Shown in pieces: positions 1 to 64,000 of a stretch of DNA of 64,000 nucleotides. Positions within the stretch are counted from its first letter, which is position 1. Each line of letters starts with the position of its first letter. The translations under genes were made by a program, and so were the position numbers. Origin of the DNA: Clostridiaceae bacterium Marseille-Q4143 (GTDB lineage: Bacteria > Bacillota > Clostridia > Lachnospirales > Lachnospiraceae); the NCBI GenBank assembly GCA_018228645.1, contig CP073693.1, positions 558,001 to 622,000 of the forward strand. The letters are read 5' to 3'. Below the pieces are notes generated by a model. That model searched no databases. It worked only from the letters and a program-made list of their open reading frames with translations, and had not been told where the DNA came from.

Positions 1-28
1 TAACTGATTGAAGTTTTTTCTTTTCCAT
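1..28 (-). CDS. Start of an unidentified gene, cut by the window edge
   Basis: An ATG at 28 opens a leftward frame that begins MEKKKLQSV and runs off the left edge. A GAGG ribosome-binding site lies at about 37-40, inside the stop region of the upstream permease gene, so the two are spaced as in one operon. The lysine-rich start would suit a signal peptide or a membrane protein, but nine residues are too few to assign. From its place after an ATPase and two permeases it could be a third transporter part or an immunity lipoprotein; this is a guess from context only. Confidence 0.5.
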
Positions 29-32
29 AGTT

Positions 33-797
33 TTACCTCATTTCTTTTTTCCCAAATTGGGTGACAGCCAGCGCGAAAAACAGGCCAAACACTACAATCG
101 CGCATGGCAGGAACGGAAACACCGAAAAAGCGGCGTCGGAAGTTTCTGCTGTAAAGTCATGGAGAGAGCAGGAAACGAGATAACCGCTGTAACAGTACGG
201 GTAGGCGATCCACAGCGGCGTATTCGCAACCAATACACCGGGAATCACAAGCAGCAGATTTAATCCCACAGAAAGAAGCGGCTTTTCAAACAGCACAGTG
301 ATGGCCCACATAGCCGCAATGCACGGCAGCATAGTCAGAAACAGCACCAAGCACCATTTCAGAAGATATAGGATCGGCAGGGTTTCTGTTACTCCCATTG
401 TCTGTGTCGCAATCAACCCAGCGATTACAAATATGACAAGAAACACCACCATCTCCATAAACAGATAAAAGGTAAGCACACAGAATTTGGCAATGGATAA
501 TGCGCAGCGGCTGACCGGCAGCGCCAGCATTTTCAGAATCCCGTTATTTCCTGTTTCTCGTCCTGCGATCATCACGCAAACCACGATCATGCTGAATGGA
601 AGCAGATAGTAGGCGTAAACAAGCGCACTTTGAATAAACATGGCAGGCCACGCATTGGTGTATTCCGGTGTAAAGTAGTTGCTCAAACTCGCAACCCCGG
701 AAACCACCACCAATAAAGGTGCAATAAAAATCAGGGGGACGATTTTGGAGCGTTTTACTTTCATAAACTCGATTTTGAGTAAATCCAAAAAGCTCAT
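33..797 (-). CDS. ABC-2 type permease of a peptide-immunity transporter (second permease)
   Basis: A 254-residue integral membrane protein with about six hydrophobic segments and the basic N-terminus (LLKIEFMKVKRSK) common in ABC-2 permeases of the EpiG/MutG/BcrB kind. With the ATPase at 1536-2300 and the permease at 814-1539 it would form one exporter that clears a peptide antibiotic from the membrane. Seen directly: hydrophobic profile, length, and operon spacing of 16 bases from the previous gene. Known of the family: lantibiotic protection exporters have one ATPase and two dissimilar permeases of about 240-250 residues. The substrate cannot be read from sequence. A bacitracin-type or general drug exporter is the main alternative. 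Confidence 0.8.
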   Translation of the reverse strand: MSFLDLLKIEFMKVKRSKIVPLIFIAPLLVVVSGVASLSNYFTPEYTNAWPAMFIQSALVYAYYLLPFSMIVVCVMIAGRETGNNGILKMLALPVSRCALSIAKFCVLTFYLFMEMVVFLVIFVIAGLIATQTMGVTETLPILYLLKWCLVLFLTMLPCIAAMWAITVLFEKPLLSVGLNLLLVIPGVLVANTPLWIAYPYCYSGYLVSCSLHDFTAETSDAAFSVFPFLPCAIVVFGLFFALAVTQFGKKEMR

Positions 798-813
798 TTC
801 TTATTATCCCTCC

Positions 814-1539
814 TTACTCGTAGCGTCTGTACTTCGCCAGCCACAAGCCCACAGCAAGGAACAACAGTGTTTCCACCAAAGCGACAAGGGCAACCGTCGA
901 ATCAGGCTGGGCGCTCATGGCTACTGCTGGTTTCAGAATAATCACAAAAGGATGCACCAGCAAAAGCGTCAGCCCCGAATTTGCAAGGGCCATACCACTC
1001 AGAAAACCGGCAACACCAATTCCAAGCGGCACCCACATATTTTCAAAGCGCGAGGAAATCAGCAGCATAAACGACAGTACCGGCATGGATGTGAGAAAAG
1101 AGTATCCGGCAAAGCGTACCAGCGTACCCATCTCAAATGCTCCGTCCGGCAAGTCCGTCATTCCGATCTGTGCAAGTGCCAGGTTTTGCAGCACGATTGC
1201 AACCAAAAACATGACCGTCAGAATCAGAAATTTGCACAGATACATGACTGGGACGCTGACGGGAAGCATATACATCTTCTTTACGGCACTTCCCTTAAAT
1301 TCCATGTTGTAGATCATGCAGGTAGCAACCACGATACCGAACAGATTCAGCACCATAATCATGCCGTAGAGCTGGGTCAACAAGACATCCATCGGGGCCA
1401 GCGGCAGATTCAGAAGTGTGTCTTTCCGCACAATGAAATTGACAAATGCGTAGGCGGCTCCCAAGACACCAACGGCCAGCAGCACAGGAATCACGCCGGT
1501 TCGCTTTTCTTTCCGAAGTTCGATTGCCAGCGTTTTCAT
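814..1539 (-). CDS. ABC-2 type permease of a peptide-immunity transporter (first permease)
   Basis: A 241-residue membrane protein (start MKTLAIELRKEKRTG) with six predicted hydrophobic stretches, matching the EpiE/MutE/SpaE size class. The start codon overlaps the end of the ATPase gene by four bases (1536-1539), so translation is probably coupled. It lies second in the leftward operon ATPase, permease, permease, unknown gene. The role is inferred from the family and the operon: export of, or immunity to, a membrane-active peptide. No residue pattern fixes the substrate. Confidence 0.8.
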   Translation of the reverse strand: MKTLAIELRKEKRTGVIPVLLAVGVLGAAYAFVNFIVRKDTLLNLPLAPMDVLLTQLYGMIMVLNLFGIVVATCMIYNMEFKGSAVKKMYMLPVSVPVMYLCKFLILTVMFLVAIVLQNLALAQIGMTDLPDGAFEMGTLVRFAGYSFLTSMPVLSFMLLISSRFENMWVPLGIGVAGFLSGMALANSGLTLLLVHPFVIILKPAVAMSAQPDSTVALVALVETLLFLAVGLWLAKYRRYE

Positions 1540-2300
1540 AATTTTGCCCTCTGCTTTCTGTCCATGTTATCTTTCTCAACCATAGAAAGGAACACATCTT
1601 CCAGATTGTCCGCAGCGAAGCCGGATTGCAGGGCGTATTGACGCAGATCATTCATGCTTCCCTCAAACAGCAGCCGCCCGTGGTTGAGAATCCCAATGTC
1701 ATCTGCAATCAATTCGATTTCAGACAGCATATGGGACGAGATCAGCACCGTGCAGTCGTAAAGACTGGGCAAGGATTTTACCAGATTGCGGATTTCGTGG
1801 ATACCAGACGGGTCAAGACCGTTTGTGGGTTCATCCAAAATCAGAATCGGCGGACGCCCCAAGAGCGCCCCGGCAAGGCCCAAGCGTTGCTTCATTCCCA
1901 GCGAATACTGTTTTGCCAGCCGGTCGCCAAACTCGGTCAGCCCTACCAGTTCCAGAGCATCTTCCACATCCGCTTTCAGCAGTCCCAAAATGCGGCGGAT
2001 AATGTCAAGATTTTCCCGCCCGGTGAGATTCGCGTAGAAAGACGGCGCTTCGATGAAAGAGCCGATCTCTTTGAGAATGGCAATCCGATCCTGCGGAAAC
2101 TGTTTCCCATCAATGGTAAAGCTGCCTTTTGTGGGATTGGTCAACCCCAACAGCATTTTCATGGTTGTGGATTTGCCTGCCCCGTTCGGGCCAAGAAAAC
2201 CATAAATGCTGCCCTTGCGAATATGAAGCGAAACATGATTGACCGAAGTGAAGTTCTTATATTTCTTGGTCAACTGTTCCGTTGTAATGATATAGTCCAT
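1536..2300 (-). CDS. ABC transporter ATPase, lantibiotic-protection type
   Basis: A 254-residue nucleotide-binding subunit, first gene of the leftward operon. Walker A is GPNGAGKSTTMK (about residue 38), the signature is YSLGMKQRLGLA, and Walker B with the catalytic Glu is LILDEPTNGLD, followed by the switch His in ISSHMLSE. The YSLGMKQR form is typical of MutF/NukF/BcrA exporters. The start at 2300 has an AAAGGAG ribosome-binding site. The gene is divergent from the response-regulator gene at 2457, and the 150-base gap carries 11-bp phased repeats. I infer that the divergent two-component system controls this operon. Confidence 0.9.
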   Translation of the reverse strand: MDYIITTEQLTKKYKNFTSVNHVSLHIRKGSIYGFLGPNGAGKSTTMKMLLGLTNPTKGSFTIDGKQFPQDRIAILKEIGSFIEAPSFYANLTGRENLDIIRRILGLLKADVEDALELVGLTEFGDRLAKQYSLGMKQRLGLAGALLGRPPILILDEPTNGLDPSGIHEIRNLVKSLPSLYDCTVLISSHMLSEIELIADDIGILNHGRLLFEGSMNDLRQYALQSGFAADNLEDVFLSMVEKDNMDRKQRAKL

Positions 2301-2362
2301 AGAAACATCTCCTTTCGATGCTTCTATGGTACAACTTCAACCTGACATCTACATTCTCCCGT

Positions 2363-2383
2363 CCTTACTTTTACCTTACTTTT
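2363..2383. promoter_or_regulatory. 11-bp phased direct repeat, likely response-regulator site
   Basis: The 10-mer CCTTACTTTT occurs twice, at 2363-2372 and 2374-2383, with an exact 11-bp period. OmpR/PhoB-family regulators bind such one-turn direct repeats as head-to-tail dimers. The site lies between the divergent ABC operon and the regulator gene, so it could serve either. A TATAAT at 2418-2423 is a plausible -10 for the rightward regulator operon, with no good -35. Confidence 0.6.
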
Positions 2384-2456
2384 CAAGGAACAAGAACGCA
2401 GAATGGACAGCCCATGATATAATAGAAACAAATAAAATCAGATTGGAGAAACTGCT

Positions 2457-3158
2457 ATGGATAATTCCTTTTTACATACTAAAAGGCTCCTGTTGGTAGA
2501 TGATGAACAGGAACTATTGAAAATGGTTTCAGATATATTGAAAGATGCAGGATTTGAAACTGTCCTTACCGCAATGACGGTCAAAGAAGCTATTTTGACC
2601 GCAAAAGAGGAAACTCCCGATTTAATTGTTTTGGATGTCATGCTGCCGGATGGGGATGGCTTTTCTCTGATGCAGCATTTCCGCACTTTTACCAATGTGC
2701 CGATCATTTTCTTAACAGCAAAGGACGAAGCGGCAGACAAATTATCGGGATTGGGACTTGGTGCAGATGACTACATTTCTAAGCCCTTTATGCCGCAGGA
2801 ACTGTTACTGCGTATCTATGCGGTACTGCGGCGGACCTACAAAGAGGATTCACCGCTGCTTGTTTTGGATGGATGTACGATTGATTTCAGCCGGGCCGAA
2901 GTCCATAAGGGCAGCGAAATTATCTCCCTGACAGCCAAAGAACATACTTTACTTGAAACGCTTGCCCGTAATGCTGGAAAGATTGTTACCGTAGATGCGC
3001 TTTGTGAAGCCCTCTGGGGGGATAATCCTTTTGGCTACGAAAACAGCCTCAATGCTCATGTCCGGCGCGTCCGGGAAAAAATTGAAACCGATCCATCAAA
3101 ACCCGTGTCCCTAATAACCATTAAAGGATTAGGCTATAAGCTGATAGCAAGGAAGTGA
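2457..3158 (+). CDS. OmpR-family response regulator
   Basis: A 233-residue two-domain regulator. The receiver domain shows the acidic pair (LVDDEQE), the phospho-acceptor Asp in LIVLDVMLPDGDGF, the Thr in IFLTAKDE and the Lys in YISKPF. The C-terminal half is a winged helix (GYENSLNAHVRRVREKIE). It lies five bases ahead of the kinase gene, so they are co-expressed. It probably binds the 11-bp repeats at 2363-2383 and switches on the divergent ABC operon. The signal is unknown; related systems sense peptide antibiotics. Confidence 0.9.
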   Translation: MDNSFLHTKRLLLVDDEQELLKMVSDILKDAGFETVLTAMTVKEAILTAKEETPDLIVLDVMLPDGDGFSLMQHFRTFTNVPIIFLTAKDEAADKLSGLGLGADDYISKPFMPQELLLRIYAVLRRTYKEDSPLLVLDGCTIDFSRAEVHKGSEIISLTAKEHTLLETLARNAGKIVTVDALCEALWGDNPFGYENSLNAHVRRVREKIETDPSKPVSLITIKGLGYKLIARK

Positions 3159-3162
3159 TGTC

Positions 3163-4527
3163 ATGAAATCATTCGGAAGTTATATATCTAAATATCTTGT
3201 GTCGTTCGTTGCCTTTATTCTGATATTGCTTTTTCTTAATGCAGTAGTATTCGGTCTGACTTTTCAAAAGATTGTGACCGAGGATTATGGCGATTCATCC
3301 CCGCAAGCCATGTTGGAAATGACTGCTACCGCCGCTACACCGGAACAATTATCGGATGAGGCGGTGCAAATGCTCCGACAGAATCATATTTGGGCGATCT
3401 ACTTGAACACAGATGGTCAATGTTATTGGTCGGTTGATTTGCCGGACAATGTGCCGAAAAATTACACAATTCAAGATGTCGCACTATTTTCAAAAGGGTA
3501 TATTGAGGATTACCCGGTTTTTATTTGGAACACCGATGATGGGTTGTTGGTGCTGGGCTATCCCACAGACAGCTACACAAAACTCACCAGCAATTACTAT
3601 TCCATTGCAGCACTTCAACGACTCCCCATCTTTGTGCTGGGGATGCTTGGCTTGGATTTGCTGTGCCTCTTTTCAGCCTATTACTTTTCCAAACGCAGAA
3701 TCATTCACAATACCGAACCGATTGTGTCCGCTGTGAAAACTTTGGCAGACGGAAAGCCAGTTTCACTTCATATCAGCGGAGAACTATCGGAAATTGCAAG
3801 CAGTGTAAACAAAGCTTCTTCCATTTTGAATAGGCAAAATGAAGCGCGGGCGAACTGGATCAGCGGCGTTTCCCATGACATCCGCACACCTCTCTCCATG
3901 ATTATGGGGTATGCGGACCGTATTGCAGAAAGTAAAGCTGCCAGCAAGAGCATCCGTGAACAGGCGGAAATAGTACGGAAGCAAAGTGTAAAAATCAAAG
4001 AGCTGGTGCAGGATTTGAATTTAGTATCGCAGTTGGAATATGAGATGCAGCCGCTTCATAAAGAGATGGTTCGCTTATCCAAACTACTGCGATCCTATGT
4101 AGCAGACCTGTTGAATACAGGAATTTCCGATAGCTACAACATCGGAATTAAGATCACTCCTGACGCCGAAAATGCTGTGTTGGAATGTGATGCCAGATTG
4201 ATTTCGCGAGCTGTAAACAACCTTGTCCAGAACAGCATGAAACACAACCCACAGAGCTGTGAAGTCTGCCTTTCGCTTACAGCATCGCAAAACCATCTTA
4301 TCTTGGCGGTTACGGATAACGGAACGGGTCTGTCTGCTGAAAAGCTGCAAGAGCTGGAAGAAAAACCGCATTATATGGAAAGCACAGATGAACGGCTTGA
4401 TTTAAGACATGGGCTTGGATTGCTGATTGTCCAACAAGTCGCCATAGCTCATAACGGCACTTTCAAACTTACTAGTGTTTTCCCGAAAGGGTGTGAAGCC
4501 ACTTTAATATTCCCGTATATCGGATAA
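3163..4527 (+). CDS. Sensor histidine kinase
   Basis: A 454-residue kinase with an N-terminal membrane helix, an extracytoplasmic loop of about 120 residues, a second helix near residues 155-175, and then the dimerisation/phosphotransfer region with the H-box SHDIRTPLS (about residue 240). A HATPase domain with N-box (NNLVQNSMKHN), G1 (VTDNGTGL) and G2 (RHGLGLLI) ends the protein. It follows the regulator gene at 2457 by five bases. The architecture is that of kinases partnering lantibiotic or bacitracin ABC exporters; the ligand is not readable. A strong terminator follows at 4549-4597. Confidence 0.9.
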   Translation: MKSFGSYISKYLVSFVAFILILLFLNAVVFGLTFQKIVTEDYGDSSPQAMLEMTATAATPEQLSDEAVQMLRQNHIWAIYLNTDGQCYWSVDLPDNVPKNYTIQDVALFSKGYIEDYPVFIWNTDDGLLVLGYPTDSYTKLTSNYYSIAALQRLPIFVLGMLGLDLLCLFSAYYFSKRRIIHNTEPIVSAVKTLADGKPVSLHISGELSEIASSVNKASSILNRQNEARANWISGVSHDIRTPLSMIMGYADRIAESKAASKSIREQAEIVRKQSVKIKELVQDLNLVSQLEYEMQPLHKEMVRLSKLLRSYVADLLNTGISDSYNIGIKITPDAENAVLECDARLISRAVNNLVQNSMKHNPQSCEVCLSLTASQNHLILAVTDNGTGLSAEKLQELEEKPHYMESTDERLDLRHGLGLLIVQQVAIAHNGTFKLTSVFPKGCEATLIFPYIG

Positions 4528-4548
4528 ACAGGCAAGTACAAATCTATA

Positions 4549-4597
4549 AGAAAACGCCAGATGCAGAGGTGCTACGCCCCTGGATCTGGCGTTTTCT
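4549..4597. terminator. Bidirectional terminator after the two-component operon
   Basis: The arms AGAAAACGCCAG (4549-4560) and CTGGCGTTTTCT (4586-4597) are perfectly complementary, with inner pairing CAG/CTG near the loop. The right arm ends in a T-tract on the plus strand, and the A-run in the left arm gives the same on the minus strand. It separates the two-component operon from the convergent sigma-like gene. Confidence 0.85.
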
Positions 4598-4672
4598 TAA
4601 TAAGCGCACTTCAAATCGGTATAACCTTCTTATTAACACTGACAAAAAACAGGCTCATCAAATGAAATTTTA

Positions 4673-5086
4673 TCAAAAATATTTTACAAGCTGCTTTAAT
4701 CCACGGCGGATACTGTCTCGGACACGGCTTGGGTCTACACCTTCTACTTCGGCAATTTCATTTACCGTCATTCCCAAATAATATCGGGCATAAATTCGCT
4801 TTGCCTGTTTCTCCGGCAGCTTCATCACAGCGGCATAGACCTGCTCCTGAAACTGTTTTTCCTCCAGAAGCATCTCCGGTGTTTGCGGCTTCAATAGCAC
4901 CGCATTTTCAATGCCATTCTCGCAATCCAGAGAATACTGTGCTTTATAACGATACATCTTTCGCTCATACGCAGCCTCCGCACGTTCAGCTGCTCGAATA
5001 GTCTCCATTACTTCCTCTGTCACATCTACAAAAAAGTCTGTTGTATAAATATCAGGATAAAGTTCCCGAAGGTTAATTTTCTTCAT
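4673..5086 (-). CDS. Sigma-70 region-4-like regulator, copy 1
   Basis: A 137-residue protein starting MKKINLRELYPD. The C-terminal half is a sigma-region-4/HTH unit (LPEKQAKRIYARYYLG, NEIAEVEGVDPSRVRDSIRRG); region 2 is absent. I chose the ATG at 5086 because a GGAGGT site lies seven bases upstream; an open frame extends further but has no such site and crosses the hairpins of the leader. Proteins of this type are found beside the int/xis end of Tn1549-like ICEs, where a role in element gene control is assumed. Two further copies lie at 20510-20923 and 27094-27507. Copy 1 and copy 2 are almost identical in DNA. Confidence 0.85.
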   Translation of the reverse strand: MKKINLRELYPDIYTTDFFVDVTEEVMETIRAAERAEAAYERKMYRYKAQYSLDCENGIENAVLLKPQTPEMLLEEKQFQEQVYAAVMKLPEKQAKRIYARYYLGMTVNEIAEVEGVDPSRVRDSIRRGLKQLVKYF

Positions 5087-5187
5087 TATGTACCTCCATT
5101 TCGATTCACGGGTGATTGACGGGTGAATCGAATGGAGGCGGAGACCGACACCGGCAGACAACCGGGTCATCTCCGAAAAAATGGCAA

Positions 5188-5222
5188 CAAAAAACGCCAG
5201 ATTTCCGTGAGAGAAAACTGGC
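5188..5222 (-). terminator. Attenuator-like terminator in sigma leader, copy 1
   Basis: On the minus strand a GCCAG...CTGGC hairpin with partial inner pairing (TTTTC/GGAAA) is followed at once by GTTTTTTG. It lies about 100 bases before the start codon of the sigma-like gene. Copy 3 has a slightly better stem and copy 2 a different stem of the same shape, in each case with the same T-tract. Confidence 0.65.
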
Positions 5223-5240
5223 ACGCCAAGAACAGCCATT

Positions 5241-5274
5241 ATTATACTGAATTACATGGAACGATAATGCCGAT
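5241..5274 (-). promoter_or_regulatory. Internal promoter with XRE-like operator in sigma leader
   Basis: A TATAAT -10 reads leftward (complement of 5241-5246). The position of its -35 is covered by ACGATAATGCCGAT (5261-5274), which closely matches AACGATTATGCCGAT overlapping the XRE start codon (12427-12441 and 32991-33005) and, inverted, ATCGGCATAATCGT at 32910-32923. A repressor bound there would block this promoter. No consensus -35 is seen. Confidence 0.5.
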
Positions 5275-5544
5275 GCAATGTTATATTTGCCCGGAGGAGG
5301 AGCAATGCTTTTTTTAACTGATGTAGATCATGTGAGCTTTGAAAAAGCAAACGAGACACGGCAAAATAACCTCCCATCGGCTACCGTGTCCCTGCAAGTC
5401 GTCATAGGTTTGTGTAAACGCAAAGAAACGGCGGCTCTGAAATCAAAGCCGCCGTTTCAAATGGGCGTGTCAAATTGTCTGCTCTACGACGGCTTTTTTT
5501 CTTTTGCCGTCGTCTGGCAGATTGTAGTTTTATTCTTTACCTAT

Positions 5545-5579
5545 ATGCTATATGGAAAGTTTGTAGATTTCATAAAGAT
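5545..5579 (-). promoter_or_regulatory. Response-regulator box facing the sigma leader (lantibiotic cassette)
   Basis: Minus-strand ATCTT-N6-ATCT repeats with an 11-bp period lie at 5558-5579, followed by a -10-like TATAGC at 5547-5552. A near-identical stretch precedes the immunity ATPase gene at 12106-12127. The box lies beyond the kinase stop codon, at the far end of the cassette, and points into the structured leader of sigma copy 1. Confidence 0.5.
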
Positions 5580-6103
5580 TTGAAAAAATAATGAGCGATA
5601 CCACAGTACCGCCCACTACTTTTAATATGGAATTTTGATAATAACCTGTGCGCCGCCAGTCTTTTTAGAATTGCTTAAAACAAGCTGCCCGTCATGTTGC
5701 TTGATAATGCTGCTTGTGATATAAAGTCCCATACCAAAGTGCATATTAGAAGTACGGCTTTTGTCGCCCATGAAAAACTGTTTCTGTGCATGATGTAGGG
5801 CCTCCGGTGTGAAGCCGCCTCCCTCGTCCGTTATAGATATATGTAAAAAGCAGTCCGTTTTTTGCACCGTTACATAAATTGTCCCCTGTGGTGGAGAATA
5901 GTCTAACGCATTGCTTATCACGTTCATAATTGCCCGTTCCAACAGCAGCTTATCCGCCTTGAGTGTGCCCAGGTTAGCCCCCGTTTCCAGTTGCAGACAA
6001 ATTCCTTTGGTAAGACATAAAGAGCTGATGTTGTATAAATAAAGTTGACACCTTATTCTCAAGGAATTCATGTATAATAAAAGAGAATAAGGAGGAACTC
6101 TCA

Positions 6104-6445
6104 ATGTCACGAACCCAACGTAAATACGACCAGGAATATAAGATCCAGGCTGTCAAACTTGCCAAAGAAATCGGCGGTGCTAAGGCAGCCAAAGAATTAG
6201 GTATCCCAGAAGGAACCATCCACACATGGCTGAAAGCAGTTAGAGCAGGCACATTGGATATTGGCGACGGTGCACATACTCCGGAAAGCGCGATGAGTCT
6301 TACTGAGGAGCTTGCCATGCTCCGCAAACGCGTTAAAGATCAGGACAAAGAAATCCGGCGTCTGAAAGAGGAAAATGAATTTCTCGAGGAAGCAAGCGCT
6401 TTTTTCGCAGCCAGCCGTCGGAAGTCAGCAAGAACCAAAGAATGA
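6104..6445 (+). CDS. IS3-family transposase OrfA (helix-turn-helix subunit)
   Basis: A 113-residue protein with an N-terminal HTH (AKEIGGAKAAKELGIPEGTIHTWLK) of the transposase-8 class and a C-terminal leucine-zipper-like coiled coil (MLRKRVKDQDKEIRRLKEEN). In IS3 elements OrfA binds the terminal repeats, and a -1 frameshift yields the OrfAB transposase. Its stop codon overlaps the start of OrfB by four bases. The ribosome-binding site AAGGAGG precedes the ATG. Confidence 0.9.
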   Translation: MSRTQRKYDQEYKIQAVKLAKEIGGAKAAKELGIPEGTIHTWLKAVRAGTLDIGDGAHTPESAMSLTEELAMLRKRVKDQDKEIRRLKEENEFLEEASAFFAASRRKSARTKE

Positions 6446-7350
6446 TGTTCATTGCCATAAAAACGAAAGACGGCGTGATTAAGGGAAAACTCTCATTCTA
6501 TTGCCGGATGCTTGGCGTCAGCCGCCAGGGTTTCTACAAATATCTTGCTATTAAAGATCGCCCTTGGAAATATCAGGATCTTGCTGATGCCATGAGAGTG
6601 ATCCATGCTGAGGATGAATGCAATGATACCTATGGACGTATTCGCATGTACCAAGCACTGCTCCTTAAGAATCCGACGGGAATCAAGATCCCCAGTGAAC
6701 GAACCGTTTACAGGGTTATGGATGAAATAGGACTTGTCCATCGGCCAAAGCGCAAGCCAAATGGCATTACCAAGGCTGATCGGGAAGCACGTAAGTCAGA
6801 TGATCTTCTGAAGAGAGAGTTCAAGGCTGATAAGCCACTTGAAAAATGCGTAACTGATATCACAGAAATCAAGGCAAAAGATGGAAAACTGTATGTTTCA
6901 GCCATCTTCGACTGCTTTGATTCCAGCGTTCTGGGACTGGCAATGGAAACAAACATGAAGGCAACTCTGTGTGAGCATACACTGGATAATGCCTATCTGG
7001 CGCATCCTGATCTGCGAGGTGCCATTGTGCACTCCGACAGAGGAAGACAATATACCAGTGAAACCTACCGTCAGGCGCTTTCTAAATATGGCATTATACA
7101 AAGCATGAACAGTGATGGTGGCAGGTGCCACGATAATGCTCGATGTGAAAGCATGTGGGCCAGAATGAAAAGCGAGCTTCTCTATGACCGCTACAATACG
7201 GAAAGCCTGACCACGGATGAGCTGAGAGTTCTTATTTGGAGATATTTCATCAGTTACTGGAACAACAGGAGGATCTGCTCTGCCAACGGTGGGCTTCCTC
7301 CTATGATTAAGCGTCAGAGATACTACCAATCTCTGGGCCTGGTTGCATAG
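6442..7350 (+). CDS. IS3-family transposase OrfB (DDE integrase)
   Basis: A 302-residue rve-type catalytic subunit. The DDE triad is visible as Asp in VTDITEI (about residue 138), Asp in VHSDRGRQYTS (about 198) and Glu in NARCESMWARMKSE (about 235). An N-terminal HTH_21-like part precedes the core. Length and motifs match the IS3 family. It overlaps OrfA by four bases; whether OrfAB is made by frameshifting or OrfB by re-initiation cannot be told here. Confidence 0.92.
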   Translation: MMFIAIKTKDGVIKGKLSFYCRMLGVSRQGFYKYLAIKDRPWKYQDLADAMRVIHAEDECNDTYGRIRMYQALLLKNPTGIKIPSERTVYRVMDEIGLVHRPKRKPNGITKADREARKSDDLLKREFKADKPLEKCVTDITEIKAKDGKLYVSAIFDCFDSSVLGLAMETNMKATLCEHTLDNAYLAHPDLRGAIVHSDRGRQYTSETYRQALSKYGIIQSMNSDGGRCHDNARCESMWARMKSELLYDRYNTESLTTDELRVLIWRYFISYWNNRRICSANGGLPPMIKRQRYYQSLGLVA

Positions 7351-8352
7351 GAAATGATATCTTTGAGATAAATGTGTCAACCAATATTGACAATATCAAG
7401 CTTACCTGCGCTTTAATCTGGCCCATGTAATCAGCTATATCAAATTTCTCCAAATGAAGCTGATACCCGGCGATTGTCCGGGAAATGTCAATTAACGCTT
7501 TAATATAAATGCCTATCCGCTCGGAGCTTTCAGTGATGTAACTCGCATATAGATGTTGTTCGTCGTCAAGCTCCGTTTCATTTATCAAATCAATATTTCC
7601 TTGAATGACGGTCAGAGGTGTTTTCAAATCGTGAGCGAGTGCTGCAATCTGTTCTCTCTGTAAATGTTCCGCGTTCCATTGCTTCTCTAAAGATATTTTC
7701 AGATTATCTTTCATATTTGCAAAAGAACAAAGTACATCCTCAAATTCTTTGATTTTTGAATGTCCCACTTCATAATCAAGATTTTGTTCTGCTACCTGCC
7801 TTGTCGCTTCAAAAAGTGGGGAGAGCTGTGTCCTCATATTTTTTGCAAACTTCGCTGTCAATATCACGCATACTGCAATACAGTTGATTGCTATAAAAAT
7901 ATAAAGTAGAATTTCCGGTGAGGGAAAATGCTCATAAAGCCATTCATTTGTAAACTGTGAACCTATGTAATATTGCAGCACTACATATTCATTTTCGCGG
8001 GTCACAAGCAAATACTGTTTGTTAAGGTTTGTATTTCTCTGCCCGGATATTGCGTATTCCATAGCTCGGTCCAAATCGTCGCCCTCTAAGGTCGTTTCCG
8101 TCACTTGATAATTTTTATCCAGCACCAAATATTCACAGCCCATAGGAAGCTGCACATCTGCCAAATCCGGCGTTGCGGCAATAACAGGAGCAAGATCTTT
8201 TGTGCAGCGTTCTGAATAATCCGCATAGGTAATAAGCCCTGTACTGGTTCCAGCTAAAATAAGACTAAATGGTATTGCCACCGCACCTATTAGTCCAATC
8301 AACAGCATACATAAGAATTTCCAAAAAGACGCTTTCAGTGATGTTGTTTTTT

Positions 8353-9012
8353 TCATTCCCATTTATATCCAATCCCCCAGACTGTCGCTATCGGCTGAAT
8401 ATCCAGTTTGTTCAATTTTGACCGGATATTCTTGATATGAGTAGAAATCGTAGAATTATCACTGTCGCCCTCTAAGCTGAAAACAGCTTCGTAAATCTGT
8501 TCTTTTGAAAATACCTGTCCTTTATTCCTTGCAAGATATTCACAAATCAGATATTCGCTTTTCGTTAAGGCAACAGGCGTGTTATCTACCCGTAATTCTT
8601 TTTCAGATAAATCAATTTTTATGCGGTCAAAGGTAAGTGCGGTATGTCGTTCCCTACGTTCACGCCGTAAGTGGGCGTTTACTCTCGCCCGCAATTCTGC
8701 AATACGAAATGGTTTTGTCAGATAGTCGTCTGCTCCCAGACCAAGCCCAAATGTGATGTCATGCTCCATTGTCTTTGCTGTCAGAAAAAGAATAGGACAG
8801 TCTACAAGGGAACGAATTTTATCACAATAGGAAAAGCCGTCTACATCTGGCATCATAATATCCAGTATAATCAAGTCATATCTGTTCAGCTTATCAAGCG
8901 GTACCTGTGCGGCAGAGGTATAAGCGGTCACGAAATGCCCATCCTTTCGCAGCCCGTTTTTGACAAGCTCTAAAATAGCCCGTTCATCATCAATCATAAG
9001 GATCGCCGCCAT
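8353..9012 (-). CDS. OmpR-family response regulator of the lantibiotic-immunity cassette
   Basis: A 219-residue regulator: receiver domain with MIDDERA, the phospho-acceptor Asp in LIILDIMMPDVDGF, LFLTAK and LTKPF, then a winged helix (STISTHIKNIRSKLNK). It lies between the lipoprotein gene and the kinase pseudogene in the leftward operon. With the kinase broken, the regulator may be unphosphorylated or cross-talk with one of the other three kinases in the window. It is the best candidate for binding the ATCTT repeats at 12106-12127 and 5558-5579. Confidence 0.88.
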   Translation of the reverse strand: MAAILMIDDERAILELVKNGLRKDGHFVTAYTSAAQVPLDKLNRYDLIILDIMMPDVDGFSYCDKIRSLVDCPILFLTAKTMEHDITFGLGLGADDYLTKPFRIAELRARVNAHLRRERRERHTALTFDRIKIDLSEKELRVDNTPVALTKSEYLICEYLARNKGQVFSKEQIYEAVFSLEGDSDNSTISTHIKNIRSKLNKLDIQPIATVWGIGYKWE

Positions 9013-9081
9013 ATTGTTGCCTCCTTTCGTTGTCCTTTTTAGTATAGCACAAGCTCCAAGGGTAGGAAGGTAGGAAAGCTG

Positions 9082-9897
9082 TCATTGTCGCTTTGCAATA
9101 TAGTAGTTATCATTTACATTGACCGCAACCGCTTCCGCTTTATCGGTTCCGTAAATCTCATAGACATCTGTGTAAAACCAAGACTCTCGCCCCTGTCCGG
9201 CATTTTCCCCGTACCAGTCAATCTTGCTTAAATCTTCTTTTGACAAAGGGATTTTCGTTTCTGTATCGAATGTAACACTTTCAGCGAGAATATCAATGTA
9301 GCTGCCTAATTCATCATCTGATACCATATCAGACGTTACTTGATAAACCGTCCCGCCCCAAATAAGTTGTGTCGCATTTTCTGGATTGACTTCAAAGCTG
9401 TCATTTATAGATTCTTCTGTTTTCTTAAAATCAAAAACAGTATCGCTATCTTTGACATTTTCGCTGATAACAGCTTTATGATACCCTCCGTTTACATCTA
9501 CAATAAGATAATCGTCTGCGTTAGGAGCCGCATATACATTGAGAAAAGGAATAATGTAAGCGGCTTCTGGTGCTTTCTCCGCCAAATCCGCTAAGAATTG
9601 AAAAGTTGCCGGTTCAACATTTTCTTGCAGCAATATTTTTCCGTTCTCGTCTATGGCGGCAAGCTGCCGGATATATCCAATCCATTCTCCAAGCCCGCCA
9701 TTTGATACGGTATCTGCCAAAATGGTGTAATCGTTACCTTTATAGGAAAAACGTGTTACATTTTCCGTATTCAAATAGCATTGTTCCTTGTCACTGGAAT
9801 ATTCTTCGATTCTGTCCTGTAAAGTACAGCCAGCAAGAGCCACACAAACGATAAAGGTAAACAGCAGAAGTAGCATTATTTTTTTGCTTTTATTCAT
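9082..9897 (-). CDS. NisI/SpaI-like lantibiotic-immunity lipoprotein
   Basis: A 271-residue lipoprotein: basic start (MNKSKK), hydrophobic helix and lipobox VALAGC, so it would be anchored to the outer face of the membrane. The mature part holds two related halves: NVTRFSYKGNDYTILADTVS (about residues 48-67) followed by LGEWIGYIRQL, and NATQLIWGGTVYQVTSDMVS (about 173-192) followed by LGSYIDILAES. NisI of the nisin system is also a two-domain lipoprotein that binds its lantibiotic at the membrane; I infer the same role here. It overlaps the upstream permease gene by eight bases. Confidence 0.75.
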   Translation of the reverse strand: MNKSKKIMLLLLFTFIVCVALAGCTLQDRIEEYSSDKEQCYLNTENVTRFSYKGNDYTILADTVSNGGLGEWIGYIRQLAAIDENGKILLQENVEPATFQFLADLAEKAPEAAYIIPFLNVYAAPNADDYLIVDVNGGYHKAVISENVKDSDTVFDFKKTEESINDSFEVNPENATQLIWGGTVYQVTSDMVSDDELGSYIDILAESVTFDTETKIPLSKEDLSKIDWYGENAGQGRESWFYTDVYEIYGTDKAEAVAVNVNDNYYIAKRQ

Positions 9898-10621
9898 AAT
9901 TTTTTCTTCCCTCCCAATGAGAAAACCATAATAAGGTCAGCAATAAGCCGCCTGTCGTTAATACTGCAATCCATATTTTTTCTGTTCCATAGTTGAAAAT
10001 TTGTCGGCTCAAAATATCCTGTACCCAATTCATAGACCATGCAAAGGGGATATACCGGGCTACACCTTTCAGCTCAATATTGCTATATAAGATACATTGC
10101 AGACTTTCAAACACGCCCCAAAACAGGGATAACCCTAATCCAAATTTGAAGCTAAGGAACAGGTGCAAGATGTATATTATAAAATTACAAAAGGCCATCC
10201 CGGCGGCGGCTCCAATGAGCATTCCGAGCTGCACTGTATCAGCCATTCCCAAAAGATGTATGCCAATCACAAATAACAGGAACAGAAAGAACAATGCAAA
10301 TACCCCCGAACCATAAAGATAAGTTAATTTTGCAAGCATATTTTTGTGTCTGTTTGGTACAGCAAGCAGCGTTTGGAAGTGTGAAGCCTTTTCTTCCAGT
10401 GCAACGTTCAGACCAACAATAACGCTTATCAACACCGGAAAAAACGTTGTCGTAATTTCCAATATCATTTTGAGCTTTTTACTGTCTGCGGTGCTGGCAT
10501 ACTGGGAATAGTAAGCAAGAAATAACAATGCCCCCATAACGGGTACACAAAAATGAATAGCCCAAAACGATGTATGCTTCGTTTTTTCCTGTTCAGAACG
10601 AAGCGCATAAATAAAACCCAT
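9890..10621 (-). CDS. Lantibiotic-immunity ABC permease, MutG/EpiG type
   Basis: A 243-residue six-helix membrane protein starting MGFIYALRSEQEKTKHTSFW, a start style common among MutG/SpaG permeases. It is third in the leftward operon after the ATPase and the MutE-type permease, six bases behind the latter and overlapping the lipoprotein gene. The ATPase and two permeases are expected to form a membrane exporter that expels lantibiotic from the bilayer. Family assignment comes from size, topology and gene order; the substrate is unknown. Confidence 0.8.
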   Translation of the reverse strand: MGFIYALRSEQEKTKHTSFWAIHFCVPVMGALLFLAYYSQYASTADSKKLKMILEITTTFFPVLISVIVGLNVALEEKASHFQTLLAVPNRHKNMLAKLTYLYGSGVFALFFLFLLFVIGIHLLGMADTVQLGMLIGAAAGMAFCNFIIYILHLFLSFKFGLGLSLFWGVFESLQCILYSNIELKGVARYIPFAWSMNWVQDILSRQIFNYGTEKIWIAVLTTGGLLLTLLWFSHWEGRKNYE

Positions 10622-10627
10622 TTCTGT

Positions 10628-11353
10628 CTACCTCCCTTTGGAAAAATCCTTTGCGTCGGCATAGGATAAAATAAGAAACAAGAGTATTGACAACGAAATG
10701 GAAATCATAATGGCTATAGAAAATCCACAATTCCCCGCATAAGTTCCGTTTATTTCAATTCCCATAAGTGGCTCTGCCAGTTTTGCTGCCCAACAATACG
10801 GTACAAACCACCATGCTATTGTATTTCCTAATGCGGTAGCAGTAGATAGGACAATCCCAAGTATTGTATTTAACACAATCGGCACAAACATTCCCGTTTT
10901 GCGTGCTAAGTACAGGCACAAAGGGATTTGCCAGACAGACGCAAGGATAATTCCGATACTTCCTGTAATGCTGTGTAAAAGAGAATATACTGCCGTTGCC
11001 GGAGCAATGATATTACTGATAGAAATAAGCAATGCTAAAAATATCGCTGAAACAAGCAGTTTTTCGACTAAGATAATGCCCTTGGCAAATTCAAATCTCG
11101 AAAGATTTACAGGCATAGAAAATACCGAATAGTATTTCCCGGCGTTTTCTTCTTTTCTGTGTGACAAAGAACACAAAATTGCGATTGCTCCCGGAAGCAG
11201 GAACGCATACCACCAGTAAAGCGTCATGTACTGATACCCTATATATCCACCCATAAGCCATGCAAAAATAGCCGTAATTAGCGGAACAATGAAAATCAGT
11301 TTGTTCGATATTGTCCTCTTGAATTTCAAATGTTCTGATTTTAGATAGTCCAT
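10628..11353 (-). CDS. Lantibiotic-immunity ABC permease, MutE/EpiE type
   Basis: A 241-residue membrane protein (MDYLKSEHLKFKRTISNKL) with six hydrophobic segments. The basic amphipathic N-terminus and the length fit the EpiE/MutE/SpaE family. It lies three bases after the ATPase gene in a tight operon. Together with the MutG-type permease it would make the membrane channel of the protection exporter. Confidence 0.82.
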   Translation of the reverse strand: MDYLKSEHLKFKRTISNKLIFIVPLITAIFAWLMGGYIGYQYMTLYWWYAFLLPGAIAILCSLSHRKEENAGKYYSVFSMPVNLSRFEFAKGIILVEKLLVSAIFLALLISISNIIAPATAVYSLLHSITGSIGIILASVWQIPLCLYLARKTGMFVPIVLNTILGIVLSTATALGNTIAWWFVPYCWAAKLAEPLMGIEINGTYAGNCGFSIAIMISISLSILLFLILSYADAKDFSKGR

Positions 11354-11356
11354 GCC

Positions 11357-12058
11357 TTAACCCTCCCTGTGATTGCTTTTTACAACGTCCATAAAAAGCT
11401 GTTCCAAATTTTCGTTTGCATTAAGTTTCCCCTCATAGCCTAAGACGCCGCCCGCAATAATGCCGATGTGGTCAGCGGTCTGTTGTACCTCGGAGAGAAT
11501 ATGACTTGATAAAATAACGGTAATACCCTTTGCAGGAAAGGAACGGATAAGCTCTCTAAGTTCTTCAATCCCAATCGGGTCAAGCCCGTTGGTTGGTTCA
11601 TCAAGTATGAGCAGCTTCGGGTTGTTTAGTAATGCAACTGCAATTCCAAGACGCTGTTTCATACCAAGAGAAAACTGTCCGGCTCTTTTCTTGCCTGTTT
11701 CCGTCAGCCGGACGATTTGCAGCACTTCGTCAATCCGCTTATCTGTCAGCCCTAAAATAGTAGTCCTTACTTTCAGATTTTCATAGGCGGTCAAATTTTC
11801 ATAAAGCGGCGGCATTTCAATTAACGCTCCAATATGGTTTAAGTCGCTGCGTTTCCATGCGTGGCCGTCAAACTCAATACTCCCAGATGTGGGCCTCAAA
11901 ATACCTGTTATCATTTTGAGTGTTGTAGATTTTCCGGCTCCATTTGGTCCTAACAATCCATAGACGGAATTTCTTTCAATGTTCAGCGATATGTTATTTA
12001 CGGCTGTCTGCCCGTTGAACGATTTGCAGAGATTTGTTGTTTTCAAGATTATACTCAT
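11357..12058 (-). CDS. Lantibiotic-immunity ABC ATPase, MutF type
   Basis: A 233-residue ATPase. Walker A is GPNGAGKSTTLK, the signature FSLGMKQRLGIA, Walker B LILDEPTNGLD and the switch region LSSHILSE. I place the start at ATG 12058 (MSIILKTTNLCKSF) because AAAGGACAG lies upstream; a longer frame to 12121 has no such site. It heads the six-gene leftward operon for immunity and its own two-component control. An 11-bp phased repeat at 12106-12127 lies in its promoter region. Confidence 0.9.
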   Translation of the reverse strand: MSIILKTTNLCKSFNGQTAVNNISLNIERNSVYGLLGPNGAGKSTTLKMITGILRPTSGSIEFDGHAWKRSDLNHIGALIEMPPLYENLTAYENLKVRTTILGLTDKRIDEVLQIVRLTETGKKRAGQFSLGMKQRLGIAVALLNNPKLLILDEPTNGLDPIGIEELRELIRSFPAKGITVILSSHILSEVQQTADHIGIIAGGVLGYEGKLNANENLEQLFMDVVKSNHREG

Positions 12059-12105
12059 GTTTTGTACTGTCCTTTCTTTTGGTTTCAACAAGAGGATACA
12101 AGGGA

Positions 12106-12127
12106 AATTTGAAGATTTCATAAAGAT
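12106..12127 (-). promoter_or_regulatory. Response-regulator box upstream of the immunity operon
   Basis: On the minus strand ATCTT recurs with an 11-bp period (ATCTTtatgaaATCTTcaaatt), 48 bases before the ATPase start. The same box lies at 5558-5579 at the other end of the cassette. It is probably bound by the regulator encoded at 8353-9012. A TATCCT at 12093-12098 may be the -10. Confidence 0.55.
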
Positions 12128-12179
12128 ATTAAATTTTAATCTGCATAATCAAACATATTAAATGGCCAAATATAGATAA

Positions 12180-12221
12180 GGCGCAAGCCCCTGTGCTGGA
12201 AACATTTTGAGACCTTGCGCC
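12180..12221 (-). terminator. Hairpin left from the 3' flank of a sigma-like gene
   Basis: GGCGCAAG (12180-12187) pairs with CTTGCGCC (12214-12221). The same hairpin, with a changed loop, follows sigma copy 3 at 27036-27079. It marks the deleted fourth sigma-like gene and may still end transcription. Confidence 0.6.
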
Positions 12222-12236
12222 CTTTGTTATTCTATC

Positions 12237-12290
12237 CTAAAAATACTTTGCCAGTTGCTTCAGACCGCGCCGAATGCTGTCACAGATACA
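12237..12290 (-). pseudogene. 3' remnant of a fourth sigma-like gene
   Basis: The last 15 or so codons of the sigma-like gene survive (DSIRRGLKQLAKYF then stop), read leftward. They match copy 3 (LAKYF) rather than copies 1 and 2 (LVKYF), and the downstream hairpin also matches copy 3. Everything upstream in the gene is missing and the sequence passes directly into the XRE promoter region. This fits deletion of a sigma gene, and possibly of a cassette, next to the XRE gene. Confidence 0.85.
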
Positions 12291-12426
12291 GGTAAGTTTG
12301 CATCCTTCATTACTCTTTAATGGAATTTGTATTCTCAGTTTTATAATCGGTATAATTAAGCCTATTAACCGGCATAATAAGGTCATTCCATCACATAAAC
12401 CGGAACGATACAATATTATTGAGGTG

Positions 12427-12441
12427 AACGATTATGCCGAT
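12427..12441. promoter_or_regulatory. Candidate XRE operator over the XRE start codon, copy 1
   Basis: AACGATTATGCCGAT spans the ATG at 12434. Similar sites occur at 32991-33005 (second XRE gene), inverted at 32910-32923, and in the sigma leaders at 5261-5274 and 27682-27695. Placement over the start codon would suit autorepression, but coding constraint on MPID also conserves part of it. Confidence 0.45.
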
Positions 12442-12748
12442 TGATGATTTAACTGCTTTAGGGCAAAAAATGCGGGAATCCCGAAAGAATAAAGAACTGA
12501 CACAACAGGAACTTTCTGATCTGAGCCATGTTTCTGTAAAGCAAATCGCCAATATCGAAAAAGGGAAAATGAATCCTTCCTATTTGATTTTGAGAGCATT
12601 GGCAAAGGTCCTGCACATCTCTTTAGATACGCTTATAAATCCAGATATTTCTCTGGAGGATGAGGGTGTCAATCAGATGAAAATGCTTTATTCCAGCTGT
12701 CCGCAGAAATGCGTGACACCCTGCTGCATCACACCCAGGAAACGGTGA
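12434..12748 (+). CDS. XRE-family regulator, copy 1, with frameshifted C-terminus
   Basis: A 104-residue protein with an HTH_3 domain at about residues 7-60 (LGQKMRESRKNKELTQQELS, then VSVKQIANIEKGKMNPSY). Copy 2 at 32998-33354 is 118 residues. Here one C is missing in the run at about 12703 (GTCCGCAGAAATG against GTCCGCCAGAAATG), so the last 15 or so residues are out of frame and the conserved tail ending KFETN is lost. The DNA-binding part is intact, so the protein may still bind; the tail may matter for dimerisation or anti-repression. It has a GAGGTG ribosome-binding site. Confidence 0.85.
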   Translation: MPIDDLTALGQKMRESRKNKELTQQELSDLSHVSVKQIANIEKGKMNPSYLILRALAKVLHISLDTLINPDISLEDEGVNQMKMLYSSCPQKCVTPCCITPRKR

Positions 12749-12790
12749 AAGAACTTACAGAGTTGTCCGAGAAATTTGAAACGAATTGAG

Positions 12791-12830
12791 CCAGTGAGTG
12801 AAATTTAACGATTCTCTCACTGGTTCTTTT
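12791..12830 (+). terminator. Terminator after XRE copy 1
   Basis: CCAGTGAG (12791-12798) pairs with CTCACTGG (12816-12823), followed by TTCTTTTC. The same terminator follows copy 2. Confidence 0.85.
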
Positions 12831-13011
12831 CATTTTCGGAGAAAAGAGGCAAGCAATGCCTGTGTTAATACACACAGGCCCGCAGAGAAGAAAATCCCTC
12901 CGTGATTTTCCTCTCCGCTTGCTTGCCCGGGGCAGCGCCCCCAAGCCCCTTTGAACACAGAATTTCATTCTGTGGCTGCGCGTTCTGCGAACGCTTTTGA
13001 CCAGGACCAGC
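12831..13011. other. Hairpin-rich block between XRE and relaxase genes, copy 1
   Basis: No gene is apparent. Successive short inverted repeats are seen: GCCTGTGT/ACACAGGC (about 12858-12881), GAAAATC/GATTTTC (about 12888-12910), CACAGAAT/ATTCTGTG (about 12956-12974), GCGTTCTGCGAACGC (about 12980-12994) and CCAGC/GCTGG (about 13006-13021). It is nearly identical to 33396-33576. Conserved palindromes beside a relaxase gene are what an origin of transfer would show, but I cannot identify a nic site. Confidence 0.4.
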
Positions 13012-14424
13012 TTACCGCTGGCCGTGGTCTTTTTCTTTTTCAACATCCTGTTCTACCTCCATTTTCAGCACTCGCTCTACATTTGCCTTTGCCGTTAAAA
13101 GCTCCCGCATTTCCTCACGGGAACGCCGGTACTCGGCATAGGTCTTTTTCTTTTCTTCCAGCAATTTCGCGTACTCCGTCTGCAACTCTTTGACCTTGGG
13201 AAGCTTCTTGACTCCCATCTCATCAAAGGCATTCTTAGCAGCCTGGTGGAGCAGAATTTCTTCCTCATGTTCTTCCCGGAATTTCTTAGAGTATCCCGCC
13301 TTGCGGTATGCCACATAGGTCTCGCGGGTCTTGGCATAATTTACGATGTGAGTACGCAGAACAGCGATCTCTGCCATGCGCTTTTCAGCCGCTTTGATCT
13401 GCGCCGAAAGATCATTGTGATGTGCCGTGGCAGCCGCAGCCTTTTCTTCCAAAACCGCATACTCCAGCAGATTGTTCTCTGACAGGTAATTCATGGTCTG
13501 CGCCATTTGTTTCAGATTAAAAACTTTAGCCCATCGAGCATAGCCAGCACCTTTTCCAGCCTGCAATTTTGTCTGAATGTCCACCAGCAGATTGACCTTC
13601 GGCGGCTCTGCCTGTGTGACGGTTTTCTTTCGCGGGGTATGTGCTTTCTTTCCTGAGAGAACTGCCCGCAAATCTTCCAATCCATATCCTTCGCCCAGAC
13701 TGTCCATACGGGCGGCTTTCTCCCAACCGGGGAGCTTCAAGCGATATGATTTCCCTCGTTTTGACACCTCACAGCCGGACTCTTGCAGCAGCTTCAACAA
13801 CGCCTCAAAGTCAGCAGGACTTTGTGATAATGCGTTGTCAATCGCCACACGAAGCAACTCTCGGTGAGAGGGCTTTGCCTGATCGCCCAGCCATTTGTTA
13901 TAGCTCTTTCCGTAAGGTTTCGGATTCTCTACAATGGACAGTCCATTCTCAATACAGATGGTGTCACTTAGCCGGCGAACCGCCTTGGTGCTGCCCCAAA
14001 AGTTTCGGAACTTCCGGTCATATTCTAAGCTGACCGATGACCAGATAATGTGATTATGAATGTGCAACTTGTCTATGTGAGTGCAGACTACAAAGGCATG
14101 ATTGCCTTTAGTAAAACGCTTTGCAAATTCTACGCCCAGACGGTTGGCTTCTTCCGGGGTAATCTCACCGGGGCGGAAGGACTGGCGCACATGATAGGCA
14201 ATCACATCATCTGTACCACGCACTCGTCCGGTAGCGGCAATGTATTGCCTCTTTGCCAGAAGAAACTCTGCATCCGCAGTCCGGCTGTCACACGCATAGC
14301 CGGTAATGAGCCTGCCGTTATCTGTTTTCTTTGGATTGGCCACATAGTCGATGATGTCACTGATCGCCCGACTCTCTGTGCGGCCTTTGCCGACATGAAA
14401 CGGCATGATTCTTGTAGTTGCCAT
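13012..14424 (-). CDS. MobA/VirD2-type relaxase, copy 1
   Basis: A 470-residue relaxase. The N-terminal domain has the histidine cluster of the relaxase fold (CTHIDKLHIHNHIIW, about residues 110-124) and the upstream FTKGNHAFV. The C-terminal half is charged and helical (KLLEEKKKTYAEYRRSREEM). I use ATG 14424 (MATTRIMPFHVGKGR) because GGAGGAAG precedes it; the frame is open further upstream without such a site. It would nick oriT and lead the strand out. Copy 2 at 33577-34989 has exactly the same length and differs at few residues. The rest of the transfer genes of this copy are missing. Confidence 0.9.
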   Translation of the reverse strand: MATTRIMPFHVGKGRTESRAISDIIDYVANPKKTDNGRLITGYACDSRTADAEFLLAKRQYIAATGRVRGTDDVIAYHVRQSFRPGEITPEEANRLGVEFAKRFTKGNHAFVVCTHIDKLHIHNHIIWSSVSLEYDRKFRNFWGSTKAVRRLSDTICIENGLSIVENPKPYGKSYNKWLGDQAKPSHRELLRVAIDNALSQSPADFEALLKLLQESGCEVSKRGKSYRLKLPGWEKAARMDSLGEGYGLEDLRAVLSGKKAHTPRKKTVTQAEPPKVNLLVDIQTKLQAGKGAGYARWAKVFNLKQMAQTMNYLSENNLLEYAVLEEKAAAATAHHNDLSAQIKAAEKRMAEIAVLRTHIVNYAKTRETYVAYRKAGYSKKFREEHEEEILLHQAAKNAFDEMGVKKLPKVKELQTEYAKLLEEKKKTYAEYRRSREEMRELLTAKANVERVLKMEVEQDVEKEKDHGQR

Positions 14425-14524
14425 AATGCTTCCTCCTCTCCAAACATAAAAGCTGCCACTCAACGAATTTTTATCGTCGAAGTGACAGCTTTCTGTCATT
14501 ATGCACACCTTTGTAATGGTGCTT

Positions 14525-15154
14525 TTATGTTCTTTTACTATTCAAAAATTCAACCAGCTCATAGACTGTCGTTACCGGATTACTGTCTCGGCAGATCACA
14601 GCAACCTGATCTCTGGTTAACCTCTCCACTCGTTCTTTTGCGTACTGAATAGCTTCTGGCTGGTGTTCCTGCAATTCTTCAAAAACATCCACACTTTTTC
14701 CGTAATTTTCCAAATATCCTTTGTTTTTCAAGATGTCAATTACCGTAGCGGAATCTTTCAAATATCCATTCCGTCTTTCAAAATGGAGCAGATACCAATA
14801 TTCAAATGCTGGATTGGAATATGCGATTTTGTACCCATGCTTCTCCGCATAAGAAATTGCGGCTTGAAGCTCAGAGTCTTTATTATCATCACAATCGAAT
14901 ACACACCAAAGCTGATCTCCATCTTTCGGATAATAATCTGCTTGAGAAATCAGGGATTTTGCGTGTTTCACCAAATGTTCCGCCGCCTTATGTTTCGATG
15001 GAATTGGGATAATATCCACTAGGCAGTTTCGTGAACGAAAATGTTTGAAATAAAGTGTCTCTGTTTCTTTTCCTTCGCAGATGATATAAACAATCGGTTT
15101 ACGCTTACGCCGCTTAACTTTGTTCGGGTCATACTCTTTTCGCATCTTGCTCAT
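14525..15154 (-). CDS. RloB-like TOPRIM-fold protein, second gene of an ATPase/effector pair
   Basis: A 209-residue protein. An acidic residue in IICEGKETET (about residue 26) and a DxD-like LWCVFDCDDN (about residue 86) fit a TOPRIM-type metal site; NPAFEYWYLLHF is characteristic of RloB proteins. The start codon overlaps the stop of the ATPase gene (ATGA at 15153-15156), so the two are translationally coupled. Coupled AAA-ATPase/TOPRIM pairs include abortive-infection systems such as AbiL and PARIS (AriA/AriB). Here I infer that the ATPase senses a phage cue and this protein is the nuclease-like effector. Activity is untested. Confidence 0.75.
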   Translation of the reverse strand: MSKMRKEYDPNKVKRRKRKPIVYIICEGKETETLYFKHFRSRNCLVDIIPIPSKHKAAEHLVKHAKSLISQADYYPKDGDQLWCVFDCDDNKDSELQAAISYAEKHGYKIAYSNPAFEYWYLLHFERRNGYLKDSATVIDILKNKGYLENYGKSVDVFEELQEHQPEAIQYAKERVERLTRDQVAVICRDSNPVTTVYELVEFLNSKRT

Positions 15155-16320
15155 CAGGCGTCACCTCCGATAAAAGGGATTGCACCAAATCGTCCCTGAA
15201 GATAACCCTTACGCACATTTTCTCCTTTTCTTGGAGAGAAAGATGCCAACGAGTAAAGCTCTGTTGCACAAGTCTCATCGTTTTTTTCAGCAAACCAAAT
15301 CTGATCTCTACGGAAGAAATTCAAGTCAAGCAGCATTGCATCGTGTGTTGTAAAAATCAGCTGCGCTCCCTTTGTATTGACAGCCTTATCCTGCACCATT
15401 TCAATCAGCCTTCTGGTTAAAAGAGGATGCAGACTATCTTCAATTTCATCAACAACTAAAAGTGCGCCGTTTTCAAGTGCCTGCAACCATCCTCCAATGC
15501 GGGCAAAAAAGTGTTGCGTACCAACAGATTCCTGCTCCATTAAAAGCTGAAAGTAGTCTGTTGTACCATCCTCGTTAATAATTCGATGTGTTGTCGTAAT
15601 AACCGGGATTTTACCGGAAGTATTCTTGATTGTAACATCGGTAATTCCAAGATCGGCAAGCAGCAATTCCTTTAAGATTCGAGCCTTCTTATCATCACCG
15701 CTGGCAATCTGAGCAACGGTTTCTGAGGTAGCTGGTTCTTCATCCATCAGGAATGTCAACTTTTCCAGAAACCACCGATAAGCATTCTCCGTCTGAGGCA
15801 AGTTCCAGTCATTAGAGGACACCAGATAGAGCTTATTATCCGGTGTTCGATTGCTTAGAGTTACCTGCTCATTTACATTTTCCCGGAACTCATATACTCC
15901 ATTTTCTCTTGAAAAAATTAAGGCTTCACGCCCATTCGGCCAATGGTAAAGATACTCTTTGTAAATCTTCTTTGCATCAAAAGAAAAACCGTATGTGTAA
16001 CGAACTCCCTGAAAAATAAATACCATTTCAAAAGAAGTCGGAACCTTTGTTCCTCCAAACGGCTCCCACGGCAACTTTTGTCCCTTAGAAACTTTTGCAG
16101 CATTTCCCACAACCATTTCTTTCATTGTCATCATTGCATGTAATACGTTACTTTTTCCAGCTGCATTTGCACCGTAAATTGCAAGTACGGGCAGCAATGC
16201 CTTCTTTTCATCTGGATGAAGCAGATACTCATCAAATGACTTATCCTTAGAGGCCGCAAAACTGATCACGGCACTGTTTTTTATTGACCTGTGATTTTCC
16301 ACTGTAAACTGAATCAGCAT
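15154..16320 (-). CDS. AAA (AAA_15/21) ATPase, partner of the RloB-like protein
   Basis: A 388-residue ABC/SMC-like ATPase of the COG1106 (RloA-type) family. It starts MLIQFTVENHRSIKNSAVIS, the usual opening strand of this family. Walker A is IYGANAAGKSNVLH (about residues 48-61), Walker B LLVVDEIEDSLHPLL (about 280-294) and the switch His IFTTHDAML (about 325). A GGAGGT site precedes ATG 16320. Overlong ATPases of this kind pair with TOPRIM effectors in phage defence. It occupies the slot between relaxase and the CD1845-like gene, where the second ICE carries an AlbA_2 gene instead. Confidence 0.8.
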   Translation of the reverse strand: MLIQFTVENHRSIKNSAVISFAASKDKSFDEYLLHPDEKKALLPVLAIYGANAAGKSNVLHAMMTMKEMVVGNAAKVSKGQKLPWEPFGGTKVPTSFEMVFIFQGVRYTYGFSFDAKKIYKEYLYHWPNGREALIFSRENGVYEFRENVNEQVTLSNRTPDNKLYLVSSNDWNLPQTENAYRWFLEKLTFLMDEEPATSETVAQIASGDDKKARILKELLLADLGITDVTIKNTSGKIPVITTTHRIINEDGTTDYFQLLMEQESVGTQHFFARIGGWLQALENGALLVVDEIEDSLHPLLTRRLIEMVQDKAVNTKGAQLIFTTHDAMLLDLNFFRRDQIWFAEKNDETCATELYSLASFSPRKGENVRKGYLQGRFGAIPFIGGDA

Positions 16321-16540
16321 AATTGAATACCTCCATTCTCAGTATTCGTATTTTCAGTCACTATTATAACAGTTAAAAATGCCTTGGTCAATATTTACGG
16401 CTTGTTTTTGCAGTTTCTCTGCGAAATTTATAAATAAATTCTTTCTCAGCCATTTTTCGCAAAATATTTATCATACTATAACCCTACCATCTTAGTCAGA
16501 ACAACTTAGTCAATGACCAAGATTGTGAGCAAGATACATT

Positions 16541-16825
16541 TATCCATACATCCAATCCTGGATCGCAAATTTCAAACTCTGCACCTTGCCCAGCAGCCAG
16601 CGACAGCCCCATCGGGCTAATCAAAAATGCCATAACCAGCAAAATTGCACCATTCTGTGGGGAATAGGTAATAAGCACAGCCACGCCAAGTAGAGCAATT
16701 ACCGTGCTGAGCAGGCCAAGCACCAGACCGGATATGTAGATCAGTCCCATGCAGAGCCAGACAAAAAGCGTCAACACCAAAATGACCAGTACAGTTACGA
16801 TCATCAGCGGGCATTTCAAAATCAT
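16541..16825 (-). pseudogene. CD1845-like small membrane protein, broken copy
   Basis: The DNA matches the intact gene at 36603-36902 but lacks 11 bases at about 16600 (GCAGCCAGCGACAGCC against the longer intact form), which throws the C-terminus out of frame. The 5' end is also cut: homology stops at about 16825, right at the first codons, and the ribosome-binding site is gone. This is the edge where the first ICE has lost all genes further to the right. Confidence 0.85.
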
Positions 16826-16866
16826 AAAGTGACGGCCTTTTCTAATGCCAGAATCTCCGAAATAAA

Positions 16867-16900
16867 GAAAACCCCGAAAATACTGGATTTTCGGGGTTTG
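16867..16900. terminator. Strong terminator downstream of integrase 1
   Basis: AAACCCCGAAAAT (16869-16881) pairs perfectly with ATTTTCGGGGTTT (16887-16899) around a five-base loop. It lies 145 bases beyond the integrase stop codon and next to the ICE truncation point. Confidence 0.8.
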
Positions 16901-17043
16901 TTGCTCTTTTTCGATATTCGGTTGAATTATCGCTTGCTGAACTGAGGTGCGCGACGAGCGGCTTTGAGGCCGTACTAAACATCTCTATGGTGCGTTTTTC
17001 CTTGATATTACGGGCTTTTTCGCATTTTCTGTTGTCGGTTGTC

Positions 17044-18285
17044 CTATTCCTTAACCATAGAAATCGGTGATTTTTCATCGAAATTCTCCTGGTTCAAAGC
17101 ATCATTCACTACCTCGAAAAGTTCCTCTGGTTTATTATACTTGACCCTCGCGTAAATGTCCATAGTTGTCTTACTATTCTCATGCCCTGCCAAATACTGA
17201 ACTGTCTTAGGGTCAACGCCCGCATAGAGCAGATTCGTGATGTAGGTATGCCGCAACAAGTGCGGTGTTACATCGAAATTCAGGGTATAGCGAATCTTGG
17301 GATTGTTCCTCTGCGTTGTTCCTAATGTCGGCTTGACGGTATATTTAATGCTCTGTCCATTCACATATTTATAGTAGGCTCTCTCTTTTGCAGAACGAAC
17401 AACTACATACTGCCAAACTCTTGTAAACTGAGAATAGGAAAGCGGCTGTCCCTCGCTGTCGGCAATCACATACTCCGATATGGAATTTGCTTTTGCTTCC
17501 CGCAGACAGTCCACCAGACACTTCGGAATGGGAATATCCCTTTTTGCTGCTTTTGTCTTTAGGACGGTAGAAATCACCGGCCTGTTATGCTCTGCACGCC
17601 ATGCACGTCTCACAGAAATATATGGGGTGGATTCATCTATGAATACACAGTCCCATTGCAATGCAAGAATTTCTTCCCGACGCAAGCCGGAATACAAACC
17701 AATCATAATAAAAAGATATGGCGGAAGCTCTTTCACCGTATCCAGCAGAATTGCAACCTGTTGATCTGTTAAGGCGTCTTTCTTTTTCGATGCTTTTCCG
17801 CCCTTTGCTGAAATTCCTACACACGGATTATCGGTTATCAGCTGACTGCGCTCTGCCGAATAAAACACACACTTAATCAGCATATTTACCGTATCATACA
17901 GTCCTTTCGATTTTTGAGACAGCGGAACAAGCGCCAGACGAATATCATCCGCAGTCACTTCCTCCATATACATATCTCCCAGAGAGTTGATGACATAATT
18001 CTTCATATTCTGTCTGTATCCTTTTATAGTAGCCGTAGACACTTTTGCTGACTGCATCAGCAGCCATTTCTCACAATACTCGGCAACCGTTGGATGCTTT
18101 CGGTGAAAGATGATCTCCTCCACCTGTCTCCGGGCCTCCAACTGCTTTTCATATAATTCTTCACAGGTGGTCGCATATAAGCTGACCTGCTTTCCATCGG
18201 CATCTGTAATTCTGGTTCTGTAATACAGTGTTCCTTTTCTTGTAACCGTTCCGTACTCTGGAACGCTTTGTTTTTTCTTAGCCAT
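17044..18285 (-). CDS. Tyrosine recombinase (integrase 1)
   Basis: A 413-residue Tn916-type integrase. An AP2-like/arm-binding N-terminus (GTVTRKGTLYYRTRI) and a SAM-like core-binding domain are followed by the catalytic domain with Arg in YSGLRREEILAL, HLLRHTYITNLL, His in LAGHENSKTTMDIYARV and the nucleophile Tyr in DIYARV. It cuts and rejoins att sites during integration and excision. It lies in tandem with integrase 2, 151 bases apart, and has no excisionase gene of its own beside it, so it may belong to another, partly lost element. Confidence 0.92.
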   Translation of the reverse strand: MAKKKQSVPEYGTVTRKGTLYYRTRITDADGKQVSLYATTCEELYEKQLEARRQVEEIIFHRKHPTVAEYCEKWLLMQSAKVSTATIKGYRQNMKNYVINSLGDMYMEEVTADDIRLALVPLSQKSKGLYDTVNMLIKCVFYSAERSQLITDNPCVGISAKGGKASKKKDALTDQQVAILLDTVKELPPYLFIMIGLYSGLRREEILALQWDCVFIDESTPYISVRRAWRAEHNRPVISTVLKTKAAKRDIPIPKCLVDCLREAKANSISEYVIADSEGQPLSYSQFTRVWQYVVVRSAKERAYYKYVNGQSIKYTVKPTLGTTQRNNPKIRYTLNFDVTPHLLRHTYITNLLYAGVDPKTVQYLAGHENSKTTMDIYARVKYNKPEELFEVVNDALNQENFDEKSPISMVKE

Positions 18286-18380
18286 ACAAATCTTCCTTTC
18301 CTGATAATGAGGGTTCTTAAATTCACACCTTCTTTTTATCAGAAAGCACCCACTTAATCAAAGATACGGATTATGTAAAA

Positions 18381-18417
18381 CAAAGAGCGAGACATCCTTG
18401 CCTCGCTCCAGCTTTGT
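18381..18417 (-). terminator. Terminator downstream of integrase 2
   Basis: GAGCGAG (18385-18391) pairs with CTCGCTC (18402-18408); CAAAG and CTTTG extend the stem. On the minus strand a T-rich tail (TTTGTTTTAC) follows, as expected for the end of the integrase 2 transcript. Confidence 0.8.
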
Positions 18418-18436
18418 TTCCTGCTCTTTATAATTG

Positions 18437-19666
18437 TTATGCCTGTGCTGCATCCCACTGGGCAAATGCACCACCCATTGTTCTTACCAGCTCATCCGGT
18501 CTGTTGTATTTGACCTTTGCGTAAATATCCATCGTAATTTTACTACTCTCATGCCCCGCCAGGTATTGAACCGTTTTCGGGTCCACGGACGAATGAATCA
18601 GATTCGTAATGTATGTATGACGCAGCTGATGCGGTGTCACTTCAAAATCTAAGCTGTAAATCACTTTTCCGTTATGTGCTGCCTTTTCACCGAGGACCGG
18701 CGTAACCGTGTGCTTTACACGCTTTCCATCCTCGTAGCGATAATAGAAACGCTCCTTGACTGTTCGGGTCACAATGTACTGCCAAAGCCGCTTGAACTGT
18801 GTGTAGGACAGCGGATCGCCTTCCCGGTTCGGCACTACATATTCTGACTGTGAATTAGCTTTTGTCTCTTTCAGACAGTCCGCCAGGCAAACCGGCAACG
18901 GAATATTTCGATGCGCGGCTTTCGTTTTCAGCTCATCCAGAATCACCGGTCTGTTATTTTCCGTGTGCCATGCCCTGCGTACCGTTAAATAAGGGCAATC
19001 CACATCCAGATATACAGAATCCCATTTTAGGGCAAGAATTTCTTCTCGCCGCAATCCTGCATACAGCCCTAACATGACAAATACATACGGCGGAAGTCCC
19101 TGAATGGCATCCAGCAGTCTGGCGGCCTGTTCATCCGTCAATGCAGCTTTGTCCTTCTGCGGAACGCCTCCACCTTTGGCCGTAAGGTAAATCGTTGGGT
19201 TGTGATCAATAATCTTACTTTCCTTTGCTGCACGGAAAATGGATTTATACAGGATAACCACTGACTTATATACCGAAGCAGACTTCTCGGAAACAGGAAC
19301 AAGTGCAAGCTGAATGTCATCCAGTGTCACATCTGCCATCCGCATCTGTCCCAGTTCTTTTATAATGTGCCGTCTGACCTTTGAGGTATAATCTATCAGC
19401 GTGGTTGCCCTCACATGAACCGACTGCATCAAAAGCCATTTTTCACAGTAGTCTGCAACCGTCGGGGATTTCCGACAGAATGTATCGTTGTCGATCTGCT
19501 CTAATGCTCCCAACTCTTTATCATATAATTCTTCCGGTGTTCTCGCATAAAGGGCCACCAGTTTTCCATCTGCGTTCTGAACCCGCGTTCTATAATAATC
19601 TATGCCGTTAAGCGTAACTGTACCGTATTGTGGAATTGCTCTTTTTCTTTTTGCCAATTCCGTCAC
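18437..19666 (-). CDS. Tyrosine recombinase (integrase 2) of the second ICE
   Basis: A 409-residue integrase clearly related to integrase 1. Catalytic signatures: YAGLRREEILAL, HQLRHTYITNLIH and LAGHESSKITMDIYAKV. The excisionase gene at 19742-19972 lies just upstream in the same direction, and the sigma-like gene follows beyond it, the order seen at the integrase end of Tn1549-like ICEs. I therefore take this as the integrase of the ICE that extends to the right. No att site could be defined from one window. Confidence 0.92.
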   Translation of the reverse strand: MTELAKRKRAIPQYGTVTLNGIDYYRTRVQNADGKLVALYARTPEELYDKELGALEQIDNDTFCRKSPTVADYCEKWLLMQSVHVRATTLIDYTSKVRRHIIKELGQMRMADVTLDDIQLALVPVSEKSASVYKSVVILYKSIFRAAKESKIIDHNPTIYLTAKGGGVPQKDKAALTDEQAARLLDAIQGLPPYVFVMLGLYAGLRREEILALKWDSVYLDVDCPYLTVRRAWHTENNRPVILDELKTKAAHRNIPLPVCLADCLKETKANSQSEYVVPNREGDPLSYTQFKRLWQYIVTRTVKERFYYRYEDGKRVKHTVTPVLGEKAAHNGKVIYSLDFEVTPHQLRHTYITNLIHSSVDPKTVQYLAGHESSKITMDIYAKVKYNRPDELVRTMGGAFAQWDAAQA

Positions 19667-19741
19667 CTCCTAAGAATAGACTCCAGCGCTGTATCTATGT
19701 TTTATCAGACCATTATGATTTCGACAAGGATACGGACCGGC

Positions 19742-19972
19742 TCACACTCCAGCTCTGCGAGGTTTACGATAAGTTGCGTTCTTTTCTGCTGGCTTTGCTC
19801 TGTGGGTGCATTTTGCGATATACTCCTGAAGGCCCGCTGAAGTAAAGTACACACAGCCATTCTGCACATATTGCACATAAGAAATAAGACCATTGTTACG
19901 GGCCGCGTCCAGCGTTGCAATGCTGATACCTAAAATTTCTGCTGCTTCTTTTCGTGTAATAAGTTTTTCCAT
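19742..19972 (-). CDS. Excisionase-like helix-turn-helix protein
   Basis: A 76-residue DNA-binding protein (MEKLITRKEAAEILGISIAT), winged-helix of the HTH_17/MerR-like excisionase class, with a basic tail. Start ATG 19972 lies 12 bases from a GGAGG. It is 75 bases upstream of integrase 2 in the same direction, the usual xis-int pair. It should bend DNA at the att sites and tip the integrase towards excision. Confidence 0.82.
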   Translation of the reverse strand: MEKLITRKEAAEILGISIATLDAARNNGLISYVQYVQNGCVYFTSAGLQEYIAKCTHRAKPAEKNATYRKPRRAGV

Positions 19973-20034
19973 AAAGCATATTTCCTCCAATCTGTCAAGT
20001 TTGTCATCGTGTTTGTTCAAAGCCACATGAATAC

Positions 20035-20056
20035 GCTGGCAGCCGAAACTGCCAGC
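20035..20056. repeat. Perfect inverted repeat upstream of the excisionase gene
   Basis: GCTGGCAG (20035-20042) and CTGCCAGC (20049-20056) flank a six-base loop. No T-tract follows on either strand, so it is less likely a terminator than a protein site or part of a recombination site. Confidence 0.6.
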
Positions 20057-20089
20057 GCATGGTATCTGATTTTGAACAGGAAGCTGCAA

Positions 20090-20509
20090 ACGCTTCCTAT
20101 TTATATAACTCAGCTTTCATCACATTTGCCACGCCCCCTGACGATGGGAACACAACAGGTCTCCGTTGGCGCGGCTGTCATAACTCCGCAGCACCGTTCG
20201 TATCGTGTGCCGCAGGGTTCCCCCCAAGTCTTTGGCGGGCCGTGAGGAAGTATCTTTAAGCCCCCATGCAGTCATCGCGCCGAATCTGCCACAATCCGTT
20301 TTATGAAATCGTAGATCGCTCCGAAGCAGTTCTTTCATCACCTCCCTGACGGCTCCATCTTCGCGGCGTTTCACATTCGCTCGTACATGGGTTATGTACC
20401 TGTTGTGCTGTCTATTCGATTGTCAATGTACTGATGAAGGAGGAAAACTTGTCCTTCTTATTAACACTGACAAAAAAGGCAAAAAACAGGCGCATCAAAT
20501 GAAATTTTA
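20090..20509. other. Region without a supported gene, GC-rich
   Basis: Between the excisionase gene and sigma copy 2. Short open frames exist on both strands (20120-20374 leftward and 20143-20245 rightward), but none has a family match I recognise or clear coding support. The stretch is richer in G and C than its neighbours and may be an ICE end region with integrase arm sites, or the remains of a lost gene. Confidence 0.5.
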
Positions 20510-20923
20510 TCAAAAATATTTTACAAGCTGCTTTAATCCACGGCGGATACTGTCTCGGACACGGCTTGGGTCTACACCTTCTACTTCGGCAATTTCATTT
20601 ACCGCCATTCCCAGATAGTATCGGGCATAAATTCGCTTTGCCTGTTTCTCTGGCAGCTTCATCACAGCGGCATAGACCTGCTCCTGAAACTGTTTTTCCT
20701 CCAGAAGCATCTCCGGTGTTTGCGGCTTCAATAGCACCGCATTTTCAATGCCATTCTCGCAATCCAGAGAATACTGTGCTTTATAACGATACATCTTTCG
20801 CTCATACGCAGCCTCCGCACGTTCAGCTGCTCGAATAGTCTCCATTACTTCCTCTGTCACATCTACAAAAAAGTCTGTTGTATAAACATCAGGATAAAGT
20901 TCCCGAAGGTTAATTTTCTTCAT
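20510..20923 (-). CDS. Sigma-70 region-4-like regulator, copy 2
   Basis: A 137-residue protein differing from copy 1 only at a residue or two (DVYTT for DIYTT, MAVNEIAEVEG for MTVNEIAEVEG). Start ATG 20923 with GGAGGT. It is next to xis-int of the second ICE, so it is probably the native copy of that element. The leader upstream has diverged from copies 1 and 3 while keeping its hairpins. Confidence 0.85.
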   Translation of the reverse strand: MKKINLRELYPDVYTTDFFVDVTEEVMETIRAAERAEAAYERKMYRYKAQYSLDCENGIENAVLLKPQTPEMLLEEKQFQEQVYAAVMKLPEKQAKRIYARYYLGMAVNEIAEVEGVDPSRVRDSIRRGLKQLVKYF

Positions 20924-21385
20924 TATGTACCTCCATTTCGATTCACGGGTGATTGACGGGTGAATCGAATGGAGGCGGAGACCGACACCGGCAGACAACC
21001 GGGTCATCTCCGAAAAAATGGCAACAAAAAACGCCAACTTCCCATAACGGGAAATCGGCGCAACAAAAATACCTACTATTCTGCTGATTTAGATGGAACG
21101 ATAATACTGATAGATAGTCATACTCCCCCGGAGGAGGGGCAAAACTTTTTTTAGCTGGTGTAACTCATGGCTATTGTGAATGACAAAAATTGACACGGCG
21201 GCATCCTCCTATGTGCCGCCGTACCAGATTACAGGGTGTAGGGTCGTCGTTCATTTTAGATAGACGAAAGGAAACGGCGGCTCTGATTTTTTCAAAGCCA
21301 CCGTTGCAAAGTGCATAACAATATAGTCGCTGTACGATGGCTTTTTTTCTTTTGCCATCGTGCGGCAACTTTTTCACTTTTCTTT
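20924..21385 (-). ncRNA. Structured leader of sigma-like gene, copy 2
   Basis: The same hairpin series as copy 1 with changed sequence: ACGATGGC/GCCATCGT (21334-21341/21354-21361), GAAACGGCGGCT/AGCCACCGTTG (21271-21282/21297-21307), ACGGCGGCA/TGCCGCCGT (21195-21203/21214-21222) and CGCC/GGCG with TTCCC/GGGAA inside (21032-21060). The first stem differs from copies 1 and 3 by a C-G to T-A exchange in both arms. The third is a different stem at the same place. This leader receives the outward promoter at 21387-21417. Confidence 0.62.
21025..21060 (-). terminator. Attenuator-like terminator in sigma leader, copy 2
   Basis: The stem CGCC...GGCG with inner TTCCC/GGGAA ends on the minus strand in GTTTTTTG. 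It has the position and shape of the copy 1 terminator with a different stem sequence. Confidence 0.6.
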
Positions 21386-21386
21386 T

Positions 21387-21417
21387 ATCTTAACAGGCAA
21401 TCCTCACAGAAATGTCA
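21387..21417 (-). promoter_or_regulatory. Outward-facing response-regulator promoter into sigma leader 2
   Basis: On the minus strand TGACATTTCTGTGAGG (21402-21417), an 11-bp direct repeat of TGA-type half-sites, is followed after exactly nine bases by TAAGAT (21387-21392). The same box with the same nine-base gap precedes the ABC operon (24908-24938) and the regulator gene (26757-26787). It lies beyond the permease stop codon and its terminator and can only fire leftward into the sigma leader. Confidence 0.65.
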
Positions 21418-21449
21418 CGGACATACTCCATTTCGACAAAATAACAAGC

Positions 21450-21477
21450 TGAAATCTCACCAATCTGTGAGATTTCA
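21450..21477. repeat. Inverted repeat paired with the outward box
   Basis: TGAAATCTCAC (21450-21460) and GTGAGATTTCA (21467-21477) are perfect complements around six bases. A similar palindrome, AAATGTCAC-N6-GTGACATTT, lies at 24972-24995 at almost the same distance from the ABC box. Both contain half-sites like those of the box, so it may be an extra regulator site; a terminator role is the alternative. Confidence 0.55.
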
Positions 21478-21488
21478 AATTTTATGAG

Positions 21489-21522
21489 GAAAGCCGAGAG
21501 GAAATGCCTCCTCCCGGCTTTC
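21489..21522 (-). terminator. Terminator of the FtsX-type ABC operon
   Basis: GAAAGCCGAGAGG (21489-21501) pairs with CCTCCCGGCTTTC (21510-21522), with one G-T type mismatch. It lies 38 bases past the permease stop. Confidence 0.7.
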
Positions 21523-21560
21523 AATAGGTTTATGATTATCTATTGTAGCAATCTCTGTCG

Positions 21561-24194
21561 TTACTCCGAAGTCCTCAGCCGCTCCACCACAGTTCCCTTG
21601 TTAAAGAAATGGAGAACGATCAGCGGAATAACCACAGCCAGCAGCAGATAAAGCACACCAATGACCAGAACCGGAACCAATGTAATATTCAGAGTAAAGA
21701 ACCACATGGAAGGGCTATTCAATGCGCTCTTTAGCACTGTGACTGCCAGGATCGCTGCGACTGCTCCGCCGATAATGTCCGCACCTACGGCATAGTAGAT
21801 GCCCTCATAGACCGTCAAGCGGCGAAGCTGCTTGCCGGTCATACCGATGCTCTGCATGGTAGCAAACTCATGGCGGCGGGTGATGATGTTGGTAATAATC
21901 ATGTTGGCAAAGTTAATCAGTCCTGCAAAGGCCATGATGCAACCAATCAGACCGCCGATAACCAGGATCATGCTGCGGACCGAATCAAGCTGCTCTTTCA
22001 ACAGCTTGGTGGAAGTATAGGCAACCGAAGTATTTTCACTCACATAGCTGCTTAAAAATTCTTCCATCTGCGGCTGCAAGGCTTCATCCACATTGAATCC
22101 ATAAGTCAGCAGCGTGGGAGCGTCATAGATTTCCTTAAATACAGTGTCCGGCAGATACACAAAAGGAGCATCAGCGGCGATGTGCGCCTGGGCGGTGGTG
22201 CCTGTCGGCGTTTCGGTTTCCGTTCCCACGAGGATCGCTTTTGCAAGGATAGTGCTGGTTTTGACCAGTTCCCCATCCTTGTAGAAGGAAATGCTCTCTC
22301 CAACCTGTAACTGATCGGTCAGCGGAGTGTTCCTTGGTTCCTCTGTCAGTTTGTCCATGGGGCAGCCAATAATGACATATTCTCCGGTAGCCATTTTCTG
22401 CGTTAAGGTTTCGGCATCTTTTTCGCCTTCAAAAATACGCATATCAGCCCAGAAATTTTCGGAGGCTCCCATCACATTGCCAAAATAGCGCCTTTCGGTA
22501 TCAGAACTTGTGTACAGGCTATATCCCTGATAGCTTTGATTTACGACGCCTTCTTCCTCATGAAACAGCTCTATGCCGCTTAAATCTTCAAACCCATAGT
22601 CAACCAATACATTTCTATCGTCTTTTGTATTTCGGTAGAGATAGCGTTCATCCTCAACTCCGGGCTGTCCGGCAATCAGATCCACCGCCTGTTGTGAGAG
22701 CGTATCTTTATGGTGCTGAACGCTTTCCATTACATTAAATGCGGCTGAGTTATAGACATTAAAATCTGTTCTGGTGACACGGTTTACCCACTTTTCTTCA
22801 TCAAGGCTTTGCGTCACAATGATGATAGAGTTAAACAGGACGATGCACAGAAGCAGGGAAATAATGATGAACGCTGAACGCCGACGATTGCGGCCCAGGT
22901 TGGAAAAGGCCATACGGGACAGCTTTACCCCATTGGTTCGCTTGGCACTTCTCTTTTTATAGGCGTTCTGCTCGGTGTAGCGAATCGCCTCCAGAGGAGA
23001 AATCTTTGCCGCCTTTTTTGCAGGCTTCCTGGTGCTGATAAACACGGTCAGGATTGTAAAGAGAGCGGCGATAACAAAAATTAGCGGCGAGGTCGATACG
23101 GATGTACCCACCATAGAATATTCAAGGTTAATGATCTCTGTCACGATAGGAAGCAGCACCCAACCGGCAAAGAAACCGGCGATCAGACCAATAGGCAGTC
23201 CGATCAGCGTGAGCCAGACCGCCTGACGGTTCACAATGCCCTTGATCTGCCGTGTGGAAGTGCCAATCGTCCGCTGCAGGCCGTATTGACGAACATCCTG
23301 CATCACAGAAATATCAAAGATATTGTAGATCAGCAGGTATCCGCACACGACAAACATCAGGATAAATACAACAGCAAACACGATGGACTCTGATGAAGTC
23401 ACTCCCTGGGACATTTGATTTTCAGAGGCGAGAATGAAATTGTCTGCGCCCATATCCTCTGGATTGCCGCCAATGGAGTAAACGAACTCATTCAACTGCT
23501 GCTGAACATTTGCTTTATTCTTCAGCACGACATCGGAAAAAGTAACGCCGGACATTTCATGGTCTACCGCATAAGTGTTCTGGACCACATCGGGGTTTTC
23601 CTTTATAAACTGCTCTGAAACAGTCGCAACGCTCACAGAGTCATTGCTTGCTTCCCACCAGCCGGAAAGCACCATATCATAATGATAAGTTTTCCCCCGC
23701 AGTTCAAATTCCAGCGGAACCGCTGCGCCAATCTTTGGTTCTACACCCAGCGCCTTCAGCGCCAAATCCGTGGTGGCGATCTCATTCGCTTTCTCCGGTG
23801 CAGCTCCATGAGTAGGCACACAGAAGGTCAGCTCCTGCTGCACACTGTCCGCATAATTGATCTCAATGGAATGGCTGGAAGTATTGCTTGCATAGCCAAT
23901 GATGCGCCGGTGACCTGCCTGCTCCACAAAATCGCTGTTTACAAGCTGCTCGTACTGTTCCTCCGTCATATATCCTAAAGTGCCATCCGCCTTGCTGCCT
24001 TTCTGCATTTGCAGAGAGAGCTGGATGGAGGACGCCATATTGAACGCCAGGGAAGTGATAGAGGTAAATAGGAAAGCAGTCAGGATAATTGCCAGCAGTG
24101 CAGCCAGATTGCGTACCTTATTCTTTTTGAAATAGCGTTTGGATAGCTTGGTAATTACTTCGGAATTATTGTTGCCAAATAAAATGTCATTCAT
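21561..24194 (-). CDS. FtsX-family ABC permease, antimicrobial-peptide type
   Basis: An 877-residue permease. One helix near the N-terminus (NLAALLAIILTAFLFTS), an extracytoplasmic domain of about 200 residues, a first FtsX block of three helices (about residues 265-385), a linker with a further helix (AFIIISLLLCIVLFNSIII), a second large outer domain, and a final FtsX block (about residues 745-870). This is the layout of large FtsX/MacB-like permeases that work with an ATPase and a two-component system in peptide resistance. It is 14 bases downstream of the ATPase gene. Confidence 0.85.
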   Translation of the reverse strand: MNDILFGNNNSEVITKLSKRYFKKNKVRNLAALLAIILTAFLFTSITSLAFNMASSIQLSLQMQKGSKADGTLGYMTEEQYEQLVNSDFVEQAGHRRIIGYASNTSSHSIEINYADSVQQELTFCVPTHGAAPEKANEIATTDLALKALGVEPKIGAAVPLEFELRGKTYHYDMVLSGWWEASNDSVSVATVSEQFIKENPDVVQNTYAVDHEMSGVTFSDVVLKNKANVQQQLNEFVYSIGGNPEDMGADNFILASENQMSQGVTSSESIVFAVVFILMFVVCGYLLIYNIFDISVMQDVRQYGLQRTIGTSTRQIKGIVNRQAVWLTLIGLPIGLIAGFFAGWVLLPIVTEIINLEYSMVGTSVSTSPLIFVIAALFTILTVFISTRKPAKKAAKISPLEAIRYTEQNAYKKRSAKRTNGVKLSRMAFSNLGRNRRRSAFIIISLLLCIVLFNSIIIVTQSLDEEKWVNRVTRTDFNVYNSAAFNVMESVQHHKDTLSQQAVDLIAGQPGVEDERYLYRNTKDDRNVLVDYGFEDLSGIELFHEEEGVVNQSYQGYSLYTSSDTERRYFGNVMGASENFWADMRIFEGEKDAETLTQKMATGEYVIIGCPMDKLTEEPRNTPLTDQLQVGESISFYKDGELVKTSTILAKAILVGTETETPTGTTAQAHIAADAPFVYLPDTVFKEIYDAPTLLTYGFNVDEALQPQMEEFLSSYVSENTSVAYTSTKLLKEQLDSVRSMILVIGGLIGCIMAFAGLINFANMIITNIITRRHEFATMQSIGMTGKQLRRLTVYEGIYYAVGADIIGGAVAAILAVTVLKSALNSPSMWFFTLNITLVPVLVIGVLYLLLAVVIPLIVLHFFNKGTVVERLRTSE

Positions 24195-24208
24195 AGTCCC
24201 GCCCCCCT

Positions 24209-24874
24209 TTACTGCACGATCTTACCATCCTCGATCCGAATGATGCGGTCGGCAAGCTGGGCGATCTCACTGTTATGGGTAATCATCACGAGGGTCTGAT
24301 GGAATTTCTGGCTTGTGGTTTTCAGAAGCCCCAGCACATCGGCGCTGGTCTTGCTGTCCAGATTGCCAGTCGGTTCATCAGCCAGGACGATTGCAGGCTT
24401 TGACACCAAAGCGCGGGCAATGGCTACGCGCTGCTGCTGGCCGCCGGAAAGGTTATTGGGCATATTGTTCAGCTTATCCTCCAGCCCCAGCATCTGAACG
24501 ACTTCTTTCATAAACTTCTTGTCTACCTTGTTTCCGTCCAGCTCCACAGGCAGCACGATATTTTCGTAGACATTCAGCACCGGAACCAGATTGTAGTTCT
24601 GGAAGATGAAGCCAATCTTTCTCCTACGGAAGATGGTAAGCTGCTCATCTTTCAATGTTGAGAGTTCACGTCCATCCACAATAACCTTGCCAGAGGTCGG
24701 CACATCCAACCCACCAATCATATTCAGCAGTGTAGATTTACCGCTGCCGGAGGTTCCTACGATGGCAACAAATTCGCCCTTTTCAATGGAGAGGGTCACA
24801 CCATCCAAGGCTCTGGTAATGTTCGGTTTTGCGCCATAATATTTTTTTAGTTCAGTCGTTTGCAAAATGCTCAT
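24209..24874 (-). CDS. ABC ATPase of the FtsX-type transporter (LolD/MacB class)
   Basis: A 221-residue ATPase. Walker A is [13 protein letters not shown], the signature [15 protein letters not shown], Walker [13 protein letters not shown] and the switch MITHNSE: the set typical of LolD/BceA subunits. I place the start at ATG 24874 ([14 protein letters not shown]) with AAAGGATGG upstream; ATG 24886 abuts that site. A response-regulator promoter lies at 24908-24938, so the operon is probably induced by the two-component system encoded just upstream. Confidence 0.9.
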
Positions 24875-24907
24875 AAAGAACACCATCCTTTCTTTTTGAT
24901 AAACCCA

Positions 24908-24938
24908 TTGTAACGACCAAACCTCACAGAAATGTCAT
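24908..24938 (-). promoter_or_regulatory. Response-regulator promoter of the FtsX-type ABC operon
   Basis: Minus-strand box TGACATTTCTGTGAGG (24923-24938), a nine-base gap, then -10 TACAAT (24908-24913). It is identical in box and spacing to the outward site at 21387-21417. There is no -35, as expected for an activator-dependent promoter. Confidence 0.7.
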
Positions 24939-24971
24939 GAGCCACAAAAAATTTCTGCTAAATTCGGCCCC

Positions 24972-24995
24972 AAATGTCACGAACCTGTGACATTT
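24972..24995. repeat. Palindrome between kinase gene and ABC promoter
   Basis: AAATGTCAC (24972-24980) and GTGACATTT (24987-24995) are perfect inverted repeats. CGGCCCC and CGGGGCG lie outside and may extend it into a terminator for the kinase operon. The half-sites also match the regulator box. Confidence 0.55.
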
Positions 24996-25018
24996 CATTT
25001 TTTCGGGGCGTGCCTGCT

Positions 25019-26050
25019 CTACTTTCGGAGCAGGAAAACAGAAAAGGTTGAGCCTTTCCCAACTTCCGATACCACCCGGATATAACCGCCCTGCAAGGTC
25101 ACAATCTCACGAGCCAGATACAGGCCAATCCCAATACCGTCCACATCATGCACCGCATCTTCCCGGTAAAACCGCTTGAAAATCGTTCCCTGGTGCTGCT
25201 CTGAAATGCCAATGCCGGTGTCGGCAATGTCGATCTTCACATACATTTCCCAGCCTTCCACCGACACATGGATCTGCCCGCCTGCCGGAGTGTACTTCAC
25301 TGCGTTATCCAGAATGTTAAACAGGGCTTCGCTTGTCCATTTTCTATCATGGCGTGCATCCAAATGCTCCGGGCATTCCACCTGCACATCTATTTGTTTC
25401 TTTTCGGCATTGAGCAAAATCCCGCCCAGGGCAGCGGCAAGGGTATCATAAACCGGCTGCTGTTTTTGCTCCAGTGAAATGACTCCTGTTTCCAGGCGGG
25501 AGGTTTTAATCATGGCTTGCATGAGGAAGTCCAGCTTATCAAGCTGGCTGGCCTGGGCTGTCAGAAATTCCTTTTGCTTCTGCGGGGGAACCTCGTTTTC
25601 AAGCAGCGTGTTGTTGATCATCTTCAAGTTGGCAATCGGGGTCTTGACCTGATGGGAGATGTCAGAAATCAGCTCTTGCAGGTCAGCCCGTTCCTTTGCG
25701 ATGCTGTTTTTATTTTCCTGCATGACCTCGTACAGTCGCCCCAGCCGGTAGTTGATTTTATAGAACAGGTTTTCTTCTTCAACCGTCTGCTTGGGCTGCA
25801 TATTTTCGGAGAGCATATCATCCATCTGACCACAAAAGGCATCGGAGAACCGGACCAGCTTCCGACGAATCAGCGCCACAAAGCAGATGACGCAGAGCAG
25901 CACAAAAAGACTGAACAGGAACACACACCGGACAGCGGTTATATTCTGGGTCAGCAGATGAACAGCGGTGCAGACTGCACCAACCGCCAGCAGCAAAAGC
26001 GTTCCCAAAAGGACGCAGGCTTTGTTGATGGAGAGTTTTCGCATATTCAT
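25019..26050 (-). CDS. Sensor histidine kinase of the FtsX-type cassette
   Basis: A 343-residue kinase. Two N-terminal helices are separated by only a few residues (LLGTLLLLAVGAVC and CVFLFSLFVLLCVICF), so there is no real sensor domain, as in intramembrane-sensing kinases that read the state of their ABC transporter. The H-box is ISHQVKTPIANL; the HATPase domain has NILDNAVKYT, DTGIGI and GIGIGLYLA. Start ATG 26050 overlaps the regulator stop as ATGA, with GGAGGGG upstream. I infer transporter-linked sensing of a peptide; the ligand is unknown. Confidence 0.88.
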   Translation of the reverse strand: MNMRKLSINKACVLLGTLLLLAVGAVCTAVHLLTQNITAVRCVFLFSLFVLLCVICFVALIRRKLVRFSDAFCGQMDDMLSENMQPKQTVEEENLFYKINYRLGRLYEVMQENKNSIAKERADLQELISDISHQVKTPIANLKMINNTLLENEVPPQKQKEFLTAQASQLDKLDFLMQAMIKTSRLETGVISLEQKQQPVYDTLAAALGGILLNAEKKQIDVQVECPEHLDARHDRKWTSEALFNILDNAVKYTPAGGQIHVSVEGWEMYVKIDIADTGIGISEQHQGTIFKRFYREDAVHDVDGIGIGLYLAREIVTLQGGYIRVVSEVGKGSTFSVFLLRK

Positions 26051-26733
26051 TTCGATGCCCCTCCGATCCACATATAGCCCATACCGTACACCGTCTTGAT
26101 GTACTGGCGTCCATCCGTTTCAATTTTATTCCGCACCCGGCTGATGGCCGCAGTCAGGGCGTGTTCATCCACAAAGTTCCCATCGGCATCCCACAGCTTT
26201 TCAAGCAGCACCTGCCTGGTCAAAACATTCTGCGGATTTTTGGTCAGGATTTTCAACAGCCGGTATTCCAACGGAGTGAACACCAGCGCCTTACCGGACA
26301 GAGAAGCAGTCATCTCCGAGAAATTGATGGATAGTGCGCTATCCTCATAACAATCCCCGCCGCCAGATTGTTTTGCCAGCCGCCCCAGCACCACGGACAG
26401 CTTTTTTTGAAAGACGCTCATAGGAAATGGCTTGGTCACATAGTCCTCTGCGCCCAACTCATATCCTTTGAGCATATCGCTCTCCATATCATTTGCGGTC
26501 AGGAAGATCACCGCCGTATCCGGCCGGCGCTCTTTTACCTCCCGGCAGAAATCAAAGCCATTCCCATCTGGCAGGTTTACATCCAGCACGATCAGGTCAT
26601 AATCCTGCTTAGTCAGAAAGTTGCTAGCTGCTGATTTTGTCAATACAGAGTCCACGACATAGCCCGCAGTATACAGGTTATAGCACAAAGTATTATTCAA
26701 AAGCCGGTCATCCTCGACTACTAAAATTCGCAA
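26047..26733 (-). CDS. OmpR-family response regulator of the FtsX-type cassette
   Basis: A receiver domain (VVEDDRLL, Asp in LIVLDVNLPDGNGF, IFLTAN, VTKPF) and a winged helix (LTAAISRVRNKIETDGRQ). The start is unusual: a TTG at 26733 is well spaced from AAGGAG (26744-26749), whereas the in-frame GTG at 26742 lies one base from it and no ATG is available; the protein is then 228 residues. It is presumably the factor that binds the three TGACATTTCTGTGA boxes, one of them its own promoter. Confidence 0.88.
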   Translation of the reverse strand: MRILVVEDDRLLNNTLCYNLYTAGYVVDSVLTKSAASNFLTKQDYDLIVLDVNLPDGNGFDFCREVKERRPDTAVIFLTANDMESDMLKGYELGAEDYVTKPFPMSVFQKKLSVVLGRLAKQSGGGDCYEDSALSINFSEMTASLSGKALVFTPLEYRLLKILTKNPQNVLTRQVLLEKLWDADGNFVDEHALTAAISRVRNKIETDGRQYIKTVYGMGYMWIGGASK

Positions 26734-26756
26734 TTGTATCACACTCCTTCATTCTT

Positions 26757-26787
26757 AGTGTAGCATCCAAATGTCACAGAAATCTCA
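26757..26787 (-). promoter_or_regulatory. Autoregulatory promoter of the response-regulator gene
   Basis: Minus-strand box TGAGATTTCTGTGACA (26772-26787), nine bases, then -10 TACACT (26757-26762). It is the third member of the set with identical geometry. The two half-sites are swapped relative to the other two boxes. Confidence 0.65.
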
Positions 26788-26795
26788 CGAGAGGA

Positions 26796-26972
26796 TTATT
26801 TTTTTGTATTTTTGAAACGACGGTCTGCCGGTTTCTCCGCATCCTTGGGAATCAGCCAAATGGTAGCCATCTTCACAGCACCGGGGATACGCCCACCGGC
26901 ACACAGATAATTGATCTGCCTTGGGGTAACACCCCATTTTTCACTTGCTTCTTTCAGCGTCATATAATCCAT
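26796..26972 (-). CDS. Small helix-turn-helix protein heading the two-component operon
   Basis: A 58-residue excisionase/MerR-like HTH protein (MDYMTLKEASEKWGVTPRQI ... GAVKMATIWLIPKDAEKP). Start ATG 26972 with GGAGGG. It lies 62 bases upstream of the regulator gene in the same direction and has its own consensus promoter (26996-27024). A close relative heads the next two-component operon at 32645-32833 with the same promoter. It does not adjoin an integrase, so I take it as a cassette transcription factor rather than an excisionase; this is uncertain. Confidence 0.75.
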   Translation of the reverse strand: MDYMTLKEASEKWGVTPRQINYLCAGGRIPGAVKMATIWLIPKDAEKPADRRFKNTKK

Positions 26973-26995
26973 ATAGTTTCCCTCCAATATGGTTT

Positions 26996-27024
26996 ATTAT
27001 ATTTCCTTTGCTCGAAGAATACAA
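26996..27024 (-). promoter_or_regulatory. Consensus promoter of the small HTH gene
   Basis: TTGTAT (complement of 27019-27024), 17 bases, TATAAT (complement of 26996-27001). The same hexamers and spacing occur at 32854-32882, and TTCGAG within the spacer is shared too. Confidence 0.8.
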
Positions 27025-27035
27025 GCTTGCAAATA

Positions 27036-27079
27036 GGGCGCAAAGCCCTGTGCCAGAAGCACTATGTGGCCTTGCGCCC
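27036..27079 (-). terminator. Terminator of sigma-like gene copy 3
   Basis: GGGCGCAA (27036-27043) pairs with TTGCGCCC (27072-27079), just past the stop codon at 27094. Confidence 0.75.
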
Positions 27080-27093
27080 TTTGTTATTCTATC

Positions 27094-27507
27094 CTAAAAA
27101 TACTTTGCCAGCTGCTTCAGACCGCGCCGGATGCTGTCACGGACACGGCTTGGGTCTACACCCTCCGCTGCGGCGATCTCACTCACACGCATACCCAGGT
27201 AATACCGGGCATAGATCCTCTTGGCCTGCTTCTCTGGCAGAGCCATCACAGCGGCATAGAGCTGCTCCCGCAGCTGCTTTTCCTCCAGAAGCATCTCCGG
27301 TGTTTGCGGCTTCAACAGCACCGCATTTTCAATGCCATTCTCGCAATCCAGAGAATACTGTGCTTTATAACGATACATCTTTCGCTCATACGCAGCCTCC
27401 GCACGTTCAGCTGCTCGAATAGTCTCCATTACTTTCTCTGTCACATCTACAAAAAAGTCTGTTGTATAAACATCAGGATAAAGTTCCCGAAGGTTAATTT
27501 TCTTCAT
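27094..27507 (-). CDS. Sigma-70 region-4-like regulator, copy 3 (mosaic)
   Basis: A 137-residue protein of the same family. The first two thirds of the gene are nearly identical in DNA to copies 1 and 2, but the last third (from about 27290 downward) differs at many third-codon positions and reads MRVSEIAAAEGVDPSRV. This is the pattern of a recombination or gene-conversion event inside the gene. Its 3' end and terminator match the remnant at 12180-12290. Start ATG 27507 with GGAGGT. Confidence 0.85.
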   Translation of the reverse strand: MKKINLRELYPDVYTTDFFVDVTEKVMETIRAAERAEAAYERKMYRYKAQYSLDCENGIENAVLLKPQTPEMLLEEKQLREQLYAAVMALPEKQAKRIYARYYLGMRVSEIAAAEGVDPSRVRDSIRRGLKQLAKYF

Positions 27508-27940
27508 TATGTACCTCCATTTCGATTCACGGGTGATTGACGGGTGAATCGAATGAAGGCGGAGACCGACACCGGCAGACAACCGGGTCATCTCCGAAAA
27601 AATGGCAACAAAAAACGCCAGATTTCCGTGAGGGAAAACTGGCGCGCCAAGAACAGCCATTATTATACTGAATTACATAGAACGATAATGCCGATGCAAT
27701 GTTATACTTGCCCGGAGGAGGAGCAATGCTTTTTTTAACTGATGTAGATCATGTGAGCTTTGAAAAAGCAAACGAGACACGGAAAAATAACCTCCAATCG
27801 GCTACCGTGTCCCTGCAAGTCGTCATTGATTTGTGCAAACGCAAAGAAACGGCGGCTCTGAAAATCAAAGCCGCCGTTTCAAATGGGCGTGTCAAATTGT
27901 CTGCTCTACGACGGCTTTTTTTCTTTTGCCGTCGTCCGGC
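27508..27940 (-). ncRNA. Structured leader of sigma-like gene, copy 3
   Basis: Hairpins as in copy 1: ACGACGGC/GCCGTCGT (27908-27915/27928-27935), GAAACGGCGGCT/AGCCGCCGTTTC (27847-27858/27870-27881), GACACGG/CCGTGTC (27776-27782/27805-27811) and the terminator stem GCCAG/CTGGC (27617-27621/27639-27643) followed on the minus strand by GTTTTTTG. A TATAAT reads leftward at 27662-27667 with the XRE-like site at 27682-27695. The leader ends within a few bases of the lipoprotein stop codon, so no outward regulator box is left in this copy. Confidence 0.6.
27609..27643 (-). terminator. Attenuator-like terminator in sigma leader, copy 3
   Basis: GCCAG (27617-27621) pairs with CTGGC (27639-27643), with TTTCC/GGGAA continuing the stem; GTTTTTTG follows on the minus strand. 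Confidence 0.65.
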
Positions 27941-27946
27941 AGAGTA

Positions 27947-28408
27947 TTATTCAATATTTAATTCAATGTTTCCAGTGAAATTCTCACATTCAATGCCAAT
28001 ATAATTTCCACCATCAGGAAGTGTAATTGTGTCACTATAAGTTCCGGTTGCTTCAATCAATGTGACTGCTTCATCAGATCCAGAAATCCAAAATACTTTT
28101 GCAGTACCTTCCGTAATCTCCAAGGTGCAATCAATGGACAGCTCCTTACCGGCTTCTCTCTTTATGGAAGTTCCTCCGAACAAATACTCTGTACCTGAAA
28201 AGTTCGCATAATCAGCCGTATAAGTCCCTGTATAATCATCAATTCCTTTTTCTTTTTCCCCTTGCAGTGACGATTTCCCTGTCAGTTCTATGGAGCCCGC
28301 AGATTGAACAATGTTATTGTAATGATTGAGAATTTCATCTTTTGAACAGCCAGCAAGCATAAAACTTCCCACAAGGACGAATGTTAATGCTAAAACTATT
28401 TTCTTCAT
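27947..28408 (-). CDS. Small surface lipoprotein of the third immunity cassette
   Basis: A 153-residue protein with signal peptide and lipobox MLAGC at about residue 21. The mature part is polar and beta-rich (GTYTADYANFSGTEYLFGG ... VFWISGSDEAV). It is the last gene of the leftward ATPase-permease-permease operon, seven bases after the second permease. By position it may bind the peptide at the cell surface, like other immunity lipoproteins, but I see no NisI repeat in it. Confidence 0.7.
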   Translation of the reverse strand: MKKIVLALTFVLVGSFMLAGCSKDEILNHYNNIVQSAGSIELTGKSSLQGEKEKGIDDYTGTYTADYANFSGTEYLFGGTSIKREAGKELSIDCTLEITEGTAKVFWISGSDEAVTLIEATGTYSDTITLPDGGNYIGIECENFTGNIELNIE

Positions 28409-28415
28409 AAAATCA

Positions 28416-29195
28416 TCACCAGCCTTTCTTTGGAGCTACCTTTTTGGCCTTTTTCTTTGTTTGGGTTGCTTCTCGTTCTTTCATGCACAAAATCAAGATG
28501 GCAGAAATAACGACAGCAAGCGCAAGACTGCAAGAACAGGTTCCGATATTCCAGTTGACTGCGGTATCATAGCTACGGTAGCCTACCATTCCAAGACTTG
28601 CGGTAATCGGATAAAGGTTTGCTAATGTCATATTTCCTGCGGCAAACATCCCTCCATATCCATAGACAAAAGCAATGATTACACCGACTAAAAAGCTGCC
28701 TGCCCTCCGACAAGTAAGAGCGATAATCGGCAGAACCGCAAGATATAAAAAGAAATTAACCGCAGTAATCTGCAAGGCTGCTTTTAGAGCTAAGGAAATC
28801 TCAAAGCCGGGAAATCTCACAATCATTTCTGCTATGATTGTAAACAGACTGCATATCAACCCGAAAATAATAGACAATACGCCGCACACAATCAATTTTC
28901 CGGTCAGCAGTTTCTTAAAAGAGATCGGCACAGTCAGAATATTTTTCAATGTATCATCCGTCTGCTCGCGAGAAATCATATATCCAGCAATTAGGCTGAT
29001 ACACATCGGAAAAATCATGGACATATTGTTTTTGATGACCTGTTCTGTAAGATAGGCAAAATCCCAAACGGAACCATCATTCGCCATAGAGGTAAACAAG
29101 GTCAGCAGGACGGATAGGAGCATGAGTGCAACGCCCGCCCAAAGGATATGATACCTTTTCAATTTATAAAATTCTGTTTTTACAATGCGAACCAT
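28416..29195 (-). CDS. ABC-2 type permease, third immunity cassette (second permease)
   Basis: A 259-residue membrane protein (MVRIVKTEFYKLKRYHIL) with six hydrophobic segments and a basic C-terminal tail (KKKAKKVAPKK). The family is that of ABC-2 permeases in bacitracin/lantibiotic exporters. It is two bases after the preceding permease gene. Confidence 0.82.
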   Translation of the reverse strand: MVRIVKTEFYKLKRYHILWAGVALMLLSVLLTLFTSMANDGSVWDFAYLTEQVIKNNMSMIFPMCISLIAGYMISREQTDDTLKNILTVPISFKKLLTGKLIVCGVLSIIFGLICSLFTIIAEMIVRFPGFEISLALKAALQITAVNFFLYLAVLPIIALTCRRAGSFLVGVIIAFVYGYGGMFAAGNMTLANLYPITASLGMVGYRSYDTAVNWNIGTCSCSLALAVVISAILILCMKEREATQTKKKAKKVAPKKGW

Positions 29196-29197
29196 GT

Positions 29198-29983
29198 TTA
29201 TTCCCCCCTCTTCTTATATAATCTGTCAATCAGTAAGAACGAAACCAATGCCATGATCCCAAGAATGAATACAACTTGAAATGTTGAGGGAATTAGCCCT
29301 GTCATTTGCTCCAAGTCCATTTTTATTCCATGAGCCGCCATATCTCCTGCACTCCAAAATGTAGTCAGTGGCGTGGGCAGAAGCCATAACATGGTTTTAG
29401 GCAGCGTGTCAAACAATGCCGTAGCACTCATGTTCAGAACGCTGTAAAAGACGCACAGCAAAATGGAAAAAACATAGGTCTTACTGAAAAAGACAACAAG
29501 AACAATCAACGGGAGTGTTCCTGCCGTAATGAAAATTCCTGTTTCAACCGCTAAAAACAATTTATAGCCTATTCCATAAACTTCTAATGTTCCAAATCCG
29601 CAAAGAATTGTTGCAATGGTAGAAGCCACACAAAAAACAATTCCAAAAAGAAAGAGGACAATAATCTTTGCAAGCACCATTTGCGTGCTGGTTACGGGAA
29701 TTGTACGCAGATTTTTGAATGTATCGTTGTCGCGTTCCATAAAGAACAGGATAGCGGCAATCACTCCAATAATGCAGGGCAGTAAAAACTGGATACCATA
29801 TCCCAACACCATGTTAAATAGTCCGTCAAAAGCATCTGCCCGATCTGTATATCGCTCCATCATAGAGGGCGTTGTCATCAGATAAGTCAGCGGGATTGGA
29901 AACAGGAAAGCAGCCAGAATAATAAGCGGAATAAATTTTTTCCGTTTCAATTTCAAAAATTCGCATTTGATTAGTTTAAGCAA
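29198..29983 (-). CDS. ABC-2 type permease, third immunity cassette (first permease)
   Basis: A 261-residue six-helix protein (MLKLIKCEFLKLKRKKFIPL). The N-terminal basic amphipathic stretch before the first helix is shared with the second permease, so both descend from one permease type. Its start overlaps the ATPase stop by eight bases. It works with the ATPase at 29976-30902. Confidence 0.82.
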   Translation of the reverse strand: MLKLIKCEFLKLKRKKFIPLIILAAFLFPIPLTYLMTTPSMMERYTDRADAFDGLFNMVLGYGIQFLLPCIIGVIAAILFFMERDNDTFKNLRTIPVTSTQMVLAKIIVLFLFGIVFCVASTIATILCGFGTLEVYGIGYKLFLAVETGIFITAGTLPLIVLVVFFSKTYVFSILLCVFYSVLNMSATALFDTLPKTMLWLLPTPLTTFWSAGDMAAHGIKMDLEQMTGLIPSTFQVVFILGIMALVSFLLIDRLYKKRGE

Positions 29984-30902
29984 TTCCTTCTCCCCCTGTC
30001 ACACGCTTGAAGTAATCTTCAAGACTTTCTTCACAAGTATGCGCCTCCGATACCTCCAATCCATTTTCTACAAAGGCAGTTACAATTTTCCCCACAGGCA
30101 AATCAAGGTTGTGCAGGCGCAGATTATGGTCGTCCTGTATGGAAAAATGGTTTTCATGGAAATTGCGTTCCAAAATTCTTGCCGCCTGTGCAGTATCCGA
30201 AAGCGTAAAACGGATATGCTTACTGCTTTTTTGCTCCAGCTCAGCAAGGCTTTCTTCTTCCAGCAATGCGCCGTGGTCGATAATTCCAATATCGTCAGCC
30301 AGCAAGGAAATCTCCGAAAGAATATGACTGGAAATCAAAATGGTTTTTCCTCGCGCGTCACAAAGCTCACGAATAAAGGAACGTACTTCTGCAATACCGA
30401 TGGGATCGAGGCCGTTGATCGGCTCATCCAAAATCAAAAGCTCCGGATCGTGCATAACGGCAAGGGCGATGGCAAGCCGCTGCTTCATACCAAGAGAATA
30501 CTGTGAAAAGAGCTTTTTATCTTTGTAGGGCAGTCCTACCAGATCCAGAGCATCTTTGATAGCATGATTGTTTGGTACGCCCCGCAGAGTAGCAAAGATA
30601 CGCAGGTTCTCTGTGCCGGTCAGATTGGGATAAAAGCCGGGGGACTCAATTAGACTGCCAATGCGGGGGAGCAACTTCTTTTCATTCCCTTGCAAAGACT
30701 TTCCCCAGATTTTGACCTCCCCGGAAGTCGGCTTCGTTAAGCCCAACAGCATTTTCATGGTAGTGGTTTTTCCGGCTCCGTTTCTGCCCAGCAGACCGTA
30801 AATTCTCCCACGCTTCACATGAATATTTAAGTCAGCCACACTCTTTTGTGAGCCGTATTGCTTCGTCAGATTTTTTGTTTCAATGATATAATTTGTATCC
30901 AT
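29976..30902 (-). CDS. ABC ATPase, bacitracin/lantibiotic type, third immunity cassette
   Basis: A 308-residue ATPase. Walker A is GRNGAGKTTTMK, the signature YSLGMKQRLAIA, Walker B LILDEPINGLD and the switch ISSHILSE. The C-terminal 90 residues beyond the nucleotide-binding domain are usual in BcrA-like subunits. ATG 30902 has AGGAGG; a frame open to 30938 has none. The promoter carries four 11-bp phased repeats (30942-30982). Confidence 0.9.
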   Translation of the reverse strand: MDTNYIIETKNLTKQYGSQKSVADLNIHVKRGRIYGLLGRNGAGKTTTMKMLLGLTKPTSGEVKIWGKSLQGNEKKLLPRIGSLIESPGFYPNLTGTENLRIFATLRGVPNNHAIKDALDLVGLPYKDKKLFSQYSLGMKQRLAIALAVMHDPELLILDEPINGLDPIGIAEVRSFIRELCDARGKTILISSHILSEISLLADDIGIIDHGALLEEESLAELEQKSSKHIRFTLSDTAQAARILERNFHENHFSIQDDHNLRLHNLDLPVGKIVTAFVENGLEVSEAHTCEESLEDYFKRVTGGEGIA

Positions 30903-30928
30903 ATTCAAAACCTCCTGTTCTGTAAGGT

Positions 30929-30982
30929 ATTCTATCATGCCAACCTTGCATTAACCTTGCCGCAACCTTGCATTAACCTTGC
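30929..30982 (-). promoter_or_regulatory. Promoter with four 11-bp phased regulator repeats
   Basis: AACCTTGC occurs at 30942, 30953, 30964 and 30975, an exact 11-bp period. On the minus strand the last repeat lies seven bases from a -10 TAGAAT (30929-30934), replacing the -35. This is a classic arrangement for two dimers of an OmpR-type activator, presumably the one encoded at 31960-32652. Confidence 0.75.
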
Positions 30983-31008
30983 AATTTGAAATCCAGTAAA
31001 ATGACAAA

Positions 31009-31033
31009 GGCTCCCGCCATAAAGACGGGAACC
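31009..31033 (-). terminator. Terminator of the third two-component operon
   Basis: GGCTCCCG (31009-31016) pairs with CGGGAACC (31026-31033); on the minus strand TTTGTCATTTT follows. It lies just past the kinase stop codon. Confidence 0.8.
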
Positions 31034-31036
31034 CGC

Positions 31037-31954
31037 TTAACTCTCCAAAGGAAAAAGCAACATAAATTCAGTTCCTTTTCCCGGCAAACTTTCAACTGTT
31101 ATACTCCCACCCATCTTTTCTACAAGCTGATGGACAATAGAAAGACCAAGACCGCTTCCTTTTTCAGACCGTCCTTTGTCACACTTATAGAGCCGTTCAA
31201 AAATGTGTTTCAAATCTTCCTTCTCAATTCCCACTCCATTATCCGCCAGCAGCAGCTCCATGTTATTTTCCTTCTTTGACAGGGCAATTTTGATTTTGTC
31301 TGCATGGCTGTGAGCGATTACATTTTGAATGAGATTATTGACAATCCTCATATAGCTGTCCATATCCAATCTTACCCGGACAGGATGTTCGGGAATATCA
31401 ATGTCATACTCAACCTGTTTATCCTCAAAAATCGGTATCCAGTCAATGAGGATATTTCTTGTCAGCTCTGCGGCCTCAACACTCTGGATCTCCAAAGCAA
31501 ACTCGTTGGAATTTAACTTGAACCAGTCAAAGAGTACATCAATATATTCTTTCAGATCATGGGCTTTCCGGCGGGCGGTTTCAATATAATCATCCCGGTC
31601 TTTTCCTGTGACCAGTCCTTTGTGTGCAGCGTCAAGATACCCAATCAGAGTAGTAAGGGGCGTTCGCACATCATGGGAAAGGCTCGTCATAAGCTGGCGG
31701 TTGGTTTCTTCTGTCTGCCGTACAGTTGAAAGTCTGCTTTCATAGGCCACAACGATCTCGTTGATTTCATAAGCAAGAGGTGCTGTCAGTTCATTTGTTG
31801 CAGATAGAATACGCCGGTTGCCATTTCCGTTTTTCACATCAACCAGCACATCGGTCATTTCTGCTATTTGTTTTTTTACACGCCGAACGAGAACGATGGA
31901 AGTCAATACAGCCACAACAGCAATCACAATGGACAAGAATACGATAATTTCCAT
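31037..31954 (-). CDS. Sensor histidine kinase, third immunity cassette
   Basis: A 305-residue kinase with a single N-terminal helix (IIVFLSIVIAVVAVLTSIVL) and no outer domain. The H-box is LSHDVRTPLTTLIG; HATPase motifs are NNLIQNVIAHS, DNGVGI and KGSGLGLSI. Short kinases of this type partner BcrABC/lantibiotic exporters. The start ATG 31954 has AGGAGGTG. It lies five bases downstream of the regulator gene. Confidence 0.88.
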   Translation of the reverse strand: MEIIVFLSIVIAVVAVLTSIVLVRRVKKQIAEMTDVLVDVKNGNGNRRILSATNELTAPLAYEINEIVVAYESRLSTVRQTEETNRQLMTSLSHDVRTPLTTLIGYLDAAHKGLVTGKDRDDYIETARRKAHDLKEYIDVLFDWFKLNSNEFALEIQSVEAAELTRNILIDWIPIFEDKQVEYDIDIPEHPVRVRLDMDSYMRIVNNLIQNVIAHSHADKIKIALSKKENNMELLLADNGVGIEKEDLKHIFERLYKCDKGRSEKGSGLGLSIVHQLVEKMGGSITVESLPGKGTEFMLLFPLES

Positions 31955-31959
31955 GCTGA

Positions 31960-32652
31960 CTACACCTCCTTATTAAACCGGTAGCCAATCCCTTTGACCG
32001 TTTGTATATACTTTGGGCTTGAAGGATTGACTTCTAATTTTTTACGAAGTCGGCTGATAATCGCCATAATGTTACTGTCATCATAGAAATATTCTTCGCC
32101 CCATACTTCCTCATAAATCTGCTGTTTGGTCAAAATTTTCCCTTGATGTTTTGCACAGTACAGGAGCAGATCAAATTCCTTTGGGGGAAGTTCAAAAGTA
32201 CCATTTTCCGTCGTAACAGAACGATTTTCAAGGTCAATTTGCAATCCATCAAAATCCAGTTTTTGCACAGCTCCGGCTTGCTGATTAAAGCGAGTGTAGC
32301 GGCGAATGAGGGACGCAATACGGGCAATCAGTTCGTCCATATCAAACGGTTTTGTAAGATAATCGTCCGCTCCGGCCCGTAAGCCCCGTACTTTAGAAAT
32401 GCTGTCATTTTTAGATGTGAACATCAAAATCGGCAGACTGTTCTCTTTGCGGATTTCTTCCAGCGTTTCAAAGCCATCCATACCAGGCATCATCACATCC
32501 AGCACCACAAGCTGATACTCCTGCTCTCTTAATTTTTGTAAGCCCTCTTTTCCGGTATTACAAAAATCGGCTTCTATGTTTTCTGCTTGTACGCTACGTT
32601 TAATCAAAGCGCACAGTTCTCTGTCATCATCTATAATCAGGATTTTATTCAT
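31960..32652 (-). CDS. OmpR-family response regulator, third immunity cassette
   Basis: A 230-residue regulator: receiver domain (IIDDDRELC, Asp in LVVLDVMMPGMDGF, LMFTSK, LTKPF) and winged helix (SNIMAIISRLRKKLEVN). I start it at ATG 32652 (MNKILIIDDD) with AAGGGG; a longer frame reaches into the HTH gene. It overlaps that gene by eight bases, so the three genes HTH, regulator and kinase form one operon. Confidence 0.88.
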   Translation of the reverse strand: MNKILIIDDDRELCALIKRSVQAENIEADFCNTGKEGLQKLREQEYQLVVLDVMMPGMDGFETLEEIRKENSLPILMFTSKNDSISKVRGLRAGADDYLTKPFDMDELIARIASLIRRYTRFNQQAGAVQKLDFDGLQIDLENRSVTTENGTFELPPKEFDLLLYCAKHQGKILTKQQIYEEVWGEEYFYDDSNIMAIISRLRKKLEVNPSSPKYIQTVKGIGYRFNKEV

Positions 32653-32833
32653 GGTGCAACCCCTTCCCTTGTTTTGTCCTTCCGTCAATCGGCTTTTCTG
32701 CGTTCTTTGGGATCAGCCAAACACCGGCCATTTTCACAGCGCCGGGGATACGCCCAGCAGCGCAATAGTAATTTACTCTACGAGGTGTCACGCCCCATTT
32801 TTCGGCGGCCTCTTTTAGTGTCATATAATCCAT
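32645..32833 (-). CDS. Small helix-turn-helix protein heading the third two-component operon
   Basis: A 62-residue HTH protein (MDYMTLKEAAEKWGVTPRRV ... GAVKMAGVWLIPKNAEKP), closely related to that at 26796-26972. Start ATG 32833 with GGAGGTG. Its last codons overlap the regulator start. The consensus promoter at 32854-32882 should give basal expression of sensor and regulator. Confidence 0.75.
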   Translation of the reverse strand: MDYMTLKEAAEKWGVTPRRVNYYCAAGRIPGAVKMAGVWLIPKNAEKPIDGRTKQGKGLHHE

Positions 32834-32853
32834 TATGCACCTCCACAGAGTAC

Positions 32854-32882
32854 ATTATAGTTCTTTGTCTCGAACAATACAA
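32854..32882 (-). promoter_or_regulatory. Consensus promoter of the third two-component operon
   Basis: TTGTAT (complement of 32877-32882), 17 bases, TATAAT (complement of 32854-32859). It matches the promoter at 26996-27024 in both hexamers, spacing and the TTCGAG within the spacer. Confidence 0.8.
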
Positions 32883-32909
32883 GTTTATCACCAATCGCAG
32901 CTTTATATA

Positions 32910-33005
32910 ATCGGCATAATCGTACAGCTTGTCAGGCATAATAAGGTCATTCCATCATATAAACCGGAACGATACAATATTATTGAGGTGAACGATTATG
33001 CCGAT
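32910..33005. promoter_or_regulatory. XRE gene control region with repeated operator-like sites, copy 2
   Basis: ATCGGCATAATCGT (32910-32923) and AACGATTATGCCGAT (32991-33005, over the start codon) are inverted versions of one motif; ACCGGAACGATAC (about 32972-32984) is a weaker match. The same motif is seen in the sigma leaders (5261-5274, 27682-27695). This suggests that the XRE protein binds here and there. Confidence 0.5.
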
Positions 33006-33354
33006 TGATGATTTGACTGCTTTAGGGCAAAAAATGCGGGAAGCCCGAAAGAAAAAAGACCTGACACAACAGGAGCTTGCGGATCTGAGCCATGTTTCTG
33101 TAAAGCAAATCGCCAATATCGAAAAGGGGAAAATGAATCCTTCTTATTTAATTTTAAGAGCATTGGCAAAGGTCCTGCACATCTCTTTAGATACACTTAT
33201 AAATCCAGATGTTTCTCTGGAGGATGAGGGTGTCAATCAGATGAAAATGTTTTATTCCAGCTGTCCGCCAGAAATGCGTGACACCCTGTTGCATCACACC
33301 CAGGAAACGGTGAAAGAACTGACAGAGTTGTCCGAGAAATTTGAAACGAATTGA
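32998..33354 (+). CDS. XRE-family regulator, copy 2 (intact)
   Basis: A 118-residue protein: HTH_3 domain (LGQKMREARKKKDLTQQELA, VSVKQIANIEKGKMNPSY) and an intact C-terminal tail (PPEMRDTLLHHTQETVKEL). It is read away from the relaxase and against the cassette genes. Such XRE proteins act as repressors or regulators of transfer in Tn1549-like ICEs. GAGGTG precedes the ATG, and a terminator follows. Compared with copy 1 it lacks the one-base deletion. Confidence 0.88.
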   Translation: MPIDDLTALGQKMREARKKKDLTQQELADLSHVSVKQIANIEKGKMNPSYLILRALAKVLHISLDTLINPDVSLEDEGVNQMKMFYSSCPPEMRDTLLHHTQETVKELTELSEKFETN

Positions 33355-33355
33355 G

Positions 33356-33395
33356 CCAGTGAGTGAAATTTAACGATTCTCTCACTGGTTCTTTT
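33356..33395 (+). terminator. Terminator after XRE copy 2
   Basis: CCAGTGAG (33356-33363) pairs with CTCACTGG (33381-33388), followed by TTCTTTTC. Confidence 0.85.
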
Positions 33396-33576
33396 CATTT
33401 TCGGAGAAAAGAGGCAAGCAATGCCTGTGTTAATACACACAGGCCCGCAGAGAAGAAAATCCCTTTGTGATTTTCCTCTCCGCTTGCTTGTTGAGGGCAG
33501 CGCCCCCAAGCCCCTTTGAACACAGAATTTCATTCTGTGGCTGCGCGTTCTGCGAACGCTTTTGACCAGGACCAGC
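33396..33576. other. Hairpin-rich block between XRE and relaxase genes, copy 2
   Basis: The same succession of short palindromes as at 12831-13011, with only a handful of base changes, and no gene. It is a candidate origin of transfer or structured relaxase 3' region. No nic site can be named. Confidence 0.4.
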
Positions 33577-34989
33577 TTACCGCTGGCCGTGGTCTTTTTC
33601 TTTTTCAACATCCTGTTCTACCTCCATTTTCAGCACTCGATCTACATTTGCCTTTGCCGTTAAAAGCTCCCGCATTTCCTCACGGGAACGCCGGTACTCG
33701 GCATAGGTCTTTTTCTTTTCTTCCAGCAATTTCGCGTACTCCGTCTGCAACTCTTTGACCTTGGGAAGTTTCTTGACTCCCATCTCATCAAAGGCATTCT
33801 TAGCAGCCTGGTGGAGCAGAATTTCTTCCTCATGTTCCTCCCGGAATTTCTTAGAGTAACCCGCCTTGCGGTATGCCACATAGACCTCACGGGTCTTGGC
33901 ATAATTTACGATGTGAGTACGCAGAACAGCGATCTCTGCCATGCGCTTTTCAGCCGCTTTGATCTGCGCCGAAAGATCATTGTGATGTGCCGTGGCAGCC
34001 GCAGCCTTTTCTTCCAAAACCGCATACTCCAGCAGGTTATGCTCTGACAGGTAATTCATGGTCTGCGCCATTTGCTTCAGATTGAAAACCTTGGCCCATC
34101 GAGCATAGCCAGCACCTTTTCCAGCCTGCAATTTTGCCTGAATGTCCACCAGCAGATTGATCTTTGGCGGCTCTGCCTGTGCGACTGTTTTCTTTCGCGG
34201 GGTATGTGCTTTCTTCCCGGAGAGAACTGCCCGCAAATCTTCCAATCCATATCCTTCGCCCAGACTGTCCATGCGGGCGGCTTTCTCCCAACCAGAGAGC
34301 TTCAGTCGATACGATTTTCCGCGCTTTGAGACTTCACAACCATATTCTCGCAACAGCTTCAGCAGTTCTTCAAAGTCAGCAGGACTTTGTGATAATGCGT
34401 TGTCAATCGCCACACGAAGCAGCTCTCGGTGAGATGGCTTTGCCTGATCGCCCAGCCATTTGTTATAGCTCTTTCCGTGAAGTTTCGGATTCTCTACAAT
34501 GGACAGTCCATTCTCAATACAGATGGTGTCACTTAGCCGACGAACCGCCTTGGTGCTGCCCCAAAAGTTTCGGAACTTCCGGTCATATTCTAAGCTGACC
34601 GATGACCAGATAATGTGATTATGAATGTGCGACTTGTCTATGTGAGTGCAGACCACAAAGGCATGATTGCCTTTAGTAAAACGCTTTGCAAATTCTACGC
34701 CCAGCCGGTTTGCTTCTTCCTGGGTAATCTCACCAGGGCGGAAGGACTGGCGCACATGATAGGCAATCACATCATCTGTACCACGCACTCGTCCGGTAGC
34801 GGCAATGTACTGCCGCTTTGCCAGAAGGAACTCCGCATCCGCAGTCCGGCTGTCACACGCATAGCCGGTAATGAGCCTGCCGTTATCTGTTTTCTTTGGA
34901 TTGGCCACATAGTCGATGATGTCACTGATTGCCCGACTCTCTGTGCGGCCTTTGCCGACATGAAGCGGCATGATTCTTGTAGTTGCCAT
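33577..34989 (-). CDS. MobA/VirD2-type relaxase, copy 2
   Basis: A 470-residue relaxase with the histidine motif CTHIDKSHIHNHIIW and the same domain layout and length as copy 1. Differences are scattered substitutions (MPLHVGK for MPFHVGK, KLHGKSYNK for KPYGKSYNK). Start ATG 34989 with GGAGGACC. This copy is still linked to MobC, VirB4 and the remaining transfer genes to the right. Confidence 0.9.
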   Translation of the reverse strand: MATTRIMPLHVGKGRTESRAISDIIDYVANPKKTDNGRLITGYACDSRTADAEFLLAKRQYIAATGRVRGTDDVIAYHVRQSFRPGEITQEEANRLGVEFAKRFTKGNHAFVVCTHIDKSHIHNHIIWSSVSLEYDRKFRNFWGSTKAVRRLSDTICIENGLSIVENPKLHGKSYNKWLGDQAKPSHRELLRVAIDNALSQSPADFEELLKLLREYGCEVSKRGKSYRLKLSGWEKAARMDSLGEGYGLEDLRAVLSGKKAHTPRKKTVAQAEPPKINLLVDIQAKLQAGKGAGYARWAKVFNLKQMAQTMNYLSEHNLLEYAVLEEKAAAATAHHNDLSAQIKAAEKRMAEIAVLRTHIVNYAKTREVYVAYRKAGYSKKFREEHEEEILLHQAAKNAFDEMGVKKLPKVKELQTEYAKLLEEKKKTYAEYRRSREEMRELLTAKANVDRVLKMEVEQDVEKEKDHGQR

Positions 34990-35115
34990 AATAGAAGGTC
35001 CTCCTCTCATAAATATTTTTGTTTTCGCTGAACTCTTTGCTTCTATCGTTGCAATAACTTTCTCCGCTGGGTATAATAAAAAAGAATATTCTACAACCTC
35101 AAAGGAGGGATTTCT

Positions 35116-36528
35116 ATGATAGAACAGCTCATTGCTGAAGCAACCGAATGTGATTTCAAAGTTGCTCTCGAAACAAAAAAGCCAAAAAGCTGGTTAAAAA
35201 GTGTCAGTGCCTTTTCCAATGGAATCGGCGGCACTCTGTTTTTCGGAGTCTCCGATGACCGGGAGCCTATCGGCTTGTCCGATGTTCAAAAGGATGCTGA
35301 AGCGATCAGCCGCTTAATCAAAGAACGTATCACACCATTACCTCAGTTTATCTTAAAACCATTACAGGAAGATGGTAAAAATCTATTAGCTCTGGAGGTT
35401 TCTCCCGGCCGCAGCACCCCATATTATTACAAGGCAGACGGAGTGATGGAAGCATATATCCGTGTTGGAAATGAAAGCGTAATTGCCCCGGATTACATTG
35501 TAAATGAACTGATCTTAAAGGGAACCAATCAGTCCTTTGACACCTTAACAACAGAAGCTGTGAAAAAGGATTACAGCTTCACACTCCTGGAGGCAACCTA
35601 TCTGGAACGAACCGGCCTCCGCTTTGAGCCATCCGATTATGTTTCCTTCGGTTTGGCTGACAAAAATGGGGTCTTGACCAATGCCGGAAAGCTCATGACC
35701 GATCAGCACACAGTTTATAACTCCCGTATGTTCTGTACCCGGTGGAATGGCTTGGAAAAAGGCTCTATCTTTGATGATGCACTGGACGATAAAGAATACG
35801 AAGGGAATCTGATTTATCTACTGAAAAGCGGCAGTGAATTTATTCGCAATAATTCCAAAGTCCGTTTTGTCAAAGAGGCACAGTATCGTGTAGACAAGCC
35901 AGATTATGCTGAACGAGCTGTGACAGAGGCTCTTGTTAATGCGCTTATCCATCGTGATTATATTGTACTTGGCAGCGAAATCCATATTGATATGTTTGAT
36001 GATCGGGTGGAAATCACATCTCCGGGCGGTATGTTTGGCGGCGGCTCAATTCAGGAATACGATATTTACAGTATCCGTTCGATGCGACGAAACCCTGTGA
36101 TTGCTGACCTGTTCCACCGCATGAAGTACATGGAACGCCGTGGAAGTGGCCTACGCAAAATCGTCAGTGAAACCGAAAAGCTGCCTGGATACACAGAGGC
36201 ATATAAGCCCGAATTTTCCTCAACAGCGACAGATTTCAGAGTCATCTTGAAAAATGTAAACTACAACTTAGAGGGTGACGCCCACCAAGTTATCCACCAA
36301 GTTACCCACCAAGTTATTGAACTATCAACGGTATCCAAACAGATTTTGGCTTTTTGCACAACACCAAAATCCAAGAAAGAGCTTGCAGTATTTTGCGGCT
36401 TCAAAGATTTAAGAAACTTCACCTTGAAGCATATCAATCCGCTTTTAGAATCCGGGCAATTAGAAATGACTATTCCCGATAAACCTAAAAGTCGCAATCA
36501 AAAATATATTACAGTTCGTTCCGAATAA
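35116..36528 (+). CDS. AlbA_2/Schlafen-type putative ATP-binding regulator (COG2865)
   Basis: A 470-residue protein. The N-terminus has the AlbA_2 fold (FSNGIGGTLFFGVSDD at about residues 34-49, then YIRVGNES). The middle holds an ATPase-like GHKL-type segment (EALVNALIHRDY, ITSPGGMFGG, RRGSGLRKIVSE) and the C-terminus a winged helix. The linker repeats HQVIHQVTHQVI. A frequent annotation is RecG-like helicase or transcriptional regulator, but no helicase motifs are visible. It lies in the relaxase/CD1845 slot on the opposite strand, with its own ribosome-binding site (AAAGGAGG) and terminator, so it looks like an acquired unit, possibly for defence. Confidence 0.8.
   Translation: MIEQLIAEATECDFKVALETKKPKSWLKSVSAFSNGIGGTLFFGVSDDREPIGLSDVQKDAEAISRLIKERITPLPQFILKPLQEDGKNLLALEVSPGRSTPYYYKADGVMEAYIRVGNESVIAPDYIVNELILKGTNQSFDTLTTEAVKKDYSFTLLEATYLERTGLRFEPSDYVSFGLADKNGVLTNAGKLMTDQHTVYNSRMFCTRWNGLEKGSIFDDALDDKEYEGNLIYLLKSGSEFIRNNSKVRFVKEAQYRVDKPDYAERAVTEALVNALIHRDYIVLGSEIHIDMFDDRVEITSPGGMFGGGSIQEYDIYSIRSMRRNPVIADLFHRMKYMERRGSGLRKIVSETEKLPGYTEAYKPEFSSTATDFRVILKNVNYNLEGDAHQVIHQVTHQVIELSTVSKQILAFCTTPKSKKELAVFCGFKDLRNFTLKHINPLLESGQLEMTIPDKPKSRNQKYITVRSE
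36283..36318 (+). repeat. Three 12-bp tandem repeats in the AlbA_2 gene
   Basis: CACCAAGTTAYC/T repeats at 36283, 36295 and 36307 and encodes H-Q-V-T/I units in the linker. Copy number could change by slippage without breaking the frame. Confidence 0.75.
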
Positions 36529-36532
36529 ACAG

Positions 36533-36580
36533 AGAAGCAGGGCATTGGGTCTCATCTCCCATTGTCCTGCTTCTTTTTCA
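36533..36580 (+). terminator. Terminator of the AlbA_2 gene
   Basis: AGAAGCAGG-GCATTGGG (36533-36549) pairs with CCCATTGT-CCTGCTTCT (36558-36574), followed by TTTTTC. Confidence 0.88.
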
Positions 36581-36602
36581 TTCCAAATTATATTCACATC
36601 AT

Positions 36603-36902
36603 TTACCCATACACCCAATCCTGGATCGCAAATTTCAAACTCTGCACCTTTCCCAGCAGCCAGATCGCAGCCAGCGGCAGCCCCATCGGGCTAATCAAAA
36701 ATGCCATAATCAGCAAAATTGCACCATTCTGCGGGGAATAGGTAATAAGCACAGCCACGCCAAGTAGAGCAATTACCGTGCTGAGCAGACCAAGCACCAG
36801 ACCAGATATGTAGATCAGCCCCATGCAGAGCCAGACAAAAAGCGTCAACACCAAAATGACCGGTGCAGTTACAATCATCAGCAAGCATTTCAAAATCTTC
36901 AT
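36603..36902 (-). CDS. CD1845-like small membrane protein
   Basis: A 99-residue protein with two or three hydrophobic helices (MIVTAPVILVLTLFVWLCMG, VLGLLSTVIALLGVAVLIT) and a short charged end. Start ATG 36902 with GGAGG. It overlaps the upstream gene by four bases. The family is known from conjugative elements of Clostridioides; its role in transfer is undefined. A broken copy lies at 16541-16825. Confidence 0.75.
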   Translation of the reverse strand: MKILKCLLMIVTAPVILVLTLFVWLCMGLIYISGLVLGLLSTVIALLGVAVLITYSPQNGAILLIMAFLISPMGLPLAAIWLLGKVQSLKFAIQDWVYG

Positions 36903-37201
36903 TCCAGTTCCTCCCTCCAACGCTCCAGATACCGTTTGCACAGGGCATCCGCTTCTCTCTCATCATCTTCCGTCAACTCCCGTCTGCCTTTGGTCAGTTC
37001 AATCTCCACATAAGTCCGGTAATCATCAGCTAAGAGATTGAACAGTTCCTTGGGAGTATGGCACACCTCGCCAGAGCAATAGTGAAAATCTTGGTCAAAT
37101 TCAACTCTTACACATCCATGGCGGCTGATATAAACTTCTATGGTCTCGTCTGCGGTCAGGTAATCCGCAAAAATCTCCAGCACCTTTTCAAAGGTCAGCA
37201 T
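36899..37201 (-). CDS. Conserved ICE protein of unknown function
   Basis: A 100-residue acidic soluble protein (MLTFEKVLEIFADYLTADET ... ERWREELE). I do not recognise a domain. AAAGGAG precedes ATG 37201. It is coupled to the CD1845-like gene and separated from MobC by a terminator, so these two genes have their own promoter; I could not identify it with confidence. Confidence 0.7.
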   Translation of the reverse strand: MLTFEKVLEIFADYLTADETIEVYISRHGCVRVEFDQDFHYCSGEVCHTPKELFNLLADDYRTYVEIELTKGRRELTEDDEREADALCKRYLERWREELE

Positions 37202-37290
37202 CTGTTTTCACTCCTTTGCTACGCTTCTTATTCTACTCATATTATCCGGTACGGACAGGCAAAAGACAAGGATACAGACAAAAAGAAAAA

Positions 37291-37332
37291 GCGGAGGAAG
37301 GTGCGGCGAAGAAATGCCGTCCCTCCCTCCGC
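37291..37332 (-). terminator. Terminator at the end of the transfer operon
   Basis: GCGGAGG (37291-37297) pairs with CCTCCGC (37326-37332), with further pairing inside. On the minus strand it is followed by TTTTTCTTTTTGTC. It closes the leftward operon after MobC. Confidence 0.88.
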
Positions 37333-37352
37333 AAATGGAGTATCTATCCCTG

Positions 37353-37691
37353 TTATGAAAGTTTGGAGAGTTGGGTAAGGATTTCCTTCACACCCTCCCA
37401 CAGTTGTTCCTGCCGCTGGGATATATCCTCCAAGTCAGCATTATAAACCCGCCCGGTCTCATGCACTTTGCGGGTCAGCTGGTTCAAGTTGTTGCTGCTT
37501 CGGCGCATCAGGGAGACCAACTCCTTCAGCTCTGGCAGTTCCAGCTTGACCACATAACCATCCAGCGCCATTTTCCGCAGATAAGCGCTCAAATTCTCTG
37601 TCCCGTATTGCTGCATCTTTTGATGGATCAGTTCCAGTTCTTCTGCGGACACCCAAAACAGAACCGGCACATCCCGCTTGCGCTTTGCCAT
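37353..37691 (-). CDS. MobC-family relaxosome accessory protein
   Basis: A 112-residue protein with the ribbon-helix-helix-like N-terminus (DVPVLFWVSAEELELIHQKM, YLRKMALDGY) and the MobC tail (LMRRSSNNLNQLTRKVHETG). MobC proteins bind oriT and help the relaxase open it. It is two bases downstream of the DUF3849 gene and is the last gene of the long leftward operon. Confidence 0.85.
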   Translation of the reverse strand: MAKRKRDVPVLFWVSAEELELIHQKMQQYGTENLSAYLRKMALDGYVVKLELPELKELVSLMRRSSNNLNQLTRKVHETGRVYNADLEDISQRQEQLWEGVKEILTQLSKLS

Positions 37692-37693
37692 GG

Positions 37694-38512
37694 TTATCGC
37701 TCCAGCTCCCGTTTTTTCGGGGCGGCAGACTTATTGGCGGGCAGCTCCTGTTTGAGCTTATCCCGTACTGAGGGACGGGACGGTTCCAGTTTTTCTCTCT
37801 GGGTACGGCTGCGCTGCTGTTCTTCACGCACCAGATCAATAAAACCATCCAGCACAGCAGGGTGGCTGTTTAAGGCATAACCACAACGGACGGTTTCGGG
37901 ATTATCATTAGGAATGGTCTTGGCCCATTCTTTGTTGCGTCGGGAGTAGCGCCCATCCCAGTCCTGAAGCTGGATCGTGTTAGACAGAACCATAGATACA
38001 CGCTCCATGCCATAGGTCTCAATCACACCCTTTGCCGCATCGTGGCTGAGATACATTCCGTCGAAATGTTCCCGCACCGCCGCTTCAATGGACTCCTTGC
38101 ATTGGCGATTTACATTGTTGGAAGCTCGGTACTGCTCCAGCTCCCCATGTTCTCTCGCATAGGCAGCAGAATGGGGATAGACCGGTGTTGTTCGCAGTTC
38201 CTCTTTGGCTCTGCACACATCGTCGGCACGGCTCTCAATACTGTCCCGGATCATATCCATATAGCCGGTCTCCAGCTTTTCAAAATAACGGTACACATCC
38301 GCCAGCGGCGAGGGAGATTCCAAAAGCGCCTGGGCCTGTGCGTCGGTCAGCTCCAGCTCCTCCATCGCCATCACAATATCCTCACGGACAGTATATTCAT
38401 AGGTGTGGTGCAGGATTTCTTCCGGGGGCTGGCTTTTCAACCAGTCCCTATATTTTTCCTGCTCAGTGGCCATCTTTTCATAAAGGGCCGTATTCAGATT
38501 ATTGGTATTCAT
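37694..38512 (-). CDS. DUF3849-like ICE protein
   Basis: A 272-residue soluble protein (MNTNNLNTALYEKMATEQEK). The middle, DAAKGVIETYGMERVSMVLS with WDGRYSRRNKEWAKTIPNDN, is the part I associate with DUF3849. Start ATG 38512 has GGAGGTG; an upstream ATG lies inside that site. It abuts the giant helicase gene. The function is unknown; the family is restricted to conjugative elements. Confidence 0.75.
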   Translation of the reverse strand: MNTNNLNTALYEKMATEQEKYRDWLKSQPPEEILHHTYEYTVREDIVMAMEELELTDAQAQALLESPSPLADVYRYFEKLETGYMDMIRDSIESRADDVCRAKEELRTTPVYPHSAAYAREHGELEQYRASNNVNRQCKESIEAAVREHFDGMYLSHDAAKGVIETYGMERVSMVLSNTIQLQDWDGRYSRRNKEWAKTIPNDNPETVRCGYALNSHPAVLDGFIDLVREEQQRSRTQREKLEPSRPSVRDKLKQELPANKSAAPKKRELER

Positions 38513-38513
38513 G

Positions 38514-41500
38514 TTATCGCACCTCCTCATGCTGTTTTGGTTTCTTGTCTGTACTGCGGGGCGTCACCGGGCGCTTCAGGCTGTCCAGCACCGAAGTCCG
38601 TGTGCTTTTGGCAACAACAGCCTCGGCGTGTGCCTGTCCCTTTCCGTCGATGTTGAGCAAAGTATCCAGCTCCACCAGACGGGCATTTTTGCTTCGCAGT
38701 TCTTCTTCATAAAGGAATGGCTTTCCGACTTCCTCCTTTGCGGCAGCCTGCTGCTGATAGAGGTTATCCAGCTGGGCCTTTGCCGCCTCCAGACGCTGGG
38801 GCATCAGGGCGAGGGCATTGTCGATACGGGTAAGATTTCCGCGAGGGTCTGTACCAAGGGTTGCCCGGTGGGTCATCTGTCCTTTCAGTAGGAGCGTATA
38901 CTCCTGTTTCCAAGCGGAAAATTCCACGGATATGGCATAGCCCCGGTAGCTGCCGATCTGCACCGGATCGGAGGTTTTGACCTCCTTGCAGGCATCCAAA
39001 AGGGCTGCGCCGGCGTTCTCCTTATCGGTCAGCAGATCGCCGCGGATTTCCATACCAGCAAAACCGTCCTCCGGGTGCGGGTACGCTGCCAAAACCTCCA
39101 GATCGGATTCAAAGCCCTTGATAAAGCCTTTGTGCTTTTCAATCTCCTCCGGGAAGTATTTGAGCAACTGGTCCTCCAGACGATACTGCTTGCTCTGGTG
39201 GTCGGCTTTCATCAGCTTTAGGCGGGATACCTCCACATCCAAATCCATACGCTCTTTGATACGGGGGTCTCCGGCACACAAAGCCTTGATCTCTGCAAAA
39301 CTGAGGGCGGTTTCATCCACATCATCGCAGGAGCGTACCGGCGATTTAGAAGTCATGATCTGACTAATGAATTTTTGCTTATTCTCCACCGTCTGCCAGA
39401 GGTATGCGTCAAAGGTTCCTTCGGTCACATAGCGGTACACATGGACAAGAGGATTCTGGTTACCCTGGCGCTCGATACGGCCCTTGCGCTGGGCAAGGTC
39501 TCCCGGTCTCCACGGACAGTCCAGGTCATGAAGTGCCACCAGACGGTCCTGCACATTGGTGCCTGCGCCCATCTTGGCGGTGCTGCCCAAAAGGACACGC
39601 ACCTGACCGGTACGGACTTTAGAGAACAACTCCTTTTTCCGCACTTCGGTGTTGGCTTCATGGATAAAAGCGATCTGGTCGGCAGGCATCCCCTGAGCAA
39701 TGAGTTTCTGACGAATATCGTCATATACCGTAAAGGCCGGTTCCTGCTCCGGCAGAGGCACGGCACCTTCCAGTGCGTGAAGCAGTGGATTATCCAGCGT
39801 TTTCGCCGCCTTGCTTGCAGTAGCTTTTGCCTGCGGTGTAGAAATGTCGCAGAACACCAGCTGGGTCAGCTTGTCAGCTTCGCCATCCCGCCAGATCTGC
39901 ATGATGTTGTCCACGCACTGATTGACCTTTGTGCCAGGTTCATCCGGCAGCATCTGGTTGACGATCCTCTGGTCCAGTCCCAGCTTGCGGCCATCCGAGG
40001 TGATTTTGAGCATATTATCCACCGACGGGTCCACACTGCCTCTGTGTACTTCGGAAGCGCGCTCAGAGAGTGCCTTCACCATTTCCTGCTGATGTTCGGT
40101 AGGCTGCGCCACGATGTTGTGGTATTCCACCTCCGGGGTGGGCAGGTTCAGTTGGTCGGCGGTCTTGATGTCCGCCACTTCTTTGAACAGGTTCATCAGC
40201 TCTGGCAGATTAAAGAACTTGCTGAATCTCGTTCTTGCCCGGTAGCCGGTGCCTTCCGGTGCCAGCTCCAATGCTGTGACGGTCTCCCCAAATCTGGAAG
40301 CCCAGCAGTCGAAGTGGGTCATGTTCAGTTCTTGCAGGCGTCCATACTGAAGGTAACGCTGCATGGTGTAAAGCTCGGTCATGGAGTTGCTGACCGGGGT
40401 GCCGGTGGCAAAAATCACGCCACGGTTTCCGGTGATCTCATCCATATAGCGGCACTTGGCAAACATATCGGAGGATTTCTGCGCGTCCGATGTGGAAAGA
40501 CCAGCCACATTCCGCATTTTTGTGTATAGAAACAGGTTTTTATAGTTGTGGGCCTCGTCCACAAACAAACGGTCCACACCCAGCTGCTCGAAGGTTACCA
40601 CATCGTCTTTTCGCCCCTCGGCTTGCAGCTTTTCCAGTCTGGCTTCCAGAGACTTTCTGGTACGCTCCAGCTGTTTGACGGTAAAACGCTCGCCGCCACT
40701 GGCCTGTACCTCTGCAATCCCCTCAGTGATCTCGTCGATCTGTTCATAGAGAAGCCGTTCCTGACGCTCCCGGCTGATGGGGATACGCTCAAACTGGCTG
40801 TGTCCCATGATGATGGCATCATAATCACCCGTCGCAATACGTGCGCAGAACTTCTTTCGGTTATGGGTCTCAAAGTCCTTTTTGGTGGTGACTAAGATAT
40901 TGGCGGAAGGATAGAGACGCAGAAACTCCGACGCCCACTGCTCTGTCAGATGGTTTGGAACCACAAAGAGAGATTTCTGGCACAGTCCCAGGCGTTTGGC
41001 TTCCATCGAAGCAGCTACCATTTCAAAAGTTTTGCCTGCGCCTACTTCATGTGCCAACAGGGTATTTCCTCCATACAGCACATGGGCAATGGCACTTTTC
41101 TGGTGTTCCCGCAGGGTAATGGCCGGGTTCATGCCTCCAAAAGTGATGTGGCTGCCATCATATTCACGGGGACGGGTAGAGTTCATTTCCTCGTTGTACT
41201 GGCTCACCAAAGTCTGGCGACGCTCCGGGTCTCTCCAGATCCAGTCCCTAAAGGCTTCCCGGATCGCCTGCTGTTTTTGAGCCGCCAGGGTGGTCTCCTT
41301 GGCATTCAGCACGCGGCGCTCTTTTCCGTCTGCGTCCTCTATGGTGTCATAGATGCGGACATCCCGCAGGTTTAAGGAATCCTCCAGAATCTTGTAGGCG
41401 TTGGCGCGGCTGGTCCCATAGGTGGTATAAGCTGCCACATCGTTGTAGGATACAGAAGATTTTCCCTTGATCTGCCATTCAGCGGTAAAGGACGAATAGT

Positions 41501-44500
41501 TGACCTCGATACTGCGTTGGAGATAAAACGGGGTATTAAAGGTCTCATACATAAACTGCTGGATATATTCCTTGTCAATCCAGGTAGCGCCCAGACGCAC
41601 CTCGATCTCCGACGCATCCAGGTCTTTGGGCTGGGCGGCGGTAAGAGCTTCCACATTGACTGCATAAACCGGGTCCTGCTGTGCTACCCGCTGTGCCTGA
41701 CGCAGCTTTCGGCGTACATTGCCAGAGAGGTATTCATCAGCAGTCACATAATGGGGCGTTCTGTCCTGCTCCAACTGTCCCGGTACACGGAAGATTACGC
41801 CTTGCAACTCTCCGGCCAGTTCTTCTTTTGTTTTTCCGGTAAGCTGGCTCATATAGTCCATATCCACGCAGGCTTTTTCCGAGATGGACACCGCCAGTGC
41901 TTCACTTGCCGTATCCACCACAGCCACCGCCTGATGGGGCTTGATGGTCCGCTTGGTGAACATATCTGCCTTACGTTCCAGTTTACCGTCCTCGTCGATG
42001 ACTTCCAGCGCACAGAGCAGGTAATAGGAAGAATCGTCTGCATAGGCCAGACGGTTTGCACGGTCATTGATGAGACCGTATTTGGAAGAAAAGCTGTCAT
42101 AGAGGCTGTTCAGTTCCGCCTGCTTCTCCCGAATGGTGCTGTCCGGAACCGCTGCATCCATCTGAAGGTCGATCAGTTCCTGCACACAATCACGCAGTCC
42201 CACAAGACCTTTTACACGGGCTTCGGCGGTGGCGTTGAGGTCAGGGCGCACCATACGGCTGTTTTCCCGGTAGTACACCTGCCCGTCTACAATGGCATAG
42301 GAATAGTTCTTCACATTGGGGTCGGCAGGAATGGAGGTGTCAATAGCTTCGCCTTCGCCCAGCTCCGGCAGCTCTGCCTCCTGATAAGTGCCATGAATAT
42401 ACTTCACCGCATCATGCAGCTGGTCGGAAAGCTCCAGTCCCTCGATAGGGTTTACGGTGTAGTCCATACCATGAGCAGTGCTTACCGGCTCCTGTCTGCC
42501 CAGCACCATTTCCGGGTGGTCGATAAAATACCGGTTGATGGCAAACCCGTCCTCCGTCTGTCCGGTCTGGGTCCATTCCGGCACGATGTCCAACGGGCGG
42601 TCCCGCTTTTGGAGGAAGATGATGTCCGATACCACCTCGGCACCGGCATTCTTTTTGAACGCGTCATTCGGCAGACGGATAGCTCCCAGCAGCTCGGCAC
42701 GCTGGGCAAGATAGCGGCGCACGGTGGAATCCTTGGCGTCCATGGTATATCGAGAGGTCACAAAAGCTACCACACCGCCGGGACGCACCTGATCCAGTGC
42801 TTTGGCAAAAAAATAGTTATGAATACTGAAATTCAGCTTGTTGTAGGCTTTGTCGTTGACCTGATACTGACCGAAAGGTACATTGCCGATGGCAAGGTCA
42901 AAGAAGTCACGCCTATCGGTGGTCTCAAAGCCGCCTACTGTGATGTCCGCCTTGGGATAGAGCTGCTTTGCGATGCGCCCGGAAACAGGGTCCAGCTCCA
43001 CGCCGTACAGACGGCTGTTTCGCATTTTCTCCGGCAGCATACCAAAGAAATTGCCCACGCCCATAGACGGCTCCAGAATATTTCCGGTCTCAAATCCCAT
43101 ACGGTCCACCGCTTCATAGATGGCCTGAATGACCGTAGGGCTGGTGTAATGGGCGTTGAGGGTAGAGCTTCTGGCGGCGGCATATTCCTCCGGGGTCAGC
43201 AGTTCTTTTAGCTGGGCATACTCTAAAGCCCATACCGGTTTCTCCGGTTCAAACGCATCAGAGAGACCTCCCCAGCCCACATATCGAGAAAGAACCTCCT
43301 GCTGTTCGGGGCTTGCCTGCTGTCCGGCAGCTTCCAGCTCTTTCAGCAAACGAATCGCATTGACATTTGCCTGGAACTTGGCTTTCGGACCGCCTTCGCC
43401 CAAATGCTCATCGGTAATGCGGAAGTTTTTTGCATTGCGGCGCAGGTTAGCCTTGTATTCCTCATAAGATGCTTCCTCGGCAGCTTTGGCATTGGGAAAG
43501 GTCTGCCACTGGCCATTGACCTGAATGGAAACCGGGTGTTCATCCAACACTTCCTCAAAGGTTTTCTCCGGCTCTGTTACAGGGGCTGGCGGCTCCGGCT
43601 CCTCGATATGCAGCTGTTCCACCACCACATCATAAGGCAGATTGTTCTTATCGCCCGGATAGACGGCCATGGTCTCGGAATGGAAGGTCGGGGATTCGGT
43701 AGTCGGTTGGGGCTGTTCCTGTCCAAAACCGTCCTGCTGACGGGCATACATCCCGCGCAGCAAAGGCGCAACTTCATCCCAGCGGAAATACAGCATAGCC
43801 AGACGCTTTTCCTCTGCATCCATGACTTCCAGTTCTATGCCCTGTGCCGTGGTACGGTAATCGGCAATATCGCCGGTCTCCAGATTCAGTGTCTCGATCT
43901 CACCGGAATAGGCTCTGCTCAGCCAGTAGGCGATCTCGCTGTTGCTCCTGCCGGATTGCAGCAGCGTGAAAATCTGCTTTTTATCCGCTTCATCCATCAG
44001 TCCATGAGCCAATACATCCCGCAAGTCCTGATCTGCCTTGTCCGGGTCAATAGGAAGAAATTCGGTATAGTAAGCATTGCGGCGGTCTGCCCGAAGCAGC
44101 TGCTCGAACTGTTCTTTGCGCTCTGCCCGATAGATGGGATATACCATCCCGGTGGGCAGAAGCTGTACGGTGTCCTCCCGCAGCTCGGTGATCTGATAGG
44201 CGTCATCCTCGATATACACGGTATCGCCCACGGCATAGACCGGGGCGGCTGGGTCATAGGAGGTTCTTTGCGGAATTGGGCGGCGAACTGCGTCATATTC
44301 CTCATCGGAAATGGAAACTTTGGAAGTCTGCTCTGTCTCGGCATCTGCGATCTGCCCTACATCCGACACCACCTGTTGGATAAATGGGTCATTGTCCAGT
44401 TTTTCCGGGTCTGCCACCTGTCCGTTGACAATCCCTCTTTCCTCCAGGGCTTCCCGGATGGCGATGGGGTCGATGTTGTCAAAACGTTCCTGTTCTTCTT

Positions 44501-47297
44501 CGGTATAGAACTGGTCCTCCTGAATCAGCTGGGCAAGCCTGCGCTGTACCTTCGGCCAGGGCAGCTGCGTTTCCTCCGGGCTGCCGGCACGGACAACGAA
44601 CGGGATGTTGCTGCCACTGTATTCCTGAGCCAGCCATGCAGCGGTATCTTTCTCTCTTGCATGGTCTTTCATATAACGGACGACAGCATGTTTACTCTCG
44701 ATATTGCCGTTCCATGCACAAATGGCAGTATCAATATCTTCCTGAGAAAGAGGGCGCAGAAGTTCATGGAGCTTTGGATAGGTTTCGTCGATCACTTCCC
44801 GGTGCAGTCGCTGTCGGAACTCCGGCACATCCGAATAGAGTCGGATCAGCTCCATATCCTTAGAACCAAGGACCGCACGGCGCACAGCGGCATTGCCCTC
44901 GATGACAGCATTTTCACGGTCAGAATGCCCGCAGGCATTGCGGTATGCGGCATCCTCGGAAATGGCGGCAGTCACCACAGTCTTATACTGCTCAAACTGC
45001 TCCCGAAGGGTAGGCTTTGGCGTTTCTTCCTCCACCTCCGGCTGCTGGGCTTGGATGGCATCTTCTTCTGCCAATTCCTTTTCAGCCTGGATTTTGTCAT
45101 ACTGCGCCTGTTCCTGTTCGGTAAGATAGCGGCCTTTCTGGACAAGAGAGGTAATGCGCTTGGCAACCTTTTCCCAGTTCAAGTGAACATCCGGGCAGTC
45201 TTGCTTTTTATAGTGCAACCCTTTCCCGTCGTGATCTTCGCCGCTGTGTGTTGCGCCGGACAGGGCATGAGAGCGTCCGCCAATACCATACTCGTCTTTG
45301 AGGAATCTCACTTTTTCCTTATCCGTATGGTTTTCCATGAAGAACGCATAGATACGGCCTTTTCCTCCGGCGAAACTGCTTCCGCCGGTCATGGCGGCGT
45401 CGATCTCATCCTCGGTAATAAAGTGCTGGACGGTTGGCACTTGGGAAAGCTCTGAAGAAAAGGTCCTGCGGGGCAGGTCAAGGTCCTTCAGGTTCTCCCA
45501 GATCTCCCTCGGTCTATGATAGTGAAAACGCAACAGGTCACGGTCCTGCTGATAGGCAGTCCAGAAGGCGGCGTATTCTTCCTTGAGGGTCTGGCGGAAA
45601 GCCGGTTCACTCAGCTGCTCCATCAGGCGGCGGGTCTCCTCCGGGAAACCATTGCCTTTGATCTCTGACAGGCAGGACAAATATCCGCCTTTTCTGGCGT
45701 CCTCACTGAGATCGTGATACAGATGCCAGAGCTCTTCCGAGAGGAGGGAGCGTTCATAGCCTGCCGCTTCTGCAAGCTCCACATTGGAGGCAAACTGACC
45801 ACTTTCCAAAAGCTCCCCGATACGCTCTGCGGCACTCTCCCAGGAAATGACCTGGGCAGACCTGTCATAACGGACAGACTTCCCATGTGAAAGATGGATA
45901 CCATCCTCGGCATACCATGCGCTCACACTGCCAAGGCCATTGCCGCCGTGGTACAGCGTTTTCAGTATCTCGGCAATCTCAGCGGTGGTTTTCTGCTTTT
46001 CAAAGGCTGCAACCACACGCTCCCTTTGACGGTCTGTATTGCCGCCCAAACGCAGCACATGGTCGATGTCATTTTGTGCAAAAGAAAAAGCAGAGGATGT
46101 ATGCGCTACATTCTCTGCTTCATCTATGGATTGGATCTGTTCCGCTTCGGAGAGGAACAGGTTTAGAGTCAGCTGTTGATAAGCTCCGCCATCAGGATTT
46201 CCTCGGCCTGGGCTTTGCAGGTGTTCATCAGCCCCACCCACTTCATGGGATCGCTGGCTTTCAGTTCCTCGGTGGCTCCCGCTTCCTTCGCCAGCTGGGG
46301 CATCATCTGCTCCAGTCTGCTCTGGGCGGTCTCGTCGATCTCCAGAAGGTGCGGGTACAGCTTCTCGCTCATCAGCAGCTGGTTGTATAGGATGGGACGG
46401 TGTTCCTTGAGGTATGCTTTCCGCATCCTGCCGTACTTGCCCAGGGGCTTCTCCGGCTGCTGGCTCAGCTTCAGGTCGGGAATCAGATAGTCTCCGTTCT
46501 GGATATAGGTCATGGGATTGTTCATCTTGCTTGCTCCTTTCTTGGTTGGCTTCGCGCTCTGCATTTCGGACGGTGACGCCGATCTGCCGCAGCACCTGCT
46601 GGTTAATCTGGCTGACCGCTGTTCCAAGCGCCCCGATAGTTGCTGGGGTATTGAAATCAAAGATCGCCATGAAATCTTCGTGGTCGAAGTAGCGTTCCGG
46701 CTCCAGTCCGCAGCGGGACATCAAAGCGTAAGTGATGCTGACGGTGGCTGCTGCCTTGAACTGTACTCCGATGTTAAACTCATCATATTCCTCCAAAAAG
46801 GAACCGTCAACGATATAGAAGAAGTCTTGCTGATGCTCTGTCCAGTATTCCTCAGCCAGTTTTCCGGCTACCTCCGTGAGCTGTCCGGCAAGGTCATCAC
46901 CGGAAACATCATAGGTGCGCTCAAGCATGGCCTGCACCGAATCCAAATGGCGCTCCTCCAGCTGCCACAGCCAAGGAGTGCGGGAATGTTCACGGGTTCC
47001 GGTGTCGGAAATATCAAAAACATAGCGCAGGCGGGGCCTGTCCCCGGAATCGTCCACCAGAGCGATTCCCTTGGAGCCGCGCCTTACATACCGCCCCATC
47101 TTTTCATTCCACAAATCGTACTCTGCACAGGCGGTAGCGTCCGGACGCTGGGCGTAGATCATCAACTGCTCATGGAACGGGTACTTGTAAAGGCGGGAAG
47201 CAGTGGTGAGAAACCCTGCCCATTCCTGCCAGCTCCCCGTGAGCTGCGTTGTTACCTTCTCCGCCATCTGTGCATATAGTTCAGCTTTGGTTGGCAT
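38514..47297 (-). CDS. Giant N6-methylase/SNF2-type helicase fusion protein of the ICE
   Basis: A 2927-residue protein. The N-terminal 245 residues are ArdC/LtrC-like (AGFLTTASRLYKYPFHEQLM). Residues 258-376 are a low-complexity linker. The middle holds several LPD-type repeats. A methyltransferase lies near residue 1410 (LEPSMGVGNFFG) and 1472 (AIGNVPFGQY, in place of NPPF/Y). A superfamily-2 helicase follows: Walker A HEVGAGKTFE near 2080, DEAHNYKN near 2245, and motif VI region DLAQRKGRIERQGN near 2595. ATG 47297 has AGGAGGAC. Proteins of this kind may protect the incoming strand from restriction. TnpV is encoded in another frame inside it. Confidence 0.88.
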   Translation of the reverse strand: MPTKAELYAQMAEKVTTQLTGSWQEWAGFLTTASRLYKYPFHEQLMIYAQRPDATACAEYDLWNEKMGRYVRRGSKGIALVDDSGDRPRLRYVFDISDTGTREHSRTPWLWQLEERHLDSVQAMLERTYDVSGDDLAGQLTEVAGKLAEEYWTEHQQDFFYIVDGSFLEEYDEFNIGVQFKAAATVSITYALMSRCGLEPERYFDHEDFMAIFDFNTPATIGALGTAVSQINQQVLRQIGVTVRNAEREANQERSKQDEQSHDLYPERRLSDSRPEAEPAAGEAPGQVRQDAESIPQGTPSHPIQPAADEREAVPAPSGDRRDRPEQTGADDAPAGEGSGSHRGTESQRSHEVGGADEHLQSPGRGNPDGGAYQQLTLNLFLSEAEQIQSIDEAENVAHTSSAFSFAQNDIDHVLRLGGNTDRQRERVVAAFEKQKTTAEIAEILKTLYHGGNGLGSVSAWYAEDGIHLSHGKSVRYDRSAQVISWESAAERIGELLESGQFASNVELAEAAGYERSLLSEELWHLYHDLSEDARKGGYLSCLSEIKGNGFPEETRRLMEQLSEPAFRQTLKEEYAAFWTAYQQDRDLLRFHYHRPREIWENLKDLDLPRRTFSSELSQVPTVQHFITEDEIDAAMTGGSSFAGGKGRIYAFFMENHTDKEKVRFLKDEYGIGGRSHALSGATHSGEDHDGKGLHYKKQDCPDVHLNWEKVAKRITSLVQKGRYLTEQEQAQYDKIQAEKELAEEDAIQAQQPEVEEETPKPTLREQFEQYKTVVTAAISEDAAYRNACGHSDRENAVIEGNAAVRRAVLGSKDMELIRLYSDVPEFRQRLHREVIDETYPKLHELLRPLSQEDIDTAICAWNGNIESKHAVVRYMKDHAREKDTAAWLAQEYSGSNIPFVVRAGSPEETQLPWPKVQRRLAQLIQEDQFYTEEEQERFDNIDPIAIREALEERGIVNGQVADPEKLDNDPFIQQVVSDVGQIADAETEQTSKVSISDEEYDAVRRPIPQRTSYDPAAPVYAVGDTVYIEDDAYQITELREDTVQLLPTGMVYPIYRAERKEQFEQLLRADRRNAYYTEFLPIDPDKADQDLRDVLAHGLMDEADKKQIFTLLQSGRSNSEIAYWLSRAYSGEIETLNLETGDIADYRTTAQGIELEVMDAEEKRLAMLYFRWDEVAPLLRGMYARQQDGFGQEQPQPTTESPTFHSETMAVYPGDKNNLPYDVVVEQLHIEEPEPPAPVTEPEKTFEEVLDEHPVSIQVNGQWQTFPNAKAAEEASYEEYKANLRRNAKNFRITDEHLGEGGPKAKFQANVNAIRLLKELEAAGQQASPEQQEVLSRYVGWGGLSDAFEPEKPVWALEYAQLKELLTPEEYAAARSSTLNAHYTSPTVIQAIYEAVDRMGFETGNILEPSMGVGNFFGMLPEKMRNSRLYGVELDPVSGRIAKQLYPKADITVGGFETTDRRDFFDLAIGNVPFGQYQVNDKAYNKLNFSIHNYFFAKALDQVRPGGVVAFVTSRYTMDAKDSTVRRYLAQRAELLGAIRLPNDAFKKNAGAEVVSDIIFLQKRDRPLDIVPEWTQTGQTEDGFAINRYFIDHPEMVLGRQEPVSTAHGMDYTVNPIEGLELSDQLHDAVKYIHGTYQEAELPELGEGEAIDTSIPADPNVKNYSYAIVDGQVYYRENSRMVRPDLNATAEARVKGLVGLRDCVQELIDLQMDAAVPDSTIREKQAELNSLYDSFSSKYGLINDRANRLAYADDSSYYLLCALEVIDEDGKLERKADMFTKRTIKPHQAVAVVDTASEALAVSISEKACVDMDYMSQLTGKTKEELAGELQGVIFRVPGQLEQDRTPHYVTADEYLSGNVRRKLRQAQRVAQQDPVYAVNVEALTAAQPKDLDASEIEVRLGATWIDKEYIQQFMYETFNTPFYLQRSIEVNYSSFTAEWQIKGKSSVSYNDVAAYTTYGTSRANAYKILEDSLNLRDVRIYDTIEDADGKERRVLNAKETTLAAQKQQAIREAFRDWIWRDPERRQTLVSQYNEEMNSTRPREYDGSHITFGGMNPAITLREHQKSAIAHVLYGGNTLLAHEVGAGKTFEMVAASMEAKRLGLCQKSLFVVPNHLTEQWASEFLRLYPSANILVTTKKDFETHNRKKFCARIATGDYDAIIMGHSQFERIPISRERQERLLYEQIDEITEGIAEVQASGGERFTVKQLERTRKSLEARLEKLQAEGRKDDVVTFEQLGVDRLFVDEAHNYKNLFLYTKMRNVAGLSTSDAQKSSDMFAKCRYMDEITGNRGVIFATGTPVSNSMTELYTMQRYLQYGRLQELNMTHFDCWASRFGETVTALELAPEGTGYRARTRFSKFFNLPELMNLFKEVADIKTADQLNLPTPEVEYHNIVAQPTEHQQEMVKALSERASEVHRGSVDPSVDNMLKITSDGRKLGLDQRIVNQMLPDEPGTKVNQCVDNIMQIWRDGEADKLTQLVFCDISTPQAKATASKAAKTLDNPLLHALEGAVPLPEQEPAFTVYDDIRQKLIAQGMPADQIAFIHEANTEVRKKELFSKVRTGQVRVLLGSTAKMGAGTNVQDRLVALHDLDCPWRPGDLAQRKGRIERQGNQNPLVHVYRYVTEGTFDAYLWQTVENKQKFISQIMTSKSPVRSCDDVDETALSFAEIKALCAGDPRIKERMDLDVEVSRLKLMKADHQSKQYRLEDQLLKYFPEEIEKHKGFIKGFESDLEVLAAYPHPEDGFAGMEIRGDLLTDKENAGAALLDACKEVKTSDPVQIGSYRGYAISVEFSAWKQEYTLLLKGQMTHRATLGTDPRGNLTRIDNALALMPQRLEAAKAQLDNLYQQQAAAKEEVGKPFLYEEELRSKNARLVELDTLLNIDGKGQAHAEAVVAKSTRTSVLDSLKRPVTPRSTDKKPKQHEEVR
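46169..46525 (-). CDS. tnpV: TnpV-like protein, overprinted inside the giant helicase gene
   Basis: A 118-residue frame on the same strand, shifted by one relative to the helicase. It starts MNNPMTYIQNGDYLIPDLKL after a strong AAAGGAG and contains LGKYGRMRKAYLKEHRP, the usual TnpV core; TnpV is a Tn4451-type transposon protein of unclear role. It covers helicase residues 258-376, where that protein is a disordered, Pro/Glu/Arg-rich linker. Both frames are open across the whole stretch. I am fairly sure that TnpV is translated; whether the helicase linker tolerates any sequence here is an inference. Confidence 0.75.
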   Translation of the reverse strand: MNNPMTYIQNGDYLIPDLKLSQQPEKPLGKYGRMRKAYLKEHRPILYNQLLMSEKLYPHLLEIDETAQSRLEQMMPQLAKEAGATEELKASDPMKWVGLMNTCKAQAEEILMAELINS

Positions 47298-47375
47298 AGT
47301 GTTCTGTCCTCCTTTCAGTTTTGGGGTAAAAAGGTGGGGTGGCATATTGCCACCCCATCCCTGCGGTTATAGTGT

Positions 47376-47591
47376 TTACTGGTCAAAATCCGGGTACAGC
47401 TCCAGCTGGGCAAAGTCCTCATCGGTCATCGCACAGAGCTTCGTAAGGGCGCTGTCGGTCAGCTCCCTCAGTTCCGTTTCCTCCGGGGCCAGCTCGCCGC
47501 GCATCTCACGCAGGCTGTCGATCAATCCGGTGCGGCTGCCGGTGTTGTAAATACACATCAGGTTCATTTCCTCAAAAGTAAAGTTTCCCAT
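47376..47591 (-). CDS. Transposon-transfer-assisting (TTRAP-like) small protein
   Basis: A 71-residue acidic protein (MGNFTFEEMNLMCIYNTGSR) ending YPDFDQ. It fits the short proteins called transposon-transfer-assisting in Tn1549-like ICEs. ATG 47591 with AAAGGGAG is preferred over the in-frame start at 47612. It lies one base from the primase stop and 78 bases before the giant helicase. Confidence 0.75.
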   Translation of the reverse strand: MGNFTFEEMNLMCIYNTGSRTGLIDSLREMRGELAPEETELRELTDSALTKLCAMTDEDFAQLELYPDFDQ

Positions 47592-47592
47592 A

Positions 47593-50500
47593 TCAAATCT
47601 CCCTTTCCGCACTCTTTTTGGGCGCTGTCTTTTTGTGTTCTGCCTTGGGCTGGCTTTTCAGCTGCTCCATGACGGACTTTTTCTTTTCCCGTTCCTCCCG
47701 ATGGGCAGCGGCAGCCAAATCCATGAGGGAAATGGACTGACCGCTGCGGGCCTGCTGTTCCAGCTCTGCCACCGTAGGCTCTTTTGCGCCATTGTTGATG
47801 ATACCGTCGATCATGCCGTAATCGTCCTCCACGGCCATCTCCGCATTTTTCAGCGGATTTTCCGGCAGGAATCCGGGGATCTGGGTAAAACCAACACTGT
47901 CACAGTAATGACAGGATACCTTACCATCCTGCTTGATCGCAACGATGTCGCTGACGCTCAGGGACGGGCTGTGAAAATCCGCCGGTTTTTGCAGATTAAA
48001 CTGCTCATATAGTTTTTCCAGCTGCTCCGGTACCGTGCCAGACTCCCTCAGCGGAGCAGTGTAAATGAGATCATAATTGCTACGGTCTATGGAAATGTCA
48101 TGGGACTTTAGCCAGTCCAGATTCATAAAGCGCACATTCTGCGGATCGTCACGGCTCACCTGATAGATGGCAAAGCAATCTCTGTTCTGAGCAAGAAATG
48201 CCTGTTCCCGTTCCTGCTGATGTTCCTGGCGCTCCATGACCTTTTCGTGGAACTGAGGGCTTTTCTCCCATTCCTCACGGTCCACACCGAAAATGCCGCC
48301 ATGATCCATGATTTCCTGCGAGTCAAATACCATACTCTCCGTATTGTCCTCATGCAGCACATAGACAGTCAAACCAGCGGCATCCAGTTCCAGCGCCCGT
48401 TCTCTGGTGACAGGGAGCATCCCATCATAGAAGTAGCCGTATTCCTGCATATCCGGTGCAGATACCTGCTCATCCGGCGTTGGGTATTCATCCAGCGCCT
48501 GCTCTTGTGCTTCCGGCAGCTGAGAAGAAGCAGCCATCTGACTGGCCTCTGCCTGCATCTGCTGGTAGGCAGTTTCCTGCAAGGTCTCAATCATGGACAA
48601 CGGTGCGTATTTTACCGAGTCTCTGCCCAAATCGTTGTCATCACAAATCTGGAGAACTGCCTTCATGCGGGAAATCTCCGGCATATCCAGCTGACCACCA
48701 TCCAACTCTTTCATGGACGCGGCATCGTAAAGGGTATAGCCCCAGCCACTGTCACAGGACTGGATATGAAGATAGGTGGCATCGTCAATCAGAAACAAAG
48801 CCTCCTGCTGGTTGGCGTCCGACCCCAGCACTTCCATTTCCGGCATTGCCGCAGCCAGTTCCTTTACCGCTTTTTGCACCAGAGGATTATCACGGTAATA
48901 GTCGATTGCCTGGATGGTGTCCAGGTCAATGGTCTGGCCGGTCAAAATCGGAAAAGGTCCTTCATAGTCGCTTCCGTCTTTCAGCTCAAAACCAATGCCC
49001 TTGATCCCGTTCATTCGTTCTGCCGGAATCTCCTGATAAATGCGGATTGCTTCCTCCAAAGACAAGTTATCGTGGTATTCTCCGAGGTTTGGAAATTCCA
49101 TGCACTCTGCTACATAGTAGGTCAGATTGCTGGTTGGCTGCTCTATCGGGGCGGTTTCCGGCTCTGCCTTTGCATGAGGGTCGATTCCGCGCTCTTTGCA
49201 GATTTCCTTATAGTGGCGCTCAATGTCGGAGATCAAAGTGCCGGAGGTTTTGTTGATGGTCTCCAAACTGGCTCTCAACTCTTTCAGTTCCTTGCCCTGA
49301 CTCCAACTGGCAATATAGCCAAAGCTATTTTCTCCAGTCTCGATGCCAAAATATTTGCAGACTGCATAGGAGATGCTTTCAGCCTCCACTTCTTCCGTGT
49401 GACGGTTTTTGATTGCCTGTTTTTCTGCGGTTGCATCTTCCTCAACTGCAAGACGCCATTCAAACTGATTTTCGTCCACATAACGCCAATCCATATCAGA
49501 AGCAAACTGTTCGGCTTCTTTTTCTGTGGCAAAATCCAACTTGAAATCATGTTTGGTTCCACCTTCACTCTCCTGCACAACCTTCCATGACGGTAGCATT
49601 TCATATTTTTTAGGGTCATGGAGCTTGCTGTGGGCAATCTCGTGTACTGTGGCTGAAACCGTCTGAACCTCACTCATGCCCTGACGAATGGCAATTTTCT
49701 GATGATCAGCAGAAAAATAGCCGTCCGTATCAGCGGCCATTGCTTCAAAAGTAATCGGCACCGGTGCGCTGCGGCGCAGGGCCTCCATGAATGCCTCATA
49801 ATTTGGCACACTGCCGGAAAGGGATGATGCAAGCTCCGGCAAAGGTTTCCCGTCGGTCTGGCTCACATCAAAGACCTTGACCGGACGAAACATGGGGATC
49901 TCGATTTCTTTTTCCTCTGTGACAATCTTTCCGTCTTTATCCAAAATCGGAGCCTTGGTATCCGGGTCCAGCTTCTGCTCCTCGATTTTCTTCTTATACG
50001 GTGTGGGAGCGATGATGGTAATGCCATGCTCGCCCTTTTTTACATGACGCTCAAACTGGTCTTTCCACTTATTGTATCCGGCTACCAAAGTGGCGTCCGG
50101 CTTCTGCATATAGATGAGCATGGTGTTGTTTACCGAATAGCGGTGGAAGCGGGACATGACGGACAGATAGCGCATATACTTTTCACTCTCAAACAGTTCT
50201 TTGATGCCCTGCTCGATGCCATCTGTGATTTCCCTTAGCCGTTCTCGGTTGGTGGGTTTGTTCTCAGCCATGATTTTCAATCTCCTTTCCAAGTGTGTGA
50301 TTTCTGCTGTGTGTTCTGCAATCCATGCCTTTTGTTCTTCTTCACTTTCATAAAGAAAAAGGTCCAGCAGGTACTCTACATAGGGTTTCTTCTGGATTGC
50401 TTCCACAAAGCGGGGGTGCGGTTCTTCCTCCGGTGTCCTGGGAGAACGGTCGGCTTCCCATTTTTTCAACAGATAGTAGTAATCGGACAGTACACGGTAA

Positions 50501-50844
50501 CAGCGCTGTCGATCCTCCCGAAACTTCTGTGCCTCGGTTTTTTGCCGGACATATCTCCTGCGGGGCGGGGCCTGACTGTCATAGATCAGGCCAAAGTCCT
50601 GTGCCAGTTTCTCCGCCGCTTCTTTTGGGGAGAGGTCAAAGAGCTTTGCGGTAAAGTCGATCACATCCCCATCTGCACCGCAGCCAAAGCAGTGGAACCG
50701 CTGGTCTACCTTCATGCTGGGGTTCTTATCATCGTGAAAAGGACAGCAGGCCATGCCATTTCGCCTGACTTTTATCCCATAAAACGCTGCCGCTTCTCTG
50801 GTGCTGACCGACTGCTTGACCGCTTCAAATACATTCTCTGCCAT
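47593..50844 (-). CDS. LtrC-like primase with CHC2 zinc finger and ArdC domains
   Basis: A 1083-residue protein. The CHC2 primase zinc finger lies at residues 30-58 (CCPFHDDKNPSM, then FHCFGCGADGD). An ArdC-like N-domain starts near residue 193 (MAENKPTNRERLREITDGIE) and is followed by a zincin motif, VHEIAHSKLHD, near residue 400. A YodL-like part (YVAECMEFPNLGEYHDNLSL) and a DUF4316-like C-terminus complete it. It would prime complementary-strand synthesis after transfer and may counter restriction. An internal ATG at 50271 with AAAGGAG lies in frame, so a second 892-residue product without the zinc finger is likely. Confidence 0.85.
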   Translation of the reverse strand: MAENVFEAVKQSVSTREAAAFYGIKVRRNGMACCPFHDDKNPSMKVDQRFHCFGCGADGDVIDFTAKLFDLSPKEAAEKLAQDFGLIYDSQAPPRRRYVRQKTEAQKFREDRQRCYRVLSDYYYLLKKWEADRSPRTPEEEPHPRFVEAIQKKPYVEYLLDLFLYESEEEQKAWIAEHTAEITHLERRLKIMAENKPTNRERLREITDGIEQGIKELFESEKYMRYLSVMSRFHRYSVNNTMLIYMQKPDATLVAGYNKWKDQFERHVKKGEHGITIIAPTPYKKKIEEQKLDPDTKAPILDKDGKIVTEEKEIEIPMFRPVKVFDVSQTDGKPLPELASSLSGSVPNYEAFMEALRRSAPVPITFEAMAADTDGYFSADHQKIAIRQGMSEVQTVSATVHEIAHSKLHDPKKYEMLPSWKVVQESEGGTKHDFKLDFATEKEAEQFASDMDWRYVDENQFEWRLAVEEDATAEKQAIKNRHTEEVEAESISYAVCKYFGIETGENSFGYIASWSQGKELKELRASLETINKTSGTLISDIERHYKEICKERGIDPHAKAEPETAPIEQPTSNLTYYVAECMEFPNLGEYHDNLSLEEAIRIYQEIPAERMNGIKGIGFELKDGSDYEGPFPILTGQTIDLDTIQAIDYYRDNPLVQKAVKELAAAMPEMEVLGSDANQQEALFLIDDATYLHIQSCDSGWGYTLYDAASMKELDGGQLDMPEISRMKAVLQICDDNDLGRDSVKYAPLSMIETLQETAYQQMQAEASQMAASSQLPEAQEQALDEYPTPDEQVSAPDMQEYGYFYDGMLPVTRERALELDAAGLTVYVLHEDNTESMVFDSQEIMDHGGIFGVDREEWEKSPQFHEKVMERQEHQQEREQAFLAQNRDCFAIYQVSRDDPQNVRFMNLDWLKSHDISIDRSNYDLIYTAPLRESGTVPEQLEKLYEQFNLQKPADFHSPSLSVSDIVAIKQDGKVSCHYCDSVGFTQIPGFLPENPLKNAEMAVEDDYGMIDGIINNGAKEPTVAELEQQARSGQSISLMDLAAAAHREEREKKKSVMEQLKSQPKAEHKKTAPKKSAEREI

Positions 50845-50850
50845 GTGCCT

Positions 50851-51129
50851 TTAACTGCCGGACTTTTTCACAGGGGGCTGGTATCCGGCGGCTTTCGCAC
50901 GCTCACTGGCAGCTTTGCGACGCTCGGCGCTGTATGGCTCCCTGACTGATACACACCGCTTGGGGACGGTAAAGTTATGGGCGTCCTTTCGGGTGATCTG
51001 GTCGGGGTGCTTTTTTGCCAGCAGTTCCAGCTTCTCCATCAGGCGGGGATCGTGGGTGTAGACCTCAGCCATTGGTTCTGCCTGGTTATAGAGGAGAATG
51101 GTTTCCCGTTCCACTAAAGAGAGCTTCAT
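50851..51129 (-). CDS. Small conserved ICE protein between topB and the primase gene
   Basis: A 92-residue basic protein (MKLSLVERETILLYNQAEPM; tail AERRKAASERAKAAGYQPPV). I do not recognise a domain. Its start overlaps the topB stop by four bases and it is followed six bases later by the primase gene, so it is part of the operon. The C-terminal basic helix could bind nucleic acid; this is a guess. Confidence 0.72.
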   Translation of the reverse strand: MKLSLVERETILLYNQAEPMAEVYTHDPRLMEKLELLAKKHPDQITRKDAHNFTVPKRCVSVREPYSAERRKAASERAKAAGYQPPVKKSGS

Positions 51130-53234
51130 CGGCTGCCTCCTTTCCGCTGGTCAAATTCCAGCTTGAAGTTGGCATACTGTCCATCGTCCTCCAAAACCAC
51201 AGTGGCATCGTAGGTCTTGCCGGTTTTCTCCGAATATAACCCCGTCACACGGACACGGCCATCGTTCAGCAGCGCAGACACCACAGCCTTGGTCGGCTGT
51301 TTTTTCTTGGCAGCCCACCATTTGTTGTTTTTCCAGATTGCAAATCTGCAAGAATCATTCTGACAGAAGAAGCCTTTTTGCAGTTCTGCAACTCCCCCAC
51401 CGCAGCGAGGGCATTTGCCCACCACCTCGTGGGGCGGAGTGAACAGGTACTCAGTTCCCTTGATGACCTGATAAGTCCCCACCAGATCTTTCAGCATGGT
51501 GCTGATCCCGTCTAAAAACTCCTCCGGGGCAAGCTGCCCGCGCTCGATCTCGCCCAGGCGGTACTCCCACTCGGCAGTCAGAAGCGGCGATTGCAGTTGT
51601 TCCGGCAGCACCGTGATAAGGGATACTGCATCGTGGGAAGGAAGAAGCTGCACCGTTTTTCTGTTCTTTTTTCGCTCCAGAAAACCGGCAGATACCAGCT
51701 TTTCCAAAATACCGGCACGGGTGGCCGGTGTCCCCAGACCTTTTCGCTCGGCGTCCTCCGGCATATTCTCTTTTCCGGCAGTCTCCATTGCGGACAACAA
51801 GGTATCCTCCGTAAAGTGCTGAGGCGGACTGCTTTTGCCTTCTTTGACGATTGCCGCAGCAACTGAAAGGGTCTGTCCTTCGGTCAGCTCCGGCAGGGCT
51901 TTCTCTGCGCCCTCTGTTTTCGGCTCTGTATCCTTCATTTTGGCACGATAAGCGTCCTCCAGTGCTTTCCATCCGGGGTGCTTCACTGTTTTTCCTTTGG
52001 CGGTAAACTCCCCATCGGAACACGCTGCAATCACAACGGTTTCCGAATAGATATGGGGCTGGGCTACGGCGCACATCAGACGCAGGGCCACCAGCTCCAG
52101 CACCGCTTTTTCTCCCGCAGGAAGGGCAGAAAAGTCTGCATCCTTGAGATTTCTGGTAGGGATTACTGCGTGGTGGTCAGTTACTTTCTTATCGTTGATG
52201 ACCGTATGCTGATCACAGGTAATGGCGATTTCTTTGCAAAACGGCATGGCGTTGGCAACCAGGTTCACCAGCACCGGCAGGCTGTCTGCCATATCACTGG
52301 TCAGATAGCGGCTGTCAGTACGGGGATAGGTGCAGAGCTTCTTTTCATACAGACTTTGCAGATAGTCCAGGGTCTGCTGGGCTGTAAATCCAAGCAGGCG
52401 GTTGGCATCTCTTTGCAGAGTAGTCAGGTCATAGAGGGCAGGCGGCTTTTCAGACTTTTCCTTGCACTCCACCTTTTTGATCGTGACAGCTGCACCCTGA
52501 CAGGTTTCTTTCAGCTGCTCAGCAGCGGCCTTATCCGCCATGCGCTCCCCAGATACGGTAAGACCGGGCAGCTCCAGCGCCACGGTATAAAAGGGAATCG
52601 GCTGAAAGGTGTCGATCTCAGCTTCTCGCTGAACAATAAGCGCCAGCGTCGGGGACATCACGCGCCCGATGTTGAGGGTTCGGTGATACAGCACGGAAAA
52701 AAGCCTTGTCGCATTGATTCCCACCAGCCAGTCGGCCTTGGCACGGCAGAGGGCAGCATCCCGAAGTCCGTCATAATCCGCACCGGGGCGCAGGTTTGCA
52801 AAGCCTTCCCTTATGGCAGAGTCCTCCATCGAAGAAATCCAGAGCCTTTTCATCGGCTTCTTGCAACCTGCCAGCTCATAGACGCTACGGAAGATCAACT
52901 CGCCCTCGCGTCCGGCATCGCAGGCATTTACCACCTCCGAAACATCCGGGGCATTCATCAGCTTTTTGAGAATATCAAACTGCTTTTTCTTATCCTTTCC
53001 CACCACCATCTGCCAATACTCCGGCAGGATAGGCAGGTCATCATATCGCCACTTGGCATACTTGGGGTCATAGCTGTCTGCATCTGCAAGACCGGCCAGG
53101 TGGCCCACGCACCAGCTGACACGCCAGCCGTTACCCTCCAGATACCCGTCCTTACGGATGGTTGCGCCGATCACCGCCGCCAAATTCTGGGCAACTGATG
53201 GTTTTTCGGCAATTACCAATTTATGTTGAGCCAT
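51126..53234 (-). CDS. topB: DNA topoisomerase III (type IA)
   Basis: A 702-residue enzyme. The TOPRIM domain starts with LVIAEKPSVAQNL and has DAGREGELIFR near residue 104. The active-site Tyr is in CTYPRTDSRYLT near residue 304. A C-terminal zinc-finger-like part (CPRCGGGVAELQKGFFCQND) follows. Tn1549-like ICEs carry such a topB, presumably to resolve intermediates during transfer replication. The start at 53234 overlaps the preceding small gene by 14 bases. Confidence 0.95.
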   Translation of the reverse strand: MAQHKLVIAEKPSVAQNLAAVIGATIRKDGYLEGNGWRVSWCVGHLAGLADADSYDPKYAKWRYDDLPILPEYWQMVVGKDKKKQFDILKKLMNAPDVSEVVNACDAGREGELIFRSVYELAGCKKPMKRLWISSMEDSAIREGFANLRPGADYDGLRDAALCRAKADWLVGINATRLFSVLYHRTLNIGRVMSPTLALIVQREAEIDTFQPIPFYTVALELPGLTVSGERMADKAAAEQLKETCQGAAVTIKKVECKEKSEKPPALYDLTTLQRDANRLLGFTAQQTLDYLQSLYEKKLCTYPRTDSRYLTSDMADSLPVLVNLVANAMPFCKEIAITCDQHTVINDKKVTDHHAVIPTRNLKDADFSALPAGEKAVLELVALRLMCAVAQPHIYSETVVIAACSDGEFTAKGKTVKHPGWKALEDAYRAKMKDTEPKTEGAEKALPELTEGQTLSVAAAIVKEGKSSPPQHFTEDTLLSAMETAGKENMPEDAERKGLGTPATRAGILEKLVSAGFLERKKNRKTVQLLPSHDAVSLITVLPEQLQSPLLTAEWEYRLGEIERGQLAPEEFLDGISTMLKDLVGTYQVIKGTEYLFTPPHEVVGKCPRCGGGVAELQKGFFCQNDSCRFAIWKNNKWWAAKKKQPTKAVVSALLNDGRVRVTGLYSEKTGKTYDATVVLEDDGQYANFKLEFDQRKGGSR

Positions 53235-53424
53235 GATGGTTCCTCCTCTCTTTGAGCCATCGGGACATTTCCCGGTGACAGATACCTACGCAGGGCCTTC
53301 CATAATTCCCGCAACCATAGCAGGGGTGGCTGTGAGGTAAAGAAGGAGGACGGGAAGTTTCCTTCCCGCCCTCCGGCCTGCGTGTCATCATGCGTTCATA
53401 GGGACTGTCTGTGAATCGGGTCAT
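53221..53424 (-). CDS. Cys-rich microprotein upstream of topB
   Basis: A 67-residue basic protein with the cluster CYGCGNYGRPCVGICH, a possible metal site. Its ATG overlaps the stop of the DUF4366 gene (ATGA at 53421-53424) and its end overlaps the topB start, so it is coupled on both sides. I do not recognise the family. A Cys-rich relative would be expected in other ICEs of this type if it is real. Confidence 0.65.
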   Translation of the reverse strand: MTRFTDSPYERMMTRRPEGGKETSRPPSLPHSHPCYGCGNYGRPCVGICHREMSRWLKERRNHHGST

Positions 53425-54185
53425 TTCACGCTGTCCTCGTCATCTTCTTCTGTGCTGCCCCCGTCAGCATCCGGCTCGTCCGACTCCTCATCCTCGGTTT
53501 CCCATTCCTCGGAATCTTCCTCGCCATAATCATAATCGTCCAGACTGTCATTGCCCTTGGTCTTAGGCTTGTTCTTAACGAGCTTCAAGTAGGCAAATAC
53601 GCCACCGCCTCCCAGCAGAGCCAGCAAAAGGACTATCGCAGCCGGGTTCAATCCGGCAGGCTTCTCCTTTTCCGGCTCCGATGTTTCTGCCGGAGGTTCC
53701 GGTGCTTTGCCCGTACATTTACTCTTATCAGTTGCGCAGACCGGGCAGGCCGTATTGACTGCCCCTGCTTCACATTTTGTTGAACAGCTGCATACCGCAG
53801 GCATCTCCTCTTTGGGTTTTCCATCTTCCATCAGCGCCACAAGGTCTGCATCGTCCACCTGATTCAGAAAGTGAACAGCAGTCTCCTTGTCCTCATTCGC
53901 CCTATCAATCAAGATGTAAAAGTAATTTCCAGCTTTGGTCGTAACAGTAATAAGCTGCTTATTGCCTCCAAAATCATCCACCAATGCCGCATTCCCCTCC
54001 GGTGTAAGTGCCGGTGCCGGTTCTGTTTCTTCCACAATCACATTGCTGTCATTGGTAGAATCCTCTGCCGGTGCTGCCGGAGCCTGTTCTGACCCCTGTG
54101 CGAAAGCAGGGATTGTAAAGCCAAATGCCACAACCATTGTCAGGCAAAGGGCGGAAAGTGTTTTGCAAATTCTTTTATTCTTCAT
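53421..54185 (-). CDS. DUF4366 membrane-anchored surface protein (CD1107-like)
   Basis: A 254-residue protein with a signal peptide (LSALCLTMVVAFGFTIPAFA), an outer part with six Cys (CSCSTKCEAGAVNTACPVC), a Pro/Glu-rich spacer, a membrane helix (AAIVLLLALLGGGGVFAYL) and a strongly acidic cytoplasmic tail. It is likely part of the mating-pair surface apparatus. The gene overlaps DUF4315 upstream by 11 bases. Confidence 0.85.
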   Translation of the reverse strand: MKNKRICKTLSALCLTMVVAFGFTIPAFAQGSEQAPAAPAEDSTNDSNVIVEETEPAPALTPEGNAALVDDFGGNKQLITVTTKAGNYFYILIDRANEDKETAVHFLNQVDDADLVALMEDGKPKEEMPAVCSCSTKCEAGAVNTACPVCATDKSKCTGKAPEPPAETSEPEKEKPAGLNPAAIVLLLALLGGGGVFAYLKLVKNKPKTKGNDSLDDYDYGEEDSEEWETEDEESDEPDADGGSTEEDDEDSVK

Positions 54186-54432
54186 AAGCGGTAACCTCCT
54201 GATTATTTGATTCCGACAGTGCTGTATCTCTGCCGTGGTTCATTCCACCGGAAAGCATAGCGTTCAGCTGTGCTGGAGTCATGCGTAACGCACGAACCAT
54301 CTGAACGATTTCCAGATTCTCTGCCTCCGTTTTCTGTGCTTCCAGGGTCTTGAGCTTTTCCTGATATTCAGCAATCTTCTCACGGGTTTTCTCAATTTCC
54401 TGGTCGATACGTTCAATTTTGTTTTTTGCCAT
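54175..54432 (-). CDS. DUF4315 small coiled-coil protein
   Basis: An 85-residue protein whose first half is a charged coiled coil (IERIDQEIEKTREKIAEYQE), followed by VRALRMTPAQLNAMLSGG. This is typical of DUF4315 in Tn1549-like ICEs, always next to the CD1108-like hydrolase. The function is unknown. An AAAGGAG site precedes ATG 54432. Confidence 0.85.
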   Translation of the reverse strand: MAKNKIERIDQEIEKTREKIAEYQEKLKTLEAQKTEAENLEIVQMVRALRMTPAQLNAMLSGGMNHGRDTALSESNNQEVTAYEE

Positions 54433-54460
54433 AACCGTTCACTCCTTTCCACAAAGTCTG

Positions 54461-56197
54461 TTACCAGTTCATCAGGCCGTAGCCCTTAATACTTTGATAA
54501 TTCAGGTCATAACTTTTGATCTTGCAGGCATCGCCGGAATTTCCCTCCACCGTATAAACACGGCTGCCATCCGTACCGATCACGATACCCACATGGTCTG
54601 CTGTCCCATCCAAATCCCAATCAAAGAAAATTGCATCTCCGGGAGCCAGATTGTTATAGCCTCTTGCACCCCATTGTCCATGAGACTGGAACCACGGAAC
54701 GCCCTGCCACTCACAGCCTGCAAAGCGCGGTTCACTTTTTCCAGCCTGGTTATAACACCAGGATACAAAGCAGGCGCACCACTCCACGCGGCTGTCAAAG
54801 CCATACCAGCTCCAATAAGGATAGCCGCCCACATTGCCGACCTGACGCTTGGCCAGCTCCACCAACTGCGGATTTCCGGGACGGGTACCATTTACGAACT
54901 GTACACCGGTCAAGTCCTCGGAATTACTCATGTCAGGGGAACCGCCGCCAAACAACAGCGGCTTATTGCCCATGGTCTGCCGGTAAACCTGATACATTTC
55001 CATCTGCTCCGGGGTCAGTAACTCCGACGCCACAGCGGAAATGGGCTTGCTGGTGAGTTTCACATTCAAAATGTAATACTCATAGGGAACTTCTTCTGAG
55101 GTGGTCTCGCCGGTCTCCGGGTCGGTGGAGGTCTCCGTGCGGTAGCGGATCTCCACTTCCTCAGTAAGCGTCAACTGATACTGTGCTGCAAACACACGCG
55201 CCAGCTCTGCCTGAGCGCTCTGCCGGGTGTAACCTTGCAAGACGGCAGACAGAAATGCTGCCAGTTCATGAGGGTCATGGCCGATCATACCAAGATCATA
55301 GCGATACTCGTCATACCCTGGGTGGCTGCTTTCAATGTTGTCGATTTCCTCCTGCAACTGGACTTCTCTGGCTGCATAATCTGCCTCCACTGCCAGCATT
55401 TCCGGGTCATCCGACGGATAAGTGGTGCCGGAGAGAACGGAACCGATACTCTGCGCCATCATGGAGCAGGAGGACATGGTATTCATCAGCATACAGGTAA
55501 TGAGGAACAAAACCCCTGCCATCAGGAAACCCTTCTTGTGGCGCATGACGAACGCCCCTGCCTGCTGTGCCTTTTCTTTTACCGTCCTTGCGGCTTTTCC
55601 GGTTTTGGATACAGCCTGGGCGGTATTTCCGGCAGTCTGACCGGTGTGTTTGGCGGCGGCATACTGCCTTTTGATGGCCTGCTTTTGCTGCCAGCGGGAA
55701 AGAGGGTTGCTGGCAAACTGGGGATTTTCCCGCAAAGATTTCTGGTACAGAACATTTACATTTGCCTTTTCCAGTTGGCGCTCTGCCTGTGCTGCTTTGC
55801 GGTACGGCTTCAGCTTGTGGCTGCGATAGCCCTCCCGCACCAGATAAGCGCCGGTCTCCACCGCCTCCTCGGACTTGTGGGCGCTTTCCACGCCCACATT
55901 GTCCTGCTCTGTTTCCCGTATCTCTTTGTGGAGCTTGCCCACGGCCAGATGGACGGGAGCTTCCCTGACTCCTTGAGAAACTTTGGAAGGTGGCTTTTTC
56001 TTGTCCTCAAAGGTCAGCTTCGAGGTCTTTTTTCCGGTATCCGGGTCAATGACCGTCTGCCTGACCTTTTTCTTTGGGATATTGGCCTGCGCCTTATCTG
56101 CTCCGGCCGCAGCTTTCTCCGCTTTACGGATTGGCTTTTCCAGTGCAGGGTCAGACCATTCCTCATCAGTAAAGCGCAGACGCGGTTCCTTATTCAA
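54461..56197 (-). CDS. CD1108-like conjugation protein with CHAP-type cell-wall hydrolase domain
   Basis: A 578-residue protein: a basic cytoplasmic N-terminus of about 220 residues, one membrane helix (GFLMAGVLFLITCMLMNTMS), an outer helical stretch, then a CHAP/amidase domain with the catalytic Cys in EWCACFVSWCYN (near residue 477) and His in DHVGIVIGTD. It should open peptidoglycan locally for the mating channel, as VirB1-type proteins do. It overlaps the upstream gene by eight bases. Confidence 0.88.
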   Translation of the reverse strand: MNKEPRLRFTDEEWSDPALEKPIRKAEKAAAGADKAQANIPKKKVRQTVIDPDTGKKTSKLTFEDKKKPPSKVSQGVREAPVHLAVGKLHKEIRETEQDNVGVESAHKSEEAVETGAYLVREGYRSHKLKPYRKAAQAERQLEKANVNVLYQKSLRENPQFASNPLSRWQQKQAIKRQYAAAKHTGQTAGNTAQAVSKTGKAARTVKEKAQQAGAFVMRHKKGFLMAGVLFLITCMLMNTMSSCSMMAQSIGSVLSGTTYPSDDPEMLAVEADYAAREVQLQEEIDNIESSHPGYDEYRYDLGMIGHDPHELAAFLSAVLQGYTRQSAQAELARVFAAQYQLTLTEEVEIRYRTETSTDPETGETTSEEVPYEYYILNVKLTSKPISAVASELLTPEQMEMYQVYRQTMGNKPLLFGGGSPDMSNSEDLTGVQFVNGTRPGNPQLVELAKRQVGNVGGYPYWSWYGFDSRVEWCACFVSWCYNQAGKSEPRFAGCEWQGVPWFQSHGQWGARGYNNLAPGDAIFFDWDLDGTADHVGIVIGTDGSRVYTVEGNSGDACKIKSYDLNYQSIKGYGLMNW

Positions 56198-56573
56198 ACC
56201 ATTCTCCCAGCATGAGGGAGGACATCATGTAGTGCAGCTCTGCATAAATGGCCATTCCCACCGGATCGTTGAACATACAGCCGGACAGGTAGGCATAAAA
56301 CTGTGCCACCACATCGGACAGGATCTTCGCTTCGGTTCCTTCCAGAACCAGACCACCCATACCTTCCTTGGCACGGATGGTGCTCCAGACCTCTGCCAGA
56401 CGGAGCAGCCCCATCTGACCGGTCTCATTCAGTTCGGCTGCCTGGTCTGCCGCCGTGCGACACTCGCTGACCGCATCGGCCATGACCGTAAGCAGCTGGC
56501 TGCGCTGGGCATTTACCGCCCTGTCAAAAAACATCAGCGGATTTTTATTCATAATGTTGGGATTCATCATCAT
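56190..56573 (-). CDS. Conserved ICE protein of unknown function between virB4 and the hydrolase gene
   Basis: A 127-residue helical soluble protein (MMMNPNIMNKNPLMFFDRAV ... YMMSSLMLGEWFE). I recognise no domain. Overlaps of four bases with virB4 and eight with the hydrolase gene place it inside the translationally coupled core of the secretion genes. Confidence 0.72.
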   Translation of the reverse strand: MMMNPNIMNKNPLMFFDRAVNAQRSQLLTVMADAVSECRTAADQAAELNETGQMGLLRLAEVWSTIRAKEGMGGLVLEGTEAKILSDVVAQFYAYLSGCMFNDPVGMAIYAELHYMMSSLMLGEWFE

Positions 56574-59038
56574 TCATCCTCCTTCTTTTTCAGTTCCTGG
56601 GGTTTGGTAGTCATAATGCGGTAAAGTTCGGTGTTCTTCGGGAAGTGATCCACAAACGGCAGGATCGTGGAGCCATAGAACAGCAGGCCCTCGCCCTCAC
56701 CGGAGTGGGTCACATAGCTAAGCTGGTGCGTGGAAATCCCCAGTTGCTTCGCCAAAATCTGGCGGTCTCCGCCTGCCTGGTTAAGCATATACACGAAGTC
56801 CGAGTTTTCAAAGATGTTCTCTACCTCGCGGCTGCTCAAAAGGTCTTTGACATTCTGGGTGATACCTGTCGGAATACCGCCCCATTTTCTGAATCGCTTC
56901 CAGATTTCCACCGTATAGGCGGCGGTCTGCTCCTCCTTCAAAAGCAGGTGCATCTCGTCGATGTAGTAACGGGTGGACTTGTGGGCGGCACGGTTGATGG
57001 TAACGCGGTTCCACACCTGATCTTGAACTACCAGCATACCGATTTTCTTGAGCTGCTTGCCCAGCTCCTTGATGTCATAGCAGACAATCCGGTTATCAAT
57101 GTCCACATTGCTCTGATGATTGAACACATTCAAAGAACCCGTTACATAGATTTCCAATGCCGTTGCAATGTACTGAGCTTCTTTTTCTTCCTGCTCCCGC
57201 AACAGGTTATAAAGGTCCTCCAAAATCGGCATATTCTCCGGCTTTGGGTCATTGAGATATTCGTTGTAAACCAACCGTACACAACGGTCAATAATGGTTT
57301 TCTGCACCGGCTGCAAGCCCTCCTTACCACCCACGATCAGCTCACACAAGCTGAGGATAAAGTCAGACTTGAGTGACAGCGGGCTTTCATCATCCGAATA
57401 GTCCAGATTCAGATCCATCGGATTGATATAGTTGGTTGAAGTAGGTGAGATCTTGATGACCTGCCCATGCAGACGCTCAACAAGAGGTGCGTACTCCGCT
57501 TCCGGGTCACAGATAATGACATCATCGCTGGTAAGCAAAAAACAGTTGGCAATTTCTCGTTTTGCGCTGAAGGACTTACCGGAACCCGGCGTACCCAGAA
57601 TCAGACCATTTGGGTTTTTCAGCAGCTTTCTGTCCACCATAATGAGGTTGTTTGACAGAGCATTGATGCCGTAGTACAGGGCTTCTTTCCCGTTCTGGAA
57701 CAGTTCCTGCGTAGTAAAGGGCACAAAGATAGCTGTGGAACTGGTGGTCAGTCCTCTTTGAATCTCAATCTGATTGAGACCCAGAGGCAGACAGCTCATC
57801 AGCCCTTCTTCCTGCTGGAAGTCCAGCCTGGTCAGCTGACAGTTATACTTCTGGGCAATAGAGCCTGCCTGAAAGATGTTGTTGCCAAGCTGACGGGGAT
57901 TGTCCGCTGTGTTCAGCACCAGAAAGGTCAAAAGGAACATTCTCTCGTTGCGGCTCTGCAAATCCTGCAAGAGTTTTTTCGCTTCACTGCCGTAGGTAGC
58001 AAGGTCAGATGGAATGATGTCCATGTCGTATCCGGCACGGACTGCTTTTTTCTGTTCCTCGATCTTGCTGCGGTCCAGGTCGGTAATCTTCCGCTTTACC
58101 GTTTTGATGGCTTTCACCTGATCCACCGACTGAATGTGCATACTCACAATGAGCGAACTTTCCATATCCAGAAAATCAGCCAGCAAACGGTCATTCAGCT
58201 CCGGTGCGAGGATCTGCAAAAAAGAAACAGCTCCGTATTTCTTACCCATACGGAACTGCTTGCCGGTGCGGAACTCAAAGGAGCTTGGTGCAATAAAATC
58301 CTTTGTGGACAGACCGGAAGGAGCCAGCCAGTCCCATTCAAACTGAAACGGGAGTTGTTCATCCATGTGGAATACCGCATGAAGCTGAAAAAGCCTTTCT
58401 TTACCGTCCAGCGTTCTGGCAGCTACACCAAGACGCTTGAAGTTATTAAGTATATCGGTCTCAATACGCTCCAGACGGGGCTTGGCGGCTTTGATGCTGT
58501 CCGCGTCGATACCAAAGGTCAGGTATTTGGTCTTGATGAGACCGTTGTTACCTCTGGCCAGCTGATTTTGCAGCATTGTGGTGTATTCCTCGCGGATACT
58601 GTCAAAGGCGTCCCTCTGGGGCGGGATGGAAATGGAGTTATCAAAGGTCTCCTCCGATGCCGCAAGATTCAAAAAAGACAGCTGGAAATGAATCGAGCTG
58701 TCAAAATAATTGAGGAAATCACACCACCCCTCAAAGATTGCCGTCTTATCTTCGTTTTGGGAGAGCTGATAGTTGATGTCCTGAAACTGGATGGTCTTTG
58801 TGTAGTGGCTGTCCGATATGCGGCAGATTCCGTCCGGCCACATCCGTTCATAAGGGATACTGTCCTGCGCAGATTTTCCTTTTTTGTCCGTGCGGTTAGC
58901 GCGGGCAATGGCCGCTTCGATCTGCTTCTTATCGGCGCGGGACAGTTTTTTCTTTGTCTTTACCGGCTGCACAGTTTTTTCCTCGGTTTTTCCGAACATC
59001 CGATGCAGCCATTTTTTTATTGCGGTGAACAATGTCAT
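56570..59038 (-). CDS. VirB4/TraE-type conjugation ATPase
   Basis: An 822-residue ATPase. Walker A is LGTPGSGKSFSAKRE near residue 482, Walker B YYIDEMHLLL near 695, and downstream TQNVKDLLSSREVENIF is typical of VirB4. It energises the type IV channel at the inner face of the membrane. ATG 59038 with AAGGAGGTG. The start lies 110 bases inside the PrgI gene. Confidence 0.93.
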   Translation of the reverse strand: MTLFTAIKKWLHRMFGKTEEKTVQPVKTKKKLSRADKKQIEAAIARANRTDKKGKSAQDSIPYERMWPDGICRISDSHYTKTIQFQDINYQLSQNEDKTAIFEGWCDFLNYFDSSIHFQLSFLNLAASEETFDNSISIPPQRDAFDSIREEYTTMLQNQLARGNNGLIKTKYLTFGIDADSIKAAKPRLERIETDILNNFKRLGVAARTLDGKERLFQLHAVFHMDEQLPFQFEWDWLAPSGLSTKDFIAPSSFEFRTGKQFRMGKKYGAVSFLQILAPELNDRLLADFLDMESSLIVSMHIQSVDQVKAIKTVKRKITDLDRSKIEEQKKAVRAGYDMDIIPSDLATYGSEAKKLLQDLQSRNERMFLLTFLVLNTADNPRQLGNNIFQAGSIAQKYNCQLTRLDFQQEEGLMSCLPLGLNQIEIQRGLTTSSTAIFVPFTTQELFQNGKEALYYGINALSNNLIMVDRKLLKNPNGLILGTPGSGKSFSAKREIANCFLLTSDDVIICDPEAEYAPLVERLHGQVIKISPTSTNYINPMDLNLDYSDDESPLSLKSDFILSLCELIVGGKEGLQPVQKTIIDRCVRLVYNEYLNDPKPENMPILEDLYNLLREQEEKEAQYIATALEIYVTGSLNVFNHQSNVDIDNRIVCYDIKELGKQLKKIGMLVVQDQVWNRVTINRAAHKSTRYYIDEMHLLLKEEQTAAYTVEIWKRFRKWGGIPTGITQNVKDLLSSREVENIFENSDFVYMLNQAGGDRQILAKQLGISTHQLSYVTHSGEGEGLLFYGSTILPFVDHFPKNTELYRIMTTKPQELKKKEDE

Positions 59039-59384
59039 ACACCTCCTTATCGAGCATTTCCTGCCGCTTTAATACGGCATAAAAGTTGTTGGTCTGGTAA
59101 GGTCGCTGCTTTGGACGGATCACAGCTACTTTGAGAATGTTGCCCACGATCTTTTCCAAGGGCTGTCCATGCTTTTCGTACATAGCCAGCATAAAGAAGG
59201 GCAGCATAACCAGCATCATACACATAGCCGCTACACTGTTTCCGGTAGGTTTTCTGAGCAAAAAGAAAAGCGGTACGCCAATAAGCGCTCCGCCCGTAAA
59301 GCAGATAAGCTGCCGCTTGGTCAGATTGAACATGACCTTTGTTTTGACTTTTGTTAAGTCCTTGGGTACGGGTACATAAGCCAA
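58929..59384 (-). CDS. PrgI-family conjugation membrane protein, TTG start
   Basis: A 151-residue protein beginning with TTG at 59384 (then AYVPVPKDLTKVKTKV), eight bases after GGAGG; an in-frame ATG further upstream lies inside the VirB6 gene and has no such site. Two helices (LICFTGGALIGVPLFFLL and VAAMCMMLVMLPFFMLAMY) and a conserved LEKIVGN follow. The basic tail (about 36 residues) is encoded in the same DNA as the start of VirB4, in another frame. PrgI works next to VirB4, probably as the VirB3-like subunit. Confidence 0.85.
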   Translation of the reverse strand: MAYVPVPKDLTKVKTKVMFNLTKRQLICFTGGALIGVPLFFLLRKPTGNSVAAMCMMLVMLPFFMLAMYEKHGQPLEKIVGNILKVAVIRPKQRPYQTNNFYAVLKRQEMLDKEVYDIVHRNKKMAASDVRKNRGKNCAAGKDKEKTVPRR

Positions 59385-59404
59385 TGTGGAAACCTCCTTC
59401 CGTT

Positions 59405-60274
59405 TTAGTGTGCCTGAAAGACTGATTTGGCGAGACTGCCGGTTTTGAACAGCGTAAAACATAGCAGTACGGTGTAGCCCACGCAGCTCCAGATTGCCAT
59501 GATGATGTCATCTTCCAGAGCGATGTTCTGCACCAGCACAGCATAAATTGCCACGCAGACGATAATGAGAAACGCCTGAAAGCCCAGTGCCAGCAGGGAT
59601 CGGAGGTAATTCTGTCCCATACCGCCCCATTCTTTGCCCATCATTGCAGCCATTGGAACGGGAGCCACCGAAGTTACAAGGTAGATCTCGATCATACGGC
59701 CATAAATAACGATAAAGATACAGATATACAACGCCCACATGGTAATGCCAATAAAGAGGGATTGGAACCACAGTCCGAACAGCGGTCCCAAATCCATTTC
59801 CATCAGCCTCGGTTCCAGATCGGTCATAACTGAGGAAATGTCAATGGACGCATCCGAATTGATAATCCCTGCCGCCTGCGCCACCACGCTCTGCGCCATA
59901 TCAAAGACGCCCATCACGATATTCCATGTGTTTGTGACAATGAGGATGGCGGCAGCTGATTTGAACACCCACTTGAAAATCATCCAGGTATCCACATCAT
60001 GCAGGTTGTTCTTGTCTGCAATCATCTGGATCAGGTCTACGGTCATCACGATAGCCAGGATCACACCTGCAATCGGCACCATGATGGAGTTTGACAGATT
60101 CTCAATCATATTGAAAATACTGCCATTCCATCCCTGTGGGGTCTGTCCTAACTGTACGGATATATCCGCGACCTGTTGGTTTACGCTGTCAAACATCCCC
60201 GAAAGGTTGCTCATAATACCGCCCACCAGCATTTCTTTCAGCCAATTTGTCAAGGCTTCAAGTAAGAAATCCAT
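59405..60274 (-). CDS. VirB6-like polytopic conjugation protein (CD1112-like)
   Basis: A 289-residue protein with an amphipathic start (MDFLLEALTNWLKEMLVGGI) and about six membrane helices. Its place between Maff2 and PrgI/VirB4 is that of the VirB6/TrbL-like channel subunit in Tn1549-like ICEs. The family assignment is from topology and order. Confidence 0.85.
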   Translation of the reverse strand: MDFLLEALTNWLKEMLVGGIMSNLSGMFDSVNQQVADISVQLGQTPQGWNGSIFNMIENLSNSIMVPIAGVILAIVMTVDLIQMIADKNNLHDVDTWMIFKWVFKSAAAILIVTNTWNIVMGVFDMAQSVVAQAAGIINSDASIDISSVMTDLEPRLMEMDLGPLFGLWFQSLFIGITMWALYICIFIVIYGRMIEIYLVTSVAPVPMAAMMGKEWGGMGQNYLRSLLALGFQAFLIIVCVAIYAVLVQNIALEDDIIMAIWSCVGYTVLLCFTLFKTGSLAKSVFQAH

Positions 60275-60343
60275 ACGGTGTCAACCTCCTTTCCGCCGCC
60301 CCCGCAGAACTGCGGGAGCGGCAAGGATTTCATGCAGGAACGC

Positions 60344-60562
60344 TTAGACAGAGAACAGCCCGGAGAGCAGAGGTACAAGAACCATGCCGACTACGGCTAC
60401 ACCGGCGCCGGCCATGAGCTGCTTCATGCCCTGAGATTTGGCGCCAGGGTTGTCGTTGCCGTAACCTTCCAACAGGTTGATGACACCCCAGATACCAAGA
60501 CCAGCGCCCAGAGCGATAACGAGAGTCTGAAGAACGGTAATTGCCTGTTCAAAAAATGCCAT
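60344..60562 (-). CDS. Maff2-family small membrane protein
   Basis: A 72-residue protein with two helices (VLQTLVIALGAGLGIWGVIN and LMAGAGVAVVGMVLVPLLSG) linked by GYGNDNPGAKSQGMKQ, the Maff2 signature. It has VirB2-pilin-like topology and is encoded just before the VirB6-like protein. It may line the channel. The role is inferred. Confidence 0.9.
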   Translation of the reverse strand: MAFFEQAITVLQTLVIALGAGLGIWGVINLLEGYGNDNPGAKSQGMKQLMAGAGVAVVGMVLVPLLSGLFSV

Positions 60563-60778
60563 AAATAATATTAGCCGGAATCATTTGAATGATTAGTTAG
60601 GTTTTTTTCATAAGCGCACAAAAGCCGGAACAATCTGCCCTCTATCTATGAGAGCCTGATTCCGGCTGTCCTCCTTTTTCATTATTTTGTTGATGATTGC
60701 CCGCTTTGTACGCCAATGGCCTCAACAGAGGCAGTTGCGGCAAATAGATACGATCACTCCTTTCTCAGCGGAACCGTA
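60563..60778. other. Gap between virD4 and Maff2 genes with a hairpin
   Basis: No gene is supported. AGCCGGAA (60623-60630) pairs with TTCCGGCT (60660-60667), and on the minus strand TTTTGTGCGC follows. It may end the virD4 transcript or process the operon RNA so that Maff2, needed in many copies, is expressed more. Confidence 0.55.
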
Positions 60779-62308
60779 TTACACGCCCTCCGTGTCTACT
60801 TCATATACATCGCAGACCTCATCAGGCTTGAGTTTTAGTCTGGCAGACAAAAATGCTTCAATATCAAAGGTATTTCGCTTGTCTGCATCAGCTGTGTATT
60901 TGAAATTAGGGTGTCTGGTAATGTCATACTTGTCTGAAAGAAACGGACGCACACCGCGCAACTGCAAGATGCACTTGCCGCCATCCATAACTGCCAGCTC
61001 GTCCTGGCTCATCAGCTCTTTTCCCAATTTCTGATAGTTGAGCGAGTGGGAGGTCTCCCGTCCCCGGCTCTCTCCGGTGTTGTAAGTGTCTATGGTCTCC
61101 TTTCCCAGAACAGCCGCCAGCTCTTTCAGCGTTGTTGGCTCTTTGCCACCCAGGAAGATGGAAGTATCCATATTGCCGATGATGGTATCGGCATTATCTT
61201 TGTAAATTGCCTTGAGCTGGCTCTGTGCCTGCAACACCAGACAGGCAGAGATTTCACGGCTTCGGATCGTGGCCACCAGCTTTTCCAGCTTCGGAATCTG
61301 CCCGATGTTAGCACACTCATCAATCAAACAGCGCACATGAACCGGAAGCCTGCCACCATACACATCATCGGCCTTTTCACAAAGCAGGTTGAATAACTGG
61401 GTGTAGCACATGGAAATGAGAAAGTTAAAACTGTCATCCGTATCACTCATAATGAGGAACAGAGCCGTTTTTCTGTCTCCCAGCGTATCCAGTTCCAACT
61501 CATCGTAGGATGTAACCTCGCGCAGCTCCGCAATATCAAATACGGCCAGACGCGCACCGCAGGAAATCAAAATCGACTTAGCGGTTTTGCCGGCTGCCAG
61601 CTTATATTTCTTATACTGCCGCACTGCGAAGTGGTTTGGCTTTTCCGATTCCAGTGCATCAAACATCAGGTCTACGGGATTTTTGAACTCCTCGTCATCC
61701 TCCCGGACTTCCATGGCGTTGATGAACTCGATGAGGGTTGAGAAGTTTTGCTCCTCCACCGGAGCTTCATAGTGGATATATCCGATCAATGCGCAATACA
61801 GCAATGTTTCCGCCTTGACCCAGAAATCGTCTCCGGCCTTGCCCTCGCCTTTGGTATTAGCGATCAGCGTTGTCACCAGCTTCAAAATATCCTTTTCCGA
61901 GTGGATGTATGCAAAGGGGTTATAGTGCATGGACTTCTTGAAGTTGATTGTATTTAGGACCTTGATTCGGTACGGCTCATAAATGACCTTGCCGTGCTTA
62001 TCCTTCATGGGCTTTCCGTCCTTCCCCAGCTTGGGCGCACCCCTTTGGAGCATTTTTCCGCACTCCACCAGAATTGTTCCCTTCGGGTCCGTCACAACAT
62101 AGGAGCTGTGCATCTGCATCAGGTTGGGTTTCAGCCAGAATCGGGTCTTACCGGAACCGGAGCCGCCAATCACCAGTACATTTTTGTTTCTGGCAGTCTT
62201 GGGGTCCTTGGGGCGGCTGTTCATGGTCAGGCTCTCCGTTTTCGTCAGAATCACATTGTTCTGAAATACAGGATCAACGTAAGGTGCAATATCCTCACGG
62301 GTTCCCCA
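60779..62308 (-). pseudogene. VirD4-type coupling protein, N-terminus lost
   Basis: The surviving 509 codons begin at WGTREDIAPYVDPVFQNN, the usual start of the cytoplasmic part. Walker A is VIGGSGSGKTRFW, Walker B VRCLIDECANIGQIPK. The membrane-anchor segment that should precede it is gone: just upstream the frame meets TGA and the sequence is foreign. A GTG at 62254 could start a soluble 491-residue fragment, but without its anchor it would probably not couple the relaxosome to the channel. The missing half may lie beyond the right-hand element. Confidence 0.85.
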
Positions 62309-62365
62309 TGAAGCGTTTTGTCAAGTGCTTTTCGCAATTTATTGACGCAAAACAGGATTTTTTCA

Positions 62366-62396
62366 AGAGAAAAGCCCCATGCGGTCAACATGGGGC
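62366..62396 (-). terminator. Terminator of the right-hand replication gene
   Basis: GCCCCATG (62374-62381) pairs perfectly with CATGGGGC (62389-62396); on the minus strand TTTTCTCTTG follows. It lies 59 bases past the stop codon of the RepA-like gene. Confidence 0.85.
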
Positions 62397-62454
62397 GAGT
62401 TGATAAAGTGAAAGTGCGAAAGTGCAAGGTGCAAAGGCTCTGCGTTTTGCACTT

Positions 62455-64000
62455 TCATTTTGCAGTTTCGGGCGGCTGCTTCTTCTTGATGAAGTTGTAC
62501 CATTGACTTCCAACGCGCCTTGCGCCCAATATGCCGCCCATGCTGCGCTTGGCATTTTGTACCGTTCTTTCGGATATTCCGGCTTCGGCTGCCGCCTTGA
62601 CAATATCCTCGCTTGCCATTTCCTTACCGTCTGCAAGTAAATCGAGTATCAACCTTTCCGCTTGCTCGGTCTTGGTTTCGGTGTTGCCGCCTGTGCCGGA
62701 CAGCAGTTCATCAGCGGTAATGTCATATTCGCCTATCCATGAAAAGCCGCTTTCCGCGCCCAACGAAAACGCCATAGGCTTACCCTCCGGTGCAAGGGAA
62801 GATTTGTCGTGAATGATAACGCGCACATTCGGCTCTCGTTTCACGCGCCCTATGAGCAGCACACTACGAGCGGCGGCTCGGAAGTCGATAGAGCCTAATC
62901 CCCGGTATGCGCTCTGACCTCCGGCAGCTTTGTTCAAGTGCCCGATAAGCACAACGGCACACCCGGTACGCTCTGCAACTTCGGCAAGGCGGCGAAAGAT
63001 AGGGCGTATTTCGTTTGCCTTGTTCATATCCGTTTTTTCGCCTACATACGCCTGTATGGGGTCAAGGATTATAAGACGCGCCCCGGTCTGCCGGATTGCC
63101 CTTTCTATGCGTTCATCGGATAAGGACAATTCCTGTTTGCCCTCGTCAATGACAAGTACCCGGTCAAGGTCTGCGTCCGCTTCCATAAGGCGCGGCTTGA
63201 CGGTATCGCCCAAACCGTCCTCTGCGGTCTGATAGATAACATTAAAAGGCTCATGCTCTGCCATAGCCGGAAAGGGCTTGCGGTTGGTACAGGCGGCGCA
63301 AAGGCGCAGGGCAAGGGTGGTTTTTCCCTCGCCGGGGTTGCCCTGTACGATTGTTACCTTTCCAAAAGGGATATACGGCTCCCATAGCCATTCAACGGTC
63401 TGTGTGTCAACCTCGCTCATGCGGATAATTTCAACGGTTTCTTCCTGTTGCGGCTCACGCAAGCCATAGACAGCTTCGCGCAGATATTTTCCGTCTGTAA
63501 TTTCCTCTTTACGCTGTAAAACCTCGTTCCAGTCTTTGAACAACGGTACAAGGCGATTGACGGTGTAGCCTTGGGGGATAATGCTGTTAAGGCGGCTGCA
63601 AGCGTCTGTCCCGGCTTTGTCGCTGTCAAGGCAGAGATAGACGGTCTTGATATTCGGACGGTCAGAGAGAAAACGCAGCAGGGCTTTTTCACTCACGCCG
63701 CCCAATGACAGATAGCTTTGTTTCTGCCATTCCTTTTTGAACAGGCAGAGGAAAGATAACAGGTCAATGGGGGCTTCAAAGACAAAAAGCCTTTCGCCCT
63801 CGCCCCGGTAGCAGAAGTTAAAAGTCTTGTCGCTGCCTTTCACATCAAGCCGGAAGCTGCCCACCGTTCCCCGTTGGTGGGCATATCTCGGTATGCCGCT
63901 TTCATCTCTGCCGACAAATACGGCGTTATGGTGGGCGGCTTCCTCGTAGAGATCGCCGCAGGAAAAGAAAAAGCCCGACACATCTTCATCAATGCGCCGG
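62455..64000 (-). CDS. TOPRIM (DUF3991)-RepA-like helicase, cut by the right edge
   Basis: At least 515 codons, open to the edge. The end of a DUF3991 domain (LYEEAAHHNAVFVGRDESG), a TOPRIM domain (FVFEAPIDLLS, LCLDSDKAGTDA), a RecA-like RepA/AAA_25 ATPase (Walker A QGNPGEGKTTLAL, Walker B RLIILDPIQAYVG, VLIGHLNKA) and a C-terminal winged helix (EDIVKAAAEAGISERTVQNA) follow in order. It combines a primase-like and a helicase part for element replication. It is known from other Firmicutes mobile elements but is not part of the Tn1549-like transfer operon to its left, so it marks a second element. Confidence 0.85.
   Translation of the reverse strand, partial: RRIDEDVSGFFFSCGDLYEEAAHHNAVFVGRDESGIPRYAHQRGTVGSFRLDVKGSDKTFNFCYRGEGERLFVFEAPIDLLSFLCLFKKEWQKQSYLSLGGVSEKALLRFLSDRPNIKTVYLCLDSDKAGTDACSRLNSIIPQGYTVNRLVPLFKDWNEVLQRKEEITDGKYLREAVYGLREPQQEETVEIIRMSEVDTQTVEWLWEPYIPFGKVTIVQGNPGEGKTTLALRLCAACTNRKPFPAMAEHEPFNVIYQTAEDGLGDTVKPRLMEADADLDRVLVIDEGKQELSLSDERIERAIRQTGARLIILDPIQAYVGEKTDMNKANEIRPIFRRLAEVAERTGCAVVLIGHLNKAAGGQSAYRGLGSIDFRAAARSVLLIGRVKREPNVRVIIHDKSSLAPEGKPMAFSLGAESGFSWIGEYDITADELLSGTGGNTETKTEQAERLILDLLADGKEMASEDIVKAAAEAGISERTVQNAKRSMGGILGARRVGSQWYNFIKKKQPPETAK

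Follow-up and report, generated by a model that had tools for sequence, protein, structure and literature searches.

A predicted promoter of a two-component/ABC cassette regulon faces the sigma-like gene of its carrier element

Analysis of the window (the whole 64-kb stretch of DNA) revealed a two-component/ABC transporter cassette on the minus strand, with a sigma-like gene and two recombinase genes downstream on the same strand. The cassette consists of an OmpR/PhoB-type response regulator gene (26047-26742; Pfam Response_reg and Trans_reg_C), a histidine kinase gene (25019-26053, with a longer ORF to 26071; HisKA and HATPase_c), an ABC transporter ATPase gene (24209-24886; ABC_tran) and a gene for an FtsX-type permease of 877 aa with two FtsX stretches (21561-24194; FtsX). 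By hydropathy, the kinase has helices at 13-31 and 44-62 with about 12 residues between them, and looks intramembrane-sensing, with no large extracytoplasmic domain. The permease matched seven PDB sequences (MacB, LolC/LolF, YtrF and 5xu1-type; E 2e-4 to 5e-3); a role as a peptide transporter has no support other than family resemblance. The sigma-like gene (20510-20923; 137 aa; Sigma70_r4_2, 2.2e-9) encodes, according to Pfam, sigma-70 region 4 only. Beyond it are an HTH_17 gene (19742-19972; 8.1e-7), whose position suggests an excisionase, and genes for two tyrosine recombinases (18437-19666 and 17044-18285; both Phage_integrase).

Three predicted minus-strand promoters share one box. The one referred to here as P3 (21387-21417), between the permease gene and the sigma-like gene, has an 11-bp direct-repeat box (21402-21417), a nine-base spacer and the −10 element TAAGAT (21387-21392). 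The ABC-operon promoter (24907-24937) has its box at 24922-24937 and its −10, TACAAT, at 24907-24912, while the regulator-gene promoter (26757-26787) has the half-sites of its box (26772-26787) in swapped order and the −10 TACACT (26757-26762). The P3 box reads TGACATTTCTGTGAGG, and the identical 16-mer is present at the ABC promoter; the regulator-promoter box reads TGAGATTTCTGTGACA. A previous sequence-only reading had reported these three boxes, each with a −10 after exactly nine bases, and all of them were recovered. Its coordinates held for 21402-21417 and 26772-26787, but the ABC box, given as 24923-24938, had been placed off by one. It had not recorded that the box is a direct repeat. 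This repeat stops nine bases before the −10, so that tandem half-sites overlap the −35 position, as in an OmpR/PhoB target promoter.

A search of the window with the 16-mer at up to three mismatches gave five matches against 0.57 expected, and none of 100 shuffles reached five. The two extra matches, at 23301-23316 (inside the permease gene) and 52145-52160 (plus strand), both fail a fuller model of direct repeat, spacer and −10 with at most one mismatch. This model has exactly three hits in the window. Over 53 sources, some of them near-identical or duplicated and together 938,301 bases long, it scores 75 hits, where three single-base shuffles average 0.33. It replaced a 14-base core, which with two mismatches gave seven matches in the window against a shuffle mean of 2.53 (one of 100 shuffles was equally high) and was by itself barely above chance. 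A crude scan of 20400-21700 found no consensus sigma-70 promoter against 2.6 in shuffles; it does not pick up P3, however, and would also overlook further promoters that depend on an activator.

Our analysis also showed an inverted repeat of the same half-site upstream of P3 (21450-21477, with 10 of 10 arm bases matching) and of the ABC promoter (24972-24995), the half-site lying 42 bp from the box in both. The regulator promoter is without it, and the sequence-only reading had not mentioned it. The P3-type promoters (about seven different sequences plus copies that are almost the same) have it at 42 bp in 13 of 13 cases; it is found at 42 or 32–33 bp in 17 of 19 ABC promoters (10 at 42, seven at 32–33) and in 4 of 4 second-ABC promoters, but in 0 of 12 regulator promoters. 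These lists were compiled by hand and omit both near-identical copies and the CGGACATTT class, with one mismatch, that precedes ABC genes. The distances correspond to whole turns of DNA. Sharing this repeat and its 42-bp distance with the ABC promoter, P3 looks like a dedicated promoter. A terminator scan flags the P3 inverted repeat as terminator-like on the minus strand, for the transcript from the permease, so that it may act as a hairpin and not as an operator.

The arrangement recurs in relatives. Forty regions were taken from cassette carriers found by a kinase search, many places at 49–53% identity and nearly all below that being left out, and since loci were found partly via the cassette or the leader, the sample is biased. 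A box stands no more than 900 bases upstream of 13 of the 27 sigma-like genes found by tblastn (12 of 26 without the duplicate contig L114); its distance from the start codon is 482–531 bases for intact genes, the gene of L008/L114 being truncated. There are at least six arrangements of P3-type promoters, and in almost every case the promoter points at a sigma-70-region-4 gene some 0.5 kb downstream. They lie behind the same permease in the window, L003, L009, L010, L094 and, at 76%, L004; downstream of a different permease or of a second ABC unit in L095/L097, L096 and L117; and with a diverged regulator in L106. In L008 and L115, P3 is divergent from the regulator gene.

P3 might be no more than the final cassette promoter, maintained for any cargo gene behind it, with the sigma-like unit a bystander that these elements place beside their cargo. 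This would agree with L106, where P3 could serve a 60-residue ORF directly behind it and before the first leader hairpin (hp1), and with L001, where P3 is intact and is followed by one half of hp1, with other DNA and no sigma-like gene beyond. The unit of leader and sigma-like gene is also found without a box behind unrelated cargo, for example in the copies near 5 kb and 27 kb of the window and in the one behind bcrABD in an Enterococcus plasmid; both other sigma-like genes of the window lack the box. In the near-identical arrangements L052 and L053, a sigma-like gene lies further downstream of the cassette with neither box nor hp1 before it. However, among 15 boxes with no match to the regulator, ABC or permease within 200 bases (L114 left out), 13 have a sigma-like gene next, one of them (L096, 6639) being a second-ABC-type promoter 813 bases from it. 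In L008 and L115, moreover, P3 is not behind the cassette, yet still faces hp1 and the sigma-like gene, and in L006, L007 and L100, where other DNA follows the cassette, P3 is absent. We consider the bystander explanation unlikely.

The leader between P3 and the sigma-like gene is 0.45 kb long. On the minus strand, from 5′ to 3′, it contains hp1 (21326-21369), a conserved hairpin with an A-rich loop; hp2 (21274-21304), a second conserved hairpin, GC-rich; hp3 (21195-21222), which holds AGGAGG and the start codon of a 35-codon leader ORF (21089-21196; GTG start, ...LHQLKKV...); hp4 (21031-21061), an intrinsic-terminator-like hairpin with a T run; and hp5 (20930-20975), a long hairpin beside the ribosome-binding region of the sigma-like gene. 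Compared with shuffles, the folding of the leader has a z of −8.8, with 0 of 100 as low. In an alignment of 18 sequences (17 distinct), 94.0% and 96.3% of cells are paired in helices 1 and 2 of hp1, with both sides changed in 3 of 13 pairs, and 99.5% are paired in hp2, with both sides changed in 2 of 12. Covariation controls for hp1–hp2 gave a mixed picture: the cells paired, the cells changed on both sides and the score all exceed 500 of 500 shuffles, while the count of pairs with both-side changes was reached by 45 and the pair types by 195 of 500. These leaders were picked by an hp1-loop pattern, and because all 18 were chosen with a sigma-like gene behind, their 18/18 association is no evidence. 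Of the 22 leaders examined, 21 have an ORF that extends through an A-run and is equipped with an SD-like sequence; the A-run was required in this search, so that the KK is partly built in. In hp4, 9 of 13 pairs have at least one sequence changed on both sides with pairing kept.

Because hp4, which may stop most transcripts, lies between P3 and the sigma-like gene, P3 alone may not suffice for expression of the latter. P3 might even yield only a short RNA ending at hp2 or hp4, the product being the RNA or the leader peptide and the sigma-like gene being hardly affected, as the strong fold, the covarying hp4 and the widespread leader ORF would allow. But the layout is consistent with an attenuator, and attenuation implies that some transcripts read through under certain conditions; we regard the short-RNA explanation as improbable.

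Comparison of eight promoters showed a mean pairwise identity of 0.88 in the motif columns (44) versus 0.57 in the others (70), a gap equalled in 0 of 20,000 permutations; two pairs of these promoters are close, and the motif columns were defined from the same promoters. P3 has a conserved spacer of its own, TTATTYTGTCGAAA. The N-free 17-base box gave 26 matches in 10 whole genomes, 25 of them in the cassette locus, and its reversed control gave none; the single match outside the cassette contig is in G546:C45. This strict pattern misses variant boxes, so the exclusivity is valid for the strict pattern only. In the genome G607, to which L106 belongs, the regulator and kinase are only 54% and 56% identical and the box reads AGGACATTTCTGCAACA, which occurs four times in that genome, always in the cassette and once at P3, and has no match in seven other genomes. 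In L106, the inverted-repeat arm and the box are spaced by 42 bp at P3 and by 32 bp at the ABC promoter; the other two AGGACATTTCTGCAACA boxes lack the arm. Such a joint change of box and regulator, found in one relative, would be difficult to attribute to chance. The 7.3-kb cassette had only short matches, in five plasmid records, in the plasmid and phage collections, and none in phages.

Architecture, recurrence, the near-exclusivity of the strict pattern and the one co-change give good support to the earlier proposal that a promoter of the cassette regulator is aimed at the sigma-like gene. Peptide stress, which the same reading took as the signal, is only a possibility: the kinase looks intramembrane-sensing, but the permease has MacB-, LolC/LolF-, YtrF- and 5xu1-type matches. 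On this sequence evidence we propose, with a probability of about 80%, that P3 is a cassette-regulon promoter feeding the Orf7-like control unit of the element through an attenuator leader. A signal from the cell envelope would reach the response regulator by way of the sensor kinase. At P3 and the ABC promoter, the regulator would occupy both the upstream inverted repeat and the direct repeat that overlaps the −35; at the promoter of its own gene it would occupy only the direct repeat. Transcripts from P3 would enter the leader with hp1, hp2, the ORF starting in hp3 and the terminator hp4; once hp4 is passed, the sigma-70-region-4 protein would be expressed, and further transcription would reach the HTH_17 gene and both integrases. 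In this scheme, binding and activation by the regulator, the kind of signal, read-through and a possible influence on excision or transfer are all inferred.

The sign of regulation is unreadable from sequence, and the regulator might instead repress at P3, so that the signal turns the element down. But the box covers the −35 and the inverted repeat is spaced as at the ABC promoter, which, by analogy with resistance ABC operons, would be expected to be activated; repression therefore seems quite improbable. The identical 16-mers and the terminator-like score might suggest that P3 is a fortuitous match or a defunct copy of the ABC promoter, and its inverted repeat merely a terminator hairpin. 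This is rejected as extremely improbable in view of the column constraint, the conserved spacer, the co-change of box and arm in L106, the fixed 42-bp distance and the exclusivity.

The control module of the Tn916/Tn1545 family comprises Porf7, orf7, orf8, canT, xis and int, and P3, as the promoter proposed here, occupies the position of Porf7. The likeness extends to an A-rich-loop leader hairpin, a KK leader ORF, a sigma-70-r4 gene, an HTH gene and an integrase in the same order and strand; the window has its region-4 gene behind a structured leader, with the HTH_17 and integrase genes downstream on the same strand. Conjugation genes of Tn916 are expressed from Porf7 after excision (PMC11658703). 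The sigma-like genes of L003, L115 and L117 form one group, that of L117 being 38% identical to the pCF10 copy, and L117 also has an orf8-type HTH_16 gene; inspection of ORF lists, with no Pfam run on each, identified no HTH_16 gene behind the window sigma-like gene. A pemK RNA match lies beyond the sigma-like gene in L117 and L115, and pCF10 has pemK between orf8 and xis (the canT region). Scores were above gathering in L117, L115, L018, L023 and pCF10 and just below it in L003/L011 (32.0 of 34.8), no match reached it in L095, L096, L106 or L004, and the window match (16.4 bits, E 2) was insignificant. Against Rfam SQ2397 (RF03532; gathering 100), the window leader scored 26.1 bits (E 0.25 and 0.02) and the pCF10 leader 229.8 bits; the Rfam scan of 19900-28500 gave sub-threshold matches only. 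R1, an hp1–hp2 model from window-type leaders, hits the right place in the pCF10 leader with 11.2 bits (E 0.27) and scores higher at three other places in that locus, so we do not claim sequence homology to the Tn916 leader; in the bcr plasmid, the same model has a strong match of 122 bits. In contrast to Tn916, the promoter before the leader here carries the box of a cargo two-component regulator.

Cargo-to-element control is of a known kind (Tn916/tetracycline, CTnDOT/RteAB), and the wiring proposed here is a variant of it. In tetQ-rteA-rteB-rteC of CTnDOT, a two-component system that the element carries along with a resistance gene acts on a further regulator, which in turn controls excision (PMC1976400); the cassette here may act on the sigma-like gene in a similar way. 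CTnDOT, however, is a Bacteroides element, is induced by tetracycline and acts through RteC, whereas the boxes here also precede the regulator's own gene and the ABC operon. In Tn4371-family ICEs, traR coordinates cargo expression and transfer (PMC11448139) but is, unlike the regulator here, of the LysR type. Bce-like modules (BceRSAB, PsdRSAB, ApsRSAB) similarly join an OmpR-type regulator, an intramembrane-type kinase (a feature found here by hydropathy only) and an ABC transporter in one locus, with a regulator box at the ABC promoter. Unlike theirs, the permease here has 877 aa with two FtsX stretches and no BceB-named chain among its seven PDB matches, so that, judged on its sequence alone, it is not of the BceB type. 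The box, compared by eye, does not read as the Bce-like consensus AnnTTACnAnnnnGTnAG of PMC10858260.

In C. difficile CTns, two-component systems, ABC transporters and sigma-factor-like genes co-occur, and the authors pose the role of the sigma-like proteins as an open question; the part of PMC3158075 available describes no regulator box joining the two. Titles and abstract openings of the literature, most subscription papers lying outside this search, mention no box linking a cargo two-component system with an orf7-type gene.

The recurrence of this wiring, and its one change together with the regulator, suggests that a signal sensed by the cassette could activate the element as well. Were P3 to work in the proposed way, gut Clostridia exposed to the cassette inducer, probably a compound active on the cell envelope, would increase the export pump together with the element control gene, and selection and spread would answer to a single signal. 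This offers a testable reason why elements carry two-component/ABC cassettes beside sigma-like genes, as in the C. difficile CTns (PMC3158075).

More tentatively, and at slightly less than even odds, the hp1–hp4 leader and sigma-like gene may form a docking port, whose transcription is supplied by whichever resistance or stress cassette precedes it. Equally tentatively, the supply would come by read-through, as for bcrABD in Enterococcus and the 27-kb copy of the window, or, for the two-component cassette here, from a purpose-built regulator promoter that co-changes with its regulator. If so, a swap of cargo would alter which cue from the environment turns the element on.

Our analysis showed that the window falls within a conjugative element of Gram-positive type, with genes on the minus strand for a coupling protein (60779-62254), a TraG/VirB4-type ATPase (56570-59038), a topoisomerase (51126-53234), a relaxase (33577-35010) and two tyrosine integrases (17044-18285 and 18437-19666). 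This element is composite or nested, since the sigma-like unit (leader plus sigma-70-region-4 gene) occurs three times, at 4.7, 20.5 and 27.1 kb, and the relaxase region twice (12333-14427 and 32895-34992, 95% identical). The cassette comprises a response regulator (26047-26742), a kinase (25019-26053), an ABC ATPase (24209-24886) and an FtsX permease (21561-24194), and is followed by a sigma-like unit ending at 20510. Sequence comparison found no BceB likeness in the cassette transporter. Elsewhere, in 5622-8362, two pieces of a histidine-kinase gene (5622-6110 and 7307-8362) appeared by eye to be split by an IS3-type transposase ORF (6442-7350).

The sequence-only reading had proposed three boxes for the regulator, each nine bases before a −10. 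All three are present with that spacing, and the sole correction is a shift of one in the coordinates of the ABC box, which lies at 24922-24937. The other two belong to the regulator promoter (26757-26787) and to P3 (21387-21417, minus strand), which faces the sigma-like gene (20510-20923). In register, the P3 box is an 11-bp direct repeat, GTGACATTTCT GTGAGGATT. The half-site order is swapped in the regulator's own promoter in the window, as in 11 of the 12 regulator promoters compared, L118 being the exception.

A model of box, spacer and −10 gave 75 matches in 53 sources (938 kb, some of them duplicate or near-identical) versus an average of 0.33 over three single-base shuffles. Most matches directly precede the regulator gene or the ABC gene, or sit 450-499 bases before a sigma-70-region-4 gene. 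The exceptions are P3 of L001; the duplicated ABC promoter of L118, behind which a gene block has been inserted; a second-ABC-type promoter without a recognised ABC gene behind it (L096, 6639); a match in L104 whose next recognised gene is the permease; L008/L114, which have a truncated sigma-like gene (229 bases); and L108 and L130, with one mismatch each, ahead of unrelated regulators. In L118 (4262-6830), the gene block lies between the kinase and the ABC gene, and its first gene looks immunity-type by eye. A box variant, CGGACATTTCTGTGACATTT, was seen ahead of the ABC gene in ten distant-kinase cassettes (L111, L112, L113, L119, L121, L122, L126, L130, L131 and L132), in whose fetched regions no sigma-like gene was found. 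These cassettes possibly represent another diverged regulator class.

The recurrence and REARRANGEMENT of P3 were examined in relatives gathered by permease, P3-region and kinase searches, a sample in which carriers of the cassette or leader are over-represented. The permease search yielded nine loci from GTDB genomes and one from viral contigs. Among 391 class genomes, 15 had any match to the P3 region, mostly hp1 (the first leader hairpin) alone or short pieces. Kinase searches of 391, 397 and 297 genomes gave 20, 38 and 12 matching at set thresholds, and two loci from viral contigs. L011 and L003 are the same contig, as are L114 and L008, while L012 and L013 are nested in L097 and L115, respectively. 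With three sigma-like queries, tblastn found 27 sigma-like genes in 68 sources, and 13 of them (12 of 26 without L114) had a box within 900 bases upstream; where the gene is intact, the box lies 482-531 bases before its start codon. The 14 genes without a box include the window's other two copies and that of L106, whose box is present in a diverged form. P3 faces the sigma-like unit behind different permeases (L095, L097, L096 and L117), and is divergent from the regulator gene in L008 and L115. P3 thus accompanies the sigma-like unit through changes in the order of the cassette. P3 was absent from cassettes with other DNA behind them (L006, L007 and L100); the L005 contig stops about 150 bases past the permease. 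There are counter-cases, however: in L052/L053 the sigma-like gene lies further downstream and has neither box nor hp1, and L001 contains P3 but no sigma-like gene.

An upstream inverted repeat of the box half-site is present at P3 and the ABC promoter but absent at the regulator promoter. In promoter lists made by hand from the model matches, omitting near-identical copies and ten one-mismatch CGGACATTTCTGTGACATTT boxes before ABC genes, it was found at 42 bp in 10 and at 32-33 bp in 7 of 19 ABC promoters (the script did not find it at those of L102 and L103), in 4/4 second-ABC promoters (one at 42, three at 32) and in 0/12 regulator promoters. It lies at 42 bp in 13/13 P3-type promoters, which amount to about seven distinct sequences (the window, L094, L001, L003, L009 and L010 are near-identical, as are L095 and L097). 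Because the spacing corresponds to whole helical turns, it suggests two predicted regulator-bound sites on one DNA face. Across eight P3-type promoters, conservation was 0.88 in motif columns versus 0.57 in the remaining columns. A terminator scan scored the P3 inverted repeat as terminator-like, so hairpin conservation could account for part of the conservation of this repeat. That P3 is a recent duplicate of the ABC promoter was ruled out, since most P3-type promoters share their own spacer, TTATTYTGTCGAAA or close to it, which ABC promoters lack.

In ten whole genomes, an N-free box pattern gave 26 matches and the reversed control pattern none. Of these, 25 are in the cassette locus, seven of them at the sigma unit, and the single outside match is in G546:C45; the pattern is strict and misses variants (the ABC box of G526, for example), so the exclusivity bounds close copies only. 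The diverged cassette of G607 (the L106 locus; regulator 54% and kinase 56% identical) has the box AGGACATTTCTGCAACA in four copies genome-wide, all within the cassette: one at the sigma unit and one each ahead of the regulator, the ABC gene and a small ORF behind the kinase. Seven other genomes had no match to AGGACATTTCTGCAACA. The upstream arm is also altered in G607 but keeps its distance, 42 bp for the sigma unit and 32 bp for the ABC promoter, and is absent at the regulator and small-ORF promoters. A site that tracks its regulator's specificity would most simply be a working regulon member, although this co-change is one case. We put at roughly 80% the probability that P3 has been selected as a regulator promoter for the sigma-like unit. 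For its raising element activity, the odds appear about even.

The leader downstream of P3 (20924-21382) has a folding energy of −172 kcal/mol (z −8.8). In 18 aligned leaders, chosen by the hp1 loop and a sigma-like gene behind, hp1 (with an A-rich loop) and hp2 are common to all, with 97.4% of cells paired; 17 cells were altered on both sides versus 6.8 in shuffled data, with two of five measures unremarkable. Over the whole leader, both sides changed in 17 of 45 pairs, nine of them within the terminator-like hp4. A small ORF (21089-21196 in the window), which starts inside hp3 and runs through an A-run (KK codons), was found in 21/22 leaders, including those of pCF10 and the bcrABD plasmid, by a search that had the A-run as a requirement. 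This A-run is a slippery-type sequence and occurs in elements with different sigma-like genes. Reading past it varies between leaders, which makes frameshifting or ribosome stalling possible there. A second condition may be imposed by hp4 and by the leader ORF.

A consensus scan, itself blind to P3, found no sigma-70-type promoter in 20400-21700, so the sigma-like unit may depend on upstream transcription. This would come from P3 behind the two-component cassette and from read-through behind other cargo. In the 27-kb copy, an ORF (27947-28408) terminates just ahead of hp1. In Enterococcus NZ_CP110291.1 (L135:5575-6423), the bacitracin-resistance operon bcrR-bcrABD is followed by an hp1 leader (model R1, built from window-type leaders, scores 122 bits) and a sigma-like gene with 45% identity to that of the window. 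Only about 25-30 bases separate the bcrD end from hp1, leaving no room for a promoter, and cargo read-through into the hp1-type leader is thus predicted.

Passages of PMC11658703 describe the Tn916 conjugation genes as expressed from Porf7 after excision, and place canT between orf8 and xis. According to a section of PMC9632896, tetracycline relieves attenuation and stimulates Tn916 excision. The variant here would be a cargo-regulon promoter occupying the place of Porf7. It would also resemble CTnDOT, in which, as part of PMC1976400 describes, an element-borne two-component system can control excision via a further regulator. The window sigma-like gene, however, belongs to a different group from the Orf7-group genes, and its unit failed the strict Rfam tests; we therefore regard this unit as Tn916-like in working, not as a member.

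The Tn916-type copy in pCF10 has the order sigma-like, HTH, excisionase, integrase. Its sigma-like leader (L134:4478-4707) matches the Rfam family SQ2397 (RF03532, 'cis-regulator of HTH transcription factor'). Rfam also placed pemK RNA (RF02913) behind Orf7-type genes at L117:17257-17383, L115:7527-7624 and L134:5927-6027. The last, in pCF10, has orf8 on one side and xis on the other, which is where the cited passages on Tn916 (PMC11658703) place canT; from this position, the pemK family may represent the canT antiterminator. In both L117 and L115, P3 occurs together with an Orf7-group gene and pemK RNA, and L117 has an HTH_16 gene as well.
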